A stretch of 64,000 bases of DNA, taken from the NCBI RefSeq assembly GCF_028993555.1, contig NZ_CP118611.1, positions 676,001 through 740,000 of the forward strand, written 5' to 3'. This stretch comes from Ensifer adhaerens (GTDB lineage Bacteria; Pseudomonadota; Alphaproteobacteria; Rhizobiales; Rhizobiaceae). A program made the translations under genes and the position numbers. Shown here piece after piece: positions 1 through 64,000 of this stretch (position 1 is its first letter; the number at the start of each line of letters is the position of its first letter). The notes under the pieces were generated by a model. It was given only the letters and a program-made list of their open reading frames with translations. It had not been told where the DNA came from and did no database searches.

Positions 1-1104
1 GGTGGCCAATTCCCGTGCTGCGGCGCCGCCAGCCCTGTTTGCTCCAATCGTGGAAGCCGAGGGGCCGTAGCCCACCAGATGGATGCGCGGGTCCTTTTCG
101 ACCCGCGTCGCGAGGCGTCCGCCCATCACGATGCCGCCGTCGTCCCCGCGCAGTTGCAGCGGAGCGAGATGGTCGAGTGAACTGCGAAAACCCGTCGCCC
201 AGAGAATGACGTCAGCCTTTTGTTCCGTTCCATCAGGCCAGCGTACGCCGTGAGGAAGGATTTCGCTGAAGATGGGCACGCGATCCAGCGCCCCGCGTTT
301 TGCGGCGGCTCGCAGCGCCGGGGTCCAGGGAATGCCGGTGACGGACACCACCGAGCCCGGCACCAGGCCATTCCTCACCCTTTCCTCAACGGCAGCAACG
401 GCGGCGCGGCCATCTTCCAGAGTGAATGGTCTTTCGCGAAACTGCGGCTCACTTCGCGTGACCCACGTTGTCGTCGTTACTTGCGAGATTTCGTCAAGGT
501 GCTGCAGCGCTGAAATACCGCCGCCGAGGACAATCACATGTTTGCCGGCAAAGGCGTCCGCCGTTTTATAGTCACGAGAGTGAAGCTGCAGTCCTTCGAA
601 CCGGTCGGCGCCAGGATAGGCGGGAATAGAGGGGCTCTCCCATGTTCCCGTGGCGTTGATGAGCCCCTCGGCCGAAAAGGTTTCACGGTCGGTCTCCACC
701 CGAAGTCGTCCGAAACGGTCGCAGACCACCTTGACCGCGACCGGGCGATAGATCGGCAGCCGGAATTTTTCTTCATACGCGGCGTAGTAGCTGGGAACCG
801 CGGTCGACGCCCGCGCCTCTGTTTCTCCAAGGGGAACAACTTCCGCAAACTCCATGCCCGGCAAGTCGTGGAGACGGTTGACAGTGCTCAGCGTCAATGA
901 CGGCCAGCGATGCTGCCAGGCGCCGCCCGGTTTATCGTTCTTGTCGAGGACAATGAAATTCCGGCCCGGCTGAAGGCCAAGCTTCATCAGGTGATAGGCC
1001 GATGACAGCCCAGCTTGGCCCGCGCCGATCAGGACGATGTTGACCTTGATCGCGGTCTGAAGCGCTGCATTCGGTGAAGCGGTGGATGATATAGGGTCAG
1101 TCAC
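1..1104 (-). CDS. Flavin-containing monooxygenase-like FAD/NAD(P)H oxidoreductase (3' end cut by window edge)
   Basis: The reverse strand is open for 368 codons from a GTG at 1104, with GAGGA about six bases upstream, and it leaves the window without a stop. The protein has an N-terminal FAD-binding motif GAGQAG (residues 27-32), a second dinucleotide motif GGGISA in its middle and a WATGF motif near the C-terminal part. This order is typical of class B flavin monooxygenases of the FMO/TrkA-like type, which use NADPH and O2 to oxygenate small molecules. The substrate cannot be read. It is transcribed away from the MaoC/CoA-transferase operon across a 391-bp divergent gap. Its C-terminus is missing here. 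Confidence 0.8.
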   Translation of the reverse strand, partial: MTDPISSTASPNAALQTAIKVNIVLIGAGQAGLSSAYHLMKLGLQPGRNFIVLDKNDKPGGAWQHRWPSLTLSTVNRLHDLPGMEFAEVVPLGETEARASTAVPSYYAAYEEKFRLPIYRPVAVKVVCDRFGRLRVETDRETFSAEGLINATGTWESPSIPAYPGADRFEGLQLHSRDYKTADAFAGKHVIVLGGGISALQHLDEISQVTTTTWVTRSEPQFRERPFTLEDGRAAVAAVEERVRNGLVPGSVVSVTGIPWTPALRAAAKRGALDRVPIFSEILPHGVRWPDGTEQKADVILWATGFRSSLDHLAPLQLRGDDGGIVMGGRLATRVEKDPRIHLVGYGPSASTIGANRAGGAAARELAT

Positions 1105-1495
1105 TGTCGATCCTCGAAACGCTTAGCTCGGCCGCCGGCTTCAAAACGAGACTCGCGCCCCCTTCTACACATCCTTGTGGTCGTAAGAACCAGGACGCGC
1201 AATCCGTTCTCGACATCGTTTCGGGGAATCCCTCGCTCGGCAAGCCCGTTAGACTGGTGTGCCACGGCGATCGGAAAAGACGCCCGGGAGGATTGGCTCG
1301 TTGTGGCGTCACTATTGCGTTGCGCCACGGTGGCGCGTTCCGGACCCGTCGAATACTCGAGTCACTTGAAATCATGATCCATATGTGAGTAGAGTATTTA
1401 TATAAGAAAGTCTTGGTTGCTAAAGTTGAGTGCTTGCGGGCGTCGATGGCAGAAACCAAAGGCTGCATTAGCCTTCACTGCGCAAGGGTCGTCTC
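1105..1495. other. Divergent intergenic region, no gene seen
   Basis: This gap lies between the monooxygenase (reverse) and the MaoC gene (forward). The frames within it show no recognisable protein. An AT-rich patch at about 1378-1412 (ATTTATATAAG) is the likeliest promoter area for the rightward operon. AAGGG at about 1485 is the ribosome binding site for the ATG at 1496. Confidence 0.4.
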
Positions 1496-2047
1496 ATGCA
1501 TGAATTCACGCCCACAGTCGGGGTTTCCTCGACGTACCCCACCGACATGCCGCAGGACCATGCTGCTTTGCCGGTCTGGAACGCGGAAAACTGGTTTTAT
1601 GAGGATTGGCCCGTTGGCCAGCGCATCCGATCGCTGCGTCGCACGATTGCAGAAAGCGACAGCAATCTTTTCAATACGTTGGTGGTTGATATCCACCCTT
1701 ACGTTCAGGATCAGATGTTTGCCGAGCGGGAGGGCATTTTCGGCAAGCGCCTGGTTGCAGGCGCCTTTGTCTTCTCGGCCGGCCTCGGACTGGTCGCCAC
1801 CAACTGCGTCAACGCCTTTTCCTACGGCTACGACAAACTGCGCTTCATCAAGCCGGTCTTCATTGGCGACACGATCTACACGATCCGGACCAACATGGAC
1901 AAAACCCCCCGCTACAAGGAGCTCGGGCTTATCCGCGCCAGCTACCAGGTGTTCAAGGGCGAGGGGGAACTGGTGCTCTATTGCGAGCACCTGCAGACCG
2001 TGAAGTACAAGAACCCCGCCGATTTCGTCGGCAAGACCGAGAAATAA
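1496..2047 (+). CDS. MaoC-like hotdog-fold dehydratase/hydratase
   Basis: A 183-residue protein with the single hotdog fold of MaoC-like acyl-CoA hydratases. It contains the conserved block [10 protein letters not shown] followed by KPVFIGDTI. The same block occurs in the MaoC protein at 16124-16570 ([19 protein letters not shown]), so the two are paralogues. The start is the ATG at 1496 with AAGGG upstream. The CoA-transferase starts 7 bp after its stop, so the two should be co-expressed and probably act on a CoA thioester or a related carbonyl substrate. The exact substrate is not readable. The classical hydratase motif is not fully conserved, so catalysis is inferred from family only. Confidence 0.75.
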
Positions 2048-2054
2048 GATACCG

Positions 2055-3215
2055 ATGACCGAACCAAACGAACTGCCGCTCTCGGGCCTTGTCGTCGTCG
2101 ACATGAGCCAGTTTCTCTCCGGCCCCTATTGCTCCTTGCGCCTCATGGATCTCGGCGCGCGGGTCATCAAGATCGAACGACCCGACGGGGGCGACCTGTC
2201 ACGCCGGCTCTATCTGAGCGACACCGAGATCGGCGGCGACTCGACGATTTTCCATGCCATCAACCGCGCCAAGGAGAGCCTTGCAATCGACCTCAAGAAC
2301 GAGGCTGATTTTGCGGCCCTCAAGGCGTTGCTCACCAAGGCTGATGTGCTGATCCAGAACTTCCGCCCCGGCGTCATCCAGCGTCTCGGGCTCGACTACG
2401 AGGCCGTCAAGGCGATCAATCCGAAGATCGTCTATGCCTCTATCAGCGGCTATGGCGAGGAGGGCCCCTGGGTGAAGCGCCCCGGCCAGGATCTGCTGGC
2501 GCAATCGCGCTCGGGCGTCATGTGGCTGAACGGCGACGAGGGCCAAGGGCCGGTTCCCTTCGGCCTTGCGATCGGTGACATGCTTGCCGGCGCCGCCGCT
2601 GCTCAAGGGATTCTTGCGGCCCTCGTTCGCCGCGGCATTACCGGCAAGGGCAGCCTGATCGAGACCAGCCTGCTCGAAGCGCTCGTCGACTTCCAGTTCG
2701 AAGTGCTGACGACGCATCTGAACGATGGTCGCCGGCTGCCGACGCGTTCCGGCTTTCGCAGTGCGCATGCCTATCTGTCTGCGCCCTATGGGGTCTATCC
2801 GGCCAAGGACGGCTATCTCGCCATCGCCATGACGCCGATCCCCAAGCTTGCCGATCTCCTGGAGATGCCCGAACTCGACGCCTATCGCGACAATCCGGCC
2901 TCCTGGTTTTCCGAGCGCGACAGCATCAAGGCGCTGATCGCCAAGCGGATCGCCGATAATACCATTGACCATTGGCTCGGTGTGCTGGAGCCCGCCGACA
3001 TCTGGTGCGCGCGTGTGCTCAACTGGAATGAACTCATCGAAAGCGAAGGCTTCCGGGCGCTCGATATGCTGCAGACGGTCGTGCGCGAGGACGACGTCTC
3101 GATCCTGACGACGCGCTCACCTTTGCGGGTCAACGGCAAGCGCGCCCAGGTTGACCGTGCCGCACCGCGCATCGGCGAGCACAGCGTCTCGATCCGCGAG
3201 GAGTTCGGCCTGTGA
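2055..3215 (+). CDS. Family III CoA-transferase (CaiB/BaiF)
   Basis: A 386-residue protein of the usual length for formyl-CoA/carnitine-type CoA-transferases. The N-terminus reads LVVVDMSQFLSGPYCS and is followed by GARVIKIERP, both hallmarks of the family. The likely catalytic aspartate lies in GLAIGDMLAG (D175). The enzyme would move CoA from a donor thioester to a carboxylic acid. It is embedded between a MaoC protein and a solute-binding-like protein, and its stop overlaps the next start (GTG at 3212). This suggests an acid taken up by the cell is activated as a CoA ester and then hydrated or dehydrated. The specific acid is unknown. Confidence 0.85.
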   Translation: MTEPNELPLSGLVVVDMSQFLSGPYCSLRLMDLGARVIKIERPDGGDLSRRLYLSDTEIGGDSTIFHAINRAKESLAIDLKNEADFAALKALLTKADVLIQNFRPGVIQRLGLDYEAVKAINPKIVYASISGYGEEGPWVKRPGQDLLAQSRSGVMWLNGDEGQGPVPFGLAIGDMLAGAAAAQGILAALVRRGITGKGSLIETSLLEALVDFQFEVLTTHLNDGRRLPTRSGFRSAHAYLSAPYGVYPAKDGYLAIAMTPIPKLADLLEMPELDAYRDNPASWFSERDSIKALIAKRIADNTIDHWLGVLEPADIWCARVLNWNELIESEGFRALDMLQTVVREDDVSILTTRSPLRVNGKRAQVDRAAPRIGEHSVSIREEFGL

Positions 3216-4348
3216 GCATCACATTGAAGGGCATGACCTGGAGCCATCCGCGCGGCTACGATCCGATGATCGCCTGTTCGCGGCTCTGGCAGGAGCGCAC
3301 AGGCATTACGGTCGAATGGGACAAGCGCTCGCTGCAGGATTTCGAGACCTATCCGGTCGAGGAACTCGCACGGGCCTATGACCTCATCGTCATCGACCAT
3401 CCGCATGTCGGCCAGATCACCAAGGAGAAATGCCTGGCGCCGCTCGATGTTGCGGGCCGGGAGGCGGAGCGGCGCGCGCTGGCGCAGGCGAGCGTCGGTC
3501 GCTCCTATCCGAGTTACACCTGGCAGGGCCGGCAATGGGCCTTCCCGATCGACGCGGCGACGCAGGTCCAGGCCTGGCGACCCGACCGGGCCGACCGCGC
3601 GGCGGATTGGTCTGAAATGCTGGTCATGGCGCGGCGGGGAAAGGTCGCGCTGCCGATGCGCCCGCCGCATTCCCTGATGTGCTTCTATACGCTTTCGGCC
3701 AATCTCGGTCATCCCTGCCGCAGTGACGGGATGGGGCAACTGATTGCTACCGACGGGGGCGTAGAGGCCTTCGAGCGTCTGCGGGAGCTGACGGACCTGA
3801 TCGAGCCGGCCTGCTTCTCGATGGATCCGATCGCAGTGCTCGAGGCGATGAGCGAGCCACAGTCGAGGGCCGTATGCGCGCCGCTGATCTACGGCTATGT
3901 CAGCTACGCCATGCCCGGTTTCCGATCTTCTCTCGTCAGGTTCGGCGATATTCCCGTGGCCGGGCGGAACGGACCTTCCGGCTCGGCCCTCGGCGGGACG
4001 GGAATTGCGGTCTCGGCGTTCTCCAAGGCGGTCGATGCGGCAATCGATTTCGCCTATTTCGTCGCGAGTGGCGAAGTCCAGCGCGGCCCCTATGCTTCAG
4101 GTGGCGGACAGCCCGGCCACGCGGCCGCCTGGGACGATGAGGCCGTAAATGCCGCGACGTTCGACTTTTATCGCGCAACGCGCAAGACGCTGGAAACCGC
4201 CTGGGTTCGCCCAAGGCACGATGGCTACATGGCCTTCCAGCAGGCAGCTTCGGATCGGATCAATGACGGCCTCATGCGCAAGGACGCGGCGCGAAAGGTC
4301 GTCGACGATCTCAATCGCCTATTTGGTGCGAGCTTTGCTCCCACTTGA
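3212..4348 (+). CDS. Solute-binding-protein-like protein without signal peptide
   Basis: A 378-residue protein resembling family 1 extracellular solute-binding proteins: YDLIVIDHPHVG early, then a C-terminal stretch with periodic conserved residues such as GGTGIAVS and GGGQPGH. The N-terminus (MSITLKGMTWSHPRG) lacks the positive and hydrophobic segments needed for export. The GTG start at 3212 overlaps the upstream stop and has GAGGAG about seven bases before it, so no longer N-terminus is available. It therefore looks like a cytoplasmic or moonlighting member of a normally periplasmic family, translationally coupled to a CoA-transferase. No permease genes lie next to it. Function is unassigned; sensing or sequestering the pathway substrate is a guess. 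Confidence 0.7.
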   Translation: MSITLKGMTWSHPRGYDPMIACSRLWQERTGITVEWDKRSLQDFETYPVEELARAYDLIVIDHPHVGQITKEKCLAPLDVAGREAERRALAQASVGRSYPSYTWQGRQWAFPIDAATQVQAWRPDRADRAADWSEMLVMARRGKVALPMRPPHSLMCFYTLSANLGHPCRSDGMGQLIATDGGVEAFERLRELTDLIEPACFSMDPIAVLEAMSEPQSRAVCAPLIYGYVSYAMPGFRSSLVRFGDIPVAGRNGPSGSALGGTGIAVSAFSKAVDAAIDFAYFVASGEVQRGPYASGGGQPGHAAAWDDEAVNAATFDFYRATRKTLETAWVRPRHDGYMAFQQAASDRINDGLMRKDAARKVVDDLNRLFGASFAPT

Positions 4349-4484
4349 GCAGCCGGCGACTGCTGCGCAGCTTAGCGGCAGGGTCTTCGATCCGGGGAAA
4401 TGAAGGGCAGCGCGTAGCGGCTGGATTTCATATCGAGATCTGCGGCGCCGCGTGTGGGCGCGACCTACTCATAAATCCTGTAGT

Positions 4485-4500
4485 AGACGACGAGTCGTCT
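4485..4500. promoter_or_regulatory. Perfect 7-bp dyad upstream of the nucleotidyltransferase-HEPN gene
   Basis: AGACGAC and GTCGTCT are perfect inverted copies separated by GA. The dyad ends 18 bases before the chosen ATG at 4519. It is a plausible repressor or autoregulator site. It is too short and lacks the T-run needed for a terminator. Confidence 0.35.
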
Positions 4501-4518
4501 TTATCCTATCGGTTGAAT

Positions 4519-5445
4519 ATGAAAACGAGCCTCGAACATCTTCCCGAGAAGAAGCAGCGCGAGCTTGCCCGCGTTGTGGAGATCATCCACGAGGAGTTTG
4601 CCGATGCGCTCGAGGGAGGCTCCGCCGACTTCAAGAAGCGCGGCCGGATCTTAAAGATCATCCTGTTTGGTTCCTTCGCCCGCGGCACCTATGTCGACGA
4701 GCCGCACACAATGAAGGGCTACCGCTCGGATTACGATATCCTCGTCATCGTCAATTCGAAGAAACTCGCGGAACCGGAATACTGGGATAAAGCGACCGAC
4801 CGGCTGATGTGGGACAAGAGCGTCTCGACGCCGGTTGGGCTGATTGTCCATGGCGCGCGGGAGGTGAACAACTTCCTTGCGGACGGGCAATATTTCTTCG
4901 TCGACATTCTGCGCGAGGGCATATTGCTCTACGAACTCGATGACCGGCCACTGGCCGAGCCAAGGCGGCTGAGCCCGGTGGAGCGCTACCGAACCTCCGC
5001 TGACCATTATTCGGCTATGTTGCCCGCTTCGGTACGCCTATTAGAAACAACCCGATTCCATCTCCACAAGTTGAAGGGAGATCCGGGATGGGCAAAAGAT
5101 GCAGCCTTTACTTTGCACCAGGTTATCGAACGACTATATTCGACGGTGCTTCTTACCCTCACCAATTACAGCCCGCCTTCGCACAACCTCAAATTTCTCC
5201 GAGGTCTCGCCGAGGATCGGGATCAGCGGCTCGTCGACGCCTGGCCGCGCGACCAACATCGCTTTACTGCTTGGTACAACGTTCTCAACGAAGCCTATGT
5301 GAAAGCACGCTATTCGAAGCAGTTCGAGATCACCGAGGAAGGGCTCGCGTGGCTCCTCGGGCGGACGGAACATCTTCTTCGGCTCGTCGAGACGATCTGT
5401 CAGGAGCGGTTGAACGAACTGGCTCAAGCAGCGGACGCCACCTGA
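4519..5445 (+). CDS. Nucleotidyltransferase-HEPN domain fusion protein
   Basis: The open frame extends upstream to 4345, but that leader reads like noncoding sequence, so the ATG at 4519 is preferred (308 aa). The N-terminal half is a minimal polymerase-beta-type nucleotidyltransferase with GSFARG (residues 51-56) and SDYD (D71 and D73), the metal-binding aspartates. The C-terminal half is helical with SPPSHNLKFL, typical of HEPN domains. Separate proteins with these domains form MntA/HepT-type toxin-antitoxin pairs in which the transferase modifies the HEPN RNase. Here both are in one chain, so the role could be nucleotide transfer, RNA processing or defence. The ribosome binding site is weak. 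A dyad precedes the gene. Confidence 0.75.
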   Translation: MKTSLEHLPEKKQRELARVVEIIHEEFADALEGGSADFKKRGRILKIILFGSFARGTYVDEPHTMKGYRSDYDILVIVNSKKLAEPEYWDKATDRLMWDKSVSTPVGLIVHGAREVNNFLADGQYFFVDILREGILLYELDDRPLAEPRRLSPVERYRTSADHYSAMLPASVRLLETTRFHLHKLKGDPGWAKDAAFTLHQVIERLYSTVLLTLTNYSPPSHNLKFLRGLAEDRDQRLVDAWPRDQHRFTAWYNVLNEAYVKARYSKQFEITEEGLAWLLGRTEHLLRLVETICQERLNELAQAADAT

Positions 5446-5722
5446 GCCCTTGTCTCGGTCGCGGATCGATGGACGGGTCGGTGTTTCGACCACGTTTACG
5501 CCATCACGCGACGAAGTCGTAAGCCAGCCAACCTTGGTCGGAGCCTGGACTTGCGTATGACTGAGAAACGTTCTCAGACGGCAGGGTCGCAAACCGTCCC
5601 GTCTTCGGAGCGTTTGGCGTCTGTTGGTTGTGTTTGGCACCAAACGAGGTGATTTGGGGGCGAAAACCGTCACAATCGATACTCTGGCGCCGCAGCTCGG
5701 CGTCGGACAGTTTTCCGAGAAC

Positions 5723-5929
5723 CTAGCCCTGAACCCCGATGCTGCCGGAGGTCGGGGTTTCCAGATGCAGGATCGAGCGGGTGAGCGTCGTCTTTCCCGA
5801 GCCGCTTTCGCCGACAAGGCCGAAGCTTTCGCCCTTGGCACTTGCTTCGGCGCCCACGGCTTCGACCGCATCGACGGCGCCGACAGCTATCACGGCCCAT
5901 GGGCAGGGACCCTTAGTTGGCTGCCGCAA
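5723..5929 (-). pseudogene. Remnant of an oligopeptide-type ABC transporter ATPase
   Basis: On the reverse strand a short open frame contains the Walker A region LVGESGSGKTTL followed by RSILHLETPTSG. This is the pattern of the DppF/OppF class of peptide-transporter ATPases. The frame stops a few codons later, and neither the ABC signature nor Walker B is present in any frame nearby, so only about 60 residues of the N-terminal half survive. The surrounding 590 bp (5446-6005) otherwise hold no gene. This looks like a deletion scar between the HEPN gene and the toxin-antitoxin pair. Confidence 0.7.
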
Positions 5930-6005
5930 ATCGCGAAGCTACGGTTCTACTCCCATCAAGGCGTGCAATGAACCTCATGCTGCTGAGATAGCCCACGACC
6001 AATAT

Positions 6006-6050
6006 GTAACGACATAATCTTTACGGTCCTTGTAAAGATGATGTCGTTAC
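6006..6050. promoter_or_regulatory. Large palindrome, likely operator of the TacA/TacT operon
   Basis: The arms at 6006-6024 and 6032-6050 are 19 nt each and complementary except for one position, with a 7-base centre. The dyad lies 33 bases before the antitoxin ATG at 6083 and includes AT-rich -10-like sequence. DUF1778/TacA antitoxins are ribbon-helix-helix proteins that repress their own promoter by binding such dyads, so autoregulation is inferred. No T-run follows it, which argues against a terminator. Confidence 0.65.
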
Positions 6051-6082
6051 GCTATCTAAATGAGTGCAGACAGGAGTTTTCC

Positions 6083-6379
6083 ATGGCCACCTCGAACACG
6101 AGTAAAAGTCCGGACGCAAGCGTGCCGCTAAATATGCGAATCAAGCCTGCGACACGCAACTTGATCGACCGAGCCGCCGAGTTGCTTGGTAAGACGCGCA
6201 CGGACTTCATGCTTGAGGCTTCCGAGCGCCGCGCCGAGGAAGTGCTGCTAGACCGTTCCGTATTCACGGTCAGCCCCGAAATCTATGCCGAGTACCTTGC
6301 CCGGCTCGATGCGCCCGCGCAAACAAATGAGCGTCTGAAACGCACCATGTCGACCAAAGCGCCGTGGGATGAGGCGTGA
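6083..6379 (+). CDS. tacA: DUF1778/TacA-family antitoxin
   Basis: A 98-residue protein. The ATG at 6083 has CAGGAG seven bases upstream; the longer frame from 6038 would run through the palindrome and is rejected. The N-terminal half fits a ribbon-helix-helix DNA-binding fold (PLNMRIKPATRNLIDRAAE, then GKTRTDFMLEAS). The C-terminal tail, with FTVSPEIYAEYLARLD, is the usual toxin-neutralising segment. It overlaps the GNAT toxin by four bases, the standard antitoxin-first arrangement. It should bind and inhibit the toxin and repress the operon through the upstream palindrome. Confidence 0.88.
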   Translation: MATSNTSKSPDASVPLNMRIKPATRNLIDRAAELLGKTRTDFMLEASERRAEEVLLDRSVFTVSPEIYAEYLARLDAPAQTNERLKRTMSTKAPWDEA

Positions 6380-6873
6380 GTCTTAACGCACCGACACCAC
6401 TGGCCGATCAGCACGAACTGGCAGACTTTAATTCCGGTGTGCCTGAACTAGACGACTGGCTGCGTCGCCGCGCCCGTACCAATCAGATTGGCGGCGCATC
6501 GCGAACATTCGTCGTGTGCGAAGGAAATCGCGTCATCGCCTATTATGCACTCGCCTCCGGCGCAGTGAAGCAGCCGGAAGCACCTGGTCGGTTTCGGCGC
6601 AACATGCCTGATCCAATTCCGGTTGCCGTGCTTGGCCGCCTCGCCATCGATGGGGCCTATCAGGGACGCGGTATCGGCAGAGCGTTAGTGCGCGACGCAG
6701 GTTTTCGCCTGCTCAATGCCGCAGAGATCCTGGGTATCCGCGGCGTGCTGGTGCATGCAATTTCCGAGGACGCGAGGGCCTTCTATGAGGCGGTCGGCTT
6801 CCTGCCCTCGCCATCGGACCCAATGATGCTTATGGTCGGGTTACATGATCTCAAAAGCGCGCTCAACTTCTAA
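6376..6873 (+). CDS. tacT: GNAT-family toxin (TacT-like acetyltransferase)
   Basis: A 165-residue GCN5-related acetyltransferase starting at a GTG that overlaps the antitoxin stop. It has the acetyl-CoA pyrophosphate loop QGRGIG (residues 96-101), preceded by VAVLGRLAIDGAY, and the catalytic-type tyrosine in FYEAVGF (Y137). Family members acetylate the amino group of aminoacyl-tRNAs and so stop translation. All key motifs are intact, so the toxin is likely active. Together with the antitoxin it forms a type II module that could stabilise this accessory segment or replicon. Confidence 0.88.
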   Translation: MSLNAPTPLADQHELADFNSGVPELDDWLRRRARTNQIGGASRTFVVCEGNRVIAYYALASGAVKQPEAPGRFRRNMPDPIPVAVLGRLAIDGAYQGRGIGRALVRDAGFRLLNAAEILGIRGVLVHAISEDARAFYEAVGFLPSPSDPMMLMVGLHDLKSALNF

Positions 6874-7212
6874 CCGCAACTTGTGAACTATCAGCACCCA
6901 TTGGCCAGGCAAGTTCGCGTCCTGCTCCATGCATCGCATAATGTATCGTCGGGAACGCGCTTAGTCGGTCTACTCTTCCGATCGTCGAAGCATTATTATT
7001 CTTGGGCTTGAGATAGCTGATCCATTCCGTGCCGGTAAACCTCCAATTCGAGCTTTCGAAACCCCACCGCGTCCACTCCGCGCTGTCCGCTTTAAAGACG
7101 GGCCGAACGGCTGATACTTTCCCAACTTTGCAGCAAGGTTGGCTTGCTTAAGTCCTGAAGGCTCTCGCTTCCCGCTTCAAGACGTGGATTTCCATTTCAT
7201 CGCCTCGAGCGG
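6874..7212. other. Gap with an unassigned reverse-strand open frame
   Basis: No recognisable gene. On the reverse strand about 90 codons, from about 7147 down to a stop at 6872, are open without a good start. The putative protein is rich in tryptophan and aromatic residues (EWTRWGFESSNWRFTGTEW). It could be the 3' end of a lost gene, consistent with the remnants on both sides, but no family was recognised. Confidence 0.3.
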
Positions 7213-7458
7213 TTAGGCGGCAAACCATTTGGGTCGGCTTAGAATGACGTGCATCCGCATGTTGCGGATGCCAATGTCGGCGACCACCATATCGTTGATC
7301 AGGGGGTCGACTTCCTGCACGTCCGAGCACACGACGAGCGCGATGAAATCCGGATCTCCGCCGGCGCGCATACAGTCGACGGCCTAGGAAAACCCAACGA
7401 ACTCGCGTTCGAACTGGACGGCGATCGTCTCGGGCCGGATACTATCCATGTGAACCAT
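7213..7458 (-). pseudogene. Lrp/AsnC-type regulator fragment with internal stop
   Basis: The reverse frame from an ATG at 7458 to a TAA at 7213 encodes about 80 residues interrupted by a TAG at 7384-7386. After the stop, AVDCMRAGGDPDFIALVVC and then ADIGIRNMRMHVILSRPKW match the pattern of the C-terminal effector-binding domain of Lrp/AsnC regulators. The DNA-binding half is missing: the fragment begins immediately behind the lactonase gene (stop at 7462). This suggests a deletion joined the two. It is probably a dead regulator of a lost operon. Confidence 0.6.
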
Positions 7459-7461
7459 GCG

Positions 7462-8298
7462 CTAGGCGAGCTTCCAGATTCGCCGCGCATTGCCGGAGAG
7501 CAACTTGCGCTTTTCGTCCGCGCTGCAGCCCTCAAGTAGAGCGTGGGTGGCGCCGACCCAGGTCGACAGACTTCCGCCGAGGGTGCAGACCGGCCAGTCG
7601 CTTCCCCAGACCACCCGATCCCATCCGAAGACGCTGATCGTGTGTTCGACATACGGGCGCAATGTCTCCATCTGCCAGGCCTCGTCGGCATAGGCGACGA
7701 CGCCGGAGATCTTCGCCGTGACGTTCGGCCGTCGCGCGATCTCGCTCATGTGCTCGCGCCAGGGATGCTCGGCGCCGCCGCGAATATCGGGAACGCCGCA
7801 ATGGTCGAGGATGAACTGGACCTCTGGCGCAAGGTCGACAAGCGCAATCGCCCGCGGGATCTGGTGCGGCAGGACGCAGAGGTCGAAGGTAAAGCGGCGC
7901 CCGCCCAGCTTTCGAATGCTGTCGCGAAAGGTCTGCTGTTCCGACAGATCGTCAGGCATGACATGCAGCACCCGGCGGAAACCTTTGACGAAGGCATTCG
8001 CTTCCTGGCGTTCGAGGTAGGCCGCAAAACCATCGTCTTCGGGGCGGCCGGCAGCGATGGCACCCTTGAGCAGGCTGCCTGGCTCCCTCGCCAGCCGTCC
8101 GATCTCTGCCGTCTCCTTCTCGATCTCAGACGGCGAGACGTCGACCTCCATGTGCAGGCAGGCCTCGATGCCGAGCCGCCGTGCTTCGCGCTCGTAGGTG
8201 GCGTAGAGGAAGTCCTGGTCAAGCGCCGGCACGCCGGCGAGCCAGGGATAGGTGAGCTTCGACCTGTCGATCAGGTGAAGATGGGTGTCGATGATCAA
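7462..8298 (-). CDS. Amidohydrolase, probable L-fuconolactonase
   Basis: A 278-residue metal-dependent hydrolase of the amidohydrolase-2 family. DTHLHL near the N-terminus gives the first metal ligands, FILDHCG lies in the middle and WGSDWPVC carries the late catalytic aspartate. The closest functional group by layout is L-fucono/L-rhamnono-1,4-lactonase, which opens the sugar lactone to the aldonic acid. The start is a TTG at 8298 with an excellent GGAGGAGG upstream. It is divergent from the sugar operon but shares its IclR regulator and supplies the lactonase step missing there. Confidence 0.8.
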   Translation of the reverse strand: MIIDTHLHLIDRSKLTYPWLAGVPALDQDFLYATYEREARRLGIEACLHMEVDVSPSEIEKETAEIGRLAREPGSLLKGAIAAGRPEDDGFAAYLERQEANAFVKGFRRVLHVMPDDLSEQQTFRDSIRKLGGRRFTFDLCVLPHQIPRAIALVDLAPEVQFILDHCGVPDIRGGAEHPWREHMSEIARRPNVTAKISGVVAYADEAWQMETLRPYVEHTISVFGWDRVVWGSDWPVCTLGGSLSTWVGATHALLEGCSADEKRKLLSGNARRIWKLA

Positions 8299-8322
8299 GG
8301 CGCTCCTCCTCCAAACGGCATC

Positions 8323-8352
8323 TCACATAAGAAAGACCTGTTCAAATAAGAA
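8323..8352. promoter_or_regulatory. Direct repeat in the promoter region of the lactonase gene
   Basis: TCACATAAGAA (8323-8333) and TCAAATAAGAA (8342-8352) are 11-bp direct repeats with one mismatch, 19 bases apart. They sit just upstream of the TTG start of the leftward lactonase gene and downstream of iclR. The spacing of about two helical turns suggests a regulator site, perhaps for the adjacent IclR protein. Confidence 0.35.
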
Positions 8353-8374
8353 GTAAGGCTGCAATCGACGGTCG

Positions 8375-9163
8375 TCAATCGGTTGTCGGGGCCACGTCCG
8401 AGCCGGCCAGCGTCGACAGTTGCTCGGCGGTTTTCAAGAGCAGGACGATCGTTTCGGTGATATCCGGGGCCGTGGGCGCGTTGACCAGCGCGATGTAGGG
8501 CACGGTCAGCGCGGCGATGCCGCGACCATCAGGGCCCAGGATCGGTGCCGAGAGGTTATAGACGCCAGCCGTCTGTGCGCTTGCCATCATCTCGTAGCCG
8601 CGCTCGCGGATCTGGTCGAGCCGGGCGTAAAATTCCGGTCCGCGTACGACCTCATCTTTGCTCTTGGCATGTTCGGCGATCATCATCTCGCGCTCTTCGG
8701 CCGAGCGGAAGGCAAGAAGGATGTGGCCGGACCCGGTATCGAACAGGCTGATGTGCGATCCGACCCGGATCGAAATGCCCCAATAATCAGGCGCTTCCTG
8801 CTGGGCAATGACCACGGCCGAACCGCGGTCGAACACGGCGAGGTGGTTTGCCTGCTTCGAGCGCTGCGCCAGGTCGCGCATCAACGGTGTTGCGTAGGAA
8901 GCGAGCCTGCGAACCGGCGCATGCAGTTGCGAAAGACCGAACAGCTTTAGTGTCAGGGAATAGCGATCGCCGTCGATGCGGGTGACGTAGCCGCGCCGCA
9001 CGAGCCGGTCGAGCATCCGGTAGAACTCGTTGGGGCTGCGGTTCAGGCGCTTGGAAATCTCCGCCTGCGTCAGGCCGCCGTCGACGCTGGCGAGCAACTC
9101 GAGAATGTCGAGCCCCTTGTCGAGGGCGGGTGCGCGATAGCGGTCAGACTCTTCGGTGTCCAT
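8375..9163 (-). CDS. IclR-family transcriptional regulator
   Basis: The ATG at 9163 is chosen because AAGGAGG lies just upstream; the frame extends to 9217 without a better signal. The 262-residue protein has an N-terminal winged helix (LDKGLDILELLASVDGGLT, then SKRLNRSPNEFYRMLDRL) and a C-terminal GAF-like IclR effector domain (SHISLFDTGSGHILLAF and later NLSAPILGPDG). IclR proteins sense small carbon acids or sugars. Its position between the lactonase and the divergent uptake operon makes it the likely local regulator of both. Candidate sites are the repeats at 8323-8352 and 9182-9266. Confidence 0.9.
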   Translation of the reverse strand: MDTEESDRYRAPALDKGLDILELLASVDGGLTQAEISKRLNRSPNEFYRMLDRLVRRGYVTRIDGDRYSLTLKLFGLSQLHAPVRRLASYATPLMRDLAQRSKQANHLAVFDRGSAVVIAQQEAPDYWGISIRVGSHISLFDTGSGHILLAFRSAEEREMMIAEHAKSKDEVVRGPEFYARLDQIRERGYEMMASAQTAGVYNLSAPILGPDGRGIAALTVPYIALVNAPTAPDITETIVLLLKTAEQLSTLAGSDVAPTTD

Positions 9164-9181
9164 GCAGCCTCCTTGGTGAAT

Positions 9182-9266
9182 ATTCATATCCATATACGCA
9201 GACAAAGGCCCCGACAAAGGAAAGTTCTCCCTTGACGCCCGATGAATTTGTTGTTTGTATATGAAT
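9182..9266. promoter_or_regulatory. Divergent promoter region between iclR and the sugar operon
   Basis: ATTCATAT at 9182-9189 and its inverted copy ATATGAAT at 9259-9266 flank the intergenic core. A TTGACG at 9232-9237 is a possible -35 for the rightward operon, but the best TATATG downstream is about 20 bases away, longer than usual. An activator-dependent promoter bound by the IclR regulator would fit this weak spacing. This is inference from motif layout only. Confidence 0.35.
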
Positions 9267-9327
9267 TAGTTTCTCATACATGAGAACGTCATGCCGGGAA
9301 GAGGGCATGAACCAGGGAGGAGTGGAT

Positions 9328-10647
9328 ATGGAAAGGCTGCTTGCCGGCGTCTCTGCCGGTGTCGTCATGCTTGCCTGTGCGATGGGGGCGGCCAGTGCCG
9401 CTGATCTGCCCGGCAAGTTTGAAGGCGTCACGATCGACGCCAAGCTGATCGGCGGACAGCAATACGAAAAGCTTTACGAGCGTATCGGTGAGTGGGAGAA
9501 GGCGACCGGCGCCAAGGTCAACATCCTGTCGAAGAAGAACCACTTCGAGCTCGACAAGGAGATCAAGTCGGATATCGCGACCGGCGGCGTCAGCTGGTGC
9601 GTGGGTTCCAACCATTCGTCTTTCGCTCCGCAATATCCTGACATCTACACCGACCTGCTCGCGCTTCTGCCGCCGGATGAGATCGCCAAGTTCGTGCCGG
9701 CACTGATCGATGCCTCGACACTCGACGGCAAGCTGGTGATGCTGCCGCGCGCCCAGTTCGACGTTTCGGCCCTTTACTACCAGAAGAGCCTTTACCAGGA
9801 CGAAGCCAAGAAGACCGCCTTCAAGGCGAAGTACGGCTACGACCTAGCGCCGCCGGACACCTGGGCTCAGGTCAGCGATCAGGCCGAGTTCTTCGCCGCG
9901 CCGCCGAATTTCTACGGCACGCAGTTTGCCGGCAAGGAAGAGGCGATCAACGGTCGCTTCTATGAAATGCTGGTAGCTGAAGGCGGCGAGTATCTCGACA
10001 AGGACGGCCGCCCTGCCTTCAATTCGGAAGCGGGCGTGCGCGCGCTCGACTGGTTCGTCAAGCTCTACAAGGACAAGGCGGTGCCGCCGGGCACGACCAA
10101 CTATCTCTGGGATGACCTCGGCCAGGGCTTCGCCTCGGGCTCGATCGCCCTCAATCTCGACTGGCCTGGCTGGGCGAGCTTCTTCAACGACCCGAAGTCC
10201 TCCAAGGTCGCCGGCAATGTCGGCGTGAAGGTGCAGCCGGCCGGTTCTTCCGGCAAGCGCACCGGCTGGTCGGGCCATCACGGCTTCTCGGTGACCGAAG
10301 ATTGCGCCAACAAGGAAGCGGCCGCCTCGCTCGTCTGGTGGCTGACCAACGAGGACAGCCAGAAACTGGAATCGGCTGCCGGCCCGCTGCCGACCCGGAC
10401 TGCCGTCTGGGAATACAACATCAAGGAAGCCGCGGGCGACGCCTACAAGACCGAAGTGCTGCAGGCATTCCAGGAAGCCGCCAAGCACGCCTTCCCGGTT
10501 CCGAAAACGGCGGAGTGGATCGAAATCTCCAACGCCGTCTATCCGGAACTGCAGGCCGCCATCCTCGGCGACAAGACGTCGAAGGAAGCGCTCGATGCCG
10601 CCGCCGCAAAGGCGACCGGCATTCTGGAAGACGCCGGCAAGCTCTGA
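9328..10647 (+). CDS. ABC sugar transporter, periplasmic solute-binding protein
   Basis: The ATG at 9328 follows GGAGGAG; the frame is open upstream to 9280 but has no better start. The first 24 residues are a clear signal peptide ending in GAASA before ADLPG. The mature protein has the family 1 (carbohydrate) binding-protein layout, for example GFASGSIALNLDWPGW and the C-terminal PLPTRTAVW. It delivers the sugar to the permease pair encoded downstream. It is the first gene of a ten-gene run with short gaps; the 81-bp gap to the first permease often separates a highly expressed binding-protein gene. Confidence 0.92.
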   Translation: MERLLAGVSAGVVMLACAMGAASAADLPGKFEGVTIDAKLIGGQQYEKLYERIGEWEKATGAKVNILSKKNHFELDKEIKSDIATGGVSWCVGSNHSSFAPQYPDIYTDLLALLPPDEIAKFVPALIDASTLDGKLVMLPRAQFDVSALYYQKSLYQDEAKKTAFKAKYGYDLAPPDTWAQVSDQAEFFAAPPNFYGTQFAGKEEAINGRFYEMLVAEGGEYLDKDGRPAFNSEAGVRALDWFVKLYKDKAVPPGTTNYLWDDLGQGFASGSIALNLDWPGWASFFNDPKSSKVAGNVGVKVQPAGSSGKRTGWSGHHGFSVTEDCANKEAAASLVWWLTNEDSQKLESAAGPLPTRTAVWEYNIKEAAGDAYKTEVLQAFQEAAKHAFPVPKTAEWIEISNAVYPELQAAILGDKTSKEALDAAAAKATGILEDAGKL

Positions 10648-10728
10648 ACGTGACCAAAGAGGCGGCGCCGATGCCTTGAAGGCGCCGGTGCCGCCTCAGC
10701 CATTTCATGCCATCCTCAGGACTGCCCG

Positions 10729-11625
10729 ATGAAGCTCAAGAAATTGTCAGCACCGGCCTTGCTTCTGCTCCCGGCCTTCGTCGTGCTCGCGGCGGTGATC
10801 GTCTTGCCGCTCTTGTTTTCCTTCTATTCGAGCTTTACGCCGTTTCGCCTGACGAAGCCCGAGACGCTGTGGGTCTTCGTCGGCCTGCGCAACTACGCGA
10901 CTGTTCTTGGCAATGCCGAGTTCTGGGTCGCCTTTGGCCGCACCGTTCTGTTGCTCACGGTGGCGCTCAACGCCGAGATGCTGCTTGGTCTCGGCCTGGC
11001 TCTGCTCGTCAACAAGGCGACCCATGGCCAGCGCCTACTGCGCACCGCGATGATGTTTCCGATGATGTTCTCGCCGGTGCTGGTCGGCTTCCAGTTCAAG
11101 TTCCTGTTCAACGACAATATCGGCTTCGTAAACAATGCGCTGCAATCGCTGGGGCTCACAGACCAGGCGATCCCTTGGTTGATCGACGGCAATCTCGCAC
11201 TCCTCTCGATCATCATCGCCGAAGTGTGGTCCTCGACCGCGGTCTTTGCGATCCTCATTCTTGCCGGCCTGCTCGCCATGCCGAAGGACCCGGTCGAGGC
11301 CGCCCATGTCGACGGCTGCACGCCGTGGCAGACCTTCCGCTACGTCACCTGGCCCTATCTCATGCCGTTCGCCTTTATCGCCATGACGATCCGTTCGCTC
11401 GACGTGGCGCGGGCCTATGACATCGTCAAGATTATGACCGACGGCGGCCCGGCCAAGCGCACCGAGCTTCTCTGGACGCTCGTCGGCCGCACGGCCTATG
11501 CCGACGCGCGCATGGGGCTTGCCAACGCCATGGCCTATGTCGCGATCCTGCTTTCGATCGTCTTCACCGTCTATTTCTTCCGCAAGCTCGCCGCGGCGCG
11601 CCAGCAGATCGGAGCCGAGTGGTAA
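10729..11625 (+). CDS. ABC sugar transporter permease (MalF/UgpA type)
   Basis: A 298-residue inner-membrane protein with about six hydrophobic segments. The EAA-type loop that docks the ATPase reads EAAHVDGCTPWQTFRYVTWP. The early LPAFVVLAAVIVLPLLFSF is typical of MalF/UgpA-like sugar permeases. Its TAA overlaps the ATG of the second permease (TAATG), so translation is coupled. It forms the channel with the 11625-12491 product for the sugar bound by the 9328-10647 protein. Confidence 0.93.
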   Translation: MKLKKLSAPALLLLPAFVVLAAVIVLPLLFSFYSSFTPFRLTKPETLWVFVGLRNYATVLGNAEFWVAFGRTVLLLTVALNAEMLLGLGLALLVNKATHGQRLLRTAMMFPMMFSPVLVGFQFKFLFNDNIGFVNNALQSLGLTDQAIPWLIDGNLALLSIIIAEVWSSTAVFAILILAGLLAMPKDPVEAAHVDGCTPWQTFRYVTWPYLMPFAFIAMTIRSLDVARAYDIVKIMTDGGPAKRTELLWTLVGRTAYADARMGLANAMAYVAILLSIVFTVYFFRKLAAARQQIGAEW

Positions 11626-12491
11626 TGGATATCAACGCTTCGCACCGCCTGCGCCGCCGCTTCCTGAAAGTCGCGCACCTGATCGGCCTGTTTCTCGCCA
11701 TGGCCGTGATCTGCCTGCCGGGTCTGTGGATCGTGCTGTCGTCGCTGCGACCGACCGTCGAGATCATGGCAAAACCGCCGGTCTGGATCCCCGAGAGCAT
11801 CTCGCTCGATGCCTATCGCGCCATGTTCTCGGGCGCGGGGCAGGGTGGCGTTCCCGTCTGGGATTATTTCCGGAACTCTCTGATCATCTCGGTGACGTCG
11901 ACGGTAATCGCGCTCGCGATCGGCATGGCCGGTGGCTACGCCTTTGCCCGCTATCGCTTCAAGGCGAAATCGGCGATCTTCCTCGGCTTCATGCTGACGC
12001 GGGCCGTGCCGGGCATAGCGCTGTCGCTGCCGCTCTTCATGCTCTACGCCCGCACCGGCATCATCGACACGCACTTTTCGCTGATCCTGACCTATGTGGC
12101 GCTCAACGTGCCCTTCACCATCTGGCTGATCGACGGCTTTTTCCGCCAGGTGCCGAAGGATCTGGCCGAAGCGGCCCAGATCGATGGCTGCACGCCGTGG
12201 CAGGCCTTCTGGCAAGTGGAGTTTCCGCTGGCCGGTCCCGGCATTGCGTCCGCCGGCATCTTTGCGTTCCTGACGTCCTGGAACGAGTACGCGCTCGCCT
12301 CGCAGATCACCCGCTCGGTCAACTCCAAGACCCTGCCGGTCGGTCTTCTCGACTACACCGCCGAATTCACCATCGACTGGCGCGGCATGTGCGCACTGGC
12401 CGTGGTCATGATCATTCCGGCGCTGACCCTTACCTTCATCATTCAGAAGCACCTCGTCTCGGGTCTCACCTTCGGCGCGGTGAAAGGATAA
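11625..12491 (+). CDS. ABC sugar transporter permease (MalG/UgpE type)
   Basis: A 288-residue permease starting at the ATG overlapping the previous stop. It has an N-terminal membrane segment (FLAMAVICLPGLWIVLSSL), further hydrophobic spans, and the docking loop EAAQIDGCTPWQAFWQVEFP. It ends in a short cytoplasmic tail (HLVSGLTFGAVKG) characteristic of MalG-type permeases. It pairs with the upstream permease, and the ATPase gene follows after 6 bp. Confidence 0.93.
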   Translation: MDINASHRLRRRFLKVAHLIGLFLAMAVICLPGLWIVLSSLRPTVEIMAKPPVWIPESISLDAYRAMFSGAGQGGVPVWDYFRNSLIISVTSTVIALAIGMAGGYAFARYRFKAKSAIFLGFMLTRAVPGIALSLPLFMLYARTGIIDTHFSLILTYVALNVPFTIWLIDGFFRQVPKDLAEAAQIDGCTPWQAFWQVEFPLAGPGIASAGIFAFLTSWNEYALASQITRSVNSKTLPVGLLDYTAEFTIDWRGMCALAVVMIIPALTLTFIIQKHLVSGLTFGAVKG

Positions 12492-12497
12492 TCGTTC

Positions 12498-13595
12498 ATG
12501 GCTCCTGTCACCCTCAGGAAACTGGTCAAGCGCTACGGCGCGCTCGAGGTCGTCCACGGCATCGATCTCGAAGTGAAGGACCGCGAGTTCATCGCACTCG
12601 TCGGCCCGTCCGGCTGCGGCAAGTCGACGACGCTGCGCATGATCGCCGGCCTCGAGGACGTCAGCGACGGCGCGATCGAGATCGGCGGCCGCAAGGTCAA
12701 CGACCTGCCGCCGCGCGCCCGCAACATTTCCATGGTGTTCCAGTCCTATGCGCTTTATCCGCATATGACGGTCGCCGAGAACATGGGCTTCTCGCTCAAG
12801 ATCGCCGGGCGATCGGCCGAGGACATCAAGGCGCGGGTCGACGAGGCGGCGGCCATCCTCGACCTCGGCCACCTGCTCGAACGCCGGCCGTCGCAGCTCT
12901 CCGGCGGCCAGCGCCAGCGCGTCGCCATGGGCCGCGCGATCGTGCGCCAACCGGACGTCTTCCTCTTCGACGAGCCGCTGTCGAACCTCGACGCCAAGCT
13001 CAGGACGCAGGTGCGCACCGAGATCAAGAAGCTGCATGCCCGTATGCAGGCAACGATGATCTACGTCACCCACGACCAGGTCGAGGCGATGACGCTTTCC
13101 GATCGCATCGTCATCATGCGCGACGGCTACATCGAGCAGGTGGGCACACCGGAAGAGGTGTTCCAGCGCCCGGCCACCAAGTTCGTCGCCGGCTTCATCG
13201 GCTCGCCGCCGATGAACATGGACGAGGCGATCGTCGACAACGGCGCACTCACCTTTGCAAGCGGCGCGCGCCTGCCGATCCCGCCGCGCTTCGCCAAGGC
13301 GTTGCGCCCCGGCCAGAAGGTGACGTTCGGCCTCAGGCCCGACGATATCTATCCGAGTGGCCACGGCCTGCATGCCGGCGACCCGGCGGCCGTGCACGAG
13401 GTCGAACTGCCGGTGTCGATCACCGAACCGCTCGGCAACGAGACACTGGTCTTCATCCAGTTCAACGGTCGAGACTGGGTGTCGCGCATGCTCAATCCGC
13501 GTCCGCTTGGCTCGGGCGAAAAGGTGCGCATGAGTTTCGACCTCTCACGCGCCCATCTCTTCGACATCGATACCGGCAAGGCTCTGGAAGGCTGA
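12498..13595 (+). CDS. ABC sugar transporter ATP-binding protein (UgpC/MsmK type)
   Basis: A 365-residue ATPase with all catalytic motifs: Walker A GPSGCGKST, signature LSGGQRQRVAMGRA, Walker B VFLFDEPLSNLDAKL and the switch histidine in YVTHDQ. The C-terminal third is the TOBE/OB regulatory domain usual in carbohydrate importers. AAGGA precedes the ATG. It powers the permease pair and completes the importer. A mandelate racemase-like gene begins two bases after its stop, linking transport and catabolism in one transcript. Confidence 0.94.
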   Translation: MAPVTLRKLVKRYGALEVVHGIDLEVKDREFIALVGPSGCGKSTTLRMIAGLEDVSDGAIEIGGRKVNDLPPRARNISMVFQSYALYPHMTVAENMGFSLKIAGRSAEDIKARVDEAAAILDLGHLLERRPSQLSGGQRQRVAMGRAIVRQPDVFLFDEPLSNLDAKLRTQVRTEIKKLHARMQATMIYVTHDQVEAMTLSDRIVIMRDGYIEQVGTPEEVFQRPATKFVAGFIGSPPMNMDEAIVDNGALTFASGARLPIPPRFAKALRPGQKVTFGLRPDDIYPSGHGLHAGDPAAVHEVELPVSITEPLGNETLVFIQFNGRDWVSRMLNPRPLGSGEKVRMSFDLSRAHLFDIDTGKALEG

Positions 13596-13596
13596 C

Positions 13597-14709
13597 ATGG
13601 CAAGAATTGAGAAAATCGAACTGCGCATGGTCGACCTGCCGCCAAAGGTGAAGCGGACCGATGCGATCCAGAGCTTCGTCAGCCAGGAAACACCCATCGT
13701 CACCATCACCGACAGCGATGGCGCGACCGGCACGGGCTACAGCTACACGATCGGCACCGGCGGTTCGTCGGTGATGCGGCTTCTCTCCGATCACCTGGTG
13801 CCTTATTTGATTGGCGAGGATGCCGATTGCATCGAGGCGATCTGGCACAAAATGGAGTTTGCGACGCACGCGACGACCATCGGCGCGATTACCGCGCTGG
13901 CGCTGGCGGCCGTCGACACAGCCCTTTGGGACCTGCGCGCCAGGAAGCAGAAGCTGCCGCTCTGGAAGCTCGCCGGCGGCGCCAAGGACAGTTGCCCGCT
14001 CTACACCACCGAGGGAGGCTGGCTGCATATCGAGAAGGAAGCGCTGGTCGAGGATGCGCTGGCCGCCAAGGCCAAGGGGTTCTCCGGCTCGAAGGTGAAG
14101 ATCGGCAAGCCGCACGGCTCGGAGGACTATGATCGTCTGTCGGCGATGCGCAAGGCGCTCGGCGACGGCTTCGAGATCATGACCGACTGCAACCAGGGCT
14201 TCACCGTCGACGAGGCGATCCGCCGGGCGTCACGGTTGAAGGAGCTCGACCTTGCCTGGATCGAGGAGCCGCTGCCAGCCGACGATCTCGACGGCCATAT
14301 CCGGCTGACGCGCTCGACGCCGACGCCGATTGCGGTTGGTGAATCCATGTACTCGATCCGCCATTTCCGTGAATACATGCAAAAGGGCGCCTGCTCGATC
14401 GTGCAGGTCGATGTCGCCCGCATCGGCGGCATCACGCCCTGGCTGAAGGTTGCGCATGCGGCCGAAGCCTTCGACATTCCGGTCTGCCCGCACTTCCTGA
14501 TGGAGCTGCATGTCAGCCTCGTCTGCGCCGTGCCCAACGGCAAGTATGTCGAGTACATTCCGCAGCTCGACGACCTGACGACTAAGGGCATGGAGATCAA
14601 GAACGGCCGCGCCATGGCGCCATCGGAACCGGGCATCGGCATTTCCTGGGACTGGGATGCCGTTGGCGCCCGCTCGATCGACGAATTCACCCGCGAGTTT
14701 CGCAAGTAG
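13597..14709 (+). CDS. Enolase-superfamily (mandelate racemase/muconate lactonizing subgroup) enzyme
   Basis: A 370-residue enzyme with the full mandelate-racemase active-site set: K166-V-K168, metal ligands D197 (MTDCNQ), E223 (WIEEPL) and E249 (GES), and the general base H299 in CPHFLMELH. The intact KxK motif and histidine predict acid-sugar dehydratase or epimerase chemistry at the carbon next to a carboxylate. The operon encodes a second, clearly different member (18207-19484), so this one probably handles another stereoisomer or a side substrate. It lies between the ATPase and the mutarotase, and GGAAGG precedes its ATG. Confidence 0.85.
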   Translation: MARIEKIELRMVDLPPKVKRTDAIQSFVSQETPIVTITDSDGATGTGYSYTIGTGGSSVMRLLSDHLVPYLIGEDADCIEAIWHKMEFATHATTIGAITALALAAVDTALWDLRARKQKLPLWKLAGGAKDSCPLYTTEGGWLHIEKEALVEDALAAKAKGFSGSKVKIGKPHGSEDYDRLSAMRKALGDGFEIMTDCNQGFTVDEAIRRASRLKELDLAWIEEPLPADDLDGHIRLTRSTPTPIAVGESMYSIRHFREYMQKGACSIVQVDVARIGGITPWLKVAHAAEAFDIPVCPHFLMELHVSLVCAVPNGKYVEYIPQLDDLTTKGMEIKNGRAMAPSEPGIGISWDWDAVGARSIDEFTREFRK

Positions 14710-14720
14710 GGGAGGTCATC

Positions 14721-15050
14721 ATGCAACGCATGGGAATGGTGATCGGCCTCGAAGCGTCGAAGGTCGCCGAATACAAGGCCTTGCATGCCGCCGTCTGGCC
14801 GGAGATCCTCGCGCTGATCTCCGAATGCAACGTCACCAACTATTCGATCTTCCTGAAGGAGCCCGAGAACCTGCTGTTCGGCTACTGGGAATATGTCGGC
14901 TCGGACTTCGCAGCCGACATGGCAAAGATGGCGGCGCACCCGAAGAACCAAAAATGGTGGTCGGTCTGCATGCCTTGCCAGAAGCCGCTTGAGACGAGAC
15001 AAGAAGGCGAGTGGTGGGCGATGATGGAAGAGGTTTTCCATCATGGCTGA
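14721..15050 (+). CDS. L-rhamnose/L-fucose mutarotase family protein (DUF718)
   Basis: A 109-residue protein of the RhaM family. It carries the conserved histidine in the early segment KALHAAVWPEIL, NYSIFLKEPENLLFGYWEY in the middle and WW near the C-terminal end. The family interconverts the alpha and beta anomers of 6-deoxyhexoses such as L-rhamnose and L-fucose. A perfect GGGGAGG lies before the ATG. Its last eight bases overlap the next gene. It points to a 6-deoxyhexose as the imported substrate. Confidence 0.88.
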   Translation: MQRMGMVIGLEASKVAEYKALHAAVWPEILALISECNVTNYSIFLKEPENLLFGYWEYVGSDFAADMAKMAAHPKNQKWWSVCMPCQKPLETRQEGEWWAMMEEVFHHG

Positions 15051-16122
15051 TGACTTCGATCCTGGTACACTCAGGCAGTGGTGGCCGAAGCCGAGCAATC
15101 CGCGGCCGATCGTCATCTTCGGCGCTGGCAGCATCGTCGGCGACGCGCATCTGCCAGCCTATCGCAAGGCCGGTTTCCCGGTTGCCGGGATTTATGATCC
15201 GGACCATGCCAAGGCGTTTCAGCTTGCTGAAAGCTGGGGTATTCGCGCCTATCGGACCGAAGACGAAGCGCTTGCGGTGCCGGGCGCCATCTTCGACCTC
15301 GCGACGCCGCCCGCCGCCCATGCCACGATCCTTGGCCGGTTGCCGGTGGGGGCTGCCGCACTGATCCAGAAGCCCATGGGGTCGGATCTCACAGCCGCAA
15401 CTGAAATTCTGGAAATCTGCCGCGCGCGCAAGCTTAAGGCCGCTGTCAACTTCCAGCTCCGCTTCGCGCCGATGATGCTGGCGCTGAAGGATGCGATCGC
15501 CAGGGGATATCTCGGCGAGGTCGTGGATTTCGACGCCTGGCTGGCGCTTGCGACCCCGTGGGGTCTTTGGCCGTTCCTGAAAGGCCTGCCGCGGATCGAG
15601 ATCGCCATGCACTCGATCCACTATCTGGATCTGGTGCGCGGCCTGCTCGGCAATCCGTTGGGCGTGCATGCCAAGACGATCGGCCATCCGAACCACGAGG
15701 TCGCGCAGACGCGCACGGCGGCGATCCTCGACTACGGCGATCGCGTGCGCTGCGTGCTCTCGGTCAATCACGACCATGATTTCGGCCGCAAGTTCCAGGC
15801 CTGCGAATTCCGCATATCCGGCACCTCGGGTGCGGCCTACGTCAAGCTCGGCGTCAACCTCGACTATCCGCGCGGCGAGCCCGACGAACTCTGGATCCGG
15901 CCGGCGGGTGCTGCCGACTGGGTTGCCGTGCCGCTTGAAGGTGCCTGGTTCCCCGACGCCTTCGCCAACCGCATGGCCAACCTGCAGCGGTTCGCAGCCG
16001 GCGAGGACGAAGCACTGATCGGCTCGGCCGAAGACGCCTGGCAGACGATGGCCCTCGTCGAGGCCGCCTATCAATCAAGTGCTGCGCCGGCAACGGCGAT
16101 CGCGCCACTTCCGGGACGCTGA
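15043..16122 (+). CDS. Gfo/Idh/MocA-family NAD(P)-dependent sugar dehydrogenase
   Basis: A 359-residue protein with an N-terminal Rossmann fold ([19 protein letters not shown]). The expected catalytic lysine sits in ALIQKPMG, and the C-terminal alpha/beta domain contains [11 protein letters not shown]. In this operon it is the only candidate for oxidation of the free sugar to the lactone that the 7462-8298 lactonase would open. Known L-fucose dehydrogenases are often SDR or aldo-keto reductases, so use of a Gfo/Idh/MocA enzyme would be a variation; that assignment is inference. It overlaps the mutarotase gene by eight bases. Confidence 0.85.
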
Positions 16123-16123
16123 C

Positions 16124-16570
16124 ATGTCAGAGCAGATCATCCACTTCGAAGACTACGAATTGGGGCATGAGCGCCTGACGACAGGCCGCACCATCACCGA
16201 GACCGACTTCGTCGTTCACGCCGGCCACACCGGCGATTTCTTTCCGCACCACATGGATGCGGAATTTGCCAGGACCCTGCCGGGCGGCCAGCGCATCGCC
16301 CATGGCACCATGATCTTTTCGATTGGCGTCGGTCTCACCGCATCGCTGATCAATCCGGTTGCCTTTTCCTACGGCTATGATCGTCTGCGCTTCGTGCGTC
16401 CGGTCCATATCGGCGATACGATCCGCACCCGCGTGACGATCTCGGCCAAGGAGGACGATCCGAAGCGGCCGAACGCAGGTCGCGTGGTGGAACGGTTAGA
16501 AGTCATCAACCAGCGTGGCGAGGTCGTCCTCGCCGCCGACCATATCCTGGTCGTCGAACGCAAAGCATGA
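16124..16570 (+). CDS. MaoC-like hotdog-fold protein in the sugar operon
   Basis: The ATG at 16124 begins one base after the previous stop and gives 148 residues. The sequence has [29 protein letters not shown] and [10 protein letters not shown], the hotdog-fold signature of MaoC-like hydratases; the DFFPHH segment carries the expected catalytic Asp/His. It is a paralogue of the protein at 1496-2047. A CoA-ester hydratase has no obvious step in the known fucose route, so it may dehydrate a keto-acid intermediate or serve a neighbouring pathway. Confidence 0.8.
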
Positions 16571-16580
16571 GGGATCGAGA

Positions 16581-17315
16581 ATGACAGCGGATCTTAAAGG
16601 CAAGGTCGTCCTGATTACGGCCGCCGCCCAAGGAATCGGCCGCGCTTCGGCGCTCGCCTTCGTCAGGGCAGGAGCCAAGGTACACGCGACCGATATCAAC
16701 GTTGACGCGCTTGCAGCGCTTGCCAAGGAGGCGGATGTCGAAACGCACCGGCTCGACGTGCTCGACACACAAGCCGTCGAAACGCTGGTGGCGAAGATCG
16801 GCGCCGTCGATGTGCTCTTCAACTGCGCCGGCTTCGTTCACGCCGGCTCGATCCTGGAGATGGAGGATTCGGATCTGGAGTTCGCCCTCGACCTCAACGT
16901 CAAGGCGATGATCCGCACCATTCGTGCGGTGCTTCCTGGCATGCTGGCGCGCAAGGATGGCGCGATCATCAACATGGCTTCGGTCGCATCCAGCATCAAG
17001 GGCGTGCCCAACCGCTTCGCCTATGGCGTCACCAAGGCGGCCGTCATTGGCCTCACCAAGGCTGTTGCCGCCGACTATGTGTCGCAGGGTATTCGCTGCA
17101 ACGCCATCTGCCCGGGTACGGTCGAGAGCCCGTCCCTGCAGGACCGCATGCGCGCGCAGGGTGACTATGAGACGGCGCGCGCCGCCTTCATCGCCCGCCA
17201 GCCGATGGGGCGCCTCGGCACCCCGGAAGAGATCGCTGACCTTGCGGTCCATCTTGCCGGCGCGACCTATACGACGGGCCAGGCCTATGCCATCGATGGC
17301 GGTTGGACCATCTGA
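16581..17315 (+). CDS. SDR-family dehydrogenase, probable 2-keto-3-deoxy-L-fuconate dehydrogenase
   Basis: The ATG at 16581 (244 aa) is preferred over the upstream frame, which overlaps the MaoC gene. Classical short-chain dehydrogenase features are present: TAAAQGIGRA for cofactor binding, NCAG, the catalytic YGVTK tyrosine and lysine, and CPGTVESP near the C-terminus. In the non-phosphorylated fucose pathway an SDR oxidises 2-keto-3-deoxy-L-fuconate to the 2,4-diketo acid. The next gene encodes the FAH-type hydrolase expected to cleave that product, which supports the assignment. Confidence 0.85.
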   Translation: MTADLKGKVVLITAAAQGIGRASALAFVRAGAKVHATDINVDALAALAKEADVETHRLDVLDTQAVETLVAKIGAVDVLFNCAGFVHAGSILEMEDSDLEFALDLNVKAMIRTIRAVLPGMLARKDGAIINMASVASSIKGVPNRFAYGVTKAAVIGLTKAVAADYVSQGIRCNAICPGTVESPSLQDRMRAQGDYETARAAFIARQPMGRLGTPEEIADLAVHLAGATYTTGQAYAIDGGWTI

Positions 17316-17341
17316 CAACACAGGAAGCAGGAAAGAAATCC

Positions 17342-18187
17342 ATGAAACTCCTTCGTTATGGCCTCCCGGGCCAGGAAAAGCCTGGTATCCTCGACGCAAA
17401 CGGCACCTTGCGCGACCTCTCGGGCCACGTCGCCGATTTCTCTGGCGCGGCGCTTGATCCCGACAGGCTCGCCGAACTCAAGGCGCTCGATCTCGCCGGC
17501 CTGCCGGCCGTCGACGGCAATCAGCGGCTCGGGCACTGCGTCGCCGGTACCGGAAAGTTCATCTGCATCGGCCTCAACTATTCCGACCATGCCGCCGAGA
17601 CCGGCGCCAAGGTGCCGTCCGAGCCGATCATCTTCATGAAGGCGACCTCGGCGATCGTCGGCCCGAACGATGACCTGCTCATCCCGCGCGGTTCGACCAA
17701 GACCGACTGGGAAGTGGAGCTCGGTGTCGTCATCGGCCGCAAGGCGAAGTACGTCAGCGAAGCGGAAGCCCTCGACTACGTCGCCGGCTACTGCGTCGTT
17801 CACGACGTCTCCGAGCGCGCGTTTCAGATCGAGCGCCAGGGCCAGTGGACCAAGGGCAAGTCCTGCGACACCTTTGGTCCCACCGGCCCGTGGCTTGTGA
17901 CCAAGGACGAAGTGCCGGATCCGCAGAAACTGCCGATGTGGCTGAAGGTCAACGGCGAGACCATGCAGAACGGTTCGACGAAGACCATGGTCTACGGCGT
18001 CGCCCATCTCGTTTCGTACCTGTCGCAGTTCATGTCGCTGCAGCCTGGCGACATCATCTCCACCGGGACGCCGCCCGGCGTCGGCATGGGCATGAAGCCG
18101 CCGCGTTACCTCAAGGCCGGCGACGTCGTCGAACTCGGCATCGAGGGTCTCGGCAGCCAGAAGCAGTCCGTTCGCGCGGACGATTGA
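17342..18187 (+). CDS. FAH-family hydrolase, probable 2,4-diketo-3-deoxy-L-fuconate hydrolase
   Basis: A 281-residue protein starting at the ATG at 17342 behind AGGAAAG. It has the fumarylacetoacetate-hydrolase fold: ICIGLNYSDHAAE, the metal-ligand segment DWEVELGVVIG, and TGTPPGVGMGMKPP near the C-terminus. The family hydrolyses C-C bonds of beta-diketones; the fucose-pathway member yields pyruvate and L-lactate. It sits between the SDR and L-fuconate dehydratase, the expected pathway partners. Confidence 0.88.
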   Translation: MKLLRYGLPGQEKPGILDANGTLRDLSGHVADFSGAALDPDRLAELKALDLAGLPAVDGNQRLGHCVAGTGKFICIGLNYSDHAAETGAKVPSEPIIFMKATSAIVGPNDDLLIPRGSTKTDWEVELGVVIGRKAKYVSEAEALDYVAGYCVVHDVSERAFQIERQGQWTKGKSCDTFGPTGPWLVTKDEVPDPQKLPMWLKVNGETMQNGSTKTMVYGVAHLVSYLSQFMSLQPGDIISTGTPPGVGMGMKPPRYLKAGDVVELGIEGLGSQKQSVRADD

Positions 18188-18206
18188 TACATAGACTGGA
18201 GTGACC

Positions 18207-19484
18207 ATGACCCGCATCACTGATCTGCGCGTCTTCGACCTGCGCTTTCCGACCTCACAGAGCCTTGACGGTTCCGATGCGATGAACCCGGACCCGGATT
18301 ATTCCGCGGCCTATGTCATCCTCGACACGGACAGGGAGGGTGTTGCGGGCCATGGTCTCACCTTCACCATCGGCCGGGGCAACGACATCTGCTGCATGGC
18401 GATCAAGGCCATGCGGCACCTGATCGTCGGCCAGGATACCGCCGACATCCTCGCCCACCCCGGCCGCTTCTGGCGGCACCTGACGGGTGACAGCCAGTTG
18501 CGCTGGATCGGCCCGGAGAAGGGGGCGATGCACCTGGCGACCGGCGCCGTGGTCAACGCCGTCTGGGATCTGCTCGCCAAGGAAGCGGGCAAGCCCGTCT
18601 GGCGGCTGGTCGCCGACATGTCGCCGGAAGAGATCGCCGACATCGTCGACTACCGGTACATGACGGATGTGCTGACGCGTGACGAAGCGGTCGCGATCTT
18701 GCGCAAGGCCGAGCCCGGCAAGGCTAAGCGTATCGCGACACTGGAGAGGGAAGGCTACGCTTGCTACACGACGTCGGCCGGTTGGCTCGGTTATGACGAC
18801 GAAAAGCTCAGGCGCCTCGCTCAGGAGGCGATCGACGAGGGCTTCAACCACATCAAGATGAAGGTCGGCCGCGATCTTGCCGATGATATCCGGCGGTTGA
18901 CGATCGCGCGCGAGGTGATCGGGCCCGACCGCTACCTGATGATCGACGCCAACCAGGTCTGGGAGGTCGGCGAGGCGATCGACTGGGTCAAGCAACTCGC
19001 CTTTGCCAAGCCCTTCTTCATCGAGGAGCCGACGAGCCCCGACGACGTCGCCGGGCACCGCAAGATTCGCGAGGCGATCGGACCGGTGAAGGTCGCAACT
19101 GGCGAGATGTGCCAGAACCGCATCATGTTCAAGCAGTTCATCGCCGAGGGCGCGATCGATATCGTCCAGATCGACTCGTGCCGCATGGGAGGCTTGAACG
19201 AGGTGCTGGCGGTTCTGCTCGTTGCTGCCAAATACGGACTGCCGGTCTGGCCACATGCCGGCGGCGTCGGCCTTTGCGAATATGTCCAGCACCTGTCGAT
19301 GATCGACTATGTTGCCGTCTCCGGCACCAAGGAAGGCCGTGTGATCGAATATGTCGACCATCTGCACGAGCACTTCCTCGATCCCTGCGTGATCGAAAAC
19401 GCCGCCTACATGCCACCGCAGCGGCCCGGGTTCTCGATCGAGATGAAGCCTCAATCGATCGCCGATTACACGTTTACCGGCTAG
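18207..19484 (+). CDS. fucD: L-fuconate dehydratase
   Basis: A 425-residue enolase-superfamily enzyme starting at the ATG at 18207 with GGAG upstream. The active site shows K217-M-K219, D247 and N249 in MIDANQVW, E273 in FIEEPTSPDD, GEM, and H350 in WPHAGGVGLCEYVQHL. The last block and the long capping-domain N-terminus (PDYSAAYVILDTD) mark the fuconate dehydratase/ENOSF1 group, which converts L-fuconate to 2-keto-3-deoxy-L-fuconate. It is the last gene of the ten-gene operon. Confidence 0.93.
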   Translation: MTRITDLRVFDLRFPTSQSLDGSDAMNPDPDYSAAYVILDTDREGVAGHGLTFTIGRGNDICCMAIKAMRHLIVGQDTADILAHPGRFWRHLTGDSQLRWIGPEKGAMHLATGAVVNAVWDLLAKEAGKPVWRLVADMSPEEIADIVDYRYMTDVLTRDEAVAILRKAEPGKAKRIATLEREGYACYTTSAGWLGYDDEKLRRLAQEAIDEGFNHIKMKVGRDLADDIRRLTIAREVIGPDRYLMIDANQVWEVGEAIDWVKQLAFAKPFFIEEPTSPDDVAGHRKIREAIGPVKVATGEMCQNRIMFKQFIAEGAIDIVQIDSCRMGGLNEVLAVLLVAAKYGLPVWPHAGGVGLCEYVQHLSMIDYVAVSGTKEGRVIEYVDHLHEHFLDPCVIENAAYMPPQRPGFSIEMKPQSIADYTFTG

Positions 19485-19500
19485 CGCAAGAGATTAACCC

Positions 19501-19638
19501 GGCGTTGGCATCGACCGCGCGCATTTCGGCGTCGTTTTCATCGCCAACTTGACGATCGGCGGCATTACGCCGCCGATCTCATGGTCGGCCCTCAGTGCCG
19601 TCAGCATGGAGGGCGCCTACGTCATCTCCTGCGGGCGC
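19501..19638 (+). pseudogene. Remnant of a TRAP transporter large permease (DctM)
   Basis: Downstream of fucD the forward frame reads GIDRAHFGVVFIANLTIGG and then ITPPISW. This matches the highly conserved segment of DctM-type TRAP permeases (G-D-x-HFG-V...NL-IG-ITPP). No start and no flanking transmembrane sequence remain, and no TRAP binding protein or small permease is nearby. It is a short relic, suggesting a TRAP operon once lay here. Confidence 0.6.
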
Positions 19639-19693
19639 AGGTCATGCGGAGCCGATGATACTCCGGCCTGTTCGGGGCCGTCCGCTCCGTTGG

Positions 19694-20068
19694 TTAGGCT
19701 TCTCGTTCGTGGCAGACCGCTTCGATGTTATGCCCGTCCGGGCAAAGCACGAAGGCCGCATAATAGTTCGCGTGGTAGCGCGGGCGCAGACCCGGCGCAC
19801 CATTGTCTTTGCCGCCTGCATCCAAAGCGGCACGGTAGAAAGCGTCGACTTGCTCGCGAGTCTCGGCCGCGAATGCCAGATGAAGATGCGCAGGCTTCTC
19901 ATCGGTCTGGTGCAGGCACAATGAAGCCTTGCCCTTCGAACTGAGTTCGACACCGTACGAAGGTTCGCCCTCGGCTATGATGGCTACGCCGAGCGGTTCG
20001 AGTGCTCGAAGGTAGAAGGCCTTGCTGGCTTCAAAGTCGGTGACGCCGAATTTGACATGGTCAAACAT
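19694..20068 (-). CDS. VOC/glyoxalase-fold protein
   Basis: A 124-residue vicinal-oxygen-chelate protein. The ATG at 20068 has GGAG upstream; the frame continues to 20131 without a better signal. It begins with FDHVKFGVTDFEASKAFY and ends with YYAAFVLCPDGHNIEAVCH, with glutamate and histidine in the metal-ligand positions of glyoxalase-like dioxygenase/isomerase folds. It is a single gene facing the fuc operon, and its substrate is unknown. Rhizobial genomes carry many such solitary VOC genes. Confidence 0.82.
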   Translation of the reverse strand: MFDHVKFGVTDFEASKAFYLRALEPLGVAIIAEGEPSYGVELSSKGKASLCLHQTDEKPAHLHLAFAAETREQVDAFYRAALDAGGKDNGAPGLRPRYHANYYAAFVLCPDGHNIEAVCHEREA

Positions 20069-20436
20069 GAGTTCTCCTGAAGTGCGTGATCCTGCCTGAC
20101 GGTGGGGCCTGCGATGCTGCCCGCGATCCAAATCGGTCTTTCCGCGATTTGATCAGGTCTAGATGGCATGTCTGAAGGAACGCTGGCAAGGAAGGGAGCG
20201 GGGAACTCGATGGCAACCGACCCGCCGACCGATCAGCCGATCGGGCGCTGCCAGCGCACCAGATCCGCGAAATCAGCCGGACCCTGTATCAGACGTTTGC
20301 CCGATTGGTGCTCGTCCGTGGTGTCTTATCCAAGCTGTGGTGATGCCGATAGGTCGATCAACCGAGAGGGGCGGCCTGTTGTTTGGAGTGCTTGGCGAAC
20401 TTCTCGTACCGAGCCGGAGTGGTTCGGCAAGCTCCT
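20069..20436. other. Intergenic stretch with no recognised gene
   Basis: About 370 bp between the VOC gene and cpaA. Short open frames exist on both strands but none has a ribosome binding site together with a recognisable protein. It marks the border between the catabolic region and the pilus locus. Confidence 0.35.
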
Positions 20437-20958
20437 CTAGGTCTGGCGGTGTCGGAGGGCCATCGTGACGAGCGTGCCAAAGACCATGATGACGCCGTAG
20501 GGAATCTTGCGGCTCGTGCGGATCTCCTCGATGCGCATGGCCACAGCATAGTGCGCGAATGCCAGTGGCACCGGCAGTCTCAGAGCCACCATCGTCAGGA
20601 TCCCGCCGATCAGCAGGAAAACGGCGAACGGGAGCATGCCGTGCCAGCCGACGAAGAGGCCAATCGGCAGGAATAGCTTGGCGTCACCCGCGCCGAACAG
20701 CCGAAAGGCCCAAAGGGCTACGCCAAGGGTGAAGAGCAAAAGACCGGCGCCGACCTCCCCGCCGATGCCGTCAAGCGAGAAGAGCGTCGCACCGATGTCC
20801 TGCGTTGTCGTGAGCCGGACGATTGCGCCGAGCGCGTAGATGGTGATGAGCGCGAGGATCGCTCCGTTCGGAATACGCCAGCGTTGGAAGTCGCTCCAAG
20901 CCGCGTAGAAGAAAACCAGCGTAGCAACCAATGGGATTATGTTGATCGCATCGCTCAT
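20437..20958 (-). CDS. cpaA: Prepilin peptidase CpaA/TadV
   Basis: A 173-residue inner-membrane aspartic protease of family A24. The first catalytic aspartate is in AAWSDFQRWRIPN and the second in GAGDAKLF. Hydrophobic spans surround both. It cleaves the leader of Flp pilin and of the TadE/TadF pseudopilins encoded opposite. It is transcribed divergently from the pilin operon, with a 331-bp gap that holds the pilin promoter. Length is normal for the short Tad-type peptidases that lack the methylase domain. Confidence 0.92.
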   Translation of the reverse strand: MSDAINIIPLVATLVFFYAAWSDFQRWRIPNGAILALITIYALGAIVRLTTTQDIGATLFSLDGIGGEVGAGLLLFTLGVALWAFRLFGAGDAKLFLPIGLFVGWHGMLPFAVFLLIGGILTMVALRLPVPLAFAHYAVAMRIEEIRTSRKIPYGVIMVFGTLVTMALRHRQT

Positions 20959-21165
20959 GTTTCGTTGGCTCCAGACGATTCCTGATGTCGCGAGTGATTG
21001 CCCAGATCTTCCGCTGATTAGTTTAAGAAGTCACGAAGGGAAAAACTCAAGAAATATTGCGTGATGTCACGATCCCGTAAACTTTGTCTCAAATACCCTT
21101 AAAATGTGAGGGATTACGATTTTAACCATACCCCGGAGATGTTTCAGACTCGATCGTATTAGAAG

Positions 21166-21195
21166 TTGACGATATAGTAATTAAGGGATTATTAA
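21166..21195 (+). promoter_or_regulatory. Pilin promoter with full CtrA-type box
   Basis: TTGACG at 21166-21171 and TATTAA at 21190-21195 form a plausible -35/-10 pair (18-base spacing) about 95 bases before the pilin ATG. Overlapping the -10 is a perfect TTAA-N7-TTAA at 21181-21195, the consensus of the alphaproteobacterial cell-cycle regulator CtrA. A further TTAACCAT, a CtrA half-site pattern, occurs at 21122-21129. CtrA is known to control pilin genes in related bacteria; control here is inferred. Confidence 0.5.
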
Positions 21196-21289
21196 TTATC
21201 TCAGTCAAAGAGGCGGTCTCGATGACAGGCGGGGGCCGGGGAACATAAGCGGTCACGCGAAAGGTATACTGTGTAGGAGGTAATTCTCG

Positions 21290-21484
21290 ATGAAAGCACT
21301 TTTGAATAAAGTCCGCGCTTTCGCGCGGGAAGAAGACGGCGTAGCGCTGACTGAATACCTTATTCTGCTCGGCCTTCTCGTTGGTGGGGTAATTTTTTCG
21401 GTAGGCACCATCGGAACCCAACTTGATACTTACTGGGGTGAGTGGGCGACGTATTTTACCAATAATGATATGGGCGCGCCGTAA
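21290..21484 (+). CDS. pilA: Flp/Fap-type major pilin
   Basis: A 64-residue prepilin with AGGAGG close before the ATG. The leader ends in a glycine (EEDG) and the mature protein would begin VALTEYLILLGLL. Glutamate and tyrosine at mature positions 5 and 6 are the Flp signature, followed by one hydrophobic helix and a short polar tail. CpaA should cleave after the glycine, and the pilus is then assembled by CpaF/TadB/TadC. A strong hairpin follows the gene, so the pilin mRNA can be made in excess over the machinery. Confidence 0.93.
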   Translation: MKALLNKVRAFAREEDGVALTEYLILLGLLVGGVIFSVGTIGTQLDTYWGEWATYFTNNDMGAP

Positions 21485-21493
21485 TGCTGAGTT

Positions 21494-21525
21494 CGAGAGA
21501 GGGGGGTTTGTTAACCCCTCTCTCG
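21494..21525 (+). terminator. Intrinsic terminator or attenuator after the pilin gene
   Basis: An 11-bp perfect GC-rich stem (CGAGAGAGGGG / CCCCTCTCTCG) encloses about ten bases and is followed by TATTTTAG. It lies between the pilin and cpaB. A partial terminator here would give high pilin and lower machinery expression. Confidence 0.75.
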
Positions 21526-21577
21526 TATTTTAGTAATTGTCGATAAGGCTATTTTGATAAAGTATGGAGTATCGGCG

Positions 21578-22579
21578 ATGCGCTCCTCGACGATTATCAG
21601 TCTCGTTGTCGCTCTTCTACTAGCTGGCGCTGCGGTTTTCGCCACGCGCACGTATCTCGCTGATCAAAGGGCGCGGCTTGCGGCAAACGGCGGTGCGAAA
21701 TCCTCGGAAAAGATGCTTGTTGTTGCCGCTAAGGGCATGCGCTTCGGCGATCGGGTGCGTCCAGAAAATCTCAAGGCCATTCCGTGGCCCTCGGAGGAAA
21801 GGCCTGAGGGTTCCTTCCTGGCGATCGAAGCGGTTCTCGGCGACAAGGACGAGCCGCGTTATGCCATGGAGGCGATAGATCCAGGCGAACCTGTGTTGGC
21901 GTCGAAGATCACTGGCGCTGGCGAACGCGCCACCCTTTCGGCCGCCCTCGATCAGGGGATGAAGGCCGTTTCTATCCGTGTCAACGACGTGCTCGGTGTT
22001 GCCGGTTTCGTGCGCCCCTCGGATCGGGTCGACGTACTCCTGACTCGCGTGATCCGCAACACCAAGAGCGGCAGCGAGCAGACTTCCGTGGACGTTCTGT
22101 TGCAGGGAGTGAAGGTGCTCGCCGTCGACCAGACGGCTGACGAGCGTAAGGACGAGCCTTCGGTTGTCAAAACCGTCACCTTCGAGGTGACGACCGACGA
22201 GGCGCAGCGCCTGACGCTTGGTGCCAATATTGGCACGCTCTCGCTCACACTTCGTAACATTGCCTCGGCTTCCGTCGAGCAGACCCGGCCGATTACAGTA
22301 GCGGATCTCGGCGGTGGCCCCATCGCCGCTGAACTCGCGCAAAATTCAGACGACGGGCGATTCGATCTGATTGAGCGCATGGTCCGCAAGGTCGGCGAGG
22401 ACCTCGGAGGCCGGATCAATTCCGTCGAAAGCAAGATGAATACGCCAGTGCGCGAAAAACAGGTGCAAATTGTCGAGCGAAATGTCGAGCCGGTCTTGCC
22501 GGCAGAGCCGAAGTGGGCGACCGTCGGTGTCTGGAGCACGAACAAACGGGAAGAATACCGGGTGGGGCAGATCCAGTAA
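21578..22579 (+). CDS. cpaB: Tad pilus assembly protein CpaB/RcpC
   Basis: The ATG at 21578 (333 aa) has GGAG at a workable distance; a TTG at 21554 in the same frame is less likely. An N-terminal membrane anchor (TIISLVVALLLAGAAVFA) is followed by a SAF domain, with KGMRFGDRVRPENLK and PGEPVLASKI, and then the RcpC region containing VDVLLTR. The family is periplasmic and supports the secretin and pilus stability, perhaps by binding glycan. It is the first machinery gene after the pilin terminator. Confidence 0.9.
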   Translation: MRSSTIISLVVALLLAGAAVFATRTYLADQRARLAANGGAKSSEKMLVVAAKGMRFGDRVRPENLKAIPWPSEERPEGSFLAIEAVLGDKDEPRYAMEAIDPGEPVLASKITGAGERATLSAALDQGMKAVSIRVNDVLGVAGFVRPSDRVDVLLTRVIRNTKSGSEQTSVDVLLQGVKVLAVDQTADERKDEPSVVKTVTFEVTTDEAQRLTLGANIGTLSLTLRNIASASVEQTRPITVADLGGGPIAAELAQNSDDGRFDLIERMVRKVGEDLGGRINSVESKMNTPVREKQVQIVERNVEPVLPAEPKWATVGVWSTNKREEYRVGQIQ

Positions 22580-22641
22580 CGGGAAATTCAACCTACCTGC
22601 TGGGTAGGGCCAACTTCGAGGAGAGGGGGACGTACGCCGAA

Positions 22642-24129
22642 ATGTTGAGGGGAAGCATAAAAAATAAGGCAAGACGCAGGGCCTTGGCGGCCACTGTTGC
22701 GCTTGTTTCGGCCTGCAGCTTTTGGGCTCCAGGTCTAATTGGTTCGGCGGACGCGCAGGAGAAGTTCATCAATCTTGGCGGGTCGGTTCAGCAGGTGGTG
22801 CTGCCACCAAACGACACGATAACGATCGCGACTGGCAAGCCTTTCGGAGATCTCGTGATCGGAAGTGCTGATCTCATTGATGTGGTGCCACTCTCTGACA
22901 AGTCGCTTTTCATCCGCGGAAAGAAGACCGGGGCGACAAACATCTCTGTCTATGGCGACGACAAGAAGCTCCTGGGCGTCATCGACATCCGCGTCGCCAG
23001 CGATTTCAGCGAGGTGGCATCGGCGATCCGCTCGGCCTCGCCGGGGTCACAGGTCCGGGTGATCAACTCCAATGATCGTATCCGTCTGACTGGAATCGTG
23101 CGCGATGCTACGGAACTGCAGCGCGTGCTTGAAATCGCCCAGTCCTATTCGGACCAACCCGTTCTCAACCAGTTGCGTGTGAACGACTCCCAGCAGGTTA
23201 TGCTGGAAGTTCGGGTGATCGAGGCGTCGCGTCAAACCGGTCGCGACCTCGGCATCGGTTGGGCAGGGGCGGGCAGGAATGGCATCGGGAAGGCGACGAC
23301 CAGCCAGGGCATCGGGGTCAAGGACGGCACGCTGGTCCGTACTCTGACAGATGCGGCCGGCGCTGCGACCGGCATGCAACCCTTTGGTCAACTGATTGCG
23401 AAGGTTCTCGAGATCTCCGGCGGCCAGATCGACGTCGTCATCAACGCCCTCGAACAAAAGGGTCTGGTGCGACGCCTCGCACAACCAAACCTGATAGCGA
23501 TGAGCGGTGAAACCGCAAGCTTTCATGCCGGTGGTGAAGTGCCGATCCAGACGACCGTGGCCAACGGCGCGACGGTAGCGACGCAGACCGACTATCGTCC
23601 TTTCGGTGTGCGGTTGACATTTACACCCGTAGTCCTTGACGGCGGGCTCATTAGCCTGAGGGTTGAGCCGGAAGTTTCCGAACTCGACACATCGATCAAC
23701 GTTAATGGCAATCCCGGCTTTATTTCACGCGCCGCGAAGACCACTGTAGCGTTGCGCGACGGGCAGAGTTTTGCCATGGCCGGTCTACTGCAATCGATTA
23801 ATTCGAAAGATATTCAGCAGCTTCCGGGCTTGGGGCAGTTGCCGGTGATCGGGGCGCTCTTCCGCTCCACGAGCTTCCTGAAGCGTGAATCCGATCTCGT
23901 GATTGTCGTGACTCCGCACATCGTGCGGCCGGCGGCACCGGGCGAGGCGCTCTATACTCCGCTTGATCAGACGCGTTCATCGAATGACGCTGAGCTTTTT
24001 GCGCTCGGTGTTTTGGAGGTCGACAAAGACATGCTTCGCCGATTCCGCAATGGCGAAGGCGTCACCGGGCCCTATGGCCATAGACTGGATCTCGATACGG
24101 GAGGTGCCCTTGCTGTTGTTAAGAGGTAA
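22642..24129 (+). CDS. cpaC: Tad pilus outer-membrane secretin CpaC/RcpA
   Basis: A 495-residue type II/III secretin from the ATG at 22642, with a signal peptide ending near SADAQ. The N-terminal BON-like and secretin N-domains include GKKTGATNISVYG and are followed by a secretin core with VEPEVSELD and AMAGLLQS, ending near LVIVVTPHIVRP. It forms the outer-membrane channel for the Flp pilus. Its 3' end overlaps the small lipoprotein gene downstream. Confidence 0.92.
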   Translation: MLRGSIKNKARRRALAATVALVSACSFWAPGLIGSADAQEKFINLGGSVQQVVLPPNDTITIATGKPFGDLVIGSADLIDVVPLSDKSLFIRGKKTGATNISVYGDDKKLLGVIDIRVASDFSEVASAIRSASPGSQVRVINSNDRIRLTGIVRDATELQRVLEIAQSYSDQPVLNQLRVNDSQQVMLEVRVIEASRQTGRDLGIGWAGAGRNGIGKATTSQGIGVKDGTLVRTLTDAAGAATGMQPFGQLIAKVLEISGGQIDVVINALEQKGLVRRLAQPNLIAMSGETASFHAGGEVPIQTTVANGATVATQTDYRPFGVRLTFTPVVLDGGLISLRVEPEVSELDTSINVNGNPGFISRAAKTTVALRDGQSFAMAGLLQSINSKDIQQLPGLGQLPVIGALFRSTSFLKRESDLVIVVTPHIVRPAAPGEALYTPLDQTRSSNDAELFALGVLEVDKDMLRRFRNGEGVTGPYGHRLDLDTGGALAVVKR

Positions 24130-24415
24130 GCGCGCAATCCTGGTTTTAGCGGCGGCAAGCCTTATGTCCGGCTGCGCGGACTACATGAACCACAGGGATA
24201 CGATCACCTTCGGGCTTGGAAACGCCGTTGAGGCCAACAAAGCAATTCACATTCAGGATCCGTTCCCGCGGGTGGCGCAGAACACGCGGATCGCGACTGA
24301 CGGCAAGGTGGTGAGCAGAGCCATACGCGGTTATCAGGGGGGCGGGGGGCCGCCCGCGATGATCATTCCGGCGCCTGCGCAGATGGGCGGCAATGGGGCG
24401 GCGTCCGTCAACTGA
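24110..24415 (+). CDS. Short CpaD-like pilus lipoprotein
   Basis: The frame overlaps the end of cpaC. A TTG at 24110, with GGGAGG upstream, gives a compact lipoprotein signal (LLLRGKRAILVLAAASLMSGC); an ATG at 24074 would add an acidic, unfavourable N-terminus. The mature part contains RDTITFGLGNAVEANKAI, the core of CpaD-type Tad lipoproteins, but the protein is only about 100 residues, roughly half the usual CpaD length, and ends in a low-complexity proline/glycine tail. It probably acts at the outer membrane with CpaC. Confidence 0.7.
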   Translation: MLLLRGKRAILVLAAASLMSGCADYMNHRDTITFGLGNAVEANKAIHIQDPFPRVAQNTRIATDGKVVSRAIRGYQGGGGPPAMIIPAPAQMGGNGAASVN

Positions 24416-24512
24416 CGGGCGTGGGAAATTGATACGGCGGAAGTGCCGGAAAGGAATGCAAATAGAACAGCGCGACACGTCGGTGAACCGCCGCGATCGG
24501 AGAGGCATATCT

Positions 24513-26135
24513 ATGCTAAACAGGGCAATCAACAGGTTCTGGGAAGACCGACGAGGTTACGTCATCGCGTTGACGCTCATTGCTATGCCGCTGCTGCTCG
24601 GCATGTCACTTATCGTCATCGATGTCGGCCGCAATGCCAATCTTCATACCGACCTTCAGAATGCGGTCGATGCCATGGCACTGGCGGGAGCGCGCGAACT
24701 CGACGGCCGCGACAATGCGATCGAGCGCGCGCAAGAAGCGATCGAAAAGCTGGCCAACACCGCGGCCTTTGGTGGCGGCGGGGCCGACTTCTCGCTCGGC
24801 TCTTATATCACCGTGTCCTATGACGCGGCAAATGATGCCGCCAGCACGGTAACGGTCACGTTTCTGAAAGGCATTCCCGGTGACGGCTCTTTCGGGGGAG
24901 ACGACGACGATCCGATCACCGAGGCGATGGTGACGACGGACTCAAACGAGGCAGGGTATGCTTGGGTGAGATCCAAGGACCAGGCGATGCAGACGATCTT
25001 CCCGCTGCCCGTTGGACTTAATCGCGGTACCATCAATGTGTCTGCCGACGCGGTGGCAGCCTATCGTGTCAGTGCCTGCGATGTTACGCCGATTTTTATC
25101 TGCAATCCTTATGAGCCAGGAGGTAACAACAGTTCGGCCGTCGGGGAACAGGCGGCCGAGCAGTTGCACAATAAGTTCTCCGCCGGCGATCTCTATGGTG
25201 TACAGATCGAACTTCACAGCACGGCCTCCTCCAATCCCGGACCTGGCAATTTCGGTTTTTTGAGAACTCCATTGGGTAATGGCGCATCTGTATTGGCAGA
25301 GGCTCTTGCGACAGGCAATCCAGGTACGTGTTACACAAAAGATAATCTCGACACCGAGACGGGTGCTAAGGCCGGGCCGGTTGAGGACGGCGTGAATACG
25401 CGCTTTGGTTTCTACTCCTCGTCGTTCAACAAGGTGCGGGACGACTCTCGCTATCGCCCGGCACAAAACGTGCGATCAGCGCAGAGCCAAACGGGCAACG
25501 CCAATAAGCAGTGCGATACCTACAACCCGATAGTGTCGGGAGGCACGATTGGGGACGTCACGAAGGCGGTGCCGCTTGGCTATGGTGCAACCATGACGGC
25601 AATGGGAGGCGGCAAAATCAGCAGCGGCAACAATTGGAACTACACTACCTACTGGAATGTCGCACAGGGCGGCGCGGCACCGTCTGTTACAGCCGTCCTT
25701 AGCAACTATTCGAGCTATCCGAGTGGCGGTGCCTCGACACCGAGCCGACCGTCCGCCTACGACGTCTATCGCTACGAACTCAATAACCCGTCGCTGATCA
25801 GCCATGCTTCAGCGAGCGGGGAAAAAGGTACACCACTCACGGGCGGACAATGCTACACGGGGCCAGCGCTCTCGAATTATACCGCGGACGAGTACGGCGA
25901 TCGCCGCGAGATCTTCGCAGCAATCGTTAACTGCGGCTATGAAGCGTCTCAAGGCCACCTCAACGGCCACAAAGCCACGCAAGCTGTTGCCTTCGCACGC
26001 ATGTTCTTGACGAAGCCCGCGGTTAAGGCAAATAGCGAACGTTATCTCTCTTTGGAGATGATCGACATCACTGGGAAGGGTGGGCGCGGCACGCTTGACG
26101 AGTTCCTGCGCGAAGAAGCGGAGCTTGTCCGATGA
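24513..26135 (+). CDS. tadG: TadG-family pilus assembly protein
   Basis: The ATG at 24513 with GGAGAGG upstream gives 540 residues. The N-terminus DRRGYVIALTLIAMPLLLGM is the hydrophobic anchor of TadG-like proteins and is followed by DVGRNANLHTDLQNAVDAMALAGA, the conserved DUF2134/Tad domain. A long periplasmic region rich in Gly, Asn, Ser and Tyr follows. The protein is anchored in the inner membrane and helps pilus biogenesis. It overlaps TadE by four bases. Confidence 0.88.
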   Translation: MLNRAINRFWEDRRGYVIALTLIAMPLLLGMSLIVIDVGRNANLHTDLQNAVDAMALAGARELDGRDNAIERAQEAIEKLANTAAFGGGGADFSLGSYITVSYDAANDAASTVTVTFLKGIPGDGSFGGDDDDPITEAMVTTDSNEAGYAWVRSKDQAMQTIFPLPVGLNRGTINVSADAVAAYRVSACDVTPIFICNPYEPGGNNSSAVGEQAAEQLHNKFSAGDLYGVQIELHSTASSNPGPGNFGFLRTPLGNGASVLAEALATGNPGTCYTKDNLDTETGAKAGPVEDGVNTRFGFYSSSFNKVRDDSRYRPAQNVRSAQSQTGNANKQCDTYNPIVSGGTIGDVTKAVPLGYGATMTAMGGGKISSGNNWNYTTYWNVAQGGAAPSVTAVLSNYSSYPSGGASTPSRPSAYDVYRYELNNPSLISHASASGEKGTPLTGGQCYTGPALSNYTADEYGDRREIFAAIVNCGYEASQGHLNGHKATQAVAFARMFLTKPAVKANSERYLSLEMIDITGKGGRGTLDEFLREEAELVR

Positions 26136-26617
26136 TTATCGCTCTGCGAAAACTCATCTCTGATAGATTCCGTCACAGCTTCTGGCAGAGCGATGACGGG
26201 GCCGTGTTGACCGAAGCGCTGATTGCGGTGCCCTTCATTACGATATTCGCGGCCGGTATTCTCGAGTTCGGCAACATTTTCTGGGAGCGAATGCAGATTG
26301 ACGCCGGGCTTAGAGATGCGGGCCGCTACCTCGCGAGGTGTCGGCCGGATTCTGGGACCTACGACCCGACATGCGATGCGGCAACTGCAAAGATGATCGC
26401 GTTCTATGGGACGCAGAGCCCCGCCGCCGGCGCTACCTTACGCGTCAGCGGCTGGGGTCCCGACCTCGCCGATATCACGATCGTTCCCGTCGATGCCGAT
26501 GGCACGATCAGGGTGCAAACCTCACATGTCTATCAGAACTCGCCGATCTTTTCCTGGCTCGGTATCGATCAAATCACGATCAGCTCCTCCCACGAAGAGA
26601 GGTTTATCGGATGGTAG
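26132..26617 (+). CDS. tadE: TadE-like pseudopilin
   Basis: A 161-residue protein with a prepilin-like start: DDG followed by AVLTEALIAVPFI. The glycine cleavage site and glutamate at mature position 5 match the Flp/TadE family cut by CpaA. The hydrophobic helix continues into FAAGILEFGNIFWER, the conserved TadE block. The start overlaps the tadG stop, and the end overlaps the next pseudopilin gene by seven bases. It likely forms a minor pilus component or primer. Confidence 0.88.
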   Translation: MIIALRKLISDRFRHSFWQSDDGAVLTEALIAVPFITIFAAGILEFGNIFWERMQIDAGLRDAGRYLARCRPDSGTYDPTCDAATAKMIAFYGTQSPAAGATLRVSGWGPDLADITIVPVDADGTIRVQTSHVYQNSPIFSWLGIDQITISSSHEERFIGW

Positions 26618-27234
26618 CCCATCGACCGCCCGTCAACTTCTGGAAGGATCAGAACGGTGTGACACTCACCGAAGGGCTAATAACGCTACCGCTTGTACTT
26701 CTAGTGTTTGCGGCCTTCGTCGAGTTCGGTTACGCGATGTCGCAATGGAACCAGACCGTGAAGGCGCTGCAATTTGGTGCCCGTCTTGCCGCTGTGTCCG
26801 ATCCTCTTACTAGCGACTTCACCGAGGTTTTTCCGACCGATGCCGACAATCCTCTAAACAACGGCGACGCGACCCCGAACGACGCGGGGATATCATCCAC
26901 TTGCGGCCCGAACCTTGCCAATTGCAGCGGCGCATTGACCCGAATTGTCATGGGAAGCGACGGTATCTGCGGGGTGGTGGGAGACCCGAATCCGGGAATC
27001 TGCGATCTCAATTGGCGGATCCAGCCGGCAAACCTGGTGGTGACCTATCAGCGTTCGGGGCTCGGTTACTGGGGGCGGCCGAACGGACCGGTGCTGACCA
27101 TGCGGCTGGAAGTGCGCGACGTGACATTCGACTTGCCACTTCTCGGCGCTTTGCTGGGATTGGATCAGATCGAGGTACCCGCTCACGCGGTAACACTGAC
27201 CACGGAAGACCTCGAGACATGTTCAAGCTGCTGA
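26611..27234 (+). CDS. TadF-like second pseudopilin
   Basis: The true start is the ATG at 26611 (207 aa); the longer frame from 26338 is a shadow of tadE. The N-terminus has QNG followed by VTLTEGLITLPLVLLVFA, again with cleavage after glycine and glutamate at position 5. FVEFGYAMSQWNQTVKAL then matches the TadE/TadF fold. It is followed by a larger, cysteine-containing periplasmic domain. It should be processed by CpaA and pair with TadE. Confidence 0.85.
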   Translation: MVAHRPPVNFWKDQNGVTLTEGLITLPLVLLVFAAFVEFGYAMSQWNQTVKALQFGARLAAVSDPLTSDFTEVFPTDADNPLNNGDATPNDAGISSTCGPNLANCSGALTRIVMGSDGICGVVGDPNPGICDLNWRIQPANLVVTYQRSGLGYWGRPNGPVLTMRLEVRDVTFDLPLLGALLGLDQIEVPAHAVTLTTEDLETCSSC

Positions 27235-27262
27235 GTCCTTCAATATTGCGTGGGGGAGCGAG

Positions 27263-28405
27263 ATGACCGCACATATGAGCTTTGCAACCACCAACAAAAT
27301 CCTCGTTCTTTCCGACGACGCGGCGGCGGCCAGCCTGATGCTTGACACGTTCGGGTCGCTATCGCGTTATGAAGCGCACCACTTGGCACTAAGCACGCTT
27401 GCCGAGGCGGGGCGGGTGGATCCGACGCAGTTTAACCTGATCGTGCTCGACGTCGACTGCGGCGACATGCTCTGTCGGCCGGAGATTTTTGCGTTTCGTG
27501 CCAGCCATCGCAATATTCCGATGGTGATCGTTTCCGAGGTTCTGTCAGACGAACTAATGCGGCCGCTATTTCGGCTGAATGGTGACGACTGGCTGAAAAA
27601 GCCGCTCGAACGCCGTGCACTGATCGAGATGATCTCGACCCATGCGCCAGGCGTCGACGGGAACGAAAGTCGCGTTCATGCCATCGTTGCTGCCGTAGGC
27701 GGTGCTGGTGCGAGCGTCATTTCCTCGTCGCTTGCCCATCTGCTGGCGCAGCCGAGGAAAGGCGTCGCGCCACGTGTTGGTCTGTTCGATCTGGATTTCT
27801 CGTCCGGATCGCTCGGGTACTACCTCAACCTTCTCAACGACTACGATCTGAAGACCGTCATCGCCAATCCAGCGCGTGTCGATCTTGAATTCATCGATCT
27901 CGTACGCAAGCGTCACGCCGGTGGTTTCACGCTGCTGTCGTTCAAGCAACCGTCCGTTCTGCTCGAAGCCAAAGGAGCCGAGCTAGTGCTGCGCATGCTG
28001 GATGTCGCCGCCTTCGAGAGCGATCACTTGGTGATCGACGTTCCCTACTACGAAACCCCCTGGAAGGGCGAGGTGCTGGCCTCAGTCAACAGCGTTTCTA
28101 TCGTCACCGAAATGACGATTCCGGCACTCCATCAGGCTAAGGATCTTTTCGTGGATCTCGTGCGGCAGCGCGGCAATGCCGACTCGATCCAGGTGGTCAT
28201 CAACAAGTATCATACCAAGCTCTTCAGCCTCGGGGTGCGTCGCGAACAGGTAGACAAAGTGTTCAAGGATACGCATGCGCACATTATCCCATATGACTGG
28301 GACACGCTGAGCGAGGCGGTGAACCGCGGCGTTCTGCCCAACGAGGTCAATTCGCGCTCGCCCTTCTGCGGTGCCATCGGCAAGCTTGGAGCCCTCGTCA
28401 GATGA
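27263..28405 (+). CDS. cpaE: Tad pilus localisation protein CpaE/TadZ
   Basis: A 380-residue protein with an N-terminal receiver-like domain (ILVLSDDAAAAS, VLDVDCGD) and a C-terminal MinD/ParA-like ATPase domain. The P-loop is degenerate (AVGGAGASVISSS, without the usual lysine before Ser/Thr), as is usual for TadZ proteins. FDLDFSSGSLGYYLNL is the second conserved block. It positions the pilus machine at the cell pole. GGGGGAG precedes the start. Confidence 0.9.
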   Translation: MTAHMSFATTNKILVLSDDAAAASLMLDTFGSLSRYEAHHLALSTLAEAGRVDPTQFNLIVLDVDCGDMLCRPEIFAFRASHRNIPMVIVSEVLSDELMRPLFRLNGDDWLKKPLERRALIEMISTHAPGVDGNESRVHAIVAAVGGAGASVISSSLAHLLAQPRKGVAPRVGLFDLDFSSGSLGYYLNLLNDYDLKTVIANPARVDLEFIDLVRKRHAGGFTLLSFKQPSVLLEAKGAELVLRMLDVAAFESDHLVIDVPYYETPWKGEVLASVNSVSIVTEMTIPALHQAKDLFVDLVRQRGNADSIQVVINKYHTKLFSLGVRREQVDKVFKDTHAHIIPYDWDTLSEAVNRGVLPNEVNSRSPFCGAIGKLGALVR

Positions 28406-29010
28406 GGAAAAGCTTGCGCAGCAGCAGATCGATGGACCGGAGCAGCGCTGGCTTCGGTCGCGGTCGGCCGACGTGGGCCGTTTTGCTCCTGAGTGTGCTG
28501 GCGCTCACGCCGGCTGCGACCGGAACATCGGCGGGCGGGACGGTGCCGCGCAATCTCGGGCCGAAAACGAGCACGGTCGTAGCGATCGAGAAAAGATATC
28601 CCACCGGCACGATTGTCGTCGGCAGTAAAGAGCGGACGCTCGATCTCGTCATCTCAAGCAACCGGGCGATCCGTTATCGGATCGGCGTCGGCCGCGACGG
28701 TTTTCGTTGGAGCGGGGTGGTGAAGGTCGGGCGAAAGGCGGAATGGCCCGACTGGCGGCCGCCGGCTGAGATGAAGGCGCGCGCACCGGAACTGCCGGCG
28801 CTTGTGCCTCCTGGTCCGTTCAACCCGCTGGGCGCCCGCGGCATTTATTTATACCGGGGGAGCGCCGACACGCTTTATCGCATTCACGGAACGAACGAAC
28901 AGTCCACGGTCGGGCGGTTCGCGTCGTCAGGCTGTTTCCGCATGAGCAATGCCGACATCATCGATCTATACGAGCGGGTGAAGGTCGGAGCAACGGTGAT
29001 CGTCAAATAG
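28402..29010 (+). CDS. YkuD-type L,D-transpeptidase inside the Tad operon
   Basis: A 202-residue protein whose ATG overlaps the cpaE stop. A hydrophobic segment (WAVLLLSVLALTPAATG) serves as signal or anchor. The YkuD domain ends with H162 in HGT and the nucleophile C178 in SSGCFRM, the expected spacing for the catalytic pair. Such enzymes make 3-3 peptidoglycan cross-links or attach proteins to peptidoglycan. Its place between cpaE and cpaF, in one overlapping run, suggests wall remodelling or anchoring for the pilus; that role is inferred. Confidence 0.87.
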   Translation: MRKSLRSSRSMDRSSAGFGRGRPTWAVLLLSVLALTPAATGTSAGGTVPRNLGPKTSTVVAIEKRYPTGTIVVGSKERTLDLVISSNRAIRYRIGVGRDGFRWSGVVKVGRKAEWPDWRPPAEMKARAPELPALVPPGPFNPLGARGIYLYRGSADTLYRIHGTNEQSTVGRFASSGCFRMSNADIIDLYERVKVGATVIVK

Positions 29011-29029
29011 TCGAAGAAGGTAGCAAGCA

Positions 29030-30487
29030 ATGGCAACCGGGTTCATTGGTCGTTTCTACAAGCAGCAGCCGGCGGATGACGAGAACGTTGGAAAAGCGCC
29101 TGAGCCTGCCTTGATGCCAGTGGCGGAGACCGCGTCCATACCCAGTCCAGAGGCGGCAGGTGCTGCGGCAAGTGCCAGGCTGGAAGAGTCGCTCGGCCTC
29201 GACATGGTGGCGGAGCGTGTCAATCTGCATCGCTACTTGCTCGATCGCATCAACCTCGGCATTCTCGACACGATGGACGACGAGGAAATCGCCACCGAAA
29301 TCAGGCCGCTCGTCAAAGACTATATTCGGCGCAACAGTTTCCCGCTGAATGCTAAGGAAATCAACGACCTGATCCGTGACATCACCGACGAGATGCTCGG
29401 CCTCGGCCCAATTGAGCCCCTGCTGGCCGACGACTCCGTCGCCGATATCCTGATCAACGGCTACAACAGCGTCTATGTCGAACGGCGTGGCAAACTAGAA
29501 AACACGGCCGTACGCTTTAAAGACGAAGATCACCTGCTCCGTGTCATCAACAAGATCGTCTCTGCCGTCGGTCGCCGCGTGGACGAGTCGACGCCGCTCG
29601 TCGATGCGCGGTTGAAAGATGGATCGCGCGTCAACGTCGCCATCCGGCCGATCTCGGTCGACGGACCGCTGGTGTCGATCCGCAAGTTCACGCGCAAGCC
29701 ATTGACGTTGGAGCGCCTCGTCGAACACGGCGCAATGGCGAATGCGATGCGAATTCTCTTGAGCGCCGCGGTCAAGGGCCGAGTGTCGATGATCATCTCC
29801 GGTGGTACGGGTTCGGGAAAGACAACACTGCTCAATGCCCTTTCGTCGCAGATTTCCGTCGAGGAGCGCCTTATTACCATCGAAGACGCGGCCGAATTAC
29901 AGCTGCAGCAACCGCACGTCGGACGGCTGGAAACGAGGCCGCCAACGCTCGATGGCCGTAACGAAGTGCGTCAGCGCGAACTCCTCAAGAATGCCCTGCG
30001 TATGCGGCCAGATCGCATCATCGTCGGGGAGGTGCGCGGCGAAGAGGCCTTCGACATGTTGCAGGCGATGAACACCGGCCATGAAGGCTCGATGACAACA
30101 ATTCATGCAAACACACCTCGCGACGCCGTCGGCCGGCTCGAGCAGATGGTTGGGATGGCCGGCATGCCCATGTCGCAGCTCAGCATCCGCTCCCAGATCG
30201 CCTCGGCGATCACCATCATTGTTCAGGTCCAGCGTCTGAGCGACGGGAGCCGGAAAGTAGTGTCGATTTCCGAGATCACCGGCATGGAGGGCGAGGTGGT
30301 GCAGATGCAGGAGATCATGCGGTTCAGGCGCATTGCCACGAACGAAAGCGGCCGCATCCACGGCGAATTCCGAGCAACTGGCCTTCGTCCCCGCTTCGTG
30401 GAAGAGTTTGCCGAACTCGGGATCACTATACCCTCGGCGATCTTTGATCCGGGAAAACCGCTTCATGCGGGGGTGGTTGAATCATGA
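29030..30487 (+). CDS. cpaF: Pilus assembly ATPase CpaF/TadA
   Basis: A 485-residue secretion ATPase of the GspE/VirB11 superfamily. It shows Walker [10 protein letters not shown] (residues 258-266), an Asp box and Walker B region in [15 protein letters not shown], and the His box in [14 protein letters not shown]. The N-terminus is variable and proline-rich. It drives both extension and retraction in Tad systems. It overlaps tadB by four bases. Confidence 0.95.
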
Positions 30488-31437
30488 CGCTTCTGCTCCT
30501 CTACGCCGCCGTTTTCATCGCCGCGCTGATTTCGGTCGAGGCAGTATTGCGCAGCTACTTCCGCAAGTCTGAACGCCAGCGTGCCGTCAATGATCGGCTG
30601 AGCCTGCTTGATGTAAGCGAGGACCACCTCAAGACCTATCATGCGATGCTGAAGGCACGCGGCGCCGACGAAGACTGGCGATCATTGCCTTTTGTTCAAC
30701 GTCTTCGGCAGTACTATGCGCAGTCCGGTGTCAAGTTCGACGCCCAGCGCTTCGCCCTCTATGGGATCACCGGTGCAGTACTGGTTTGGCTCGCTGTTCA
30801 GTTCCTGGTCCCGACCACGCTCGTCCGCATACCGGTTTTTCTGCTGGTTTGTCTCGCCATTCCGATTGTTGTCGTTTGGCGCAAACGTGCGAACCGGATC
30901 CGCAAATTTACCCTCAAGCTTCCGGAAGCGCTCGACGTTGCCAATCGCAGCCTATCTGCGGGTCATCCGCTGCCGGCGGCAATCTCGCTCGTAGCGCGCG
31001 AAATACCCGATCCGGTTGGAACGGAATTTGGCCTGCTCTCGGATGAGTTGACTTATGGCACCACCTTGGATCACGCCCTCATCAATCTCAGTCAACGCGT
31101 TGGGGCGGAAGATTTGAACCTGCTGGCGATCGCCTTGAGCGTCCAGGCGGGCACGGGCGGCAATTTGGTCGAAATCCTTCAAAATCTCTCGAAGACCCTG
31201 CGTGATCGCACTATGCTGAAGGCCAAGGTCAAAGCGATTTCCTCCGAAGGGCGTATCACCGCGATTTTCATGTCGGTCTATCCGTTCCTTCTCTACGCGC
31301 TGATCAAGGCGCTCGCACCGACTTACTTTGATCCCGTCTGGGCAAGTGGCCACGGCACGACCATCGTCGCCGTCCTCGTTGCCATCATGGCGGTGGGCAA
31401 CGTCATTCTCTACAAGATGGTCAATTTCGAATACTGA
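30484..31437 (+). CDS. tadB: Tad platform protein TadB (CpaG)
   Basis: A 317-residue inner-membrane protein with an N-terminal hydrophobic segment, a central pair of spans, and a cytoplasmic T2SF domain (LSAGHPLPAAISLVAREIP, VQAGTGGNLVEIL). It ends with two further spans. Together with TadC it forms the platform acted on by CpaF. Its start overlaps cpaF, and tadC begins seven bases after its stop. Confidence 0.92.
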   Translation: MTLLLLYAAVFIAALISVEAVLRSYFRKSERQRAVNDRLSLLDVSEDHLKTYHAMLKARGADEDWRSLPFVQRLRQYYAQSGVKFDAQRFALYGITGAVLVWLAVQFLVPTTLVRIPVFLLVCLAIPIVVVWRKRANRIRKFTLKLPEALDVANRSLSAGHPLPAAISLVAREIPDPVGTEFGLLSDELTYGTTLDHALINLSQRVGAEDLNLLAIALSVQAGTGGNLVEILQNLSKTLRDRTMLKAKVKAISSEGRITAIFMSVYPFLLYALIKALAPTYFDPVWASGHGTTIVAVLVAIMAVGNVILYKMVNFEY

Positions 31438-31444
31438 GGCCGCC

Positions 31445-32389
31445 ATGGGCGAGTTGGAAATCTACATCGTCGTCTTCGTCGCGGTTATGATATTCTCCGT
31501 CGTTATTTCGGAGATGGTATTACGCCGACGCGCTGTCGGCGCCCGATTGTCGGAGACGGCTGCAAAGGGAGGTGGCGACGATTTCCAGCTCGGAGATGGC
31601 ACCTTTGGCGACCTCGGGGAGGCGGAGAACCGCCTCATCCGCCGTTACTTCGAAATCACCCGTCGAGACCAAAATGCCAATTCAACACAGAACCGGCTGA
31701 TCCGGGCGGGATATTTCGGTGCCACAGCGGTTACCGTGTTTCAAGCGGTGCGTGCAATCCTCTGCGGTGTGGTGATGGTGGGCGGTGCGTGGACCCTAAA
31801 CCGCTTCGTCCCCGAGATGTCGGGGCTTGCGGTTTTGCTCGCGGCGATGATCGTGACGGGGGTCGCGTTCGTACTCGTCAATATCTACATCGACCGGCGT
31901 GGCGACGCCAAGGAACGGGAATACCGACGGCTCTTTCCCGATTTCATGGACATGCTGATCGTATGCCTTGACGCAGGCATGAGCATCGAGGCGGCGGCGA
32001 ACCGTGTCGCCCGGGAATTCGTCCAGAAGCGTCAGGATTTTGGCCTGCACCTCTCGATTATGATGCTGGAGGTGCGCGGCGGCCGCCGTCTGCGCGAAGC
32101 CCTGATCAATCTGGCAACACGCTTGCGAATTGATGAAGCGCGCGCTCTTGCCGTACTCTTCCGTCAGTCGGAGGAGCTTGGAACGAGCGTTACCCAGGCG
32201 CTACGTGTCTACAGCAAGGAAATGCGTGATCTCAGGATCGTGCGGGCCGAGGAGAAGGCCAATGCTCTGCCGATCAAGATGCTGTTGCCACTCGGTGCCT
32301 TTCTGTTTCCCGTCAGTCTCATCATCGTACTCGCCCCGATCGTACTTCGCGTTCTTGGCATTCTCACCGGTTTGAAGCCCGGTGGCTAG
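31445..32389 (+). CDS. tadC: Tad platform protein TadC (CpaH)
   Basis: The ATG at 31445 (314 aa) is chosen; the longer frame overlaps tadB. Like TadB it has membrane spans flanking a T2SF domain, with FPDFMDMLIVCLDAGMSIE and FRQSEELGTSVTQALRVYS, which are conserved in TadC proteins. It completes the core export platform. The AAA+ ATPase gene follows after 17 bp, so the operon continues. Confidence 0.92.
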   Translation: MGELEIYIVVFVAVMIFSVVISEMVLRRRAVGARLSETAAKGGGDDFQLGDGTFGDLGEAENRLIRRYFEITRRDQNANSTQNRLIRAGYFGATAVTVFQAVRAILCGVVMVGGAWTLNRFVPEMSGLAVLLAAMIVTGVAFVLVNIYIDRRGDAKEREYRRLFPDFMDMLIVCLDAGMSIEAAANRVAREFVQKRQDFGLHLSIMMLEVRGGRRLREALINLATRLRIDEARALAVLFRQSEELGTSVTQALRVYSKEMRDLRIVRAEEKANALPIKMLLPLGAFLFPVSLIIVLAPIVLRVLGILTGLKPGG

Positions 32390-32406
32390 GTAGGAGTAAG
32401 GCCGCC

Positions 32407-33711
32407 ATGCAGTATTCGCCCAGCCAGGACCGGGAAGATTTCGCCCTCGTTCTTGATCCGCGCATGCCGGTGGCACCGCTGAGTCACGAAGACACCGGGT
32501 TGGATCTGTCGTTCCTATTGCGGCTTGCCGCGAAATGCGCAACCGAGCAGGATACGGTTACGGCTTCGTATCTTTCCGACCGAATGAAGCTTTCGAAGGT
32601 GCTGACGAACAGTCTCATCAAGGAGCTGGTAAAGCTGTCCTATCTCGAGGCGAGAGGCCTTGCCGGCGAAGATGTCAAATCCGACATTCGCTATGCGCTC
32701 TCGATCAAGGGGCTGGATTATGCGCAGGTGGCCCTGCGGCAGTCGGAGTATATCGGCCCGACCCCGGTGTCGCTCGACGCTTTTTGTCGCCAGATCGGCT
32801 TGCAGTCCATCCATCATGAACGCGTTACCCATGAACGACTGATCCGAAGCCTGGACGGGTTGGTTCTGTCACCGGCTCTGGTTGAAAAGCTGGGACCGGC
32901 GGTCAATTCGGGCCGTTCCATCCTTCTTTATGGTCCGCCCGGCAACGGCAAGACCAGCATTGCCGAGCGGACTTCCGAGCTGTTCACCCAGACGATCTGG
33001 GTCCCCTACGCCATAGAAGTCGGCGGATACGTCATTAGCTTCTACGACGAAGCCACGCACCAGCCTGCGCATGGGCCGGCCACAAGGCCGCATCCGAAAT
33101 CCGACCGGCGATGGGTGGAATGCCGTCGGCCGGTCATCAAGACCGGTGGCGAACTCACACTCGAGCTGCTGGACCTGACGCACAACCCGGGAGCCAACGT
33201 CTACGAAGCGCCGGTACACCTAAAGGCGTCGGGCGGTGTCTTCATCATCGACGATTTTGGACGCCAGCAGGACCGACCACAAGCGCTCATCAACCGCTGG
33301 ATTGTTCCGCTCGAGCGTGGCTACGATTTCCTCACATTGCACACCGGCAAGAAATTCAAAGTGCCGTTCGATGAGCTCGTCGTCTTTTCTACCAACATTC
33401 CCCCGCGGGAGCTTTCCGATGAAGCCGGCCTGCGGCGCCTCAAATATAAGATATTTGTGAATAACCCGTCGCGGGATGAATATGTTCGCATCTTCGAGTC
33501 CTACGCGCGCGTGGCCGCGATACAGTTGATCGGTGCTGATTTGCACTTGTTCTATGACCGAAAGTACCGAGGGGATACCTTGGCGTCCTGTTATCATCCC
33601 AAATACCTCCTGGATTTCATTTCCTCCTATTGCGAGTTCAACGACCTGCCGAAGATCGCGTCGCTGGAGATGCTGGACCGGGCTTGGGGAGGGGTGTTCA
33701 CATTGGATTGA
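32407..33711 (+). CDS. AAA+ ATPase linked to the Tad locus
   Basis: A 434-residue protein. Residues about 35-110 resemble a winged-helix module (SYLSDRMKLSKVLTNSLIKE). The AAA+ core has Walker A GPPGNGKTS (176-184), Walker B FIIDDF (279-284) and a sensor-like FSTN, and the C-terminus is helical. It is not one of the classical Tad proteins, but it follows tadC directly in the same orientation. It could remodel or regulate the pilus machine or a gene product of the operon. The exact role is unknown. Confidence 0.75.
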   Translation: MQYSPSQDREDFALVLDPRMPVAPLSHEDTGLDLSFLLRLAAKCATEQDTVTASYLSDRMKLSKVLTNSLIKELVKLSYLEARGLAGEDVKSDIRYALSIKGLDYAQVALRQSEYIGPTPVSLDAFCRQIGLQSIHHERVTHERLIRSLDGLVLSPALVEKLGPAVNSGRSILLYGPPGNGKTSIAERTSELFTQTIWVPYAIEVGGYVISFYDEATHQPAHGPATRPHPKSDRRWVECRRPVIKTGGELTLELLDLTHNPGANVYEAPVHLKASGGVFIIDDFGRQQDRPQALINRWIVPLERGYDFLTLHTGKKFKVPFDELVVFSTNIPPRELSDEAGLRRLKYKIFVNNPSRDEYVRIFESYARVAAIQLIGADLHLFYDRKYRGDTLASCYHPKYLLDFISSYCEFNDLPKIASLEMLDRAWGGVFTLD

Positions 33712-33732
33712 GGCCGGACATTAAGCCGGCCT
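33711..33732 (+). terminator. Weak hairpin at the end of the main Tad operon
   Basis: AGGCCGG and CCGGCCT form a 7-bp stem around eight bases, starting at the stop codon of the AAA+ gene. No T-run follows, so it is at best a weak or Rho-assisted terminator. The 188 bp to the next gene hold nothing recognisable. Confidence 0.3.
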
Positions 33733-33920
33733 CGGCTGGGGCGGCGCAGTCTTGTTAAGGAATGCCTGAAATAATCTTATTGGGTGTCGATCGGCACGAA
33801 AGCCAAGCGCACCCAAAAGGAAGAGCACGCAAAGGAAGCGAGCGCGGTCCGGTGGGGCTGGTTCGGTTTCGGGGATACATAAAGATCAGGGCGGCTCAGT
33901 TTGGTGACGGAGGGAATTCG

Positions 33921-34502
33921 ATGACACATATTTCGAATATCGATGTCGAAATCGAGCCAGACATCGAATCGCGGAATAAGGAGCGCCGTGCGGAGGAGCC
34001 AAGCCGAACGAGGAGCATGCCGATCATCGCGCTGGCGCTCATGCTGCTGCCACTCAATGCCGGCATCCTGCTTTACACGGCAAAGAATGCCGCGGACGTC
34101 CGCGAAAGCCGCGAGACCCTGTCCGCGCTCAAACGCTCGATCGACGGACTGAAGCAGCAGATCAGCAAGCAGGCAGTAAACATCGCCAGCGGGGCGAAGG
34201 CCGACGAAATGGAAGCCGTCCGCAAATCCGTTGAAGAGCTCCAAAGAAATGTCGCAGATCTCGATGGTCGCATGACACCTAGCATGTTCGCATCCGACGG
34301 CGGCAGCATGATCATCAGCGCGCCAGGCAAGGAAGTGACCCAGCGTCTATCGCCATCCTCCTATTCCGTTTCCGCTCCTGAATCCGCCGTTGACGAGGTG
34401 CTTGCCGCAGCTGATCCGCAGGGCGGGGCCATCTCCAACCTACCGCGCTACGAGCGAACTGTTTCAGCGGATGGCAAGCTTGTTCTAAGAAAGGTGCGGT
34501 AA
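33921..34502 (+). CDS. Membrane-anchored coiled-coil protein of unknown function
   Basis: The ATG at 33921 follows GGAGGGA. The 193-residue product has a charged cytoplasmic N-terminus, one membrane span (IIALALMLLPLNAGILLYTA), and then a long heptad-rich helix (about residues 75-120) with repeated Leu/Val spacing, followed by a Ser/Ala-rich tail. No family was recognised. It lies between the AAA+ gene and the convergent tadD, so a role in pilus assembly or anchoring is possible but not shown. Confidence 0.7.
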   Translation: MTHISNIDVEIEPDIESRNKERRAEEPSRTRSMPIIALALMLLPLNAGILLYTAKNAADVRESRETLSALKRSIDGLKQQISKQAVNIASGAKADEMEAVRKSVEELQRNVADLDGRMTPSMFASDGGSMIISAPGKEVTQRLSPSSYSVSAPESAVDEVLAAADPQGGAISNLPRYERTVSADGKLVLRKVR

Positions 34503-34644
34503 GTCGAGCGCGCCTCGAACAGATTCTTGCTATGTGCAGGGAGGCGGCGCCCTCGCGTTTCGAATTCTCAGAAGAATATGCGTAAGCGTGGTCGCCCTCA
34601 TGCGGTTAGCCGCCGGGGGCTCCAAGCGAGGGGGCGAGAGCAAG

Positions 34645-35166
34645 TTACCGCTGAGCGTATTTGACGCTGTTCTTCATCAGCTCGAGATTCTTCGCCGTGG
34701 TCTCATTCGAGGGATCGATCTCATATGCTTTCAGGAAGTAGGTGCGCGCTCCGGGCAGGTCACCGCGTAGCAGGTGGGAATAGCCGATATTGTTGTAGTA
34801 GAGGGCCGTACCGCCGATCATTTTGGAGAGCTGCGCATAGGCGCGATCCGAAGTATCGAAGCGACCGACCATGTCGGAAGAGGCCGCAAACCCCAGCCAT
34901 GCGGCCGGGTCTCGCGGAAAGACTTCGACAGCCCGCTTGTAGATCGCGTAGGACTTTCCGTAGTTCTTCTCCTGGAACTGGAGCTTGCCCGTGGTCACCA
35001 GCTCATCGTCCTTGTAGAAGGCAACCGACGAATCATCATTGAGCGTTTTTGCGCTATCGCCAAAGGCAGCGACATCGTCGAGTGCGTCCGTTTGGCACCC
35101 GACGAGCATCAGCGCCCCTGCGAACAGTATCGTCATGCGGCTTGTTTTGCTCCGAGACATTTCCAT
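34645..35166 (-). CDS. tadD: TadD-like TPR lipoprotein
   Basis: A 173-residue lipoprotein on the reverse strand. The ATG at 35166 has GGGGGAA upstream. The signal ends in a lipobox (ALMLVGC). The mature protein has tetratricopeptide-like helices (YAIYKRAVEVFPRDPAAWLG and ALYYNNIGYSHLLRGDLPGA). TadD assists outer-membrane assembly of the Tad secretin. It is convergent with the coiled-coil gene and has its own promoter region to the right. Confidence 0.85.
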   Translation of the reverse strand: MEMSRSKTSRMTILFAGALMLVGCQTDALDDVAAFGDSAKTLNDDSSVAFYKDDELVTTGKLQFQEKNYGKSYAIYKRAVEVFPRDPAAWLGFAASSDMVGRFDTSDRAYAQLSKMIGGTALYYNNIGYSHLLRGDLPGARTYFLKAYEIDPSNETTAKNLELMKNSVKYAQR

Positions 35167-35498
35167 TGCGTTCCCCCAATTGCGGGTATCCTAGCCTCGC
35201 CGACGGATGAGCTCATCGGAAATCTTGCTGAAAAATAACTAATAAAGAGAGAATTGAATTTAAGAGTCGCAATAAAGAGACACATGCCTGACGACCGCTC
35301 CTGTGTGTATCCACAATTCCGCCTTTCAGTTCTGCTAATCAAGGGGTTAGAGCCGCCAGACGCCGGCCAGGACGGTCGCGCGAAGCCGCGAGATATTCCG
35401 GTCGACTCCGCAAATCGCGTAAGCCTCAATTAAGCATCATCTTATATTTTTTGTCTGACACGCCCATATCGGGTGGGCGGGGATGAAGGATTTGAGCC
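35167..35498. other. Intergenic stretch, no gene seen
   Basis: A 332-bp gap between tadD (reverse) and a small membrane-protein gene (forward). It is AT-richer around 35230-35280, as expected for promoters. A reverse open frame crossing it has no ribosome binding site and no recognisable content. Confidence 0.35.
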
Positions 35499-36011
35499 AT
35501 GCGAGCGTTCGTGCTGACCATCATTCGACTTGGCCCCTGCGGCGCCTACATGGTCGCAGCCATCGCGCTACTGAGCGTTGCACTGCTTTGCAACGCGCCG
35601 TCCAGCTCATTCGCCTGGGCCCTGTACACGACCATGTTGCCGATGACGCGTACGCTGATACTCACGTTGGTAAACGCTTCCGATGTAGTCTTTTGGGGCG
35701 TGACCTTGACGCTCTTAGTCGCCGCGGCCATTGGCGGTTATCTGGCGGTTCGGCCTGAGCGATATTTGCAGTTGCGCTTCATTCATGCGCATGCAGCTCT
35801 TGTAGCCTCGGGGCTGGCTGTGCTCCAGATATCGCAAAGCAGCGCGGGTTTCGCCAGTAGTTCGTTTGCTCAACTTCCGCCGGTCGGCTGGCCCGTCGTC
35901 GACGGCTCGTCTGCTGCTTTCGCCTTGTTCGTTCTGATATTTTTGGCGTGCCTTAGCGCTCATGTGGCGATCATCAAGAGCGTCCGTTCGGCTCGCCATC
36001 GCACCAAATGA
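35499..36011 (+). CDS. Hypothetical multi-span membrane protein
   Basis: A 170-residue, strongly hydrophobic protein with about four candidate spans: AYMVAAIALLSVALLC, VVFWGVTLTLLVAAAIGGYL, AHAALVASGLAVLQI and AFALFVLIFLACLSAHVAII. It has a short basic C-terminal tail. AAGGA lies before the ATG at a rather long distance. No family was recognised and the neighbours give no hint. Confidence 0.6.
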   Translation: MRAFVLTIIRLGPCGAYMVAAIALLSVALLCNAPSSSFAWALYTTMLPMTRTLILTLVNASDVVFWGVTLTLLVAAAIGGYLAVRPERYLQLRFIHAHAALVASGLAVLQISQSSAGFASSSFAQLPPVGWPVVDGSSAAFALFVLIFLACLSAHVAIIKSVRSARHRTK

Positions 36012-36185
36012 AATGACAAGCCTGCCGGGATATGCAGGCACGCAGTCGGCTCTCGGCAAAGGAACTGCAGACCGTCGTCTGCGCTGTGGGCCGGAAAATT
36101 GTCTATTTTTGCCGCTGCTGTAGGTTGACCGAGCGCTACTCGCATCAAGTCGACTACTCTTGTACGGAAGTCATTAAGAACACTC

Positions 36186-36638
36186 ATGGAACCGCCAGCA
36201 ATCGTCAACGACTTGGCCTCGATCATCCAGACGTCGCTGGCACCTGTCTTCCTGCTTGCCGGTACAGCCGGTTTTGTAAACGTCTATGCGACACGTCTCG
36301 GCAGGGTCTCGGACCGGGTTAACGAGGTAGGGGAAAAGGACGGGGACGGTGAGGCGCGGCGCATGCAGCTGGACTATCTGCGCCGGCGGACGCTTGCGTT
36401 GGAGATAGCGGTCGTCTTGGGAACCTTGGCCGCGATCTGTACCGGCTGCGCGATCCTCAACCTGCTTGCCGGCGCGCTCGCGTTCGGGTTCCGCGAGGAG
36501 AATCTGTTCTGGTACTTCGGTGGTGCGATCGTCTCGCTCATCGTCTCGCTGTTGGCGTTCCTGTTTGAGATGCTCATCGCCGGGCGGAACATGCTGCGCC
36601 AGATGCGCATGGATCAGTCTGCCGCTGGACGCGATTGA
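36186..36638 (+). CDS. DUF2721-family membrane protein
   Basis: A 150-residue protein with an N-terminal hydrophobic stretch (SLAPVFLLAGTAGFVNVY) followed by the conserved short loop TRLGRVSDRVNE, then two adjacent spans and a basic tail. This order fits DUF2721. Its function is unknown; the family is widespread in bacteria as single genes. The ribosome binding site is weak. Confidence 0.75.
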   Translation: MEPPAIVNDLASIIQTSLAPVFLLAGTAGFVNVYATRLGRVSDRVNEVGEKDGDGEARRMQLDYLRRRTLALEIAVVLGTLAAICTGCAILNLLAGALAFGFREENLFWYFGGAIVSLIVSLLAFLFEMLIAGRNMLRQMRMDQSAAGRD

Positions 36639-36954
36639 GCTTCGCGAGGGGAAGGCGCCTTCGCATCAAGTGTCCGGACCGGGTCGCATTCCCACAGTTT
36701 AAGCGTCAATGCCGGCTTGTGAATACACCTGCGACCAGGTTGAAAACACCGCTGGATCTCCGGCTTGTGCCCAATCCATGGGGTGGTCTGCAATACGAGC
36801 GGCAAGTCTTTCAAGACCGGAACTGCGCAAGATCCTGTTGCCGGAGAAGCAGCAGACTTTGACTTGGGCTTGCGGCTCGAAGCGAGGTCCTTCCTTGACG
36901 ACTCGCCTCTTCGTTCCGATACCGTCACCCGACGTGCACGGCGAGGTGACGAAC
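36639..36954. other. Intergenic stretch, no gene seen
   Basis: About 316 bp precede the alpha/beta hydrolase. The hydrolase frame is open back to 36709, but that part does not read like a hydrolase N-terminus and has no good start. No hairpin or promoter stands out. Confidence 0.3.
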
Positions 36955-37653
36955 GTGGCGATGCTTCTGGTACCGGGTTTCATGCTCGACGCCGATCTCT
37001 GGGGCGAGGTGGTGCCGGCGTTGAGTGAATATGGCCCCGCCACATACGCTGATCTTTCGCAGGACAGCTCGATAACGGCGATGGCCCACCGTGCCCTCTC
37101 GCAGGCTCCGCCGGAGTTTGTGTTGGTCGGCTTTTCCATGGGCGGCTACGTGGCTCGGGAAATCGTCCGGCAGGCGGCCGACCGGGTAACAGCCCTTGTC
37201 CTGATCGCAACATCCGCACGCGGCGACAGCAATGTCGAGCTTCAGCGGAAGAAGGCAATCGCCGAACAGACCGGCAGTGCGGTCTTCAAGGGGCTGAGCA
37301 GAACCGCCGTGCTCTCATCGCTGCACTCTGACAATGCCGACCGGGCGGATATCGTTGCGCGCATCCAGGCGGCAGGGCAGCGATTGGGAGGCGACGTCTT
37401 TCGCAGTCAGTCGCTGATCGATCGACGAGACGAACGGGATGATCGGAAATCGATCCGGTGTCCAACTCTCGTCGTTGCGGGAGAGTTGGACCGATTGAGG
37501 TCTCGAACCGAGGCGCTTGAGCTTGACCAGGGTATCATCGGTTCAAGCTTTGAAATTATCGAAAACACCGGACATATGGTCCCCATGGAAGCGCCACAGC
37601 GTCTCGCCGAAGTCATGGGGGAATGGCTCGAACAACAACGCGCCGGGTGCTGA
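36955..37653 (+). CDS. Alpha/beta hydrolase
   Basis: A compact hydrolase starting at a GTG at 36955 (GAGGTG eight bases upstream) or the ATG at 36961. It has MLLVPGFMLDADLW at the first strand, the nucleophile elbow GFSMGG, the acid region in CPTLVVAGELDRLRS and the histidine in ENTGHMVPMEAP. All three catalytic residues are present. Substrate unknown; the small size fits esterase or peptidase-like members. The gene converges on ridA. Confidence 0.8.
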   Translation: MAMLLVPGFMLDADLWGEVVPALSEYGPATYADLSQDSSITAMAHRALSQAPPEFVLVGFSMGGYVAREIVRQAADRVTALVLIATSARGDSNVELQRKKAIAEQTGSAVFKGLSRTAVLSSLHSDNADRADIVARIQAAGQRLGGDVFRSQSLIDRRDERDDRKSIRCPTLVVAGELDRLRSRTEALELDQGIIGSSFEIIENTGHMVPMEAPQRLAEVMGEWLEQQRAGC

Positions 37654-37743
37654 CAAGCGCTATTGGCGTGATCCCAAGCCACGCCGCTTGGAGAGACTGG
37701 GCGGTGTTAGCCACCCAATCTCGAGGTCTTCTACGCGGGGCGC

Positions 37744-38121
37744 CTAGAGTGCAATGACTGCCTCGATCTCGACCTTTGCACCCTTTGGAAGCGCGCTGAC
37801 TTCGTAGCAGGCGCGTGCGGGGAATGGCTTAGCAAAGAAACCGGCATAGACCTTGTTGATTTCGGCGAAGTTGCCGAGGTCGGTCAAAAGCACGGTCGTC
37901 TTGACGGCGTTGGCGAGGCTTGTGCCGGCTGCTGCCGCGATCGCAGCAAGGTTCTTGAGGCACTGATCGGCCTGCGCGATTGCGTCATCCGAGTTGAATT
38001 CCCCGGTTGCCGGATCGATCGGCAGCTGGCCGGAAACGAACAGCAGGTTGCCGACCTTGATCGCCTGCGAGAAGGGGCCGACGGCGCCTGGCGCGTCGTT
38101 CGTATGGATTTCCTGGATCAT
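37744..38121 (-). CDS. ridA: RidA-family enamine/imine deaminase
   Basis: A 125-residue protein of the YjgF/YER057c/UK114 family with GPFSQAIKVGNLLFVSGQLP near the N-terminus and the signature AKVEIEAVIAL at the C-terminus; the active-site arginine sits in FPARACYEV. RidA hydrolyses reactive imine/enamine products of amino acid oxidation and PLP enzymes. It is the last gene of the dadX-dadA-ridA run and would detoxify 2-iminopropanoate made by the dehydrogenase. AAGGAAA precedes its ATG. Confidence 0.93.
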   Translation of the reverse strand: MIQEIHTNDAPGAVGPFSQAIKVGNLLFVSGQLPIDPATGEFNSDDAIAQADQCLKNLAAIAAAAGTSLANAVKTTVLLTDLGNFAEINKVYAGFFAKPFPARACYEVSALPKGAKVEIEAVIAL

Positions 38122-38156
38122 GATCTGTTTCCTTGAAAGTGGTTGAACGGAGCCGC

Positions 38157-39407
38157 TTAAGTGTAACGAGCTATTGCGAGATCGGTCGCGTCGATCTCAG
38201 GCTTGCTGCCGCTGATGAGATCGGCGATCACACGGGCCGAACCGGAGCTCATCGTCCAGCCGAGCGTACCGTGACCGGTGTTGAGATAGAGGCCTTCGAC
38301 CTTCGTCGCACCGATCACCGGCGTGCCATCCGGCGTCATCGGGCGAAGGCCCGACCAGAAGCTGGCCTTCGAGACGTCGCCGCCGGGGAAGAGGTCGGTG
38401 ACGGAATGCTGAAGCGTCAGGCGGCGCGGCTCGCCGAGATCGTTGGTGTAGCCTGAAATTTCGGCCATGCCGCCGACGCGGATGCGGTCGCCGAGCCTCG
38501 TGATGGCGATCTTGAAGGTCTCGTCCATCACCGTCGATTCCGGCGCGCGCGAGGCGTCGGTGATCGGGATCGTCAGCGAATAACCCTTGACCGGATAGAC
38601 CGGCAGACGGATGCCGTGCGGCCTGACCAGCAGCGGCGAGAAACTGCCAAGCGCCACGACAACGGCATCTGCCCGCAGCGTTCCGTGCGCGGTCACGACG
38701 CCGCGTGTGCGGCCACCCTCGACGTCGAGGCCACGGATGATGCTGCCGTAGTTGAAGCGCACGCCGAGTTCTTCGGCCTTGTTCGCAAGCGCGTTGCTGA
38801 ACTTGAAGCAGTCGCCGGTCTCATCCTTCGGCGTCAGCAGGCCGCCGACGATTTTTTCGCGCACGTGCTTTAGTGCCGGCTCGACGCGGATGCAGCCGTC
38901 GCGGTCCAGCACCTCGTAGGGAATGCCGTCGGCGGCGAGCGCCTTGACGTCCTTTCCGCACGCATCAAGCTGCTGCTGCGTGCGGAACAATTGCAGCGTG
39001 CCCTGCATTCGCTCGTCATAGGCAATACCGGTCTCTGCGCGCAGCGTGGCGAGCGAGATGCGGCTGTAGTCGGCGAGGCGCAACATGCGGCTCTTGTTGA
39101 TGGCGTAGCGCTTGGACGTGCAGTTGGAGAGCATCTTCACCATCCACGACAGCATGGCGGTGTCGACCTTCGGGCGCAGGATCAGAGGCGCATGCTCCAT
39201 GAACAGCCACTTCATCGCCTTCATCGGAATGCCGGGCGCGGCCCAGGGCGAGCAGTAGCCGAAGGAGACTTCGCCGGCATTGGCGAAGCTCGTCTCCAGT
39301 GCAGGGCCGGGCTGACGGTCGATGACCGTCACCTCGTGTCCTGCCTTGGCAAGCTGGTAGGCCGAGGTCACGCCGATGATGCCGGCGCCGAGAACGATAA
39401 CTTTCAT
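38157..39407 (-). CDS. dadA: D-amino acid dehydrogenase
   Basis: A 416-residue FAD enzyme with an N-terminal dinucleotide motif ([21 protein letters not shown]), FRTQQQLD in the middle and [19 protein letters not shown] at the C-terminus, all typical of DadA. It oxidises D-alanine to pyruvate via the imine and passes electrons to the respiratory chain at the membrane. It stands 27 bp after the racemase gene and 35 bp before ridA, so the three form one operon for alanine catabolism. Confidence 0.94.
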
Positions 39408-39434
39408 GATGTCCCCACGGAAGAAGAGAAAGGA

Positions 39435-40568
39435 TCAGCGGTATTGCCGCTCGTAGCGCTGGCCGAGGCCGGTCAGGATCTCATAGGAAATGGTACCGGC
39501 GTCGCGTGCAATGTCTTCAAGCGTTTGATTGGGGCCGAACACTTCCACGAGGCTGCCAAGCTGCAGGCGGCCGTCCGGCAGGGCGGAGATGTCGATGGTG
39601 ATGCTGTCCATCGAGACACGGCCGACGATTGGCAGGCGAATGCCGTCGCAATAGACGGCGCCCCGGTCGCTCAGGCTGCGCGGCAGGCCATCGGCATAGC
39701 CGGCGGCAATGGTGGCAAGGCGGGTTTCTCCCGCGGCGATGTGGGTGCCGCTGTAGCCGACGCGCGCGCCGGCGGGCACGGTGCGGGTCTGCACGACGGC
39801 CACATCGAGGCGCAGGACGGGCTCCATCGGATTGGGCTGTTTGGCGGTCGGTGCGCCACCGTAGAGAGCAATCCCGGGGCGGGCAAGGACGCCGTGATAG
39901 GGTCTGCCGAGGAAGATGCCGCCCGAATTGGCAAAGCAACGGTCGAACTCGGGGAACTCGGCCGCGATGCGGTTCATTTCGGAGAGCTGGCTTCCGTTCT
40001 GCTCGCTCTCGGCCTCATCGGCCGAGGCGAGGTGGCTCATGATGAACTGGACATCAATACTGCCGCTCGCTTTCAGCAGGCTGGCAATGGCGGCGCGCTC
40101 CTCCGGCGGAACGCCGAGGCGCGACATGCCGGTATCGAATTGCAGGACCGCCGGCAGCCTGCGGCCGAGCGCCGTCGCAGTCTCGCTCCAGCGCTGCAAC
40201 TGCTCCAGCGAATTGATGACCGGCACGATGCCATGCTCGACGCAGGCAGTTTCATTGCCGGGCTGTAGGCCGTTCAACACATAGACGGTGGCGTCAGTTG
40301 CGAGAGTTGGCTGCAGCCGCAGGGCTTCAACGAACTGGGCAACGAAGAAGTGACGGCATCCATGCTGGTAGAGCCTGGCGGCGACCCGGTTGGCGCCGAG
40401 CCCGTAGGCGTCCGCCTTGACGACACCAGCTGCGCGCGCAGGCGCTACCTCGGCCGCCAGCTTTTCATAGTTGCGAGCAATGGCTGCTAGATCGATGGTC
40501 AGGTAGCCCGATGCGCCGCCCGCGGCGGTCGTCATCCCTTGCCTTCTTGCCTGTATTGCCCCGTCCAT
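39435..40568 (-). CDS. dadX: Catabolic alanine racemase
   Basis: A 377-residue PLP enzyme from the ATG at 40568 with GGGGAGG upstream; the frame runs on to 40796 across the divergent promoter and is rejected. It carries the PLP lysine in VVKADAYGLG, the catalytic tyrosine region in ARVGYSGTH and the substrate loop VSMDSITID. It converts L-alanine to D-alanine, which DadA then oxidises. Its position at the head of the dad operon supports the catabolic (dadX) rather than the biosynthetic role. Confidence 0.93.
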   Translation of the reverse strand: MDGAIQARRQGMTTAAGGASGYLTIDLAAIARNYEKLAAEVAPARAAGVVKADAYGLGANRVAARLYQHGCRHFFVAQFVEALRLQPTLATDATVYVLNGLQPGNETACVEHGIVPVINSLEQLQRWSETATALGRRLPAVLQFDTGMSRLGVPPEERAAIASLLKASGSIDVQFIMSHLASADEAESEQNGSQLSEMNRIAAEFPEFDRCFANSGGIFLGRPYHGVLARPGIALYGGAPTAKQPNPMEPVLRLDVAVVQTRTVPAGARVGYSGTHIAAGETRLATIAAGYADGLPRSLSDRGAVYCDGIRLPIVGRVSMDSITIDISALPDGRLQLGSLVEVFGPNQTLEDIARDAGTISYEILTGLGQRYERQYR

Positions 40569-40693
40569 TCCAGCCTCCCCATGTTGGCGGGAGATTAGTG
40601 AAACGATCGCGAAATTTCTGAGGAAAGAATGATTGATCGTTGTGAGAAATCGTGAGCATTGAAACAAACAAAGACAAATTGGAATAATCTGCC
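40569..40693. promoter_or_regulatory. Divergent dadX / lrp promoter region
   Basis: A 125-bp gap separates the dad operon from its divergent Lrp-type regulator. It is clearly AT-richer than the flanks (about 40600-40690). Regulators of this type usually bind several sites in such a gap and respond to alanine. No single operator can be called. Confidence 0.45.
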
Positions 40694-41170
40694 ATGGCCG
40701 CACTTGACGCGAAAGACCGCAATATTCTTCGCCTGCTTCGGCTCGACGCCCGGCGCAGCAATGCGAGCCTGGCTGCCGAAGTCGGCCTTTCGCCATCGGC
40801 CTGCCTCCGGCGGATAAAGCTGATGGAGCAGGCCGGCGTTATCCGGGGCTACACCGCGCTGGTGGATACATCGAACGTCGAGGCCACCATCGCGGTGATC
40901 ATCAACATCACGCTCGACCGTCAGACGGAGGATTATCTCGACCGCTTCGAGGCCGCGATCCGCAGGCACCCCGAAATAAAGGAATGTTTCCTGATGACCG
41001 GCGGATCGGACTATCTGTTGCGCGTCGAAGTCGCCAATGCCGGCGAGTTCGAGCGCATTCACAAGGAAATCCTCTCAGCTCTCCCTGGTGTTTCACGCAT
41101 CCATTCGAGCTTTGCGATCCGCAACGTGCTCGCGACGCGAACCGGGACGAAGCGTTCAACGCGCCAGTAG
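40694..41170 (+). CDS. Lrp/AsnC-family regulator of the dad operon
   Basis: A 158-residue protein with the AsnC-type helix-turn-helix (LRLDARRSNASLAAEVGLSP, then RRIKLMEQAGVI) and the C-terminal RAM effector domain (ECFLMTGGSDYLLRVEVAN). Divergent orientation to dadX-dadA-ridA indicates local control, probably activation by L- or D-alanine as for DadR/Lrp proteins. Unlike the broken Lrp fragment at 7213-7458, this copy is complete. Confidence 0.92.
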   Translation: MAALDAKDRNILRLLRLDARRSNASLAAEVGLSPSACLRRIKLMEQAGVIRGYTALVDTSNVEATIAVIINITLDRQTEDYLDRFEAAIRRHPEIKECFLMTGGSDYLLRVEVANAGEFERIHKEILSALPGVSRIHSSFAIRNVLATRTGTKRSTRQ

Positions 41171-41417
41171 AAACGACGAGGCGTTGGGCGCAGATTCCAT
41201 GCGCGTCATTCCTATCCGCGCAAGCGCGGCGGGCACGCGTTATCGGTTGCTGACGCGCCCGATAACGGACGGTGCCTCATCCGCAGCGGCGAAGCGTCTC
41301 ATGGACCACCCAAATGGACAATGCCGCAAATCGGCCTGCTTGCGTGATCATCCCTAGGCGTCGCAGCGAAGGTTTCGATAGCGTTCGCGCCGAACGCTTC
41401 GTGAGCGAGTTCTGGAG

Positions 41418-41804
41418 CTACCACGAAGGGAGATTGAGTCTTCGAAGTTCAATGCGCTCTGAAGGAACTATGAAGGTCTCGCCATCACAGACTGTGCGTA
41501 TCGCCTGATGCAGATCGCTGGCGGTGCTGCCCTTGAGCACGTAACCGGCGCCATAGTTCAGTACCTGGATCGCTGTTTCGATGCTCGTATTCGCCGTGAA
41601 GACGATGATCCGGGTCCCCTGATATTTCTGGGCAATCAGTTCGATGGCGGCAACGGTATCACCCGGCATGCTTAGGTCGAGCACGAGCACCTAGGGTGAG
41701 TATTCTGCGACTATTTTCAGAGCGTCGACCGCGTTCTCGCCCTTTGCGACGATATCGAGGTCGCTTTTCCCGGAATATAAGCTGACCAAGCCCTCAAGAT
41801 CTTC
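41418..41804 (-). pseudogene. Decayed response-regulator receiver domain
   Basis: On the reverse strand the frame reads EDLEGLVSLYSGKSDLDIVA, then ENAVDALKIVAEYSP, then a TAG at 41691-41693, then VLVLDLSMPGD, IIVFTANTS and YVLKGSTASDLHQAIRTV. This is a NarL-type receiver domain with its phospho-acceptor aspartate in the middle block. It has an in-frame stop, no proper N-terminus, and no LuxR-type DNA-binding domain before it ends. It is a clear pseudogene at the border of the polysaccharide region. Confidence 0.75.
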
Positions 41805-42008
41805 CGGCTGCCAACGACTTCCGGGTCCTCGGAAAACACTTCGGGGTACCTGGACCCACGCGTCGGCCAAATGCCGGTCTTTTCGGCATGCTCGCGGTCA
41901 GGCAGGCAATGTTGACCACGGACGCAAAACTTCACCGCCGATCTAAGCCCCAGCGCACTCGATCTCGCCAAGCGTGCGGGGCCCTGTGGAAACGAGAAGA
42001 GCGCCCCC

Positions 42009-43088
42009 TCAGTCTTTGAAGCCAATTGCTCGCTTGACGCCCGACTTGAACAGATATTCGGCCCGGGAAATTGGGAGCCGCTCGATGAATATCTCAGAAT
42101 AATCGTAGTGCACTGCTCCGAAACGCTCTTTGAAATGTGAAAGCGAAGCCGAATTGCCGCTCTCTCCGAGGTGATAGAAACGGCAGCCTGCCCGGCACGC
42201 ATCTTCGATGGAGAGTTTTTGTAAGAGGTCGTTGGCGCGCGACGTTCCCAGTGCAACCCGGTCGATTGCGCCGCGGGAGTCGTTCACATTCTTCCCCATC
42301 AGGACCAGGGACGCCGCGACGGGCTGTCCATTCACCCACGCTGCCCAGACTTTGCAAGACGCTCCGAGCGCTTCCTGGATCTGATAGAGTTTTTTGATGG
42401 GATCGCGTCTCCCGAAGCGGAACTTCGCCAGCCAGAGTGGTTCGTTTTGCTGTTCGGCCCACCTCTTGACTGAGGTCTTAAGCAAGTTGTGAAGGAGGGG
42501 GATCAACTCGCCGCTGCTGCTGCTCTTGACGATGACGGCCTCCCGCTCGGCCTTGCGGATACTCACCCTTGTCGCCTTGGTGAAGAGCTTGTTGTAGACG
42601 TGATCGAATCCATCTTTCAGATCGATAACGTGGGCGCGGCGCGGTTTCGTCATCAGACCCAGGCCGGCCGCCGCTTCGGACCATCGGCTACCCTGTAAGG
42701 GGTTGGGCCTGATACGAATGCTGAGGAAACGCAACGCAATGAGGTCTTTCAGGACTTCCCTGAGGTGGCGGCTGGTTGTGTTGTCGCAACACACGGCCCC
42801 GCCCATTCCGCAACCATCAGGATACGATCCCGCAACAAGGTCCACAGGTCCGATGGCAGTCATGGTCACGAGCGGAACCAAAATCTGGCATCCGTCTTCG
42901 AACTGGTAGTAGCGGCTGATGTCCTTGAGCCGACCCTCAGCGCATATGGCATTGTTCCACTCCGGCGATTGATATGGCATCGCGTCGGGGTCGTGAATCA
43001 TCAATTGCTTCCACGCATCACGTGGCGCGGGGCTCGTAACTCGATAGCAAATGGTGGATGTGATCCGGTCGTTGTAAATGTATTGCAT
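42009..43088 (-). CDS. FemAB/GNAT-like acyltransferase (copy 1)
   Basis: The ATG at 43088 is chosen (359 aa); a TTG at 43130 extends the frame. The protein has the double-GNAT FemAB-like layout: RIRPNPLQGSRWSEAA in the first half, HVIDLKDGFDHVYNKLF before an Arg/Lys-rich helix, then VWAAWVNGQPVAASLVLMG, YHLGESGNSASLSHFKERFG and VKRAIGF. The same blocks recur in the protein at 49899-50987 (RIRPNP/KIRPNP, YHMGETGNSASLAQFKSRFG). These enzymes transfer acyl or aminoacyl groups to amino-bearing acceptors. A role in decorating the polysaccharide is inferred from location. Confidence 0.78.
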   Translation of the reverse strand: MQYIYNDRITSTICYRVTSPAPRDAWKQLMIHDPDAMPYQSPEWNNAICAEGRLKDISRYYQFEDGCQILVPLVTMTAIGPVDLVAGSYPDGCGMGGAVCCDNTTSRHLREVLKDLIALRFLSIRIRPNPLQGSRWSEAAAGLGLMTKPRRAHVIDLKDGFDHVYNKLFTKATRVSIRKAEREAVIVKSSSSGELIPLLHNLLKTSVKRWAEQQNEPLWLAKFRFGRRDPIKKLYQIQEALGASCKVWAAWVNGQPVAASLVLMGKNVNDSRGAIDRVALGTSRANDLLQKLSIEDACRAGCRFYHLGESGNSASLSHFKERFGAVHYDYSEIFIERLPISRAEYLFKSGVKRAIGFKD

Positions 43089-43643
43089 TGGCCCAGTACG
43101 CAAAAAGAGTGGACACGCAAGAACAAGCAACTCATCTCGTGCAAATTACTCGTGCGGGATCCGACACTTAAGCGACGGCCGCGTAAAAACTAACAGTCCA
43201 GAAATCACTTCGTCAGAACAAACTACGCCATAGTATATATTACGTATGTTTTAATTTAAGGAAAGGGGGCCCTGGCAACAATCTCGCGGCTCCGCGGCCC
43301 AATATCCAGCAAAAATGATTCCCCCTCGTTGATACAAAGCGAGCCTAAGCACGGGAGCGGATGTGAAGTTTGGTGGGGCAGAGGAGGCGCGCTCCGGCGG
43401 CGGCAGGACAGGTGCACATTTGGCAGAGAACCGAACCGGAGCGTCCGCTACTTGTGCGCGAATAGACGCGTGGGCTTCGGAGGCTTGACTGCTTGGCAGC
43501 GAGAATGGAGGATTGAGTTGAGACACGGAGAGTGCCGGTCAGCTCACGGTTGACAACGAGGTGCTGGTTCGTTTGCAATCGGCTCGTGAGTGCGGGCTCT
43601 TTCTGGCAATATGTCGCGACAAAGTTCGCCGAGACCAGATGTC
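43089..43643. other. Divergent gap between acyltransferase copy 1 and the epimerase gene
   Basis: No recognisable gene. A strongly AT-rich patch at about 43225-43260, with near-palindromic TATATTACGTATG, probably contains promoter elements for one or both divergent genes. Short open frames in both directions look like chance. Confidence 0.35.
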
Positions 43644-44579
43644 ATGGGGAGAAACGGTTTGAGGACGATCTTGGTGACCGGGGGAGCCGGTTTCATTGGC
43701 TCGCATCTGACGCGACGATTGTTGGAAACCGGACGCGACGTTGTGGTGCTGGATGACCTGAGTTCAGGAAAGCGCGACAATGTGCCCAACGCAGCCAAGT
43801 TCATCAATGGCTCTATCCTGGATCGACAGGTGGTTCGCAGCGCGCTTCCCGGCGTCGATGCCTGCATTCACCTGGCCGCGGTCGCTTCGGTCGAAAAATG
43901 CAATCGGCAGCTGACGCATTCTCACGCCATCAATATTACCGGGTTCCTGAACCTGGTTGAGGAGATTGTGAACTCCGGCAACAAGCGGACAATAGTCTAT
44001 GCCTCTTCAGCCGCCGTTTACGGGGCCAGTCAGGACCTCCCGCTTTCAGAGGAGGGCAAGTGCGTGCCACTTTCGCCCTACGGTGCCGACAAGCTCTCGT
44101 GCGAATTGCATGCCCGGGCCGCCTATGAAGTCTACGGCCTCTCGACGACGGGTCTTCGCTTCTTCAACGTCTTCGGACCGGGCCAGGATCCGCAGTCACC
44201 CTATTCCGGTGTGATCACCAAGTTCGTGCAGCGGTTGAAAAACAACGAAGACATCGTGATCTATGGCGATGGCACGCAGACCCGCGATTTCGTTTACGTC
44301 GGCGACGTGGTCGAAGCGCTTATCCGGTCGGCGGATCGGGCTGCGAATGGCGCAAGGGTCTTGAACGTTTGCAGCGGCGTCGAGACATCGATCAATGACC
44401 TCGCGCGAATTATGATCGAGGAGACCAAGTCTGGTTGCGGCATCGCGCACGTGGATGGATTGCTCGGCGAAGTCAGGCGTTCCCAGGGGTGCACGCACGC
44501 ACTTGAAGCGGAGCTCGATCATCGATGCCGCACGGATCTTCGCGTTGGGCTGGCACAGTTGCTGGCGGGGCGGCAATAG
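43644..44579 (+). CDS. NAD-dependent sugar epimerase/dehydratase (GalE/WbpP-like)
   Basis: An extended-SDR protein with the cofactor motif TGGAGFIGSH, the active-site SSAAVYG and SPYGADK (Tyr-x3-Lys), and GLRFFNVFGPGQDP, all typical of UDP-sugar 4-epimerases. The start is either the ATG at 43644 or a TTG at 43659, which has GGGGAG six bases upstream and would give the usual MRTILVTGG N-terminus. It should supply a nucleotide sugar for the polysaccharide made by the surrounding genes. Confidence 0.85.
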   Translation: MGRNGLRTILVTGGAGFIGSHLTRRLLETGRDVVVLDDLSSGKRDNVPNAAKFINGSILDRQVVRSALPGVDACIHLAAVASVEKCNRQLTHSHAINITGFLNLVEEIVNSGNKRTIVYASSAAVYGASQDLPLSEEGKCVPLSPYGADKLSCELHARAAYEVYGLSTTGLRFFNVFGPGQDPQSPYSGVITKFVQRLKNNEDIVIYGDGTQTRDFVYVGDVVEALIRSADRAANGARVLNVCSGVETSINDLARIMIEETKSGCGIAHVDGLLGEVRRSQGCTHALEAELDHRCRTDLRVGLAQLLAGRQ

Positions 44580-44661
44580 CGCGACACGGTCTTTTTGGGG
44601 CGACCTCACCACAAGACAGGCAGTTCGGTGCAACCGTCGCTAAGATGTTGGCTGAGCCGGC

Positions 44662-46536
44662 TCAATGGTACCGGTTGCCAAGGGCGCTGCCGTCCGACGT
44701 CGCGGGCAGCATACGAAACACTTTCGCATTGGCCGATGCCCGCACAAGCTTGAATCGCGGTGAGACAAGCAAGTTGTGCTCGATCCGGTCGAAGTCGCCC
44801 GGCCGCATTTGGCCGTTGGCTTCGAGAGACGCTTTCTGGCTGCGCGTCAGGATCACGTAGGCGTCGCGCCAGCGCGGGTTGTCCATCCATCGCAAAAAGA
44901 CGCCGGATGAGTTGGCGACGATTTCTGCTCTGGTGGCCTCCGACTCTAGCGAGATCGCCAAATAGTAGAAATTTTCGTAGTTCATGAACTGTGAAGGGTA
45001 GCTGCGCGAACCTTCGATGAGGAGGGTATCCTCGGGGGCTATGCTATAGAGCCACTCAGCCACGGCCACCTCGTCGGGCGCGAAACGATATTCGCGATCC
45101 TTGCCATTGTTGGCGAAAAGGAAGCCGATTGCCGAAAGGAAAAAGGCCGCTGCAAGTGGCGTAAAGACGTAGGCTGGCTTGCCAGCATGCACTGAGGGGA
45201 AGAACGCGGTGGCAGCAAAGAAAGCAAGGAAGGGAGATGCGAAAAGGTAGACGCGGAAAATCGACTCTCCGCCATACGCAACAGCTATGAGTGGCATCGG
45301 TGAAAGCAAGAGTGCCGCGGCGGTGAGGTCCCAGTGCCCATTTAAGATCCGCCGCGATCCGCCTAGGAGCGCGCCGACAATGACGGCGGCCGAAAGGCCG
45401 CGCCCGAGCAAGACGACCCAGGCGCGGTCGGCGCTCACGTCGGCAACATTTGCAAGCTTGCTCGTCGCTTCAGAGAGCGTACCCATCGAGGCCAATTCGC
45501 TCAAAATCTGCTCGTAGACGAAGGGCGCCGCTGGCCAGAGAAGCCAGACAATTTCGGCGATGATCGCAAAGAGCAGATAGGCCGGGGAAAGCCATCCGAG
45601 CACCGCCAATCCTGCTGTGGCGAGAATAATCATGAGCGGGGTCAACTGATGAGTGACCACCACCACGGAAATCAGCGTCATAGCGAGCAGGGCCGCAAGG
45701 GGACGAGCAAACCGGCCACCCGTCCACGAAGGCAGACCGGCTGGAAGTGCTTCTGGACCAATGAAACGCAGAAAGCCAGGCCTTCGCGCCGCCCATGTCG
45801 TTTCCCGTTTTCGCAACGGCCCGAGAAACAGCCCGATCAGGATGAGGTAACAGAGAAACGTGACGCCTTGCGGCGAGAAATATTCCTGGCCGACCCAGTT
45901 GGCCACGACGAATATCCAGCAAGCCGTCAGTTGAAGGCGACGGTCCGCAGAGAGCCGTTTGACAATTCCCAAGAACGCCCCGATCAGGGCAAGCGTGAGC
46001 ACAGGTGGGGTAAAACTGACGATCGGCGCGAGGTCGACCGATCTCAGGTCGAAGCGGTCCGCAAGCCAAGCCGTGGCCGCAAAGAGCCCGGGCCAATTGT
46101 GATAGGCTGCGAGGAAGGACGCATTCCGATCAACCGCGTCATACCGTTGGATGTAATCGATAACGCCGAGATGTTTCCAAGCCCAGGAATAGCGCAATGT
46201 TCCATAGACGATCGGTGGCGTCCCGTGCAGGAGGATCACGAGTGCGACCAGATAGAGGATTGGAAGCGGGCCGGTAGTCCGCCCCCCGCAGACCAGCCAC
46301 GCAAATCCAGCCGCCAGTAGCGCCAGTGACAGAAAAAAGCTTCGAGGCAAGACCGAAATCAACCCGATGTCGGTCATGCGGTCGGGGTCGATCGCCGGCA
46401 GCGATAAGGCCCAGAGCAGGACGGAAGCGGAGAGTATGACGGCAAGGGCCAGATCAAATCGCCGCGCCCGGCGTTGGGAGACCGCTTCCCCTTCTGTATC
46501 CAAGGCAATGTCTTCAACGCGGGAAAGGACGGTCAT
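44662..46536 (-). CDS. Large multi-span membrane protein, candidate polysaccharide polymerase
   Basis: The ATG at 46536 with GAGGAAGG upstream gives 624 residues; the longer frame is a shadow of the flippase gene. At least ten hydrophobic spans are visible, followed by a soluble C-terminal domain (about the last 130 residues). YFSPQGVTFLCYLILIGLF and YHNWPGLF resemble Wzy/GT-C-type membrane glycosyltransferases. With a Wzx-like gene directly upstream (5-bp gap), a Wzy-type polymerase or ligase is the best guess. The family is not firmly recognised. Confidence 0.65.
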   Translation of the reverse strand: MTVLSRVEDIALDTEGEAVSQRRARRFDLALAVILSASVLLWALSLPAIDPDRMTDIGLISVLPRSFFLSLALLAAGFAWLVCGGRTTGPLPILYLVALVILLHGTPPIVYGTLRYSWAWKHLGVIDYIQRYDAVDRNASFLAAYHNWPGLFAATAWLADRFDLRSVDLAPIVSFTPPVLTLALIGAFLGIVKRLSADRRLQLTACWIFVVANWVGQEYFSPQGVTFLCYLILIGLFLGPLRKRETTWAARRPGFLRFIGPEALPAGLPSWTGGRFARPLAALLAMTLISVVVVTHQLTPLMIILATAGLAVLGWLSPAYLLFAIIAEIVWLLWPAAPFVYEQILSELASMGTLSEATSKLANVADVSADRAWVVLLGRGLSAAVIVGALLGGSRRILNGHWDLTAAALLLSPMPLIAVAYGGESIFRVYLFASPFLAFFAATAFFPSVHAGKPAYVFTPLAAAFFLSAIGFLFANNGKDREYRFAPDEVAVAEWLYSIAPEDTLLIEGSRSYPSQFMNYENFYYLAISLESEATRAEIVANSSGVFLRWMDNPRWRDAYVILTRSQKASLEANGQMRPGDFDRIEHNLLVSPRFKLVRASANAKVFRMLPATSDGSALGNRYH

Positions 46537-46541
46537 GCTTT

Positions 46542-49067
46542 CTAGGCCTTCCTCGTGGATCCGACGGGGACCGGGTGGGGTGACGTCGCACTCGCACTGC
46601 CTTTTTGCCGACGGAGGCAGCCGACTGCAAGCGTGTGCGGCGCTACGGACACCTTGCCGCCGTACCAGGCTAGGACGAGGTCGATGTTGACCGCCAGCCA
46701 CAGCGCCTTGTCTGCAAAGCAAGATGATTTGGTCAGATTGGTAGCGATGTGGTGCCACCAGGCGAATCCACACAGTGCGCGCAATACGGCAGGATCCGAG
46801 AGTGCGCCGTAGCTCTCCTCCAGCGTGGCACGCATTGGTTCCATAGCTGTCATTTCCTCAGGAGTGAGAAGTGGCGCTTCAAGGAGGCGGCGAATGACAA
46901 AACCGAGGTCCTCACCGCTGCGCGCCGCGCGTGCGGTCAGCAGCAGGAACATTGCATCCAGGCCTGGTGGGGTGTCCTCGGTGGCAGTCTCCCAGTCAAT
47001 AATGGCGCTCAGCCGGACATCTGTTTCATCAGGACCAATTGTATAAAGCAAATTTCCTGGCGCGAAATCACCATGCCCGAGGCCGAGGGGCAGCGAGCGG
47101 CCGTTCCAAAAATGGGATTGCTGCGCTTGAAAGACCGCGAGCGCCTCAGCGCGGCCAGGCTCGCCCAACAGTGGCGAGTGCGACGCGCACACGGTGTCGG
47201 ATCCAAAGTGGAGCCAGCCGTCCAGCCAGCCCTCATTGATGACCCGCTTCGTTGCTGTGCGCGAATGCATCGTGTGGATGGCGTCTACCGCTTGGGTGAG
47301 CGCGGCAAGATACTGTTCGGACTTGGCGAAAATCGAACGACCATCCTCGCCCGGCAGCGCGCGTTCTGCGAGCCTTGCCCCGGATGCGTCGATGGAACTC
47401 GCGACGATCGTGGAAACCGCGAAGTCTAGCTGACCAAGCGCGGCGTTGGCGGCGAGCTCCTGGCTGCTTTTGATGTGGCGGGTGACGGCGCGGTGTCCCT
47501 CTGGAGAAGTCGACGCCTTGAAGACCAGCAATTCTGCGGGAGGGCCGGCCGTCCGGAACATGCCGGTTCGCACATCGCTCTCACGGTAGAACTCGCGCAC
47601 GGTTTGCGGATCCGGTGCCTCAAGCCCCGTCGCGGCGCAGAAGCTGGCAATCGAAGCATCGAGGGGCGGTGAGGAATGCCGACGAGGTGCGATGTTGCTC
47701 CAGATCCGCGCCAGCGAAGATAGCAAGCGCAGTGTCAGATCGATCCGGCCGGATGGTCCGAGACGTCGCGACAGGTCTGTCAGCAGGCCGACAGCAGTTA
47801 TGCTGTGGGCAATAAACCAGGCTGCCGCCATCCCGACTGCGCCATGGACGACGACAAGCGGAGTGCCAATCCCAAGCACGACGGCTAGCGTTACCACTTG
47901 TGCCAGTGCGACGACCTGTGTCCGGCCCGTCGCACGCGCGACGGCGAGTATAAGCGTCACGACGCTCCAAGGCAGGCACGAAATGGCGAATAATCGCAGC
48001 AGCGTCGAATTCGTTCCTGAAGCATTCATGCCGAGCACCGACAGGAGCAGCGGCGCAGCAATGAGCAATACGAATACTACGCCCGCCAACGGCGCGACGG
48101 TGTAGATGAGGGCATCGACGGCGAGACGATGTAGCTTCGTCTTGTCGAACGCGATCTCGGCCAGGAGAGAGACGCCCATCGAACGGCTGATGAGGTAGAC
48201 GCCGTAGACGATTTCCCAGCTGATATAGTAGACAGCCAGATTGGCGGAGCCGCCGTAGTGGAGCACAATGAGTGGCGCGATCCCCATTGCCGTCATCGAA
48301 GCGAGAGTTCCCAGGTAGTCCCAGCCAAAATAGCGGGTGAGTGCCTGGCGGTCGGGTTTCTGGGCGTCGCCGCTTGTGCGGTGCCGCGGAAGAAAGCGAA
48401 TAAAAATCAGCCAATTGATGCCGGCCAACAAGAGCGGAAGCGGCAAGATCCACGCCGCATACAGTCCCGCGCCCAGGATGGATGAGCCTGCAAAGAGTGC
48501 CAGCAACAGCAGCTTGGCAACGGCGAATACGGCGTTTTCAATCGGGACGACCGTTGCGCGCCGCAAGCCGGCCAATACGCTGTCCTGCAGGGCAAAGAGC
48601 GTCCAGGCGATCGTCGCGACCACGAATGCGGCGGCAGAAACGGGTTGTTCCCTTAGGAAACTCAGTTCGGGTGTGACGCTGGAGATGAAGATGATGGCCA
48701 GCGTGGAAAGAAAGGCGGCCGCCGCGACCGCCAACGCATAGGCCCAAAGCACCAGACGAACCGCGCTGTCCTTTTCGCTCGCCGGCAGATAGCGGTTCAG
48801 AAAGTTGCCCATGTTGAGCTGGGAGATGTTCCCAAGCGCCAGCATGGTGGAGATCAGCGCAGCGCCAAGTCCTACTTGTTCGGGCGAGTAGAAGCGGGAC
48901 GCCAGTCCCCAGAAAACGAGCCCGAGTACCGAGGTAAGACCAGCACTCGCGACCAGGGCATAGCCGTTTTTCAGAAGCGACGAATGGGCAAGGGCCGCTA
49001 ACGCCGGATACGCCCGCGATATACGTGATATGAAGTCGGCGGTCTCTTGGTTTTTACGCTGCAACAT
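46542..49067 (-). CDS. Fusion: Wzx-type polysaccharide flippase plus aminoglycoside-phosphotransferase-like kinase
   Basis: An 841-residue protein in one uninterrupted frame. Residues about 30-445 form a 12-14-span MOP/Wzx flippase (GLASRFYSPEQVGLGAALIS, QLNMGNFLNRYLP). From about 480 to 790 it is soluble and contains the kinase motif HGDFAPGN (665-672) and the metal-binding D691 in IIDWETA, the Brenner and DFG-like motifs of the APH/choline-kinase fold. The flippase would export lipid-linked oligosaccharide; the kinase could phosphorylate a sugar, the lipid carrier or an amino-alcohol. The ATG overlaps the GH16 stop, so translation is coupled. Confidence 0.82.
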   Translation of the reverse strand: MLQRKNQETADFISRISRAYPALAALAHSSLLKNGYALVASAGLTSVLGLVFWGLASRFYSPEQVGLGAALISTMLALGNISQLNMGNFLNRYLPASEKDSAVRLVLWAYALAVAAAAFLSTLAIIFISSVTPELSFLREQPVSAAAFVVATIAWTLFALQDSVLAGLRRATVVPIENAVFAVAKLLLLALFAGSSILGAGLYAAWILPLPLLLAGINWLIFIRFLPRHRTSGDAQKPDRQALTRYFGWDYLGTLASMTAMGIAPLIVLHYGGSANLAVYYISWEIVYGVYLISRSMGVSLLAEIAFDKTKLHRLAVDALIYTVAPLAGVVFVLLIAAPLLLSVLGMNASGTNSTLLRLFAISCLPWSVVTLILAVARATGRTQVVALAQVVTLAVVLGIGTPLVVVHGAVGMAAAWFIAHSITAVGLLTDLSRRLGPSGRIDLTLRLLSSLARIWSNIAPRRHSSPPLDASIASFCAATGLEAPDPQTVREFYRESDVRTGMFRTAGPPAELLVFKASTSPEGHRAVTRHIKSSQELAANAALGQLDFAVSTIVASSIDASGARLAERALPGEDGRSIFAKSEQYLAALTQAVDAIHTMHSRTATKRVINEGWLDGWLHFGSDTVCASHSPLLGEPGRAEALAVFQAQQSHFWNGRSLPLGLGHGDFAPGNLLYTIGPDETDVRLSAIIDWETATEDTPPGLDAMFLLLTARAARSGEDLGFVIRRLLEAPLLTPEEMTAMEPMRATLEESYGALSDPAVLRALCGFAWWHHIATNLTKSSCFADKALWLAVNIDLVLAWYGGKVSVAPHTLAVGCLRRQKGSASATSPHPVPVGSTRKA

Positions 49068-49909
49068 CAGCCGTCGTCCCGCTGCCAGATTCTTACGTAG
49101 TCAATGAGATAGGTGGAGGGAAACTTCGTAGACTTGGGCGGAGAGCCCGCCCACTCTCCTCCAACCGCCAGATTGAGGAGCAGATACATCTCTTCGCTGG
49201 AAATCGTTGCGGCATCCGTGTGGCGCCAGACCTCCTTGCCGTCGAGGTACCAAATGATTTTATCTGCGTCCCAGGTCAGACTGTAGACGTGCCAGTTCGC
49301 CGTCAAGTCTGATGTCTCGATATCCTTTCCGACGCTCTTCTTCTCAGAGGCTGCATCGACGTAGTGGTAGTGCATCCGCAACGTGGAGGCGGAATCGCCA
49401 AGTACCTCCATGAGATCAATCTCCGGCCGGGATTCCCGTGTCTCCGGCAGGAGCCAGATCGCAGCCCAGAACCCTTTACCCGCGGGAACTTTCGCCTTGA
49501 CCTCGATGTGGCCATAGCGGAACCGCGTTCGCGATGGTCTTGGCAATTCGTCGTAGTCGCGTCCCGTGGTGACGATGCCGGACGTATAGTCGAAAGTGCG
49601 CCCCTCGATGCCCTTGACCTTTTGTCGCCGAGCGGTCAGCCGCAGGAGCCCTTTGGAAATCGAGACATTTTCCGGCCGGTACCATTGCAGTTCGGCGTTG
49701 CCGAGATTGGTACAGCCGTCCTTGTTCCACCAATAACAGGTGGTCCATTTTCCCCGGTCCAGTTTGGGGCCGTCGAAGTTATCCTCGAATATCAGCCGCC
49801 ACGAACCTTTGTCAGCGACCGGAGCCGGTCCGTCAGCACGTGCCGCAGGTAATGGAAGAAAGAGGGACAGAAGGACGGCTGCGATGGTGACCGATTGCCT
49901 AAGATGCAT
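49067..49909 (-). CDS. Secreted GH16 endoglycanase (ExoK/ExsH-like)
   Basis: The ATG at 49909 gives 280 residues with a signal peptide (TIAAVLLSLFLPLPAARA). The GH16 active site reads EIDLMEVLG with E163, D165 and E168 as nucleophile, helper and acid/base. GFWAAIWLLPE and WHVYSLTWD are further family blocks. Such enzymes cut beta-1,3/1,4-glucan-like exopolysaccharides and set their length. The start overlaps the upstream acyltransferase by 11 bases, and the stop overlaps the flippase start. Confidence 0.9.
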   Translation of the reverse strand: MHLRQSVTIAAVLLSLFLPLPAARADGPAPVADKGSWRLIFEDNFDGPKLDRGKWTTCYWWNKDGCTNLGNAELQWYRPENVSISKGLLRLTARRQKVKGIEGRTFDYTSGIVTTGRDYDELPRPSRTRFRYGHIEVKAKVPAGKGFWAAIWLLPETRESRPEIDLMEVLGDSASTLRMHYHYVDAASEKKSVGKDIETSDLTANWHVYSLTWDADKIIWYLDGKEVWRHTDAATISSEEMYLLLNLAVGGEWAGSPPKSTKFPSTYLIDYVRIWQRDDG

Positions 49910-50987
49910 CACGAAACCCCACCACGCGTTTAACGGTACTTCGAGCGAAGCTACCGATTCCTGCGAGCGGAAGACGCTCGTATCGATATTCCGCATAGGG
50001 AACGGCAACCGCACCGAAGCGAGATTTGAATTGCGCGAGAGAGGCAGAATTCCCCGTCTCACCCATGTGATAATACGTGCTGCCAAGCGCGCAAGCCTCT
50101 TCAATAGCGGTAGCCTGAAGCAGGTACGTGGCGCGGCTTTCGCCGGCGAGCCCCTCGTCGATCGCGCCGCGCGTATAATGGGCCTGATGATGCAGGAGAA
50201 CCAAAATTCCGGCAACGGGCCGGCCCTTGATGCGCGCGACATAGAGGCGAAAGCCCTCGCCGAGGTGGGTGGCCATTGCCGCGAACTTCGAACGAGGGTC
50301 GCGGCGCAGACCGCGGAAGCGCGCAAGTGCTGCCGGTTCATGCTGCCTGCGCGCCCAACGCAGCAAGGAAAGTTCGAGCAGGTCGTAAAACTCGTCGATC
50401 AACCGAGCACTGTTACCCGTTTCCACCTCCACGCCATATTTTTGTGCGCGTCGGATGTTGGTTCCTGCATTGGAACGGAAGCGACTTCGTACGGCCTCAA
50501 GGCCGCCTGACAGGTCGATGACATGTGCCGAACGCGGAATGGCCACCCAACCCGGTCGCGCAGCCTCTGCCCAAAGGCGCGCTGAGAGAGGGTTCGGCCG
50601 GATTTTGAGCCCGACAAACGGCAGCGTCTCAAGCTGACCGAGCACGGAACGCAGCTTGTCCGCCGTGATCTCTTCGTCGGAAAGCAGGCCGCCGAACCCC
50701 CAGGCCGGCGGCGGCGACCAACCGTAACGCAGCGAGGCGACGCCCCTGGCAAACAGTGGGAGCACGGAATGACTGCCGTCGGCAAATTGGAAGTACAGCG
50801 GATTACACCGGTAGTTGCCGGTGGCCGCGATTGCCTGTGCCCACTGTGGTGATTGGCTGGCGACCGCCGTCTGGTCGCGTTGGTAGAGATTGAGCCACAT
50901 GGCTTCGGGAGCCGGCCCACTGGATTCAATGAGGTGGCCAAAGGCGTTTGGGCCGATCGGTTGCGTCAATGCTGTCTCTGAACTCAT
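49899..50987 (-). CDS. FemAB/GNAT-like acyltransferase (copy 2)
   Basis: A 362-residue protein. Copy 2 heads the reverse operon with GH16, flippase-kinase and polymerase-like genes. It shows QSPQWAQAI, KIRPNPLSARLWAEAA, the basic helix FRSNAGTNIRRAQKYGVEVE, the GNAT-like RIKGRPVAGILVLLH and YHMGETGNSASLAQFKSRFG. It matches copy 1 (42009-43088) block for block and even ends in the same VKRVVGF. The two may add different groups to the same glycan. Confidence 0.8.
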   Translation of the reverse strand: MSSETALTQPIGPNAFGHLIESSGPAPEAMWLNLYQRDQTAVASQSPQWAQAIAATGNYRCNPLYFQFADGSHSVLPLFARGVASLRYGWSPPPAWGFGGLLSDEEITADKLRSVLGQLETLPFVGLKIRPNPLSARLWAEAARPGWVAIPRSAHVIDLSGGLEAVRSRFRSNAGTNIRRAQKYGVEVETGNSARLIDEFYDLLELSLLRWARRQHEPAALARFRGLRRDPRSKFAAMATHLGEGFRLYVARIKGRPVAGILVLLHHQAHYTRGAIDEGLAGESRATYLLQATAIEEACALGSTYYHMGETGNSASLAQFKSRFGAVAVPYAEYRYERLPLAGIGSFARSTVKRVVGFRDAS

Positions 50988-51223
50988 ACAGCCGATCCAG
51001 CGCTTCCCTCTTGTCCGTCATTGATAGCTTTCGCAAGCATAAGACGAATAAGCAGGAAATGAAATGCCTGAGATTGGTCTGTGGAGGGGCGTACATCCTC
51101 ACAATTTTGTGCTTTACTGATACAGAAAGTGTGAATGTGGCAGGCCATGCTTGGAGCCCGCGAATGCAGCACCGATCGCGAAGGTATGATGCGAGACGCA
51201 AACTCGAAGGAACGAGATTGCGC

Positions 51224-52207
51224 ATGACCAGGTTTCTGAGCGCTGCTTTGTTATGGTTGGCCGCCGTCCTGCCGGCGGCGGCCCAGTCTGTCGTTCTGGA
51301 TACCGACGAAATTCACGTACCCTATCTCGCCGACGCCCTCAAACAAGCATACCAGCTGCCGCTACTGGCCGACCTAGAGGCCACTCCGTCCGAACGAGAA
51401 GAGGCGCTTTCGACCGAGAAGGCGCGACTGCAAGGCGTGATCGCTGGTTTCGGCTATCTGGATGGGGACATGACTGAGGAGAAGCAGGGAACGCGAATAG
51501 TGCTTCGGCCGACGCTTGGTCATCTCTACAGGGTGACATCCGTCGAACTGAAAGGAATCCGACCGTCGGAACTGGGCCGCGAAGTCGTCGACAGACTGGC
51601 CTCGATCATCAACGACTTTGTCGGGCAGCCTGCGACGACTTTCGTTGCTGAGTCATTCACGCGGCGCATCCTGCAAACGGTCAGCGCGGAGGATTTCGCG
51701 CATGCACGACGGCGGGCAACGGACTGGGTCCGCAAGGGCGAGGGGATCGTGACTGCGGTTATCGATATCGACCTGGGTCCCCGCACCCGTTTCGGTGCCG
51801 TCCAGTTTAGCGGCGCGCTCCGGATGGAGTCCGAGCTCCAGGACCTCGTTCCCTTCCGCTCAGGCGAACGATACAGCGCCGCTCTGGTCGAACAACTGCG
51901 CCGTAACATCGAGGCTCTTGAGACGGTGAAGTCTGTAAATGTCGCCGTCGGAAAGGATGAGGAAGGGCTGCTTCCGATTGATGTTCGGATACGTGAAGCG
52001 CCTGCAAATCTCGAAACGCTCCGCCATACGAATCCGCTCGACGTTGGAAGCGGCCTCGTCGCGATGGCCGGCCTTCTGCTCGTTCAGGTGGGGATGCAGG
52101 CCGGCACCCCACGATCCAGGCTGCGCCCCATCATCTGGATCACCAGCGTCTGCGTGGTGATATTCGCCATTTTGGCCACCCTTCGACTGGTCAGCTTTCT
52201 TGCTTGA
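51224..52207 (+). CDS. TamA-like POTRA protein lacking the beta-barrel
   Basis: The ATG at 51224 gives 327 residues with a signal peptide (FLSAALLWLAAVLPAAAQ). The rest shows consecutive POTRA-like repeats: VIAGFGYLDGDMTEEKQGT..., GHLYRVTSVELKGIRPSE, then GPRTRFGAVQFSGALRM with LVPFRSGERYSAALVEQLRR. These match the POTRA region of TamA/BamA-type proteins. A barrel of several hundred residues should follow, but the protein ends with one C-terminal hydrophobic helix (IWITSVCVVIFAILATLRLV). It may be a periplasmic scaffold for glycan export or for the Sel1 protein. Confidence 0.75.
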   Translation: MTRFLSAALLWLAAVLPAAAQSVVLDTDEIHVPYLADALKQAYQLPLLADLEATPSEREEALSTEKARLQGVIAGFGYLDGDMTEEKQGTRIVLRPTLGHLYRVTSVELKGIRPSELGREVVDRLASIINDFVGQPATTFVAESFTRRILQTVSAEDFAHARRRATDWVRKGEGIVTAVIDIDLGPRTRFGAVQFSGALRMESELQDLVPFRSGERYSAALVEQLRRNIEALETVKSVNVAVGKDEEGLLPIDVRIREAPANLETLRHTNPLDVGSGLVAMAGLLLVQVGMQAGTPRSRLRPIIWITSVCVVIFAILATLRLVSFLA

Positions 52208-52239
52208 CCAGCGAGCGTGCGTGGGGCGAACATCACGAC

Positions 52240-52542
52240 CTATAGGTCGCCTTTGGACGGGGAGATAAGGGTCCCGACAATCAGCGGGCCATTGACCGGC
52301 TGGCGCTGACTGGCAGCCTCGCCCAGAGCCGCGTCAATTTCTTCTTTAAGTGATTGGCCTCTGGTGACGAGGGCAGCTTCGGCCCGGATCAAAGCGGCAT
52401 GGTCCTCGTCGGTCGATGTCGCGATGGCACGCCGCACTTCTTTCAGCTCCGCGGTGAGGGCGTTCCATTCTGCCATCAGTTTCATCCACCGCTTAACCGG
52501 ATCCGTTGATGCGGCCTTAGCGATATGTTCTTCCGATTGCAT
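52240..52542 (-). CDS. Small hypothetical coiled-coil protein
   Basis: A 100-residue, mostly helical, charged protein starting at the ATG at 52542 with AGAGAGG upstream. Heptad-like spacing is visible (WMKLMAEWNALTAELKEVRR). No family was recognised. It converges on the POTRA gene 32 bp away. It may be a genuine small gene, but homology would be needed to be sure. Confidence 0.5.
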   Translation of the reverse strand: MQSEEHIAKAASTDPVKRWMKLMAEWNALTAELKEVRRAIATSTDEDHAALIRAEAALVTRGQSLKEEIDAALGEAASQRQPVNGPLIVGTLISPSKGDL

Positions 52543-53310
52543 CAGCCTCTCTTGCCTTTGATTTGCATCGTGATCTCAACATCATGTGTTGTTTTGCAAC
52601 ATACGCGATTCCCGGTTCATGCGCCATCAATCTTGCAGTCTTTGTCGATCGCGAACAGCCGTTACGTGCGCACGATTACGGAATTTCAATGAGTTAGTCA
52701 GGCGTCTCTACGCAGCGCCGCAAGGTGCTGCATGCGGTCCATTCGCGCCAGAACGGCGCAGAATGCGTCGCAAGCTATCCTCTAGTGCAAGAGTGACGCA
52801 GATATTACGATCACGGTAACGTGCGTCGACGGACCCACCCAGATGCCCTTCGCGAAGTGGTTTTGCTTCTCATGGAGCGTCGGAGAGCCTCTGTATTTAA
52901 GTTATCCATGATATTGTGATTTGTGTTTTGATTTACGGAAAATGCGTCGCTTTTCAGAAAAAAATATAGGGTGCAAATATAAAATCGCCGGAGAAATTAA
53001 GCCAACAAGAGAATATGTTTCCCATAAATTTTCATGAGTGGGCATATTCAGCGCGTTATACTATGACATAATTCTGCAATAAAAGGGCATGGTGCCGCCA
53101 TTCTTCCAATAATTCAAAAAAAATAACGACTTGTTCTCTAGAATGCTCTTTTTCAAGAAAAGCATGTGGTAGTTTACAAAGTTAGAATATTGTAATAAAA
53201 CTGAATACGTACAAGTAAATACAAACTTTTTCCCTTCCAAAGCCTTGTGTGTGACCGGGGCCGGAAGCTTATTGTTTTCATTTTTTTTAGTTGGAGGATT
53301 TTTAAGCAAA
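52543..53310. promoter_or_regulatory. Long AT-rich leader before the glycosyltransferase operon
   Basis: About 770 bp without a recognisable gene. The part from about 52890 to 53300 is far more AT-rich than the rest of the window, with A/T runs and many -10-like hexamers; for example TTTACA at about 53173 is followed 17 bases later by TAAAAC. GGAGG at 53293-53297 is the ribosome binding site for the GT2 gene, with a long spacer. The length suggests a multi-input promoter or a long 5' untranslated region. Confidence 0.5.
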
Positions 53311-54102
53311 ATGGGCGAGCATTTTCCCAATTCGTTAAGAGCGGCCCTGCGTCCGTCCGGCATGGACAGGGCCATCATCGTCCCCAGGGTCAGCGTCATT
53401 GTTCCAACGGTAAATGAGGCGAAAAACCTACCGCACGTCCTTCCACGCATTCCCGCCTGGATAGACGAGGTCATCCTTGTCGATGGCAACTCTTCTGATG
53501 GAACTGTTGCCATTGCACGTGAACTCATGCCCGACATCGTCGTGATTGAACAGCCGCGCCTCGGAAAAGGGGTCGCACTTGCCGCTGGTTTCGCGGCGGC
53601 CCGCGGCGACATCCTCATTACTCTTGATGCCGATGGTTCAGCGGACCCGGAGGAGATGGCTGGTTTTGTGGGAGCGTTGCTTGCGGGGGCCGATTTCGTC
53701 AAGGGGTCGCGTTTCCTGCAGGGCGGCGACACGCGTGACATGGAGTGGTACCGGCGCCTCGGGAACTGGGGTTTGCTGCAACTGGTGCGCCTGCGCTTCG
53801 GCGGCCGCTATAGCGATCTTTGCTACGGCTACAATGCCTTCTGGCGTGACGTTCTACCCCATTTGCGGGTCGAATCCGCGACCGGTTTCGAGATCGAAAC
53901 GCAGATGAACATCCGCGCACTGCAGGCAGGCCTCGCTATTGCGGAACTTCCAAGCCGAGAATATGCGCGGATCCATGGTGTCAGCAACCTGCGCACGATT
54001 CCCGATGGCTGGCGGGTGCTGAAAACAATTGCCCGGCTAGGCCTCAGCCAACGCAGTCGCGCTGGTGCCGTCGTTAGAAACCGTACTCAGCGGGCAGGTT
54101 GA
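53311..54102 (+). CDS. Family 2 glycosyltransferase (dolichyl-phosphate-mannose-synthase type)
   Basis: The ATG at 53311 gives 263 residues. It has VSVIVPTVNEAKNLPHVL, VDGNSSDGT and the DxD-bearing LDADGSADPEEM, then GSRFLQGGDTRDMEWYRRLG and CYGYNAFWRD, blocks shared with DPM-synthase-like GT2 enzymes. There is no C-terminal membrane domain, so it acts at the cytoplasmic face, probably loading a sugar onto a lipid carrier. It begins the forward operon and is followed closely by the double glycosyltransferase. Confidence 0.88.
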   Translation: MGEHFPNSLRAALRPSGMDRAIIVPRVSVIVPTVNEAKNLPHVLPRIPAWIDEVILVDGNSSDGTVAIARELMPDIVVIEQPRLGKGVALAAGFAAARGDILITLDADGSADPEEMAGFVGALLAGADFVKGSRFLQGGDTRDMEWYRRLGNWGLLQLVRLRFGGRYSDLCYGYNAFWRDVLPHLRVESATGFEIETQMNIRALQAGLAIAELPSREYARIHGVSNLRTIPDGWRVLKTIARLGLSQRSRAGAVVRNRTQRAG

Positions 54103-54110
54103 GGCCTGCC

Positions 54111-56279
54111 ATGTCTTCGATTGCGGTTGTGATTTGCGCTTATTCCAATGAGCGCCGCCCGCAACTGGGCGACGCTATCGACTCGGTATTGAAACAGACC
54201 CTGCGAGCCGACCGGCTCATCGTCGTCATCGACCACAACGACGACTTGCTGCGGGAGATGCGTAGGTCGTACGCCGGTATCGAGGTTGTCGCCAATGATG
54301 GGGCGCGAGGCCTATCGGGCGCTCGAAACACCGGCGTGCGTACCGCCGCGTCCTGCGACATCATTGCGTTTCTCGACGATGACGCTGTCGCCGAGGCCAA
54401 CTGGCTGGAACGGCTTGCGCTACACTATGCCGTCCCGCAGGTTATCGGCGTCGGCGGCAAGGTGCTGCCGCTTTGGCCAGGCAAGCGACCGCGCTGGTTC
54501 CCCGAAGAGTTCCAGTGGGTGGTTGGCTGCAGTTACAAGGGTCTCCCGAACGCGCTGAGCCCGGTTCGCAATCCGATCGGTTGCAATATGTCGTTTCGGC
54601 GGACGGTCTTCGATGCCGTTGGCGGCTTTCGCGAGGGTCTCGGTCGCAGTGGCCAGGATGCCGCCGGGTGCGAGGAAACAGAGTTTTGCATTCGCGCGCG
54701 CCGGCACTTCCCCACAGCAGTCATTCTTTGCGATCCGCAAGCGGTGGTTCATCACAACGTTACCGCGGAAAGAACGCGGTGGGCCTACTTCCGCAGACGA
54801 TGCCAGGCTGAAGGACGTTCGAAGAATGCGGTGGTCGAGATCGCAGGAGCGGAGGAGAAGCTTGGCGCCGAGCGTGCCTATGTCACCCGCACCTTGCCGG
54901 CCGGCGTGGTTCGCGGCCTGACGGATATGGTGACGCGGCTTGATCCTTCGGGGCCGATGCGGGCGTTCACGATCGTCGCGGGGTTCATGTTTACGACGGC
55001 AGCTTATCTCGCCGCAAAATTCTCCAGACACGTAAGCCCCTTCCGCCCCGTCAAGATTGTCGACGTCGATTATACTAAGCCGCTTCCGGCGATCGATCTC
55101 ACGCGGCCGGGTGACGTGTCCTATGGCGGCATCTTCTGTCTGGTCCGCTCTGGGGCCCAGCCGCTCGCAATTGTCGAATTGCAGCATTCTGGCCCCGTGA
55201 TCGAACCCGCAGATCTGCTCTTGGAGATCGGCGCCGCGCGCTCCTTGCCGTCGGTTGCGGCCTGCCGCACGGCCGCGCTTGAAAGGGTGGCAGTGGTGAT
55301 TGCGACGCGCGATCGCGCGGAGAGCCTGGATCGCTGCCTCGCGTCGCTCTTTGACCAGACCCGTGCGCCCGACGAAGTGCTTGTGGTAGACAACGCACCG
55401 GCCTCGACGGCAACGGTGGATCTGATTTCGACGCGTTACCGTGGACGGGTGCACTATGTGCTTGAGCCGACCCCGGGGCTCGGACGCGCGCACAATACCG
55501 GCCTGCGCTACGTGTCGAGCGACATCGTTCTCTTTACCGATGACGACGTGGTGCTCGACCAGCATTGGGTCGAGGCGATGGCAGCACCGATGGAAGAGGA
55601 TAAGGCAGTCGGTTGCGTGACGGGTCTGATCCTGCCGGCTGAACTCGAAACTCGGGCGCAAGTCTGGACGGAACGGCACGGAGGCTTCGGGAAAGGTCTG
55701 CAACGCCGCGTTTTCGATCTGGAAGCGAACCGGCCCAGAAGCATGCTCTTTCCCTTCACCGCCGGCCAGTTCGGCTCGGGTGCGAACATGGCTTTCCGGG
55801 CGAGTGCGTTGCGTCGGGTCGGCGGTTTCGACGCGGCGCTTGGCGCTGGAACGGTGGCGCGCGGCGGCGATGACCTTGCCGCGTTCTTCGCCATCGTCAA
55901 CGGCGGCTTCCGACTTGTCTACCAGCCTCAGGGCATCATCTGGCACCACCACCGCCGTGGCGAAGAAGGCATGCGTCGGCAGGCCTATTGTTATGGCATG
56001 GGGCTCGGCGCCTATCTGACGAAGATCGTTGTCGACGAACCGCGCCGGGCTCTTCGGCTTGCCGCCGCATTTCCAGCCGGCATCCTCCACATGGCCGGGC
56101 CGACGTCGCAGAAGACTGCGCGGCTACCCAGCGACTATCCGCTGCGGCTCGTCTGGATGGAGCGCCTCGGCATCCTTGCGGGTGTACCGGGCTATTTGCG
56201 CAGCCTCGCGAAACGGCGGCGCGACGACCGGCCGCAAACCGGCATTGACGCGAGGCGACCAGCCGAAAGAGAGGTTTGA
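54111..56279 (+). CDS. Bifunctional double GT2 glycosyltransferase
   Basis: The ATG at 54111 with GAGG at ideal distance gives 722 residues containing two complete GT2 units. The first (about 1-250) has VVICAYSNERRPQLGDAIDS and the DDD metal site in AFLDDDAV; the second (about 395-660) has VVIATRDRAESLDRCLASL, PGLGRAHNTGL and LFTDDDVV. A short linker (DVDYTKPLPAIDLTRPG) joins them. Two catalytic domains in one chain suggest alternate addition of two sugars, as in repeating-unit synthases. The deacetylase gene follows by one base. Confidence 0.88.
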   Translation: MSSIAVVICAYSNERRPQLGDAIDSVLKQTLRADRLIVVIDHNDDLLREMRRSYAGIEVVANDGARGLSGARNTGVRTAASCDIIAFLDDDAVAEANWLERLALHYAVPQVIGVGGKVLPLWPGKRPRWFPEEFQWVVGCSYKGLPNALSPVRNPIGCNMSFRRTVFDAVGGFREGLGRSGQDAAGCEETEFCIRARRHFPTAVILCDPQAVVHHNVTAERTRWAYFRRRCQAEGRSKNAVVEIAGAEEKLGAERAYVTRTLPAGVVRGLTDMVTRLDPSGPMRAFTIVAGFMFTTAAYLAAKFSRHVSPFRPVKIVDVDYTKPLPAIDLTRPGDVSYGGIFCLVRSGAQPLAIVELQHSGPVIEPADLLLEIGAARSLPSVAACRTAALERVAVVIATRDRAESLDRCLASLFDQTRAPDEVLVVDNAPASTATVDLISTRYRGRVHYVLEPTPGLGRAHNTGLRYVSSDIVLFTDDDVVLDQHWVEAMAAPMEEDKAVGCVTGLILPAELETRAQVWTERHGGFGKGLQRRVFDLEANRPRSMLFPFTAGQFGSGANMAFRASALRRVGGFDAALGAGTVARGGDDLAAFFAIVNGGFRLVYQPQGIIWHHHRRGEEGMRRQAYCYGMGLGAYLTKIVVDEPRRALRLAAAFPAGILHMAGPTSQKTARLPSDYPLRLVWMERLGILAGVPGYLRSLAKRRRDDRPQTGIDARRPAEREV

Positions 56280-56280
56280 C

Positions 56281-57111
56281 ATGCAAACTATCCCGATCCT
56301 GGTCTATCACAGTGTCGGTCGCGATTGCGCTTCGGCCTACCGACGCTGGCTGGTGACGGAGCCGGAGTTGGATGCACATCTCCAGGCCCTGACGCAGCGC
56401 GGTTACCGCTCGATGACGGTTTGCGACCTCGCGCTGTTGCGTTGCAGCGGACAGCCGATCCCTCCGCGGACCTGCGTTATTACCTTCGACGATGGCCTTC
56501 GCGACTTTGCAGAAGGCGCAATGCCTGTTCTGGCCGACCGCAGGTTCGCCGCCACACTCTACGTGGCCACCGGTTTCGTCGGTGCGACCGCAGGATGGCT
56601 TGCCGATCTCGGTGAGGGCAACCGCCCGATGCTCGACTGGAGCGCGTTGCGTGACCTGCACGATGCAGGTGTCGAGATTGGCGCGCATTCCGTGAGCCAT
56701 CCCGAACTCGATACGCTGCCCTTCGCAAGGGCCACGAGCGAGCTTCGTGATAGCAAAAGGGCTCTGGAAGACGGTTTGGGCGCAGCGGTTACCACGTTTG
56801 CATACCCTCATGGCTACGCATCGCGAGAGACGCGCAGGATTGCTAAAGAGGCTGGATACCTTGCGGCCTGCCGTGTTCGTCATGCGCTCAGCGATGAGAC
56901 GGAAAATCTCTTCGCGCTGTCTCGCATTGTTGTCACCAGTGAAGTGACGCCGGACTCGCTCTTGGATATGATCGAGACGCCGCAGCTTCCCGTTGCGCCG
57001 CCAGTCGATCGGCTGATTGCCACCGGTTGGCGTGCTGCAAGGCGCATGCGCGCCCTGCATCGGTCGGTGTTTCCAAGACGCGACGTGGCCGGGTCAGAAA
57101 GTGGGGCATGA
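56281..57111 (+). CDS. NodB-type polysaccharide deacetylase
   Basis: A 276-residue protein with the metal-dependent deacetylase motifs: CVITFDDG (D70 base, D71 metal), HSVSH (H136 and H140) and FAYPHG. It starts MQTIPILVYHSVG, as cytoplasmic or membrane-associated family members do, without a signal peptide. It removes N- or O-acetyl groups from a glycan or its lipid-linked unit, exposing amines that the GNAT-like enzymes could acylate. Its stop overlaps the start of the Sel1-repeat gene. Confidence 0.9.
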   Translation: MQTIPILVYHSVGRDCASAYRRWLVTEPELDAHLQALTQRGYRSMTVCDLALLRCSGQPIPPRTCVITFDDGLRDFAEGAMPVLADRRFAATLYVATGFVGATAGWLADLGEGNRPMLDWSALRDLHDAGVEIGAHSVSHPELDTLPFARATSELRDSKRALEDGLGAAVTTFAYPHGYASRETRRIAKEAGYLAACRVRHALSDETENLFALSRIVVTSEVTPDSLLDMIETPQLPVAPPVDRLIATGWRAARRMRALHRSVFPRRDVAGSESGA

Positions 57112-60100
57112 TGAGTTCCCCGGGCTGGATCGGCCTTGTCGCCGTTGGTCTTCTCTGGGCCGGGTCGGCGTCGGCCGCCGAGCCGGAAACCTCCGCGAAC
57201 AGTCTTCGACCGCAAAGCGACGGCACAGACGCAGCGCAGTCGGGTGTTTTCCAACCCAACCTCGGTCGAGCATTGGCGCAACTGGCTGATCTCTATATGG
57301 CCCGCCGGGTCGACACCGCAACCGTGGATCGGCTGCTTGGCGAATACGAGAGCATGCTGCGCAACGCCGGACCGGATGCGATTGTCGCAGTATCGCAGCC
57401 GAAGGCCTCAAGTGAAGTCGTCAAGGAAGATCCCGACGGCTCCCGCGTTCTTAAGCTTTACGAGCGCGCGGCCACTTACGGCTACAGAGGGGCGCTCATC
57501 GGTCTCGCGGATCTCTACAGTCGTGGCGAACTCGTGCCTCGCAATCTCGAGAAGGCATTTGCTGCTTATGTCGAAGCAGCAAAACAGGGAATCCCTGCGG
57601 CGCAGTTGCGGGTTGCGGAACTGATGATCCGTGGAGAGGGCACAAAACACGACGCAACGGCAGGCGAGGCCAGCCTTCGCGTGCTCTCTGATTCTGATAA
57701 TCCCGGCGTGCTCGAGCAATTGGCGGAGCTTTGCCTTTCCGGGCGCATACCGGAACAGACGGATCTCGCGGTTTCGGCGCTTCACAAGGCCGCAGGCCTG
57801 GGTTCCGCGAGGGCGCACTTCAGGCTTGGCGAGCTTTACTACGCCGGAACGGTCCTTGCTTCGGACTACGCCGCCGCGCTCGTTCACTATCGCCTGGCTG
57901 CGGAACAGGGAAATGTGGAGGCCAAGGTTCGGCTTGCCGAAATGCAGGCGCGCGGTCAGGGCATGGGCCGCGATGTGACGAAGGCGATCAGCGAACTGCA
58001 GGCTCTGGCTGATCTCGGCGCGCCATTTGCCGACCTCTCCCTTGGAAGTCTCTATCTGAAAGGCGATGTCGTGCCGGCCGACCCGGTTCGTGCGGCGCAA
58101 TATTACCGTCAGGCCGCCGCCCAAGGCAGTGGGACGGCGCTGATGCAGCTTGGAGACCTCTACGCGGACCAGGGAGCGGTGAACGGCGACTATGGTCCAG
58201 CGGTCAGAAGCTATGAACAGGCTGCAGCGGTCGGTAATGTCGGAGCAAGAGTGCGGCTTGCGGAGATGAAGGCGAGGGGGCGCGGGATGCCGCGGGATCT
58301 GGCCGCGGCGACAACGGAGCTGATGACGCTTGCAAGTGCGGGAGAAGCTGGTGCCTCTCTGGCGCTCGGCGACCTCTTTGGCGAGGGGCGGGCGCTGGCG
58401 ATCGAGCCTGCAAGGGCCCTGATCTATTACCGCCAGGCGGCCGCTCAAGGCAGCGTCACGGCTTTGCTCCGGCTTGGCGAATTCCATTCGGAAGGCGATT
58501 TGTCCCGACCAGAATACGGGCGGGCGGTGGAATACTATCGTACGGCGATCGCCAGGGGGAGCGTCAGCGCGAAGGTACGGTTGGCCGAGATGAAGGCGAT
58601 GGGCCGAGGGATGACGCGCGATGTTGCCGCCGCAAAGGTCGAACTGGAAGACCTTGCGGCCCACGGTGAGGGGGAGGCATCACTTCTTCTGGGTGATTTC
58701 TACGCGCAAGGGGATGTCATGCCTGGCGACGCTGCCCAAGCCTGGCTCCACTACCGGCGCGCGGCCGATCAGGGTAGCGTTGCGGCGTTGACGCGACTTG
58801 GGGATTTTTACTCCGCGGGCGGGGCGGCCAAGCCAGATTATGCACTCGCCCAGGATTATTACCGCCGCTCCGTCAGCCGGGGGAGTGTCGGCGCGCAAGT
58901 GCGGCTTGCAGAAATGCTGGCTCACGGACAGGGCGCCGTTCAGAACGTCTCGTCGGCAACTCGTACCTTGATGGCGCTTGCCGAACGTGGGGAACCGGCC
59001 GCTGCCCTTAGCCTGGGCGACCTCTACTACGTCGGAGAGGTCGCAAGGGCGGATCCGGCACGCGCAACCACGTATTACCAACAAGCTGCCGCGCTCGGAA
59101 GCATAACGGCCCTGCTTCGGCTGGGTGATCTATACACCACGCAGGGCGCGCTAACGGGCGACTATCGGGCGGCAATAGTAAGCTACGAACAGGCGGCCGC
59201 CAGAGGAAATGCTGGCGCGAAGGTGCGGCTTGCGGAAATGAAGGCAAGGGGACGCGGCACCGTGCAAGACGTGGCCGCCGCGAAAGCCGAGCTGGATGCT
59301 CTGTCGTCGGCGGGGGACGCTGGCGCGTCTCTGTCGCTTGGCAATCTGTATAGCGATGGACAGGCGATGCCGGCCGAGCAGGCTCAAGCGGTCGTCTATT
59401 ATCAGAAGGCAGTTGCACAAGGCAGCGTCACGGCGCTTCTTCGGCTCGGCGACTTTTACTCCGAAGGTGATCGGTCCGCTGCCGACTACGCCCACGCGAT
59501 GGAGTTCTATCGCAAGGCCGCAGATAAAGGAAATGTCGGCGCGAAGATACGGGTCGCTGAGATGAAGTCGCGAGGGCGCGGGTCCAACCAGGACATCGCC
59601 GCCGCGAAAGCGGAACTCGAGCGGCTTGCGGCCGAGGGCGAGGCCGATGCGTCACTGGCCCTCGGCGATCTCTATGGCAGGGGCGGCGTCGTCACGTTCG
59701 ATCCAGAGCAAGCGCTGCGCCAGTATCGGCGGGCCGCCGACGGGGGCAGCGTGACCGCCTTGTTGCGGCTTGGTGATTTTTATTCCCAAGGTCAGCCGAC
59801 GATGATCAACTTCGGACTTGCGCAGGACTTTTACCGTCAGGCGGTCGGCCGGGGGAACGTGAACGCCAAGATCCGGCTGGCTGAAATGCTGGCGCGTGGG
59901 CAGGGTGTTGCTCGGGACGTGGAGGCCGCGACACGAGAACTGACCGAGCTCGCGCAGCGGGGTGAGACGGCTGCGGCTCTCGCCTTGGGCGACCTTTACG
60001 GCAGGGGGGAGGCCGTGCCGGTCAATCCGATCCAAGGATTGCAATACTATCGCCAAGCAGCCACCCAGGGCAGCATGACCGCGTATTTGCGTCTGGGCGA

Positions 60101-63100
60101 CCTCTATTCTGCCGGTAGCACTTCGGCCACGGACTACGCGGCAGCGCTTGACCACTACCGCCGCGCTGCCAGCCGAGGAAATTTGGTGGCTAAGGTCCGG
60201 CTGGCGGAGATGAAGGCGCGGGGCCAAGGCATCACACAGGACCTCGCCGCTGCCACAAGCGAATTGACCGCCTTGGCGGATGGCGGAGAGAAAGCCGCCG
60301 CCGTCGCCCTCGGCGAACTCTACAGCAATGGCGCGGTCGTGCCCGCGGATCCTGCCCGCGCGGCCGGCTATTATCGCCACGCCGTCCAGCTTGGCAGTGT
60401 CGAGGCAAAGGTCCGGCTTGCGGAGATGGAAGCAAGAGGACAGGGCCTTCTGCAAGACGTGGCCGCAGCCACCGCAGAACTCGCCGCGCTTGCCAAGGGA
60501 GGAGAGGCCAGTGCGTCACTCGCCCTTGGCGATTTCTATGCCGAGGGAAAGATCGTCCCTCCCGATCCATCAGCCGCCCTGAATTACTATCAGCAGGCGG
60601 TCTCGCAGGGCAGCGCGACTGCCCATCTTCGTTTGGCCAACCTCTATTCCGGCGGTGGCCTCGTGGCCACGGACTACGCCGGAGCATTTGAACAGTATCG
60701 CCATGCGGCCGAGCGCGGCAGCAGCGAAGCGAAGATCCGGCTGGCCGAGATGAAGGCGCGGGGCCAGGGGACCAACCGCGATGTGGCAACCGCCACGCGT
60801 GAATTGACGGCGCTGGCCGACAGGGGGGAGACGGCTGCAGCGATCTCGCTCGGAGATCTTTATGCCGCGGGAGAGATTGTCCCGGCCGATCCGGTGCGGG
60901 CGCTGCACTACTATCGGCAGGCGGCCCAGGAGGGCAGTGTTAGCGCGCTGCTCCGATTGGGTGGATATTATTCCGAAAGCGGGTCGCCAGTGGCCGACTT
61001 CGCTCTCGCGCAAAACTATTATCGACAGGCTGCCGGGCGTGGGAACATCGAGGCTACGGTCCGCCTTGCGGAAATGAAGGCCCGCGGACAGGGCATGGCA
61101 AGGGACGTGACATCGGCCACGCAAGAATTGGCAGCCTTGGCCGAGCGGGGAGAGACTGTGGCCGCACTTTCTCTCGGCGAGCTCTATCGCCAGGGAGATG
61201 TGGTGCAAGCCGATCCTGCGCGCACGGTTGAGTACTATCGACAGGCGGCCGGGCGAGGCAGCGTGACGGCGATGCTACGGCTCGGCGAGCTCTATTCCAG
61301 AACCGAGACGGCCATGACTGACTACACCCGCGCGCAGGACTTTTACCGTCAGGCGGCAAGGCAGGGCAACGTCGAGGCGAAGGTCCGGCTTGCAGAAATG
61401 CAGGCCCGGGGCCTTGGCGTTCCGCAGGATATCGTATCGGCCCAGTCCGAGCTCAAAAGCCTGGCTGCTGCCGGCCGACAGGAGGCTTCGCTGGCGTTGG
61501 GCGATCTGTACGGCGATGGAAAGGTCTTCCCTGCTGATGCCGCGCAAGCATTGCAGTATTTCCAACAGGCGGCGTCGCAGGGCAGCACGACGGCCAATGT
61601 TCGATTGGGCGACCTCTATTACGCAGGCAAAGGGGTGGGGACGGACTTTGCGGCAGCCTTCGATCATTATCGTCGTGCGGCCGAGCGGGGGAATTTGGAG
61701 GCCAAGGTTCGCCTTGCTGAGATGAGGGCGCAGGGCAAGGGCATTCCCCAGGATCTTTCCGCTGCGCAGACGGAGCTTGAAGACCTTGCCGCCAGTGGTG
61801 GGGCCGAGGCGTCCCTTGCCGTTGGCGACCTTTATAGCAAGGGAGAGGCGGTGCCTGCCGATCGCGCCCGTGCTGCGGATTATTATCGACAGGCGGCCGC
61901 ACAAGGCAATGTCGCCGCACTGCTGCGGCTCGGGGACTTCTATTCGCAAGGCGAGGCTGCCTCAACCGACTTTCCGCTGGCGCAAAGCTACTATGGCCGT
62001 GCTGCAGAACAGGGAAATGTCGAGGGGAAGATCCGGTTGGCGGAAATGCAGGCCAGAGGCCAGGGCGGTGCACAGAACACGGAGGCCGCCAGGACAAAGT
62101 TGGCAGCACTTGCTGACAGAGGCGAAGCCAGCGCCGCGCTCGCGCTTGGCGACCTTTATGGGCGGGCGGGCGCAATGCCCACCGATACGGCTCAGGCGGC
62201 CCGCTATTACGAGCAAGCCGCAAAACAGGGAAGCTTGACGGCACTGCTGCGCCTCGGCGACGCCTATCGGGGCCGTGAACCAGGCAAGGCTTTCGCCGCC
62301 TACAGCGCCGCGGCGAAAAAGGGCAGTCTGGACGGCAGCCTGCGTGTTGCGGAGCTGACGATCCGTGGTGAAGGAACGGTACGCGATGTCCCGCAAGGTG
62401 TTGCGACGCTGCATTCGCTCGCCGAGAGTGACAATCCGAATGTGCTGGAATCGCTGGCGGACATCTGCCTGTCCGGTCGCGTGCCGATGCAGCCGGAACT
62501 TGGCATGGCAGCCCTGGAGCGCGCTGCGCGCCTGGGGTCGGTGCCAGCGCATTTACGGCTCGGCGACCTCTATTCTGCCGGGGACGCGGTAACGGTCAAC
62601 TATGCTCTTGCGCTCGACCACTACCGCCAGGCAGCTGATCAAGGGAACCTGGAGGCAAAGGTGCGCCTGGCGGAAATGAAGGCGCTTGGTCGGGGCATGG
62701 CTCCGGATGCGGGGACGGCTGCCGGTGAGTTGGCGATGCTTGCCGCCCAGGGGGAAGCGGGCGCTGCATACTCTTTGGGTGACCTCTACACGAAAGGCCA
62801 AACGGTGCCGGCCGACCCTGCGCGGGCGCGACAATATTACCAGCAGGCCGCAGATCAGGGCAGCGTGAGGGCCATGTTGAGGCTTGGCGACGGCTATCGG
62901 GCGAAAGACCCGGCCAAGGCGTTTACGGCCTACGGTGCAGCGGCGGGCCAGGGGAACCTGGAGGGTCGGCTGCGCGTCGCCGAACTAACAATTCGGGGCG
63001 AGGGCACAGGTCGCGACGTCAACGCCGGCATGGCGGAGCTTCGCGCGCTCGAGGCGAGCGAGAGCCCGGATCTCCTGGTGGCGCTCGCCGAACTCTACCT

Positions 63101-64000
63101 CTCCGGCCGCATCGCCTTGCAGCCGACGCTCGCCGTCTCGGCACTCGAAAAGGCGACGCAGTTCGGATCGGTCCGCGCGCATCTGCGCCTCGGTGACCTC
63201 TATGTCGAGGGGGAGGATGTCAAGGCGGACTATGGCGCAGCGCTCGAGCATTACCGCCTGGCGGCAGAGCAGGGCGATGTGGATGCCAAGATACGCCTTG
63301 CTGAGATGGAGGCTCGCGGCCAAGGCAAGAAGAAGGACGTCGCCTCGGCGGTCAATGCGTTGACGGCGCTGGCGGCAGACGGGTCGGCCTCCGCCCTGCT
63401 CTCGCTTGGTGATCTTTACGGCGGCGGGCAGGTGACCGCGCTCGATCCGAAACTGGCCCTGAAATATTATCGGGATGCAGCGGCGCAAGGCAGCGTTTCG
63501 GCAATGCTGAGGCTCGGCGACACGTATAACAATGGTCGCCTTGCTCCGCGCAATGCGAAGGAGGCCGAGAGGTACTACCAGATGGCTTTCGAAACGGGCG
63601 ACCCGGGCGCCGCTGTGGCACTCGGTCGCTTCAAGGCGACGACAAAGGCCCGCAAGAACGCCGCGGCGGGCATGGCCCTGCTGCAACGCTCAGCCGACGA
63701 GAAAGTTGTCGGTGCATCGTCCGTCGTCGCGGAGGCCCTCTTCTACGGTCAGGGCGTCGCGCGCAGCAGCAAGCAAGCCATCGCCGTCCTGCAGAAAGCC
63801 GCGAAAGAGGGCGATCGAATAGCGACGATTGATTTGATCGAGACCTATCGTGATGGCAAGCGCGACGGTCGGACGCAACTCGTACGCAAGGACACCGCGA
63901 AGGCAAAGTCGGTCTTGCTTGCGTCGGCAGATCTGCTGTCCGGTCCGGAAAAGAGCATTCAAACCTTCCTGCTTGATGCCTCGACGGCAAATGCAAACGC
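57108..64000 (+). CDS. Giant secreted Sel1-repeat protein (3' end beyond window)
   Basis: From the ATG at 57108 (or 57111) the frame is open for 6,893 bases to the window edge, over 2,297 codons. A signal peptide (WIGLVAVGLLWAGSASA) precedes AEPE. The rest is Sel1-like tetratricopeptide repeats of 36 residues, roughly 55-60 copies, with consensus A-x-x-YYRQAAAQGSVTALLRLGDFYS. Three different 36-mers form a 108-residue (324-bp) super-repeat. AlgK, a Sel1/TPR outer-membrane lipoprotein of alginate export, is the nearest functional analogue, although this one is several times longer and has no lipobox. It likely scaffolds polysaccharide export enzymes in the periplasm. Confidence 0.88.
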   Translation, partial: MMSSPGWIGLVAVGLLWAGSASAAEPETSANSLRPQSDGTDAAQSGVFQPNLGRALAQLADLYMARRVDTATVDRLLGEYESMLRNAGPDAIVAVSQPKASSEVVKEDPDGSRVLKLYERAATYGYRGALIGLADLYSRGELVPRNLEKAFAAYVEAAKQGIPAAQLRVAELMIRGEGTKHDATAGEASLRVLSDSDNPGVLEQLAELCLSGRIPEQTDLAVSALHKAAGLGSARAHFRLGELYYAGTVLASDYAAALVHYRLAAEQGNVEAKVRLAEMQARGQGMGRDVTKAISELQALADLGAPFADLSLGSLYLKGDVVPADPVRAAQYYRQAAAQGSGTALMQLGDLYADQGAVNGDYGPAVRSYEQAAAVGNVGARVRLAEMKARGRGMPRDLAAATTELMTLASAGEAGASLALGDLFGEGRALAIEPARALIYYRQAAAQGSVTALLRLGEFHSEGDLSRPEYGRAVEYYRTAIARGSVSAKVRLAEMKAMGRGMTRDVAAAKVELEDLAAHGEGEASLLLGDFYAQGDVMPGDAAQAWLHYRRAADQGSVAALTRLGDFYSAGGAAKPDYALAQDYYRRSVSRGSVGAQVRLAEMLAHGQGAVQNVSSATRTLMALAERGEPAAALSLGDLYYVGEVARADPARATTYYQQAAALGSITALLRLGDLYTTQGALTGDYRAAIVSYEQAAARGNAGAKVRLAEMKARGRGTVQDVAAAKAELDALSSAGDAGASLSLGNLYSDGQAMPAEQAQAVVYYQKAVAQGSVTALLRLGDFYSEGDRSAADYAHAMEFYRKAADKGNVGAKIRVAEMKSRGRGSNQDIAAAKAELERLAAEGEADASLALGDLYGRGGVVTFDPEQALRQYRRAADGGSVTALLRLGDFYSQGQPTMINFGLAQDFYRQAVGRGNVNAKIRLAEMLARGQGVARDVEAATRELTELAQRGETAAALALGDLYGRGEAVPVNPIQGLQYYRQAATQGSMTAYLRLGDLYSAGSTSATDYAAALDHYRRAASRGNLVAKVRLAEMKARGQGITQDLAAATSELTALADGGEKAAAVALGELYSNGAVVPADPARAAGYYRHAVQLGSVEAKVRLAEMEARGQGLLQDVAAATAELAALAKGGEASASLALGDFYAEGKIVPPDPSAALNYYQQAVSQGSATAHLRLANLYSGGGLVATDYAGAFEQYRHAAERGSSEAKIRLAEMKARGQGTNRDVATATRELTALADRGETAAAISLGDLYAAGEIVPADPVRALHYYRQAAQEGSVSALLRLGGYYSESGSPVADFALAQNYYRQAAGRGNIEATVRLAEMKARGQGMARDVTSATQELAALAERGETVAALSLGELYRQGDVVQADPARTVEYYRQAAGRGSVTAMLRLGELYSRTETAMTDYTRAQDFYRQAARQGNVEAKVRLAEMQARGLGVPQDIVSAQSELKSLAAAGRQEASLALGDLYGDGKVFPADAAQALQYFQQAASQGSTTANVRLGDLYYAGKGVGTDFAAAFDHYRRAAERGNLEAKVRLAEMRAQGKGIPQDLSAAQTELEDLAASGGAEASLAVGDLYSKGEAVPADRARAADYYRQAAAQGNVAALLRLGDFYSQGEAASTDFPLAQSYYGRAAEQGNVEGKIRLAEMQARGQGGAQNTEAARTKLAALADRGEASAALALGDLYGRAGAMPTDTAQAARYYEQAAKQGSLTALLRLGDAYRGREPGKAFAAYSAAAKKGSLDGSLRVAELTIRGEGTVRDVPQGVATLHSLAESDNPNVLESLADICLSGRVPMQPELGMAALERAARLGSVPAHLRLGDLYSAGDAVTVNYALALDHYRQAADQGNLEAKVRLAEMKALGRGMAPDAGTAAGELAMLAAQGEAGAAYSLGDLYTKGQTVPADPARARQYYQQAADQGSVRAMLRLGDGYRAKDPAKAFTAYGAAAGQGNLEGRLRVAELTIRGEGTGRDVNAGMAELRALEASESPDLLVALAELYLSGRIALQPTLAVSALEKATQFGSVRAHLRLGDLYVEGEDVKADYGAALEHYRLAAEQGDVDAKIRLAEMEARGQGKKKDVASAVNALTALAADGSASALLSLGDLYGGGQVTALDPKLALKYYRDAAAQGSVSAMLRLGDTYNNGRLAPRNAKEAERYYQMAFETGDPGAAVALGRFKATTKARKNAAAGMALLQRSADEKVVGASSVVAEALFYGQGVARSSKQAIAVLQKAAKEGDRIATIDLIETYRDGKRDGRTQLVRKDTAKAKSVLLASADLLSGPEKSIQTFLLDASTANAN
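57924..63611 (+). repeat. Tandem 324-bp coding super-repeats with a 630-bp higher-order repeat
   Basis: The block starting at the codon before VRLAEM recurs at 57924, 58248, 58572, then at 324-bp steps through 59868, 60192, skips one unit (216 bp) to 60408, then 60732, 61056, 61380, 61704 and 62028. After that the step is 630 bp: 62658 and 63288. The 630-bp units contain a variant module (LRVAELTIRGEGT) also present once near 57608. The array lies wholly within the Sel1 gene. Confidence 0.9.

Follow-up and report, generated by a model that had tools for sequence, protein, structure and literature searches.

A flippase-like protein fused to an APH-type kinase in an Ensifer adhaerens glycan locus, and its conserved membrane partner

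How MOP flippases recognize and drive lipid-linked sugars is still debated, and a gene of Ensifer adhaerens raises the question of what a kinase might do when it is built into such a flippase. The gene (46542..49067, minus strand) lies in the window that we analyzed, a 64,000-nucleotide stretch of contig NZ_CP118611.1, and forms a single open frame of 841 codons starting at an ATG. An initial annotation of this DNA had read its product as a flippase joined to an APH-like kinase, had proposed that the kinase could couple phosphorylation of a glycan, of the lipid carrier, or of a decoration to export, and had suggested a domain search of the C-terminal part together with a survey of genomes for the same fusion and for split neighbors. 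Our preferred reading, a serious possibility that still falls short of an even chance, is that the kinase would act ahead of flipping, phosphorylating a lipid-linked glycan at the cytosolic side of the membrane.

Profiles built from the fusion's own relatives placed a flippase domain at residues ~29 to 435 of the 841-aa protein and a kinase domain at residues ~482 to 802. Residues 535 to 713 matched the Pfam APH family (PF01636) well above its curated cut-off (48.9 versus 23.2 bits; E = 9.4e-13), and the same profile, aligned over the kinase motifs, matched 36 of 36 aligned homologs (E ≤ 0.01); an NCBIfam scan of the fusion protein assigned no family. All of the expected kinase landmarks are present in the fusion (P0001), namely, the HGDxxxxN motif (HGD at 665 to 667 and N672), which we take to be the catalytic loop, the later D691, presumably the metal-binding residue, and K517, presumably the lysine of the N-lobe. 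The initial annotation was thus correct about both the two-part protein and its intact motifs.

Despite the name of the APH family, a role in antibiotic resistance was rejected on context, since the gene sits in a glycan locus, no resistance neighbor was found among the ORFs scanned, and the protein is widely conserved. The nearest solved structures identified by sequence profile, all of which matched only the kinase half, were macrolide, aminoglycoside, and capreomycin phosphotransferases and the kinase domain of ACAD11. That these relatives act mostly on small molecules counts against a glycan as the substrate, and it favors instead a kinase that acts in the cytosol on a free sugar, an amino sugar, or some other small precursor of a decoration, with the tether keeping the pathway enzymes together. 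We consider this alternative somewhat unlikely, in part because of how the fusion is distributed (see below).

To follow the active site across the family, we used 84 kinase-profile rows, some of which represent the same gene twice (as a protein and as a locus); 81 of them extend over the catalytic loop. All 81 keep HGD and the asparagine after it, D691 was kept in 76 (four rows have glutamate and one has histidine, the latter being a weak and probably unrelated match), and K517 was kept in 73 (seven arginines and one histidine). Given these frequencies, an active enzyme has apparently been selected in most relatives of the fusion. The four rows with glutamate at position 691 come from L082, L083, and L004/L084 (the last pair being the same place twice), three genomes of the family to which the window belongs, and also have arginine at position 517. 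Because both residues are replaced, kinase activity may be lost or altered in L082 to L084, and these rows would count against a universal catalytic role for the domain.

A regulatory domain, which would sense ATP or phosphorylate the flippase or its partners, could accommodate these three genomes, which may hold a degenerate kinase, and it has a precedent in mycobacterial MurJ, a known flippase with a kinase-fold tail, since this C-terminal pseudokinase reportedly recruits FhaA (PMC6180346). The retention of every catalytic residue in most rows argues against such a role, as do the best Pfam match being to APH rather than to a Ser/Thr protein kinase family and the lack of an FHA-like partner among the window ORFs scanned, and we hold it to be quite unlikely.

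If the kinase acts on a lipid-linked glycan before flipping, it should face the cytosol. Hydropathy averaged over 36 homologs gave 12 hydrophobic peaks in the flippase half, with positive charge alternating between loops, and no hydrophobic peak in the kinase half. Since the positive loops alternate, both ends of the flippase, and hence the kinase, should lie on the cytosolic side, in agreement with the ~12 helices and cytosolic ends expected of a Wzx/PST flippase of the MOP superfamily, as judged by simple hydropathy rather than by a topology program. The match of this half to Polysacc_synt (PF01943) fell below the cut-off (19.3 versus 28.2 bits; E = 8e-4), and only 5 of 36 homologs matched that profile at an E value of ≤0.01; we therefore call this half flippase-like and do not assign it to PF01943.

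A chance join or a frame artifact was ruled out, because the fusion architecture was seen in 54 of the 64 proteins kept by a full-length search, the kinase profile being only partly matched in one of them (P0021). In this search, the 8,000 candidates sharing the most words with the query were scored within a length limit of 0.55 to 1.75 times the query, so that flippase-only proteins shorter than ~463 aa were left out. One protein counted as unfused, P0051, ends just inside the start of the kinase and by eye may be truncated. A flippase-only search, in which the 8,000 most word-sharing candidates of ~240 to 765 aa were scored and fusions were thus mostly left out, kept 24 proteins, 23 of them without a kinase. 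The nearest kinase-free relative in both searches was P0065 (44% identical); P0021 is closer but has part of the kinase. Three members of the flippase family carry other enzymes: P0059 is fused to what appears by eye to be a nucleotidyltransferase and thymidylate-kinase-like pair, and the fused partner in P0060 and P0061 is a GT2 or an OafA-type acyltransferase. A pair similar to that of P0059, with Pfam scores below the cut-off, occurs as a separate gene adjoining an APH kinase (L030:187-1461). The family seems prone to carrying decorating enzymes.

Among 46 loci from named genomes, the fusion was present in 15, a related kinase was encoded elsewhere in the locus by a gene of its own in 4, and no kinase could be seen in 27, several of which are on short contigs. 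The expectation that most homologs would keep the C-terminal domain was therefore borne out for close relatives, which retain the kinase, and failed for the wider flippase family, which mostly lacks it. The 15 fused loci were found in Hyphomicrobiales (including Shinella, Ensifer, Sinorhizobium, Mesorhizobium, and Devosia), in three Nocardioides, and on single contigs from metagenome bins labeled Thermomicrobiales, Caldilineaceae, Anaerolineales, Truepera, and Doudnabacteria (Chloroflexota, Thermomicrobiota, Deinococcota, and Doudnabacteria at the phylum level), although outside the Hyphomicrobiales all but the Nocardioides loci come from such bins. Closer to home, a same-genus match was found in Ensifer sp. 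Root278 (L008), Sinorhizobium fredii USDA 205 (L010) also has the locus, and full-length matches were present in 3 of 15 other genomes of the genus and in 5 of 297 genomes of the family, including the window's own. Plasmid records gave five matches, of which three spanned 80% or more of the query (Sinorhizobium fredii CCBAU 83666, Shinella zoogloeoides, and Rhizobium sp. RCAM05350); the annotations on the matching records held nothing informative. Given this spread over groups and its low frequency within the family, the fusion is, on the sequences compared, old or well travelled, and patchy.

These data also bear on the small-precursor alternative. Free-standing relatives were not found among the 8,000 candidates scored in a kinase-only search at an E value of ≤0.001 (a search limited by shared five-residue words), and the fusion recurs in several phyla, both of which speak against a kinase that is merely held near its pathway. 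Nevertheless, the genome survey also turned up separate-gene kinases in loci L022, L030, L042, and L044, those of the last three being more distant relatives and lying further away in the locus, so the fusion is not always needed, as the alternative would have it. In L022, a separate kinase gene lies next to those for GH16 and for a relative of the partner protein described below; a run of N breaks the flippase/GH16 stretch, which makes a flippase/kinase split likely rather than proven there. Flippase and kinase identities are strongly correlated (Mantel r = 0.91 for 36 proteins, with 0 of 2,000 permutations as high), which likewise disfavors the small-precursor alternative, although shared ancestry alone would give such a value, and the correlation shows joint inheritance rather than function. 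In a FastTree tree of 129 flippase domains, 67 of them fused, the kinase state needs five changes; rows shorter than ~330 residues (P0009, P0021, P0022, P0057, L001, and L008) were left out.

The genes around the fusion were compared in a table of 50 loci (L005 to L050 and L082 to L085), comprising 18 fused loci and 32 others, from which L081 (a copy of L007) and L001 to L004, L051 to L080, and L086 (short, repeated, weak, or empty) were omitted. Upstream of the fusion in the window is a gene for a 280-aa GH16 glycanase with a hydrophobic, signal-like N terminus (49067..49909, minus strand), whose probable start, chosen by eye, is at 49909 rather than at the first start codon of the ORF (50341). 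Its stop overlaps the start of the fusion at 49067 in the sequence TGATG, in keeping with the translational coupling that had been noted. Its start in turn is overlapped by 11 bases by a gene for a clear FemAB/GNAT-like transferase (49899..50987, minus strand). Since these genes and the one that follows the fusion overlap or nearly touch on the same strand, FemAB1, GH16, the fusion, and P0088 look like one operon. The second FemAB-like enzyme that had been proposed (42009..43130, minus strand) scores below the Pfam cut-off (20.7 versus 22 bits) and, used as a query, retrieves the FemAB1 genes of related loci.

GH16 was found in 15 of 18 fused loci and in 15 of 32 others (12 of the latter below 40 bits), and FemAB was found in 15 of 18 and 0 of 32, respectively. 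The profiles behind these counts derive from the same loci, and some genes counted as missing lie beyond the ends of short contigs; for FemAB, whose profile came from the fused loci, divergent members in other loci may have escaped the search. A tie between FemAB and the kinase was not significant when kinship was allowed for: only five independent pairs were available, too few to reach significance, and they went the same way in 1.6 on average and the other way in 0. The kinase-deacetylase and kinase-GH16 comparisons also came to five pairs each, too few for significance. One fused locus (L007) has no FemAB, GH16, or deacetylase that we could find, and no FemAB was found in L022, where the kinase is separate.

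The gene that follows the fusion encodes P0088, a 624-aa membrane protein (44662..46536, minus strand) whose ATG lies five bases from the stop of the fusion. A P0088 relative was found directly downstream on the same strand in all 18 fused loci, and in 12 of the 32 nonfused loci, two of which (L022 and L044) have a separate kinase; the family, which the initial annotation had overlooked along with the AglJ/AglG-like glycosyltransferases and the triple fusions, is thus the most constant partner of the fusion. P0088 relatives also form the third domain of flippase-kinase-P0088 triple fusions in nine proteins (P0017, P0022, P0040, P0043, P0044, P0045, P0048, P0054, and P0057), two of which have a shortened flippase. 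By hydropathy, the family has ~14 hydrophobic peaks followed by a soluble C terminus, and residues invariant over 17 sequences include HQLTP and W-P motifs. The family is conserved across phyla. We found no credible relative of P0088 in Pfam, NCBIfam, or the PDB, and it could not be identified as a known GT-C transferase or Wzy polymerase, as neither a profile nor a solved structure matched credibly; its context nonetheless suggests that it may be a polymerase or a GT-C transferase.

The P0088 family also helps to place the kinase. Four proteins (P0058, P0062, P0063, and P0064) join the flippase to P0088 without a kinase domain, and in 10 loci that pair a flippase with a P0088 relative, no kinase was found within the part of the locus examined. 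Because such arrangements exist, the kinase looks like an accessory, that is, an optional added step that would not be part of flipping itself.

Which lipid the glycan would be built on is suggested by the plus-strand genes. Four of them run consecutively, divergent from the minus-strand genes: a GT2 of the AglJ-like, polyprenyl-phosphate hexosyltransferase type (53245..54102, true start uncertain); a double GT2 with an AglG-like N half and an MftF-like C half (54099..56279); a PgaB/IcaB-like polysaccharide deacetylase (56281..57111, taken from the first ATG before the domain); and a large Sel1-repeat protein with a signal-like N terminus (57108..64000, continuing past the end of the window to 64277). 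The best NCBIfam matches of the first gene and of the N half of the second were AglJ (TIGR04182; 114 versus a cut-off of 325 bits) and AglG (NF041394; 266 versus 440 bits), both below the score for membership. AglJ-like genes were found in 12 of 18 fused and 11 of 32 other loci, AglG-like genes in 12 of 18 and 15 of 32, and the deacetylase in 12 of 18 and 3 of 32. Bac_transf and Wzz had three and five matches genome-wide, respectively, and none within the window, where the Bac_transf initiator and Wzz of a canonical Wzx/Wzy locus are thus missing. Since AglJ- and AglG-like enzymes are present and Bac_transf and Wzz are not, the comparison suggests that polyprenyl monophosphate may be the lipid on which the locus assembles its glycan, as it is in haloarchaea.

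Other plus-strand genes of the window encode a member of the NAD-dependent sugar epimerase/dehydratase family (43590..44579) and a POTRA-like protein (51224..52207, start chosen by eye) with a signal-like N terminus and a C-terminal hydrophobic span, which scored just under the Pfam POTRA cut-off (20.9 versus 21.3 bits) and whose family occurred in 10 of 18 fused loci, all 10 proteobacterial, and in 0 of 32 others. The Sel1-repeat protein, beside the glycosyltransferases, has ~2,390 residues, with relatives in five other loci, all proteobacterial. Large proteins whose C-terminal part resembles a HAD hydrolase were seen inside related glycan loci (L044:11357-14032 and L014:6034-8892).

A locus that seems to use polyprenyl phosphate and that encodes a membrane-bound kinase might also be expected to phosphorylate the polyprenol itself, recycling or charging the carrier next to the flippase. 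This account sits poorly with the flippase-P0088 fusions that have no kinase domain, and the known undecaprenol and dolichol kinases have, to our knowledge, other folds. We regard it as highly improbable and judge the carrier to be the least likely of the three substrates originally proposed.

Returning to phosphorylation of the lipid-linked glycan, the locus could be pictured as a glycan-export module in which the AglJ-like and AglG-like glycosyltransferases would build a glycan on polyprenyl phosphate in the cytosol, and the deacetylase and FemAB-like enzyme would trim or decorate it. The kinase domain would then add a phosphate to the lipid-linked glycan at the cytosolic face just before flipping, the flippase domain would carry the charged glycan across the membrane, and the P0088-family protein would polymerize or transfer it outside, where GH16 would trim the product. 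Sequence comparison establishes the two domains, the intact catalytic residues, the predicted cytosolic side, and the conserved neighbors; from these we infer what the kinase phosphorylates, in which order the steps run, which carrier is used (a lipid monophosphate), and what P0088 does. Phosphorylation coupled to export is plausible on this evidence, and the locus context supports the decorated polysaccharide that had been envisaged. A bolder and rather improbable extension would be an Agl-like bacterial export system on polyprenyl monophosphate, in which glycan phosphorylation by the flippase's own kinase would serve as an ATP-paid license for flipping, and flippase, kinase, and outer transferase would work as a single machine, joined in some bacteria into one polypeptide.

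With a kinase that is part of the flippase and seems to be active, the fusion makes it possible to test directly whether flipping is controlled by a chemical mark that the cargo carries. Its locus further suggests a bacterial glycan pathway with neither an initiating phosphoglycosyltransferase nor Wzz alongside, has an uncharacterized membrane protein family as its constant partner, and raises the possibility of phosphorylated polysaccharides in plant-associated and soil bacteria.

No published description of a flippase-APH kinase fusion was found in the open-access literature among the matches listed, and the closest known systems each share part of the arrangement. The AglJ and AglG enzymes of Haloferax act on dolichol phosphate, and AglR and AglS come in at later steps (PMC3871713). 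The locus resembles this Agl system (AglJ, AglG, AglR/Agl15, and AglS) in its AglJ/AglG-like enzymes, its flippase candidate, and its outer-face transferase step (PMC3871713). It differs in being bacterial and in AglJ/AglG scores that fall below the NCBIfam cut-offs, and its product is probably a polymer rather than an N-glycan. We know of no kinase in the Agl pathway.

Glycan kinases do have precedents. The animal kinases POMK and Fam20B phosphorylate glycans (PMC5142810 and PMC5865150), and WbdD adds phosphate to the terminal mannose of a glycan linked to polyprenol (PMC3482155). Like the kinase proposed here, WbdD acts on such a glycan before export, a likeness of function; in contrast, it works with ABC-transporter export, and its fused partner is a methyltransferase rather than the exporter (PMC3482155). 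The wps-1 locus of Actinoplanes likewise combines genes for a flippase, for glycosyltransferases, for a glycoside hydrolase, and for the kinase-like WpsI, and wpsI mutant sporangia are squashed like those of wpsG (Wzx) and wpsJ (Wzy) mutants, so that a Wzx/Wzy locus can depend on a kinase-like protein (PMC13390465). WpsI is, however, a free protein, compared with our kinase by its description, and wps-1 has a Wzz (PMC13390465); the window has neither Wzz nor Bac_transf.

An architectural parallel is mycobacterial MurJ (MviN), whose proposed cargo is lipid II and in which a MOP-type flippase likewise ends in a cytosolic domain of the kinase fold (PMC6180346). The MurJ domain is a pseudokinase (PMC6180346), whereas that of the fusion is of the APH type with intact catalytic residues, in a locus for another glycan; the missing catalytic residues that define a pseudokinase are present in P0001 and most of its relatives. 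Fusions of flippases to kinase folds are therefore already known as a kind, and what matters more may prove to be the P0088 family together with the bacterial locus of Agl-like type.
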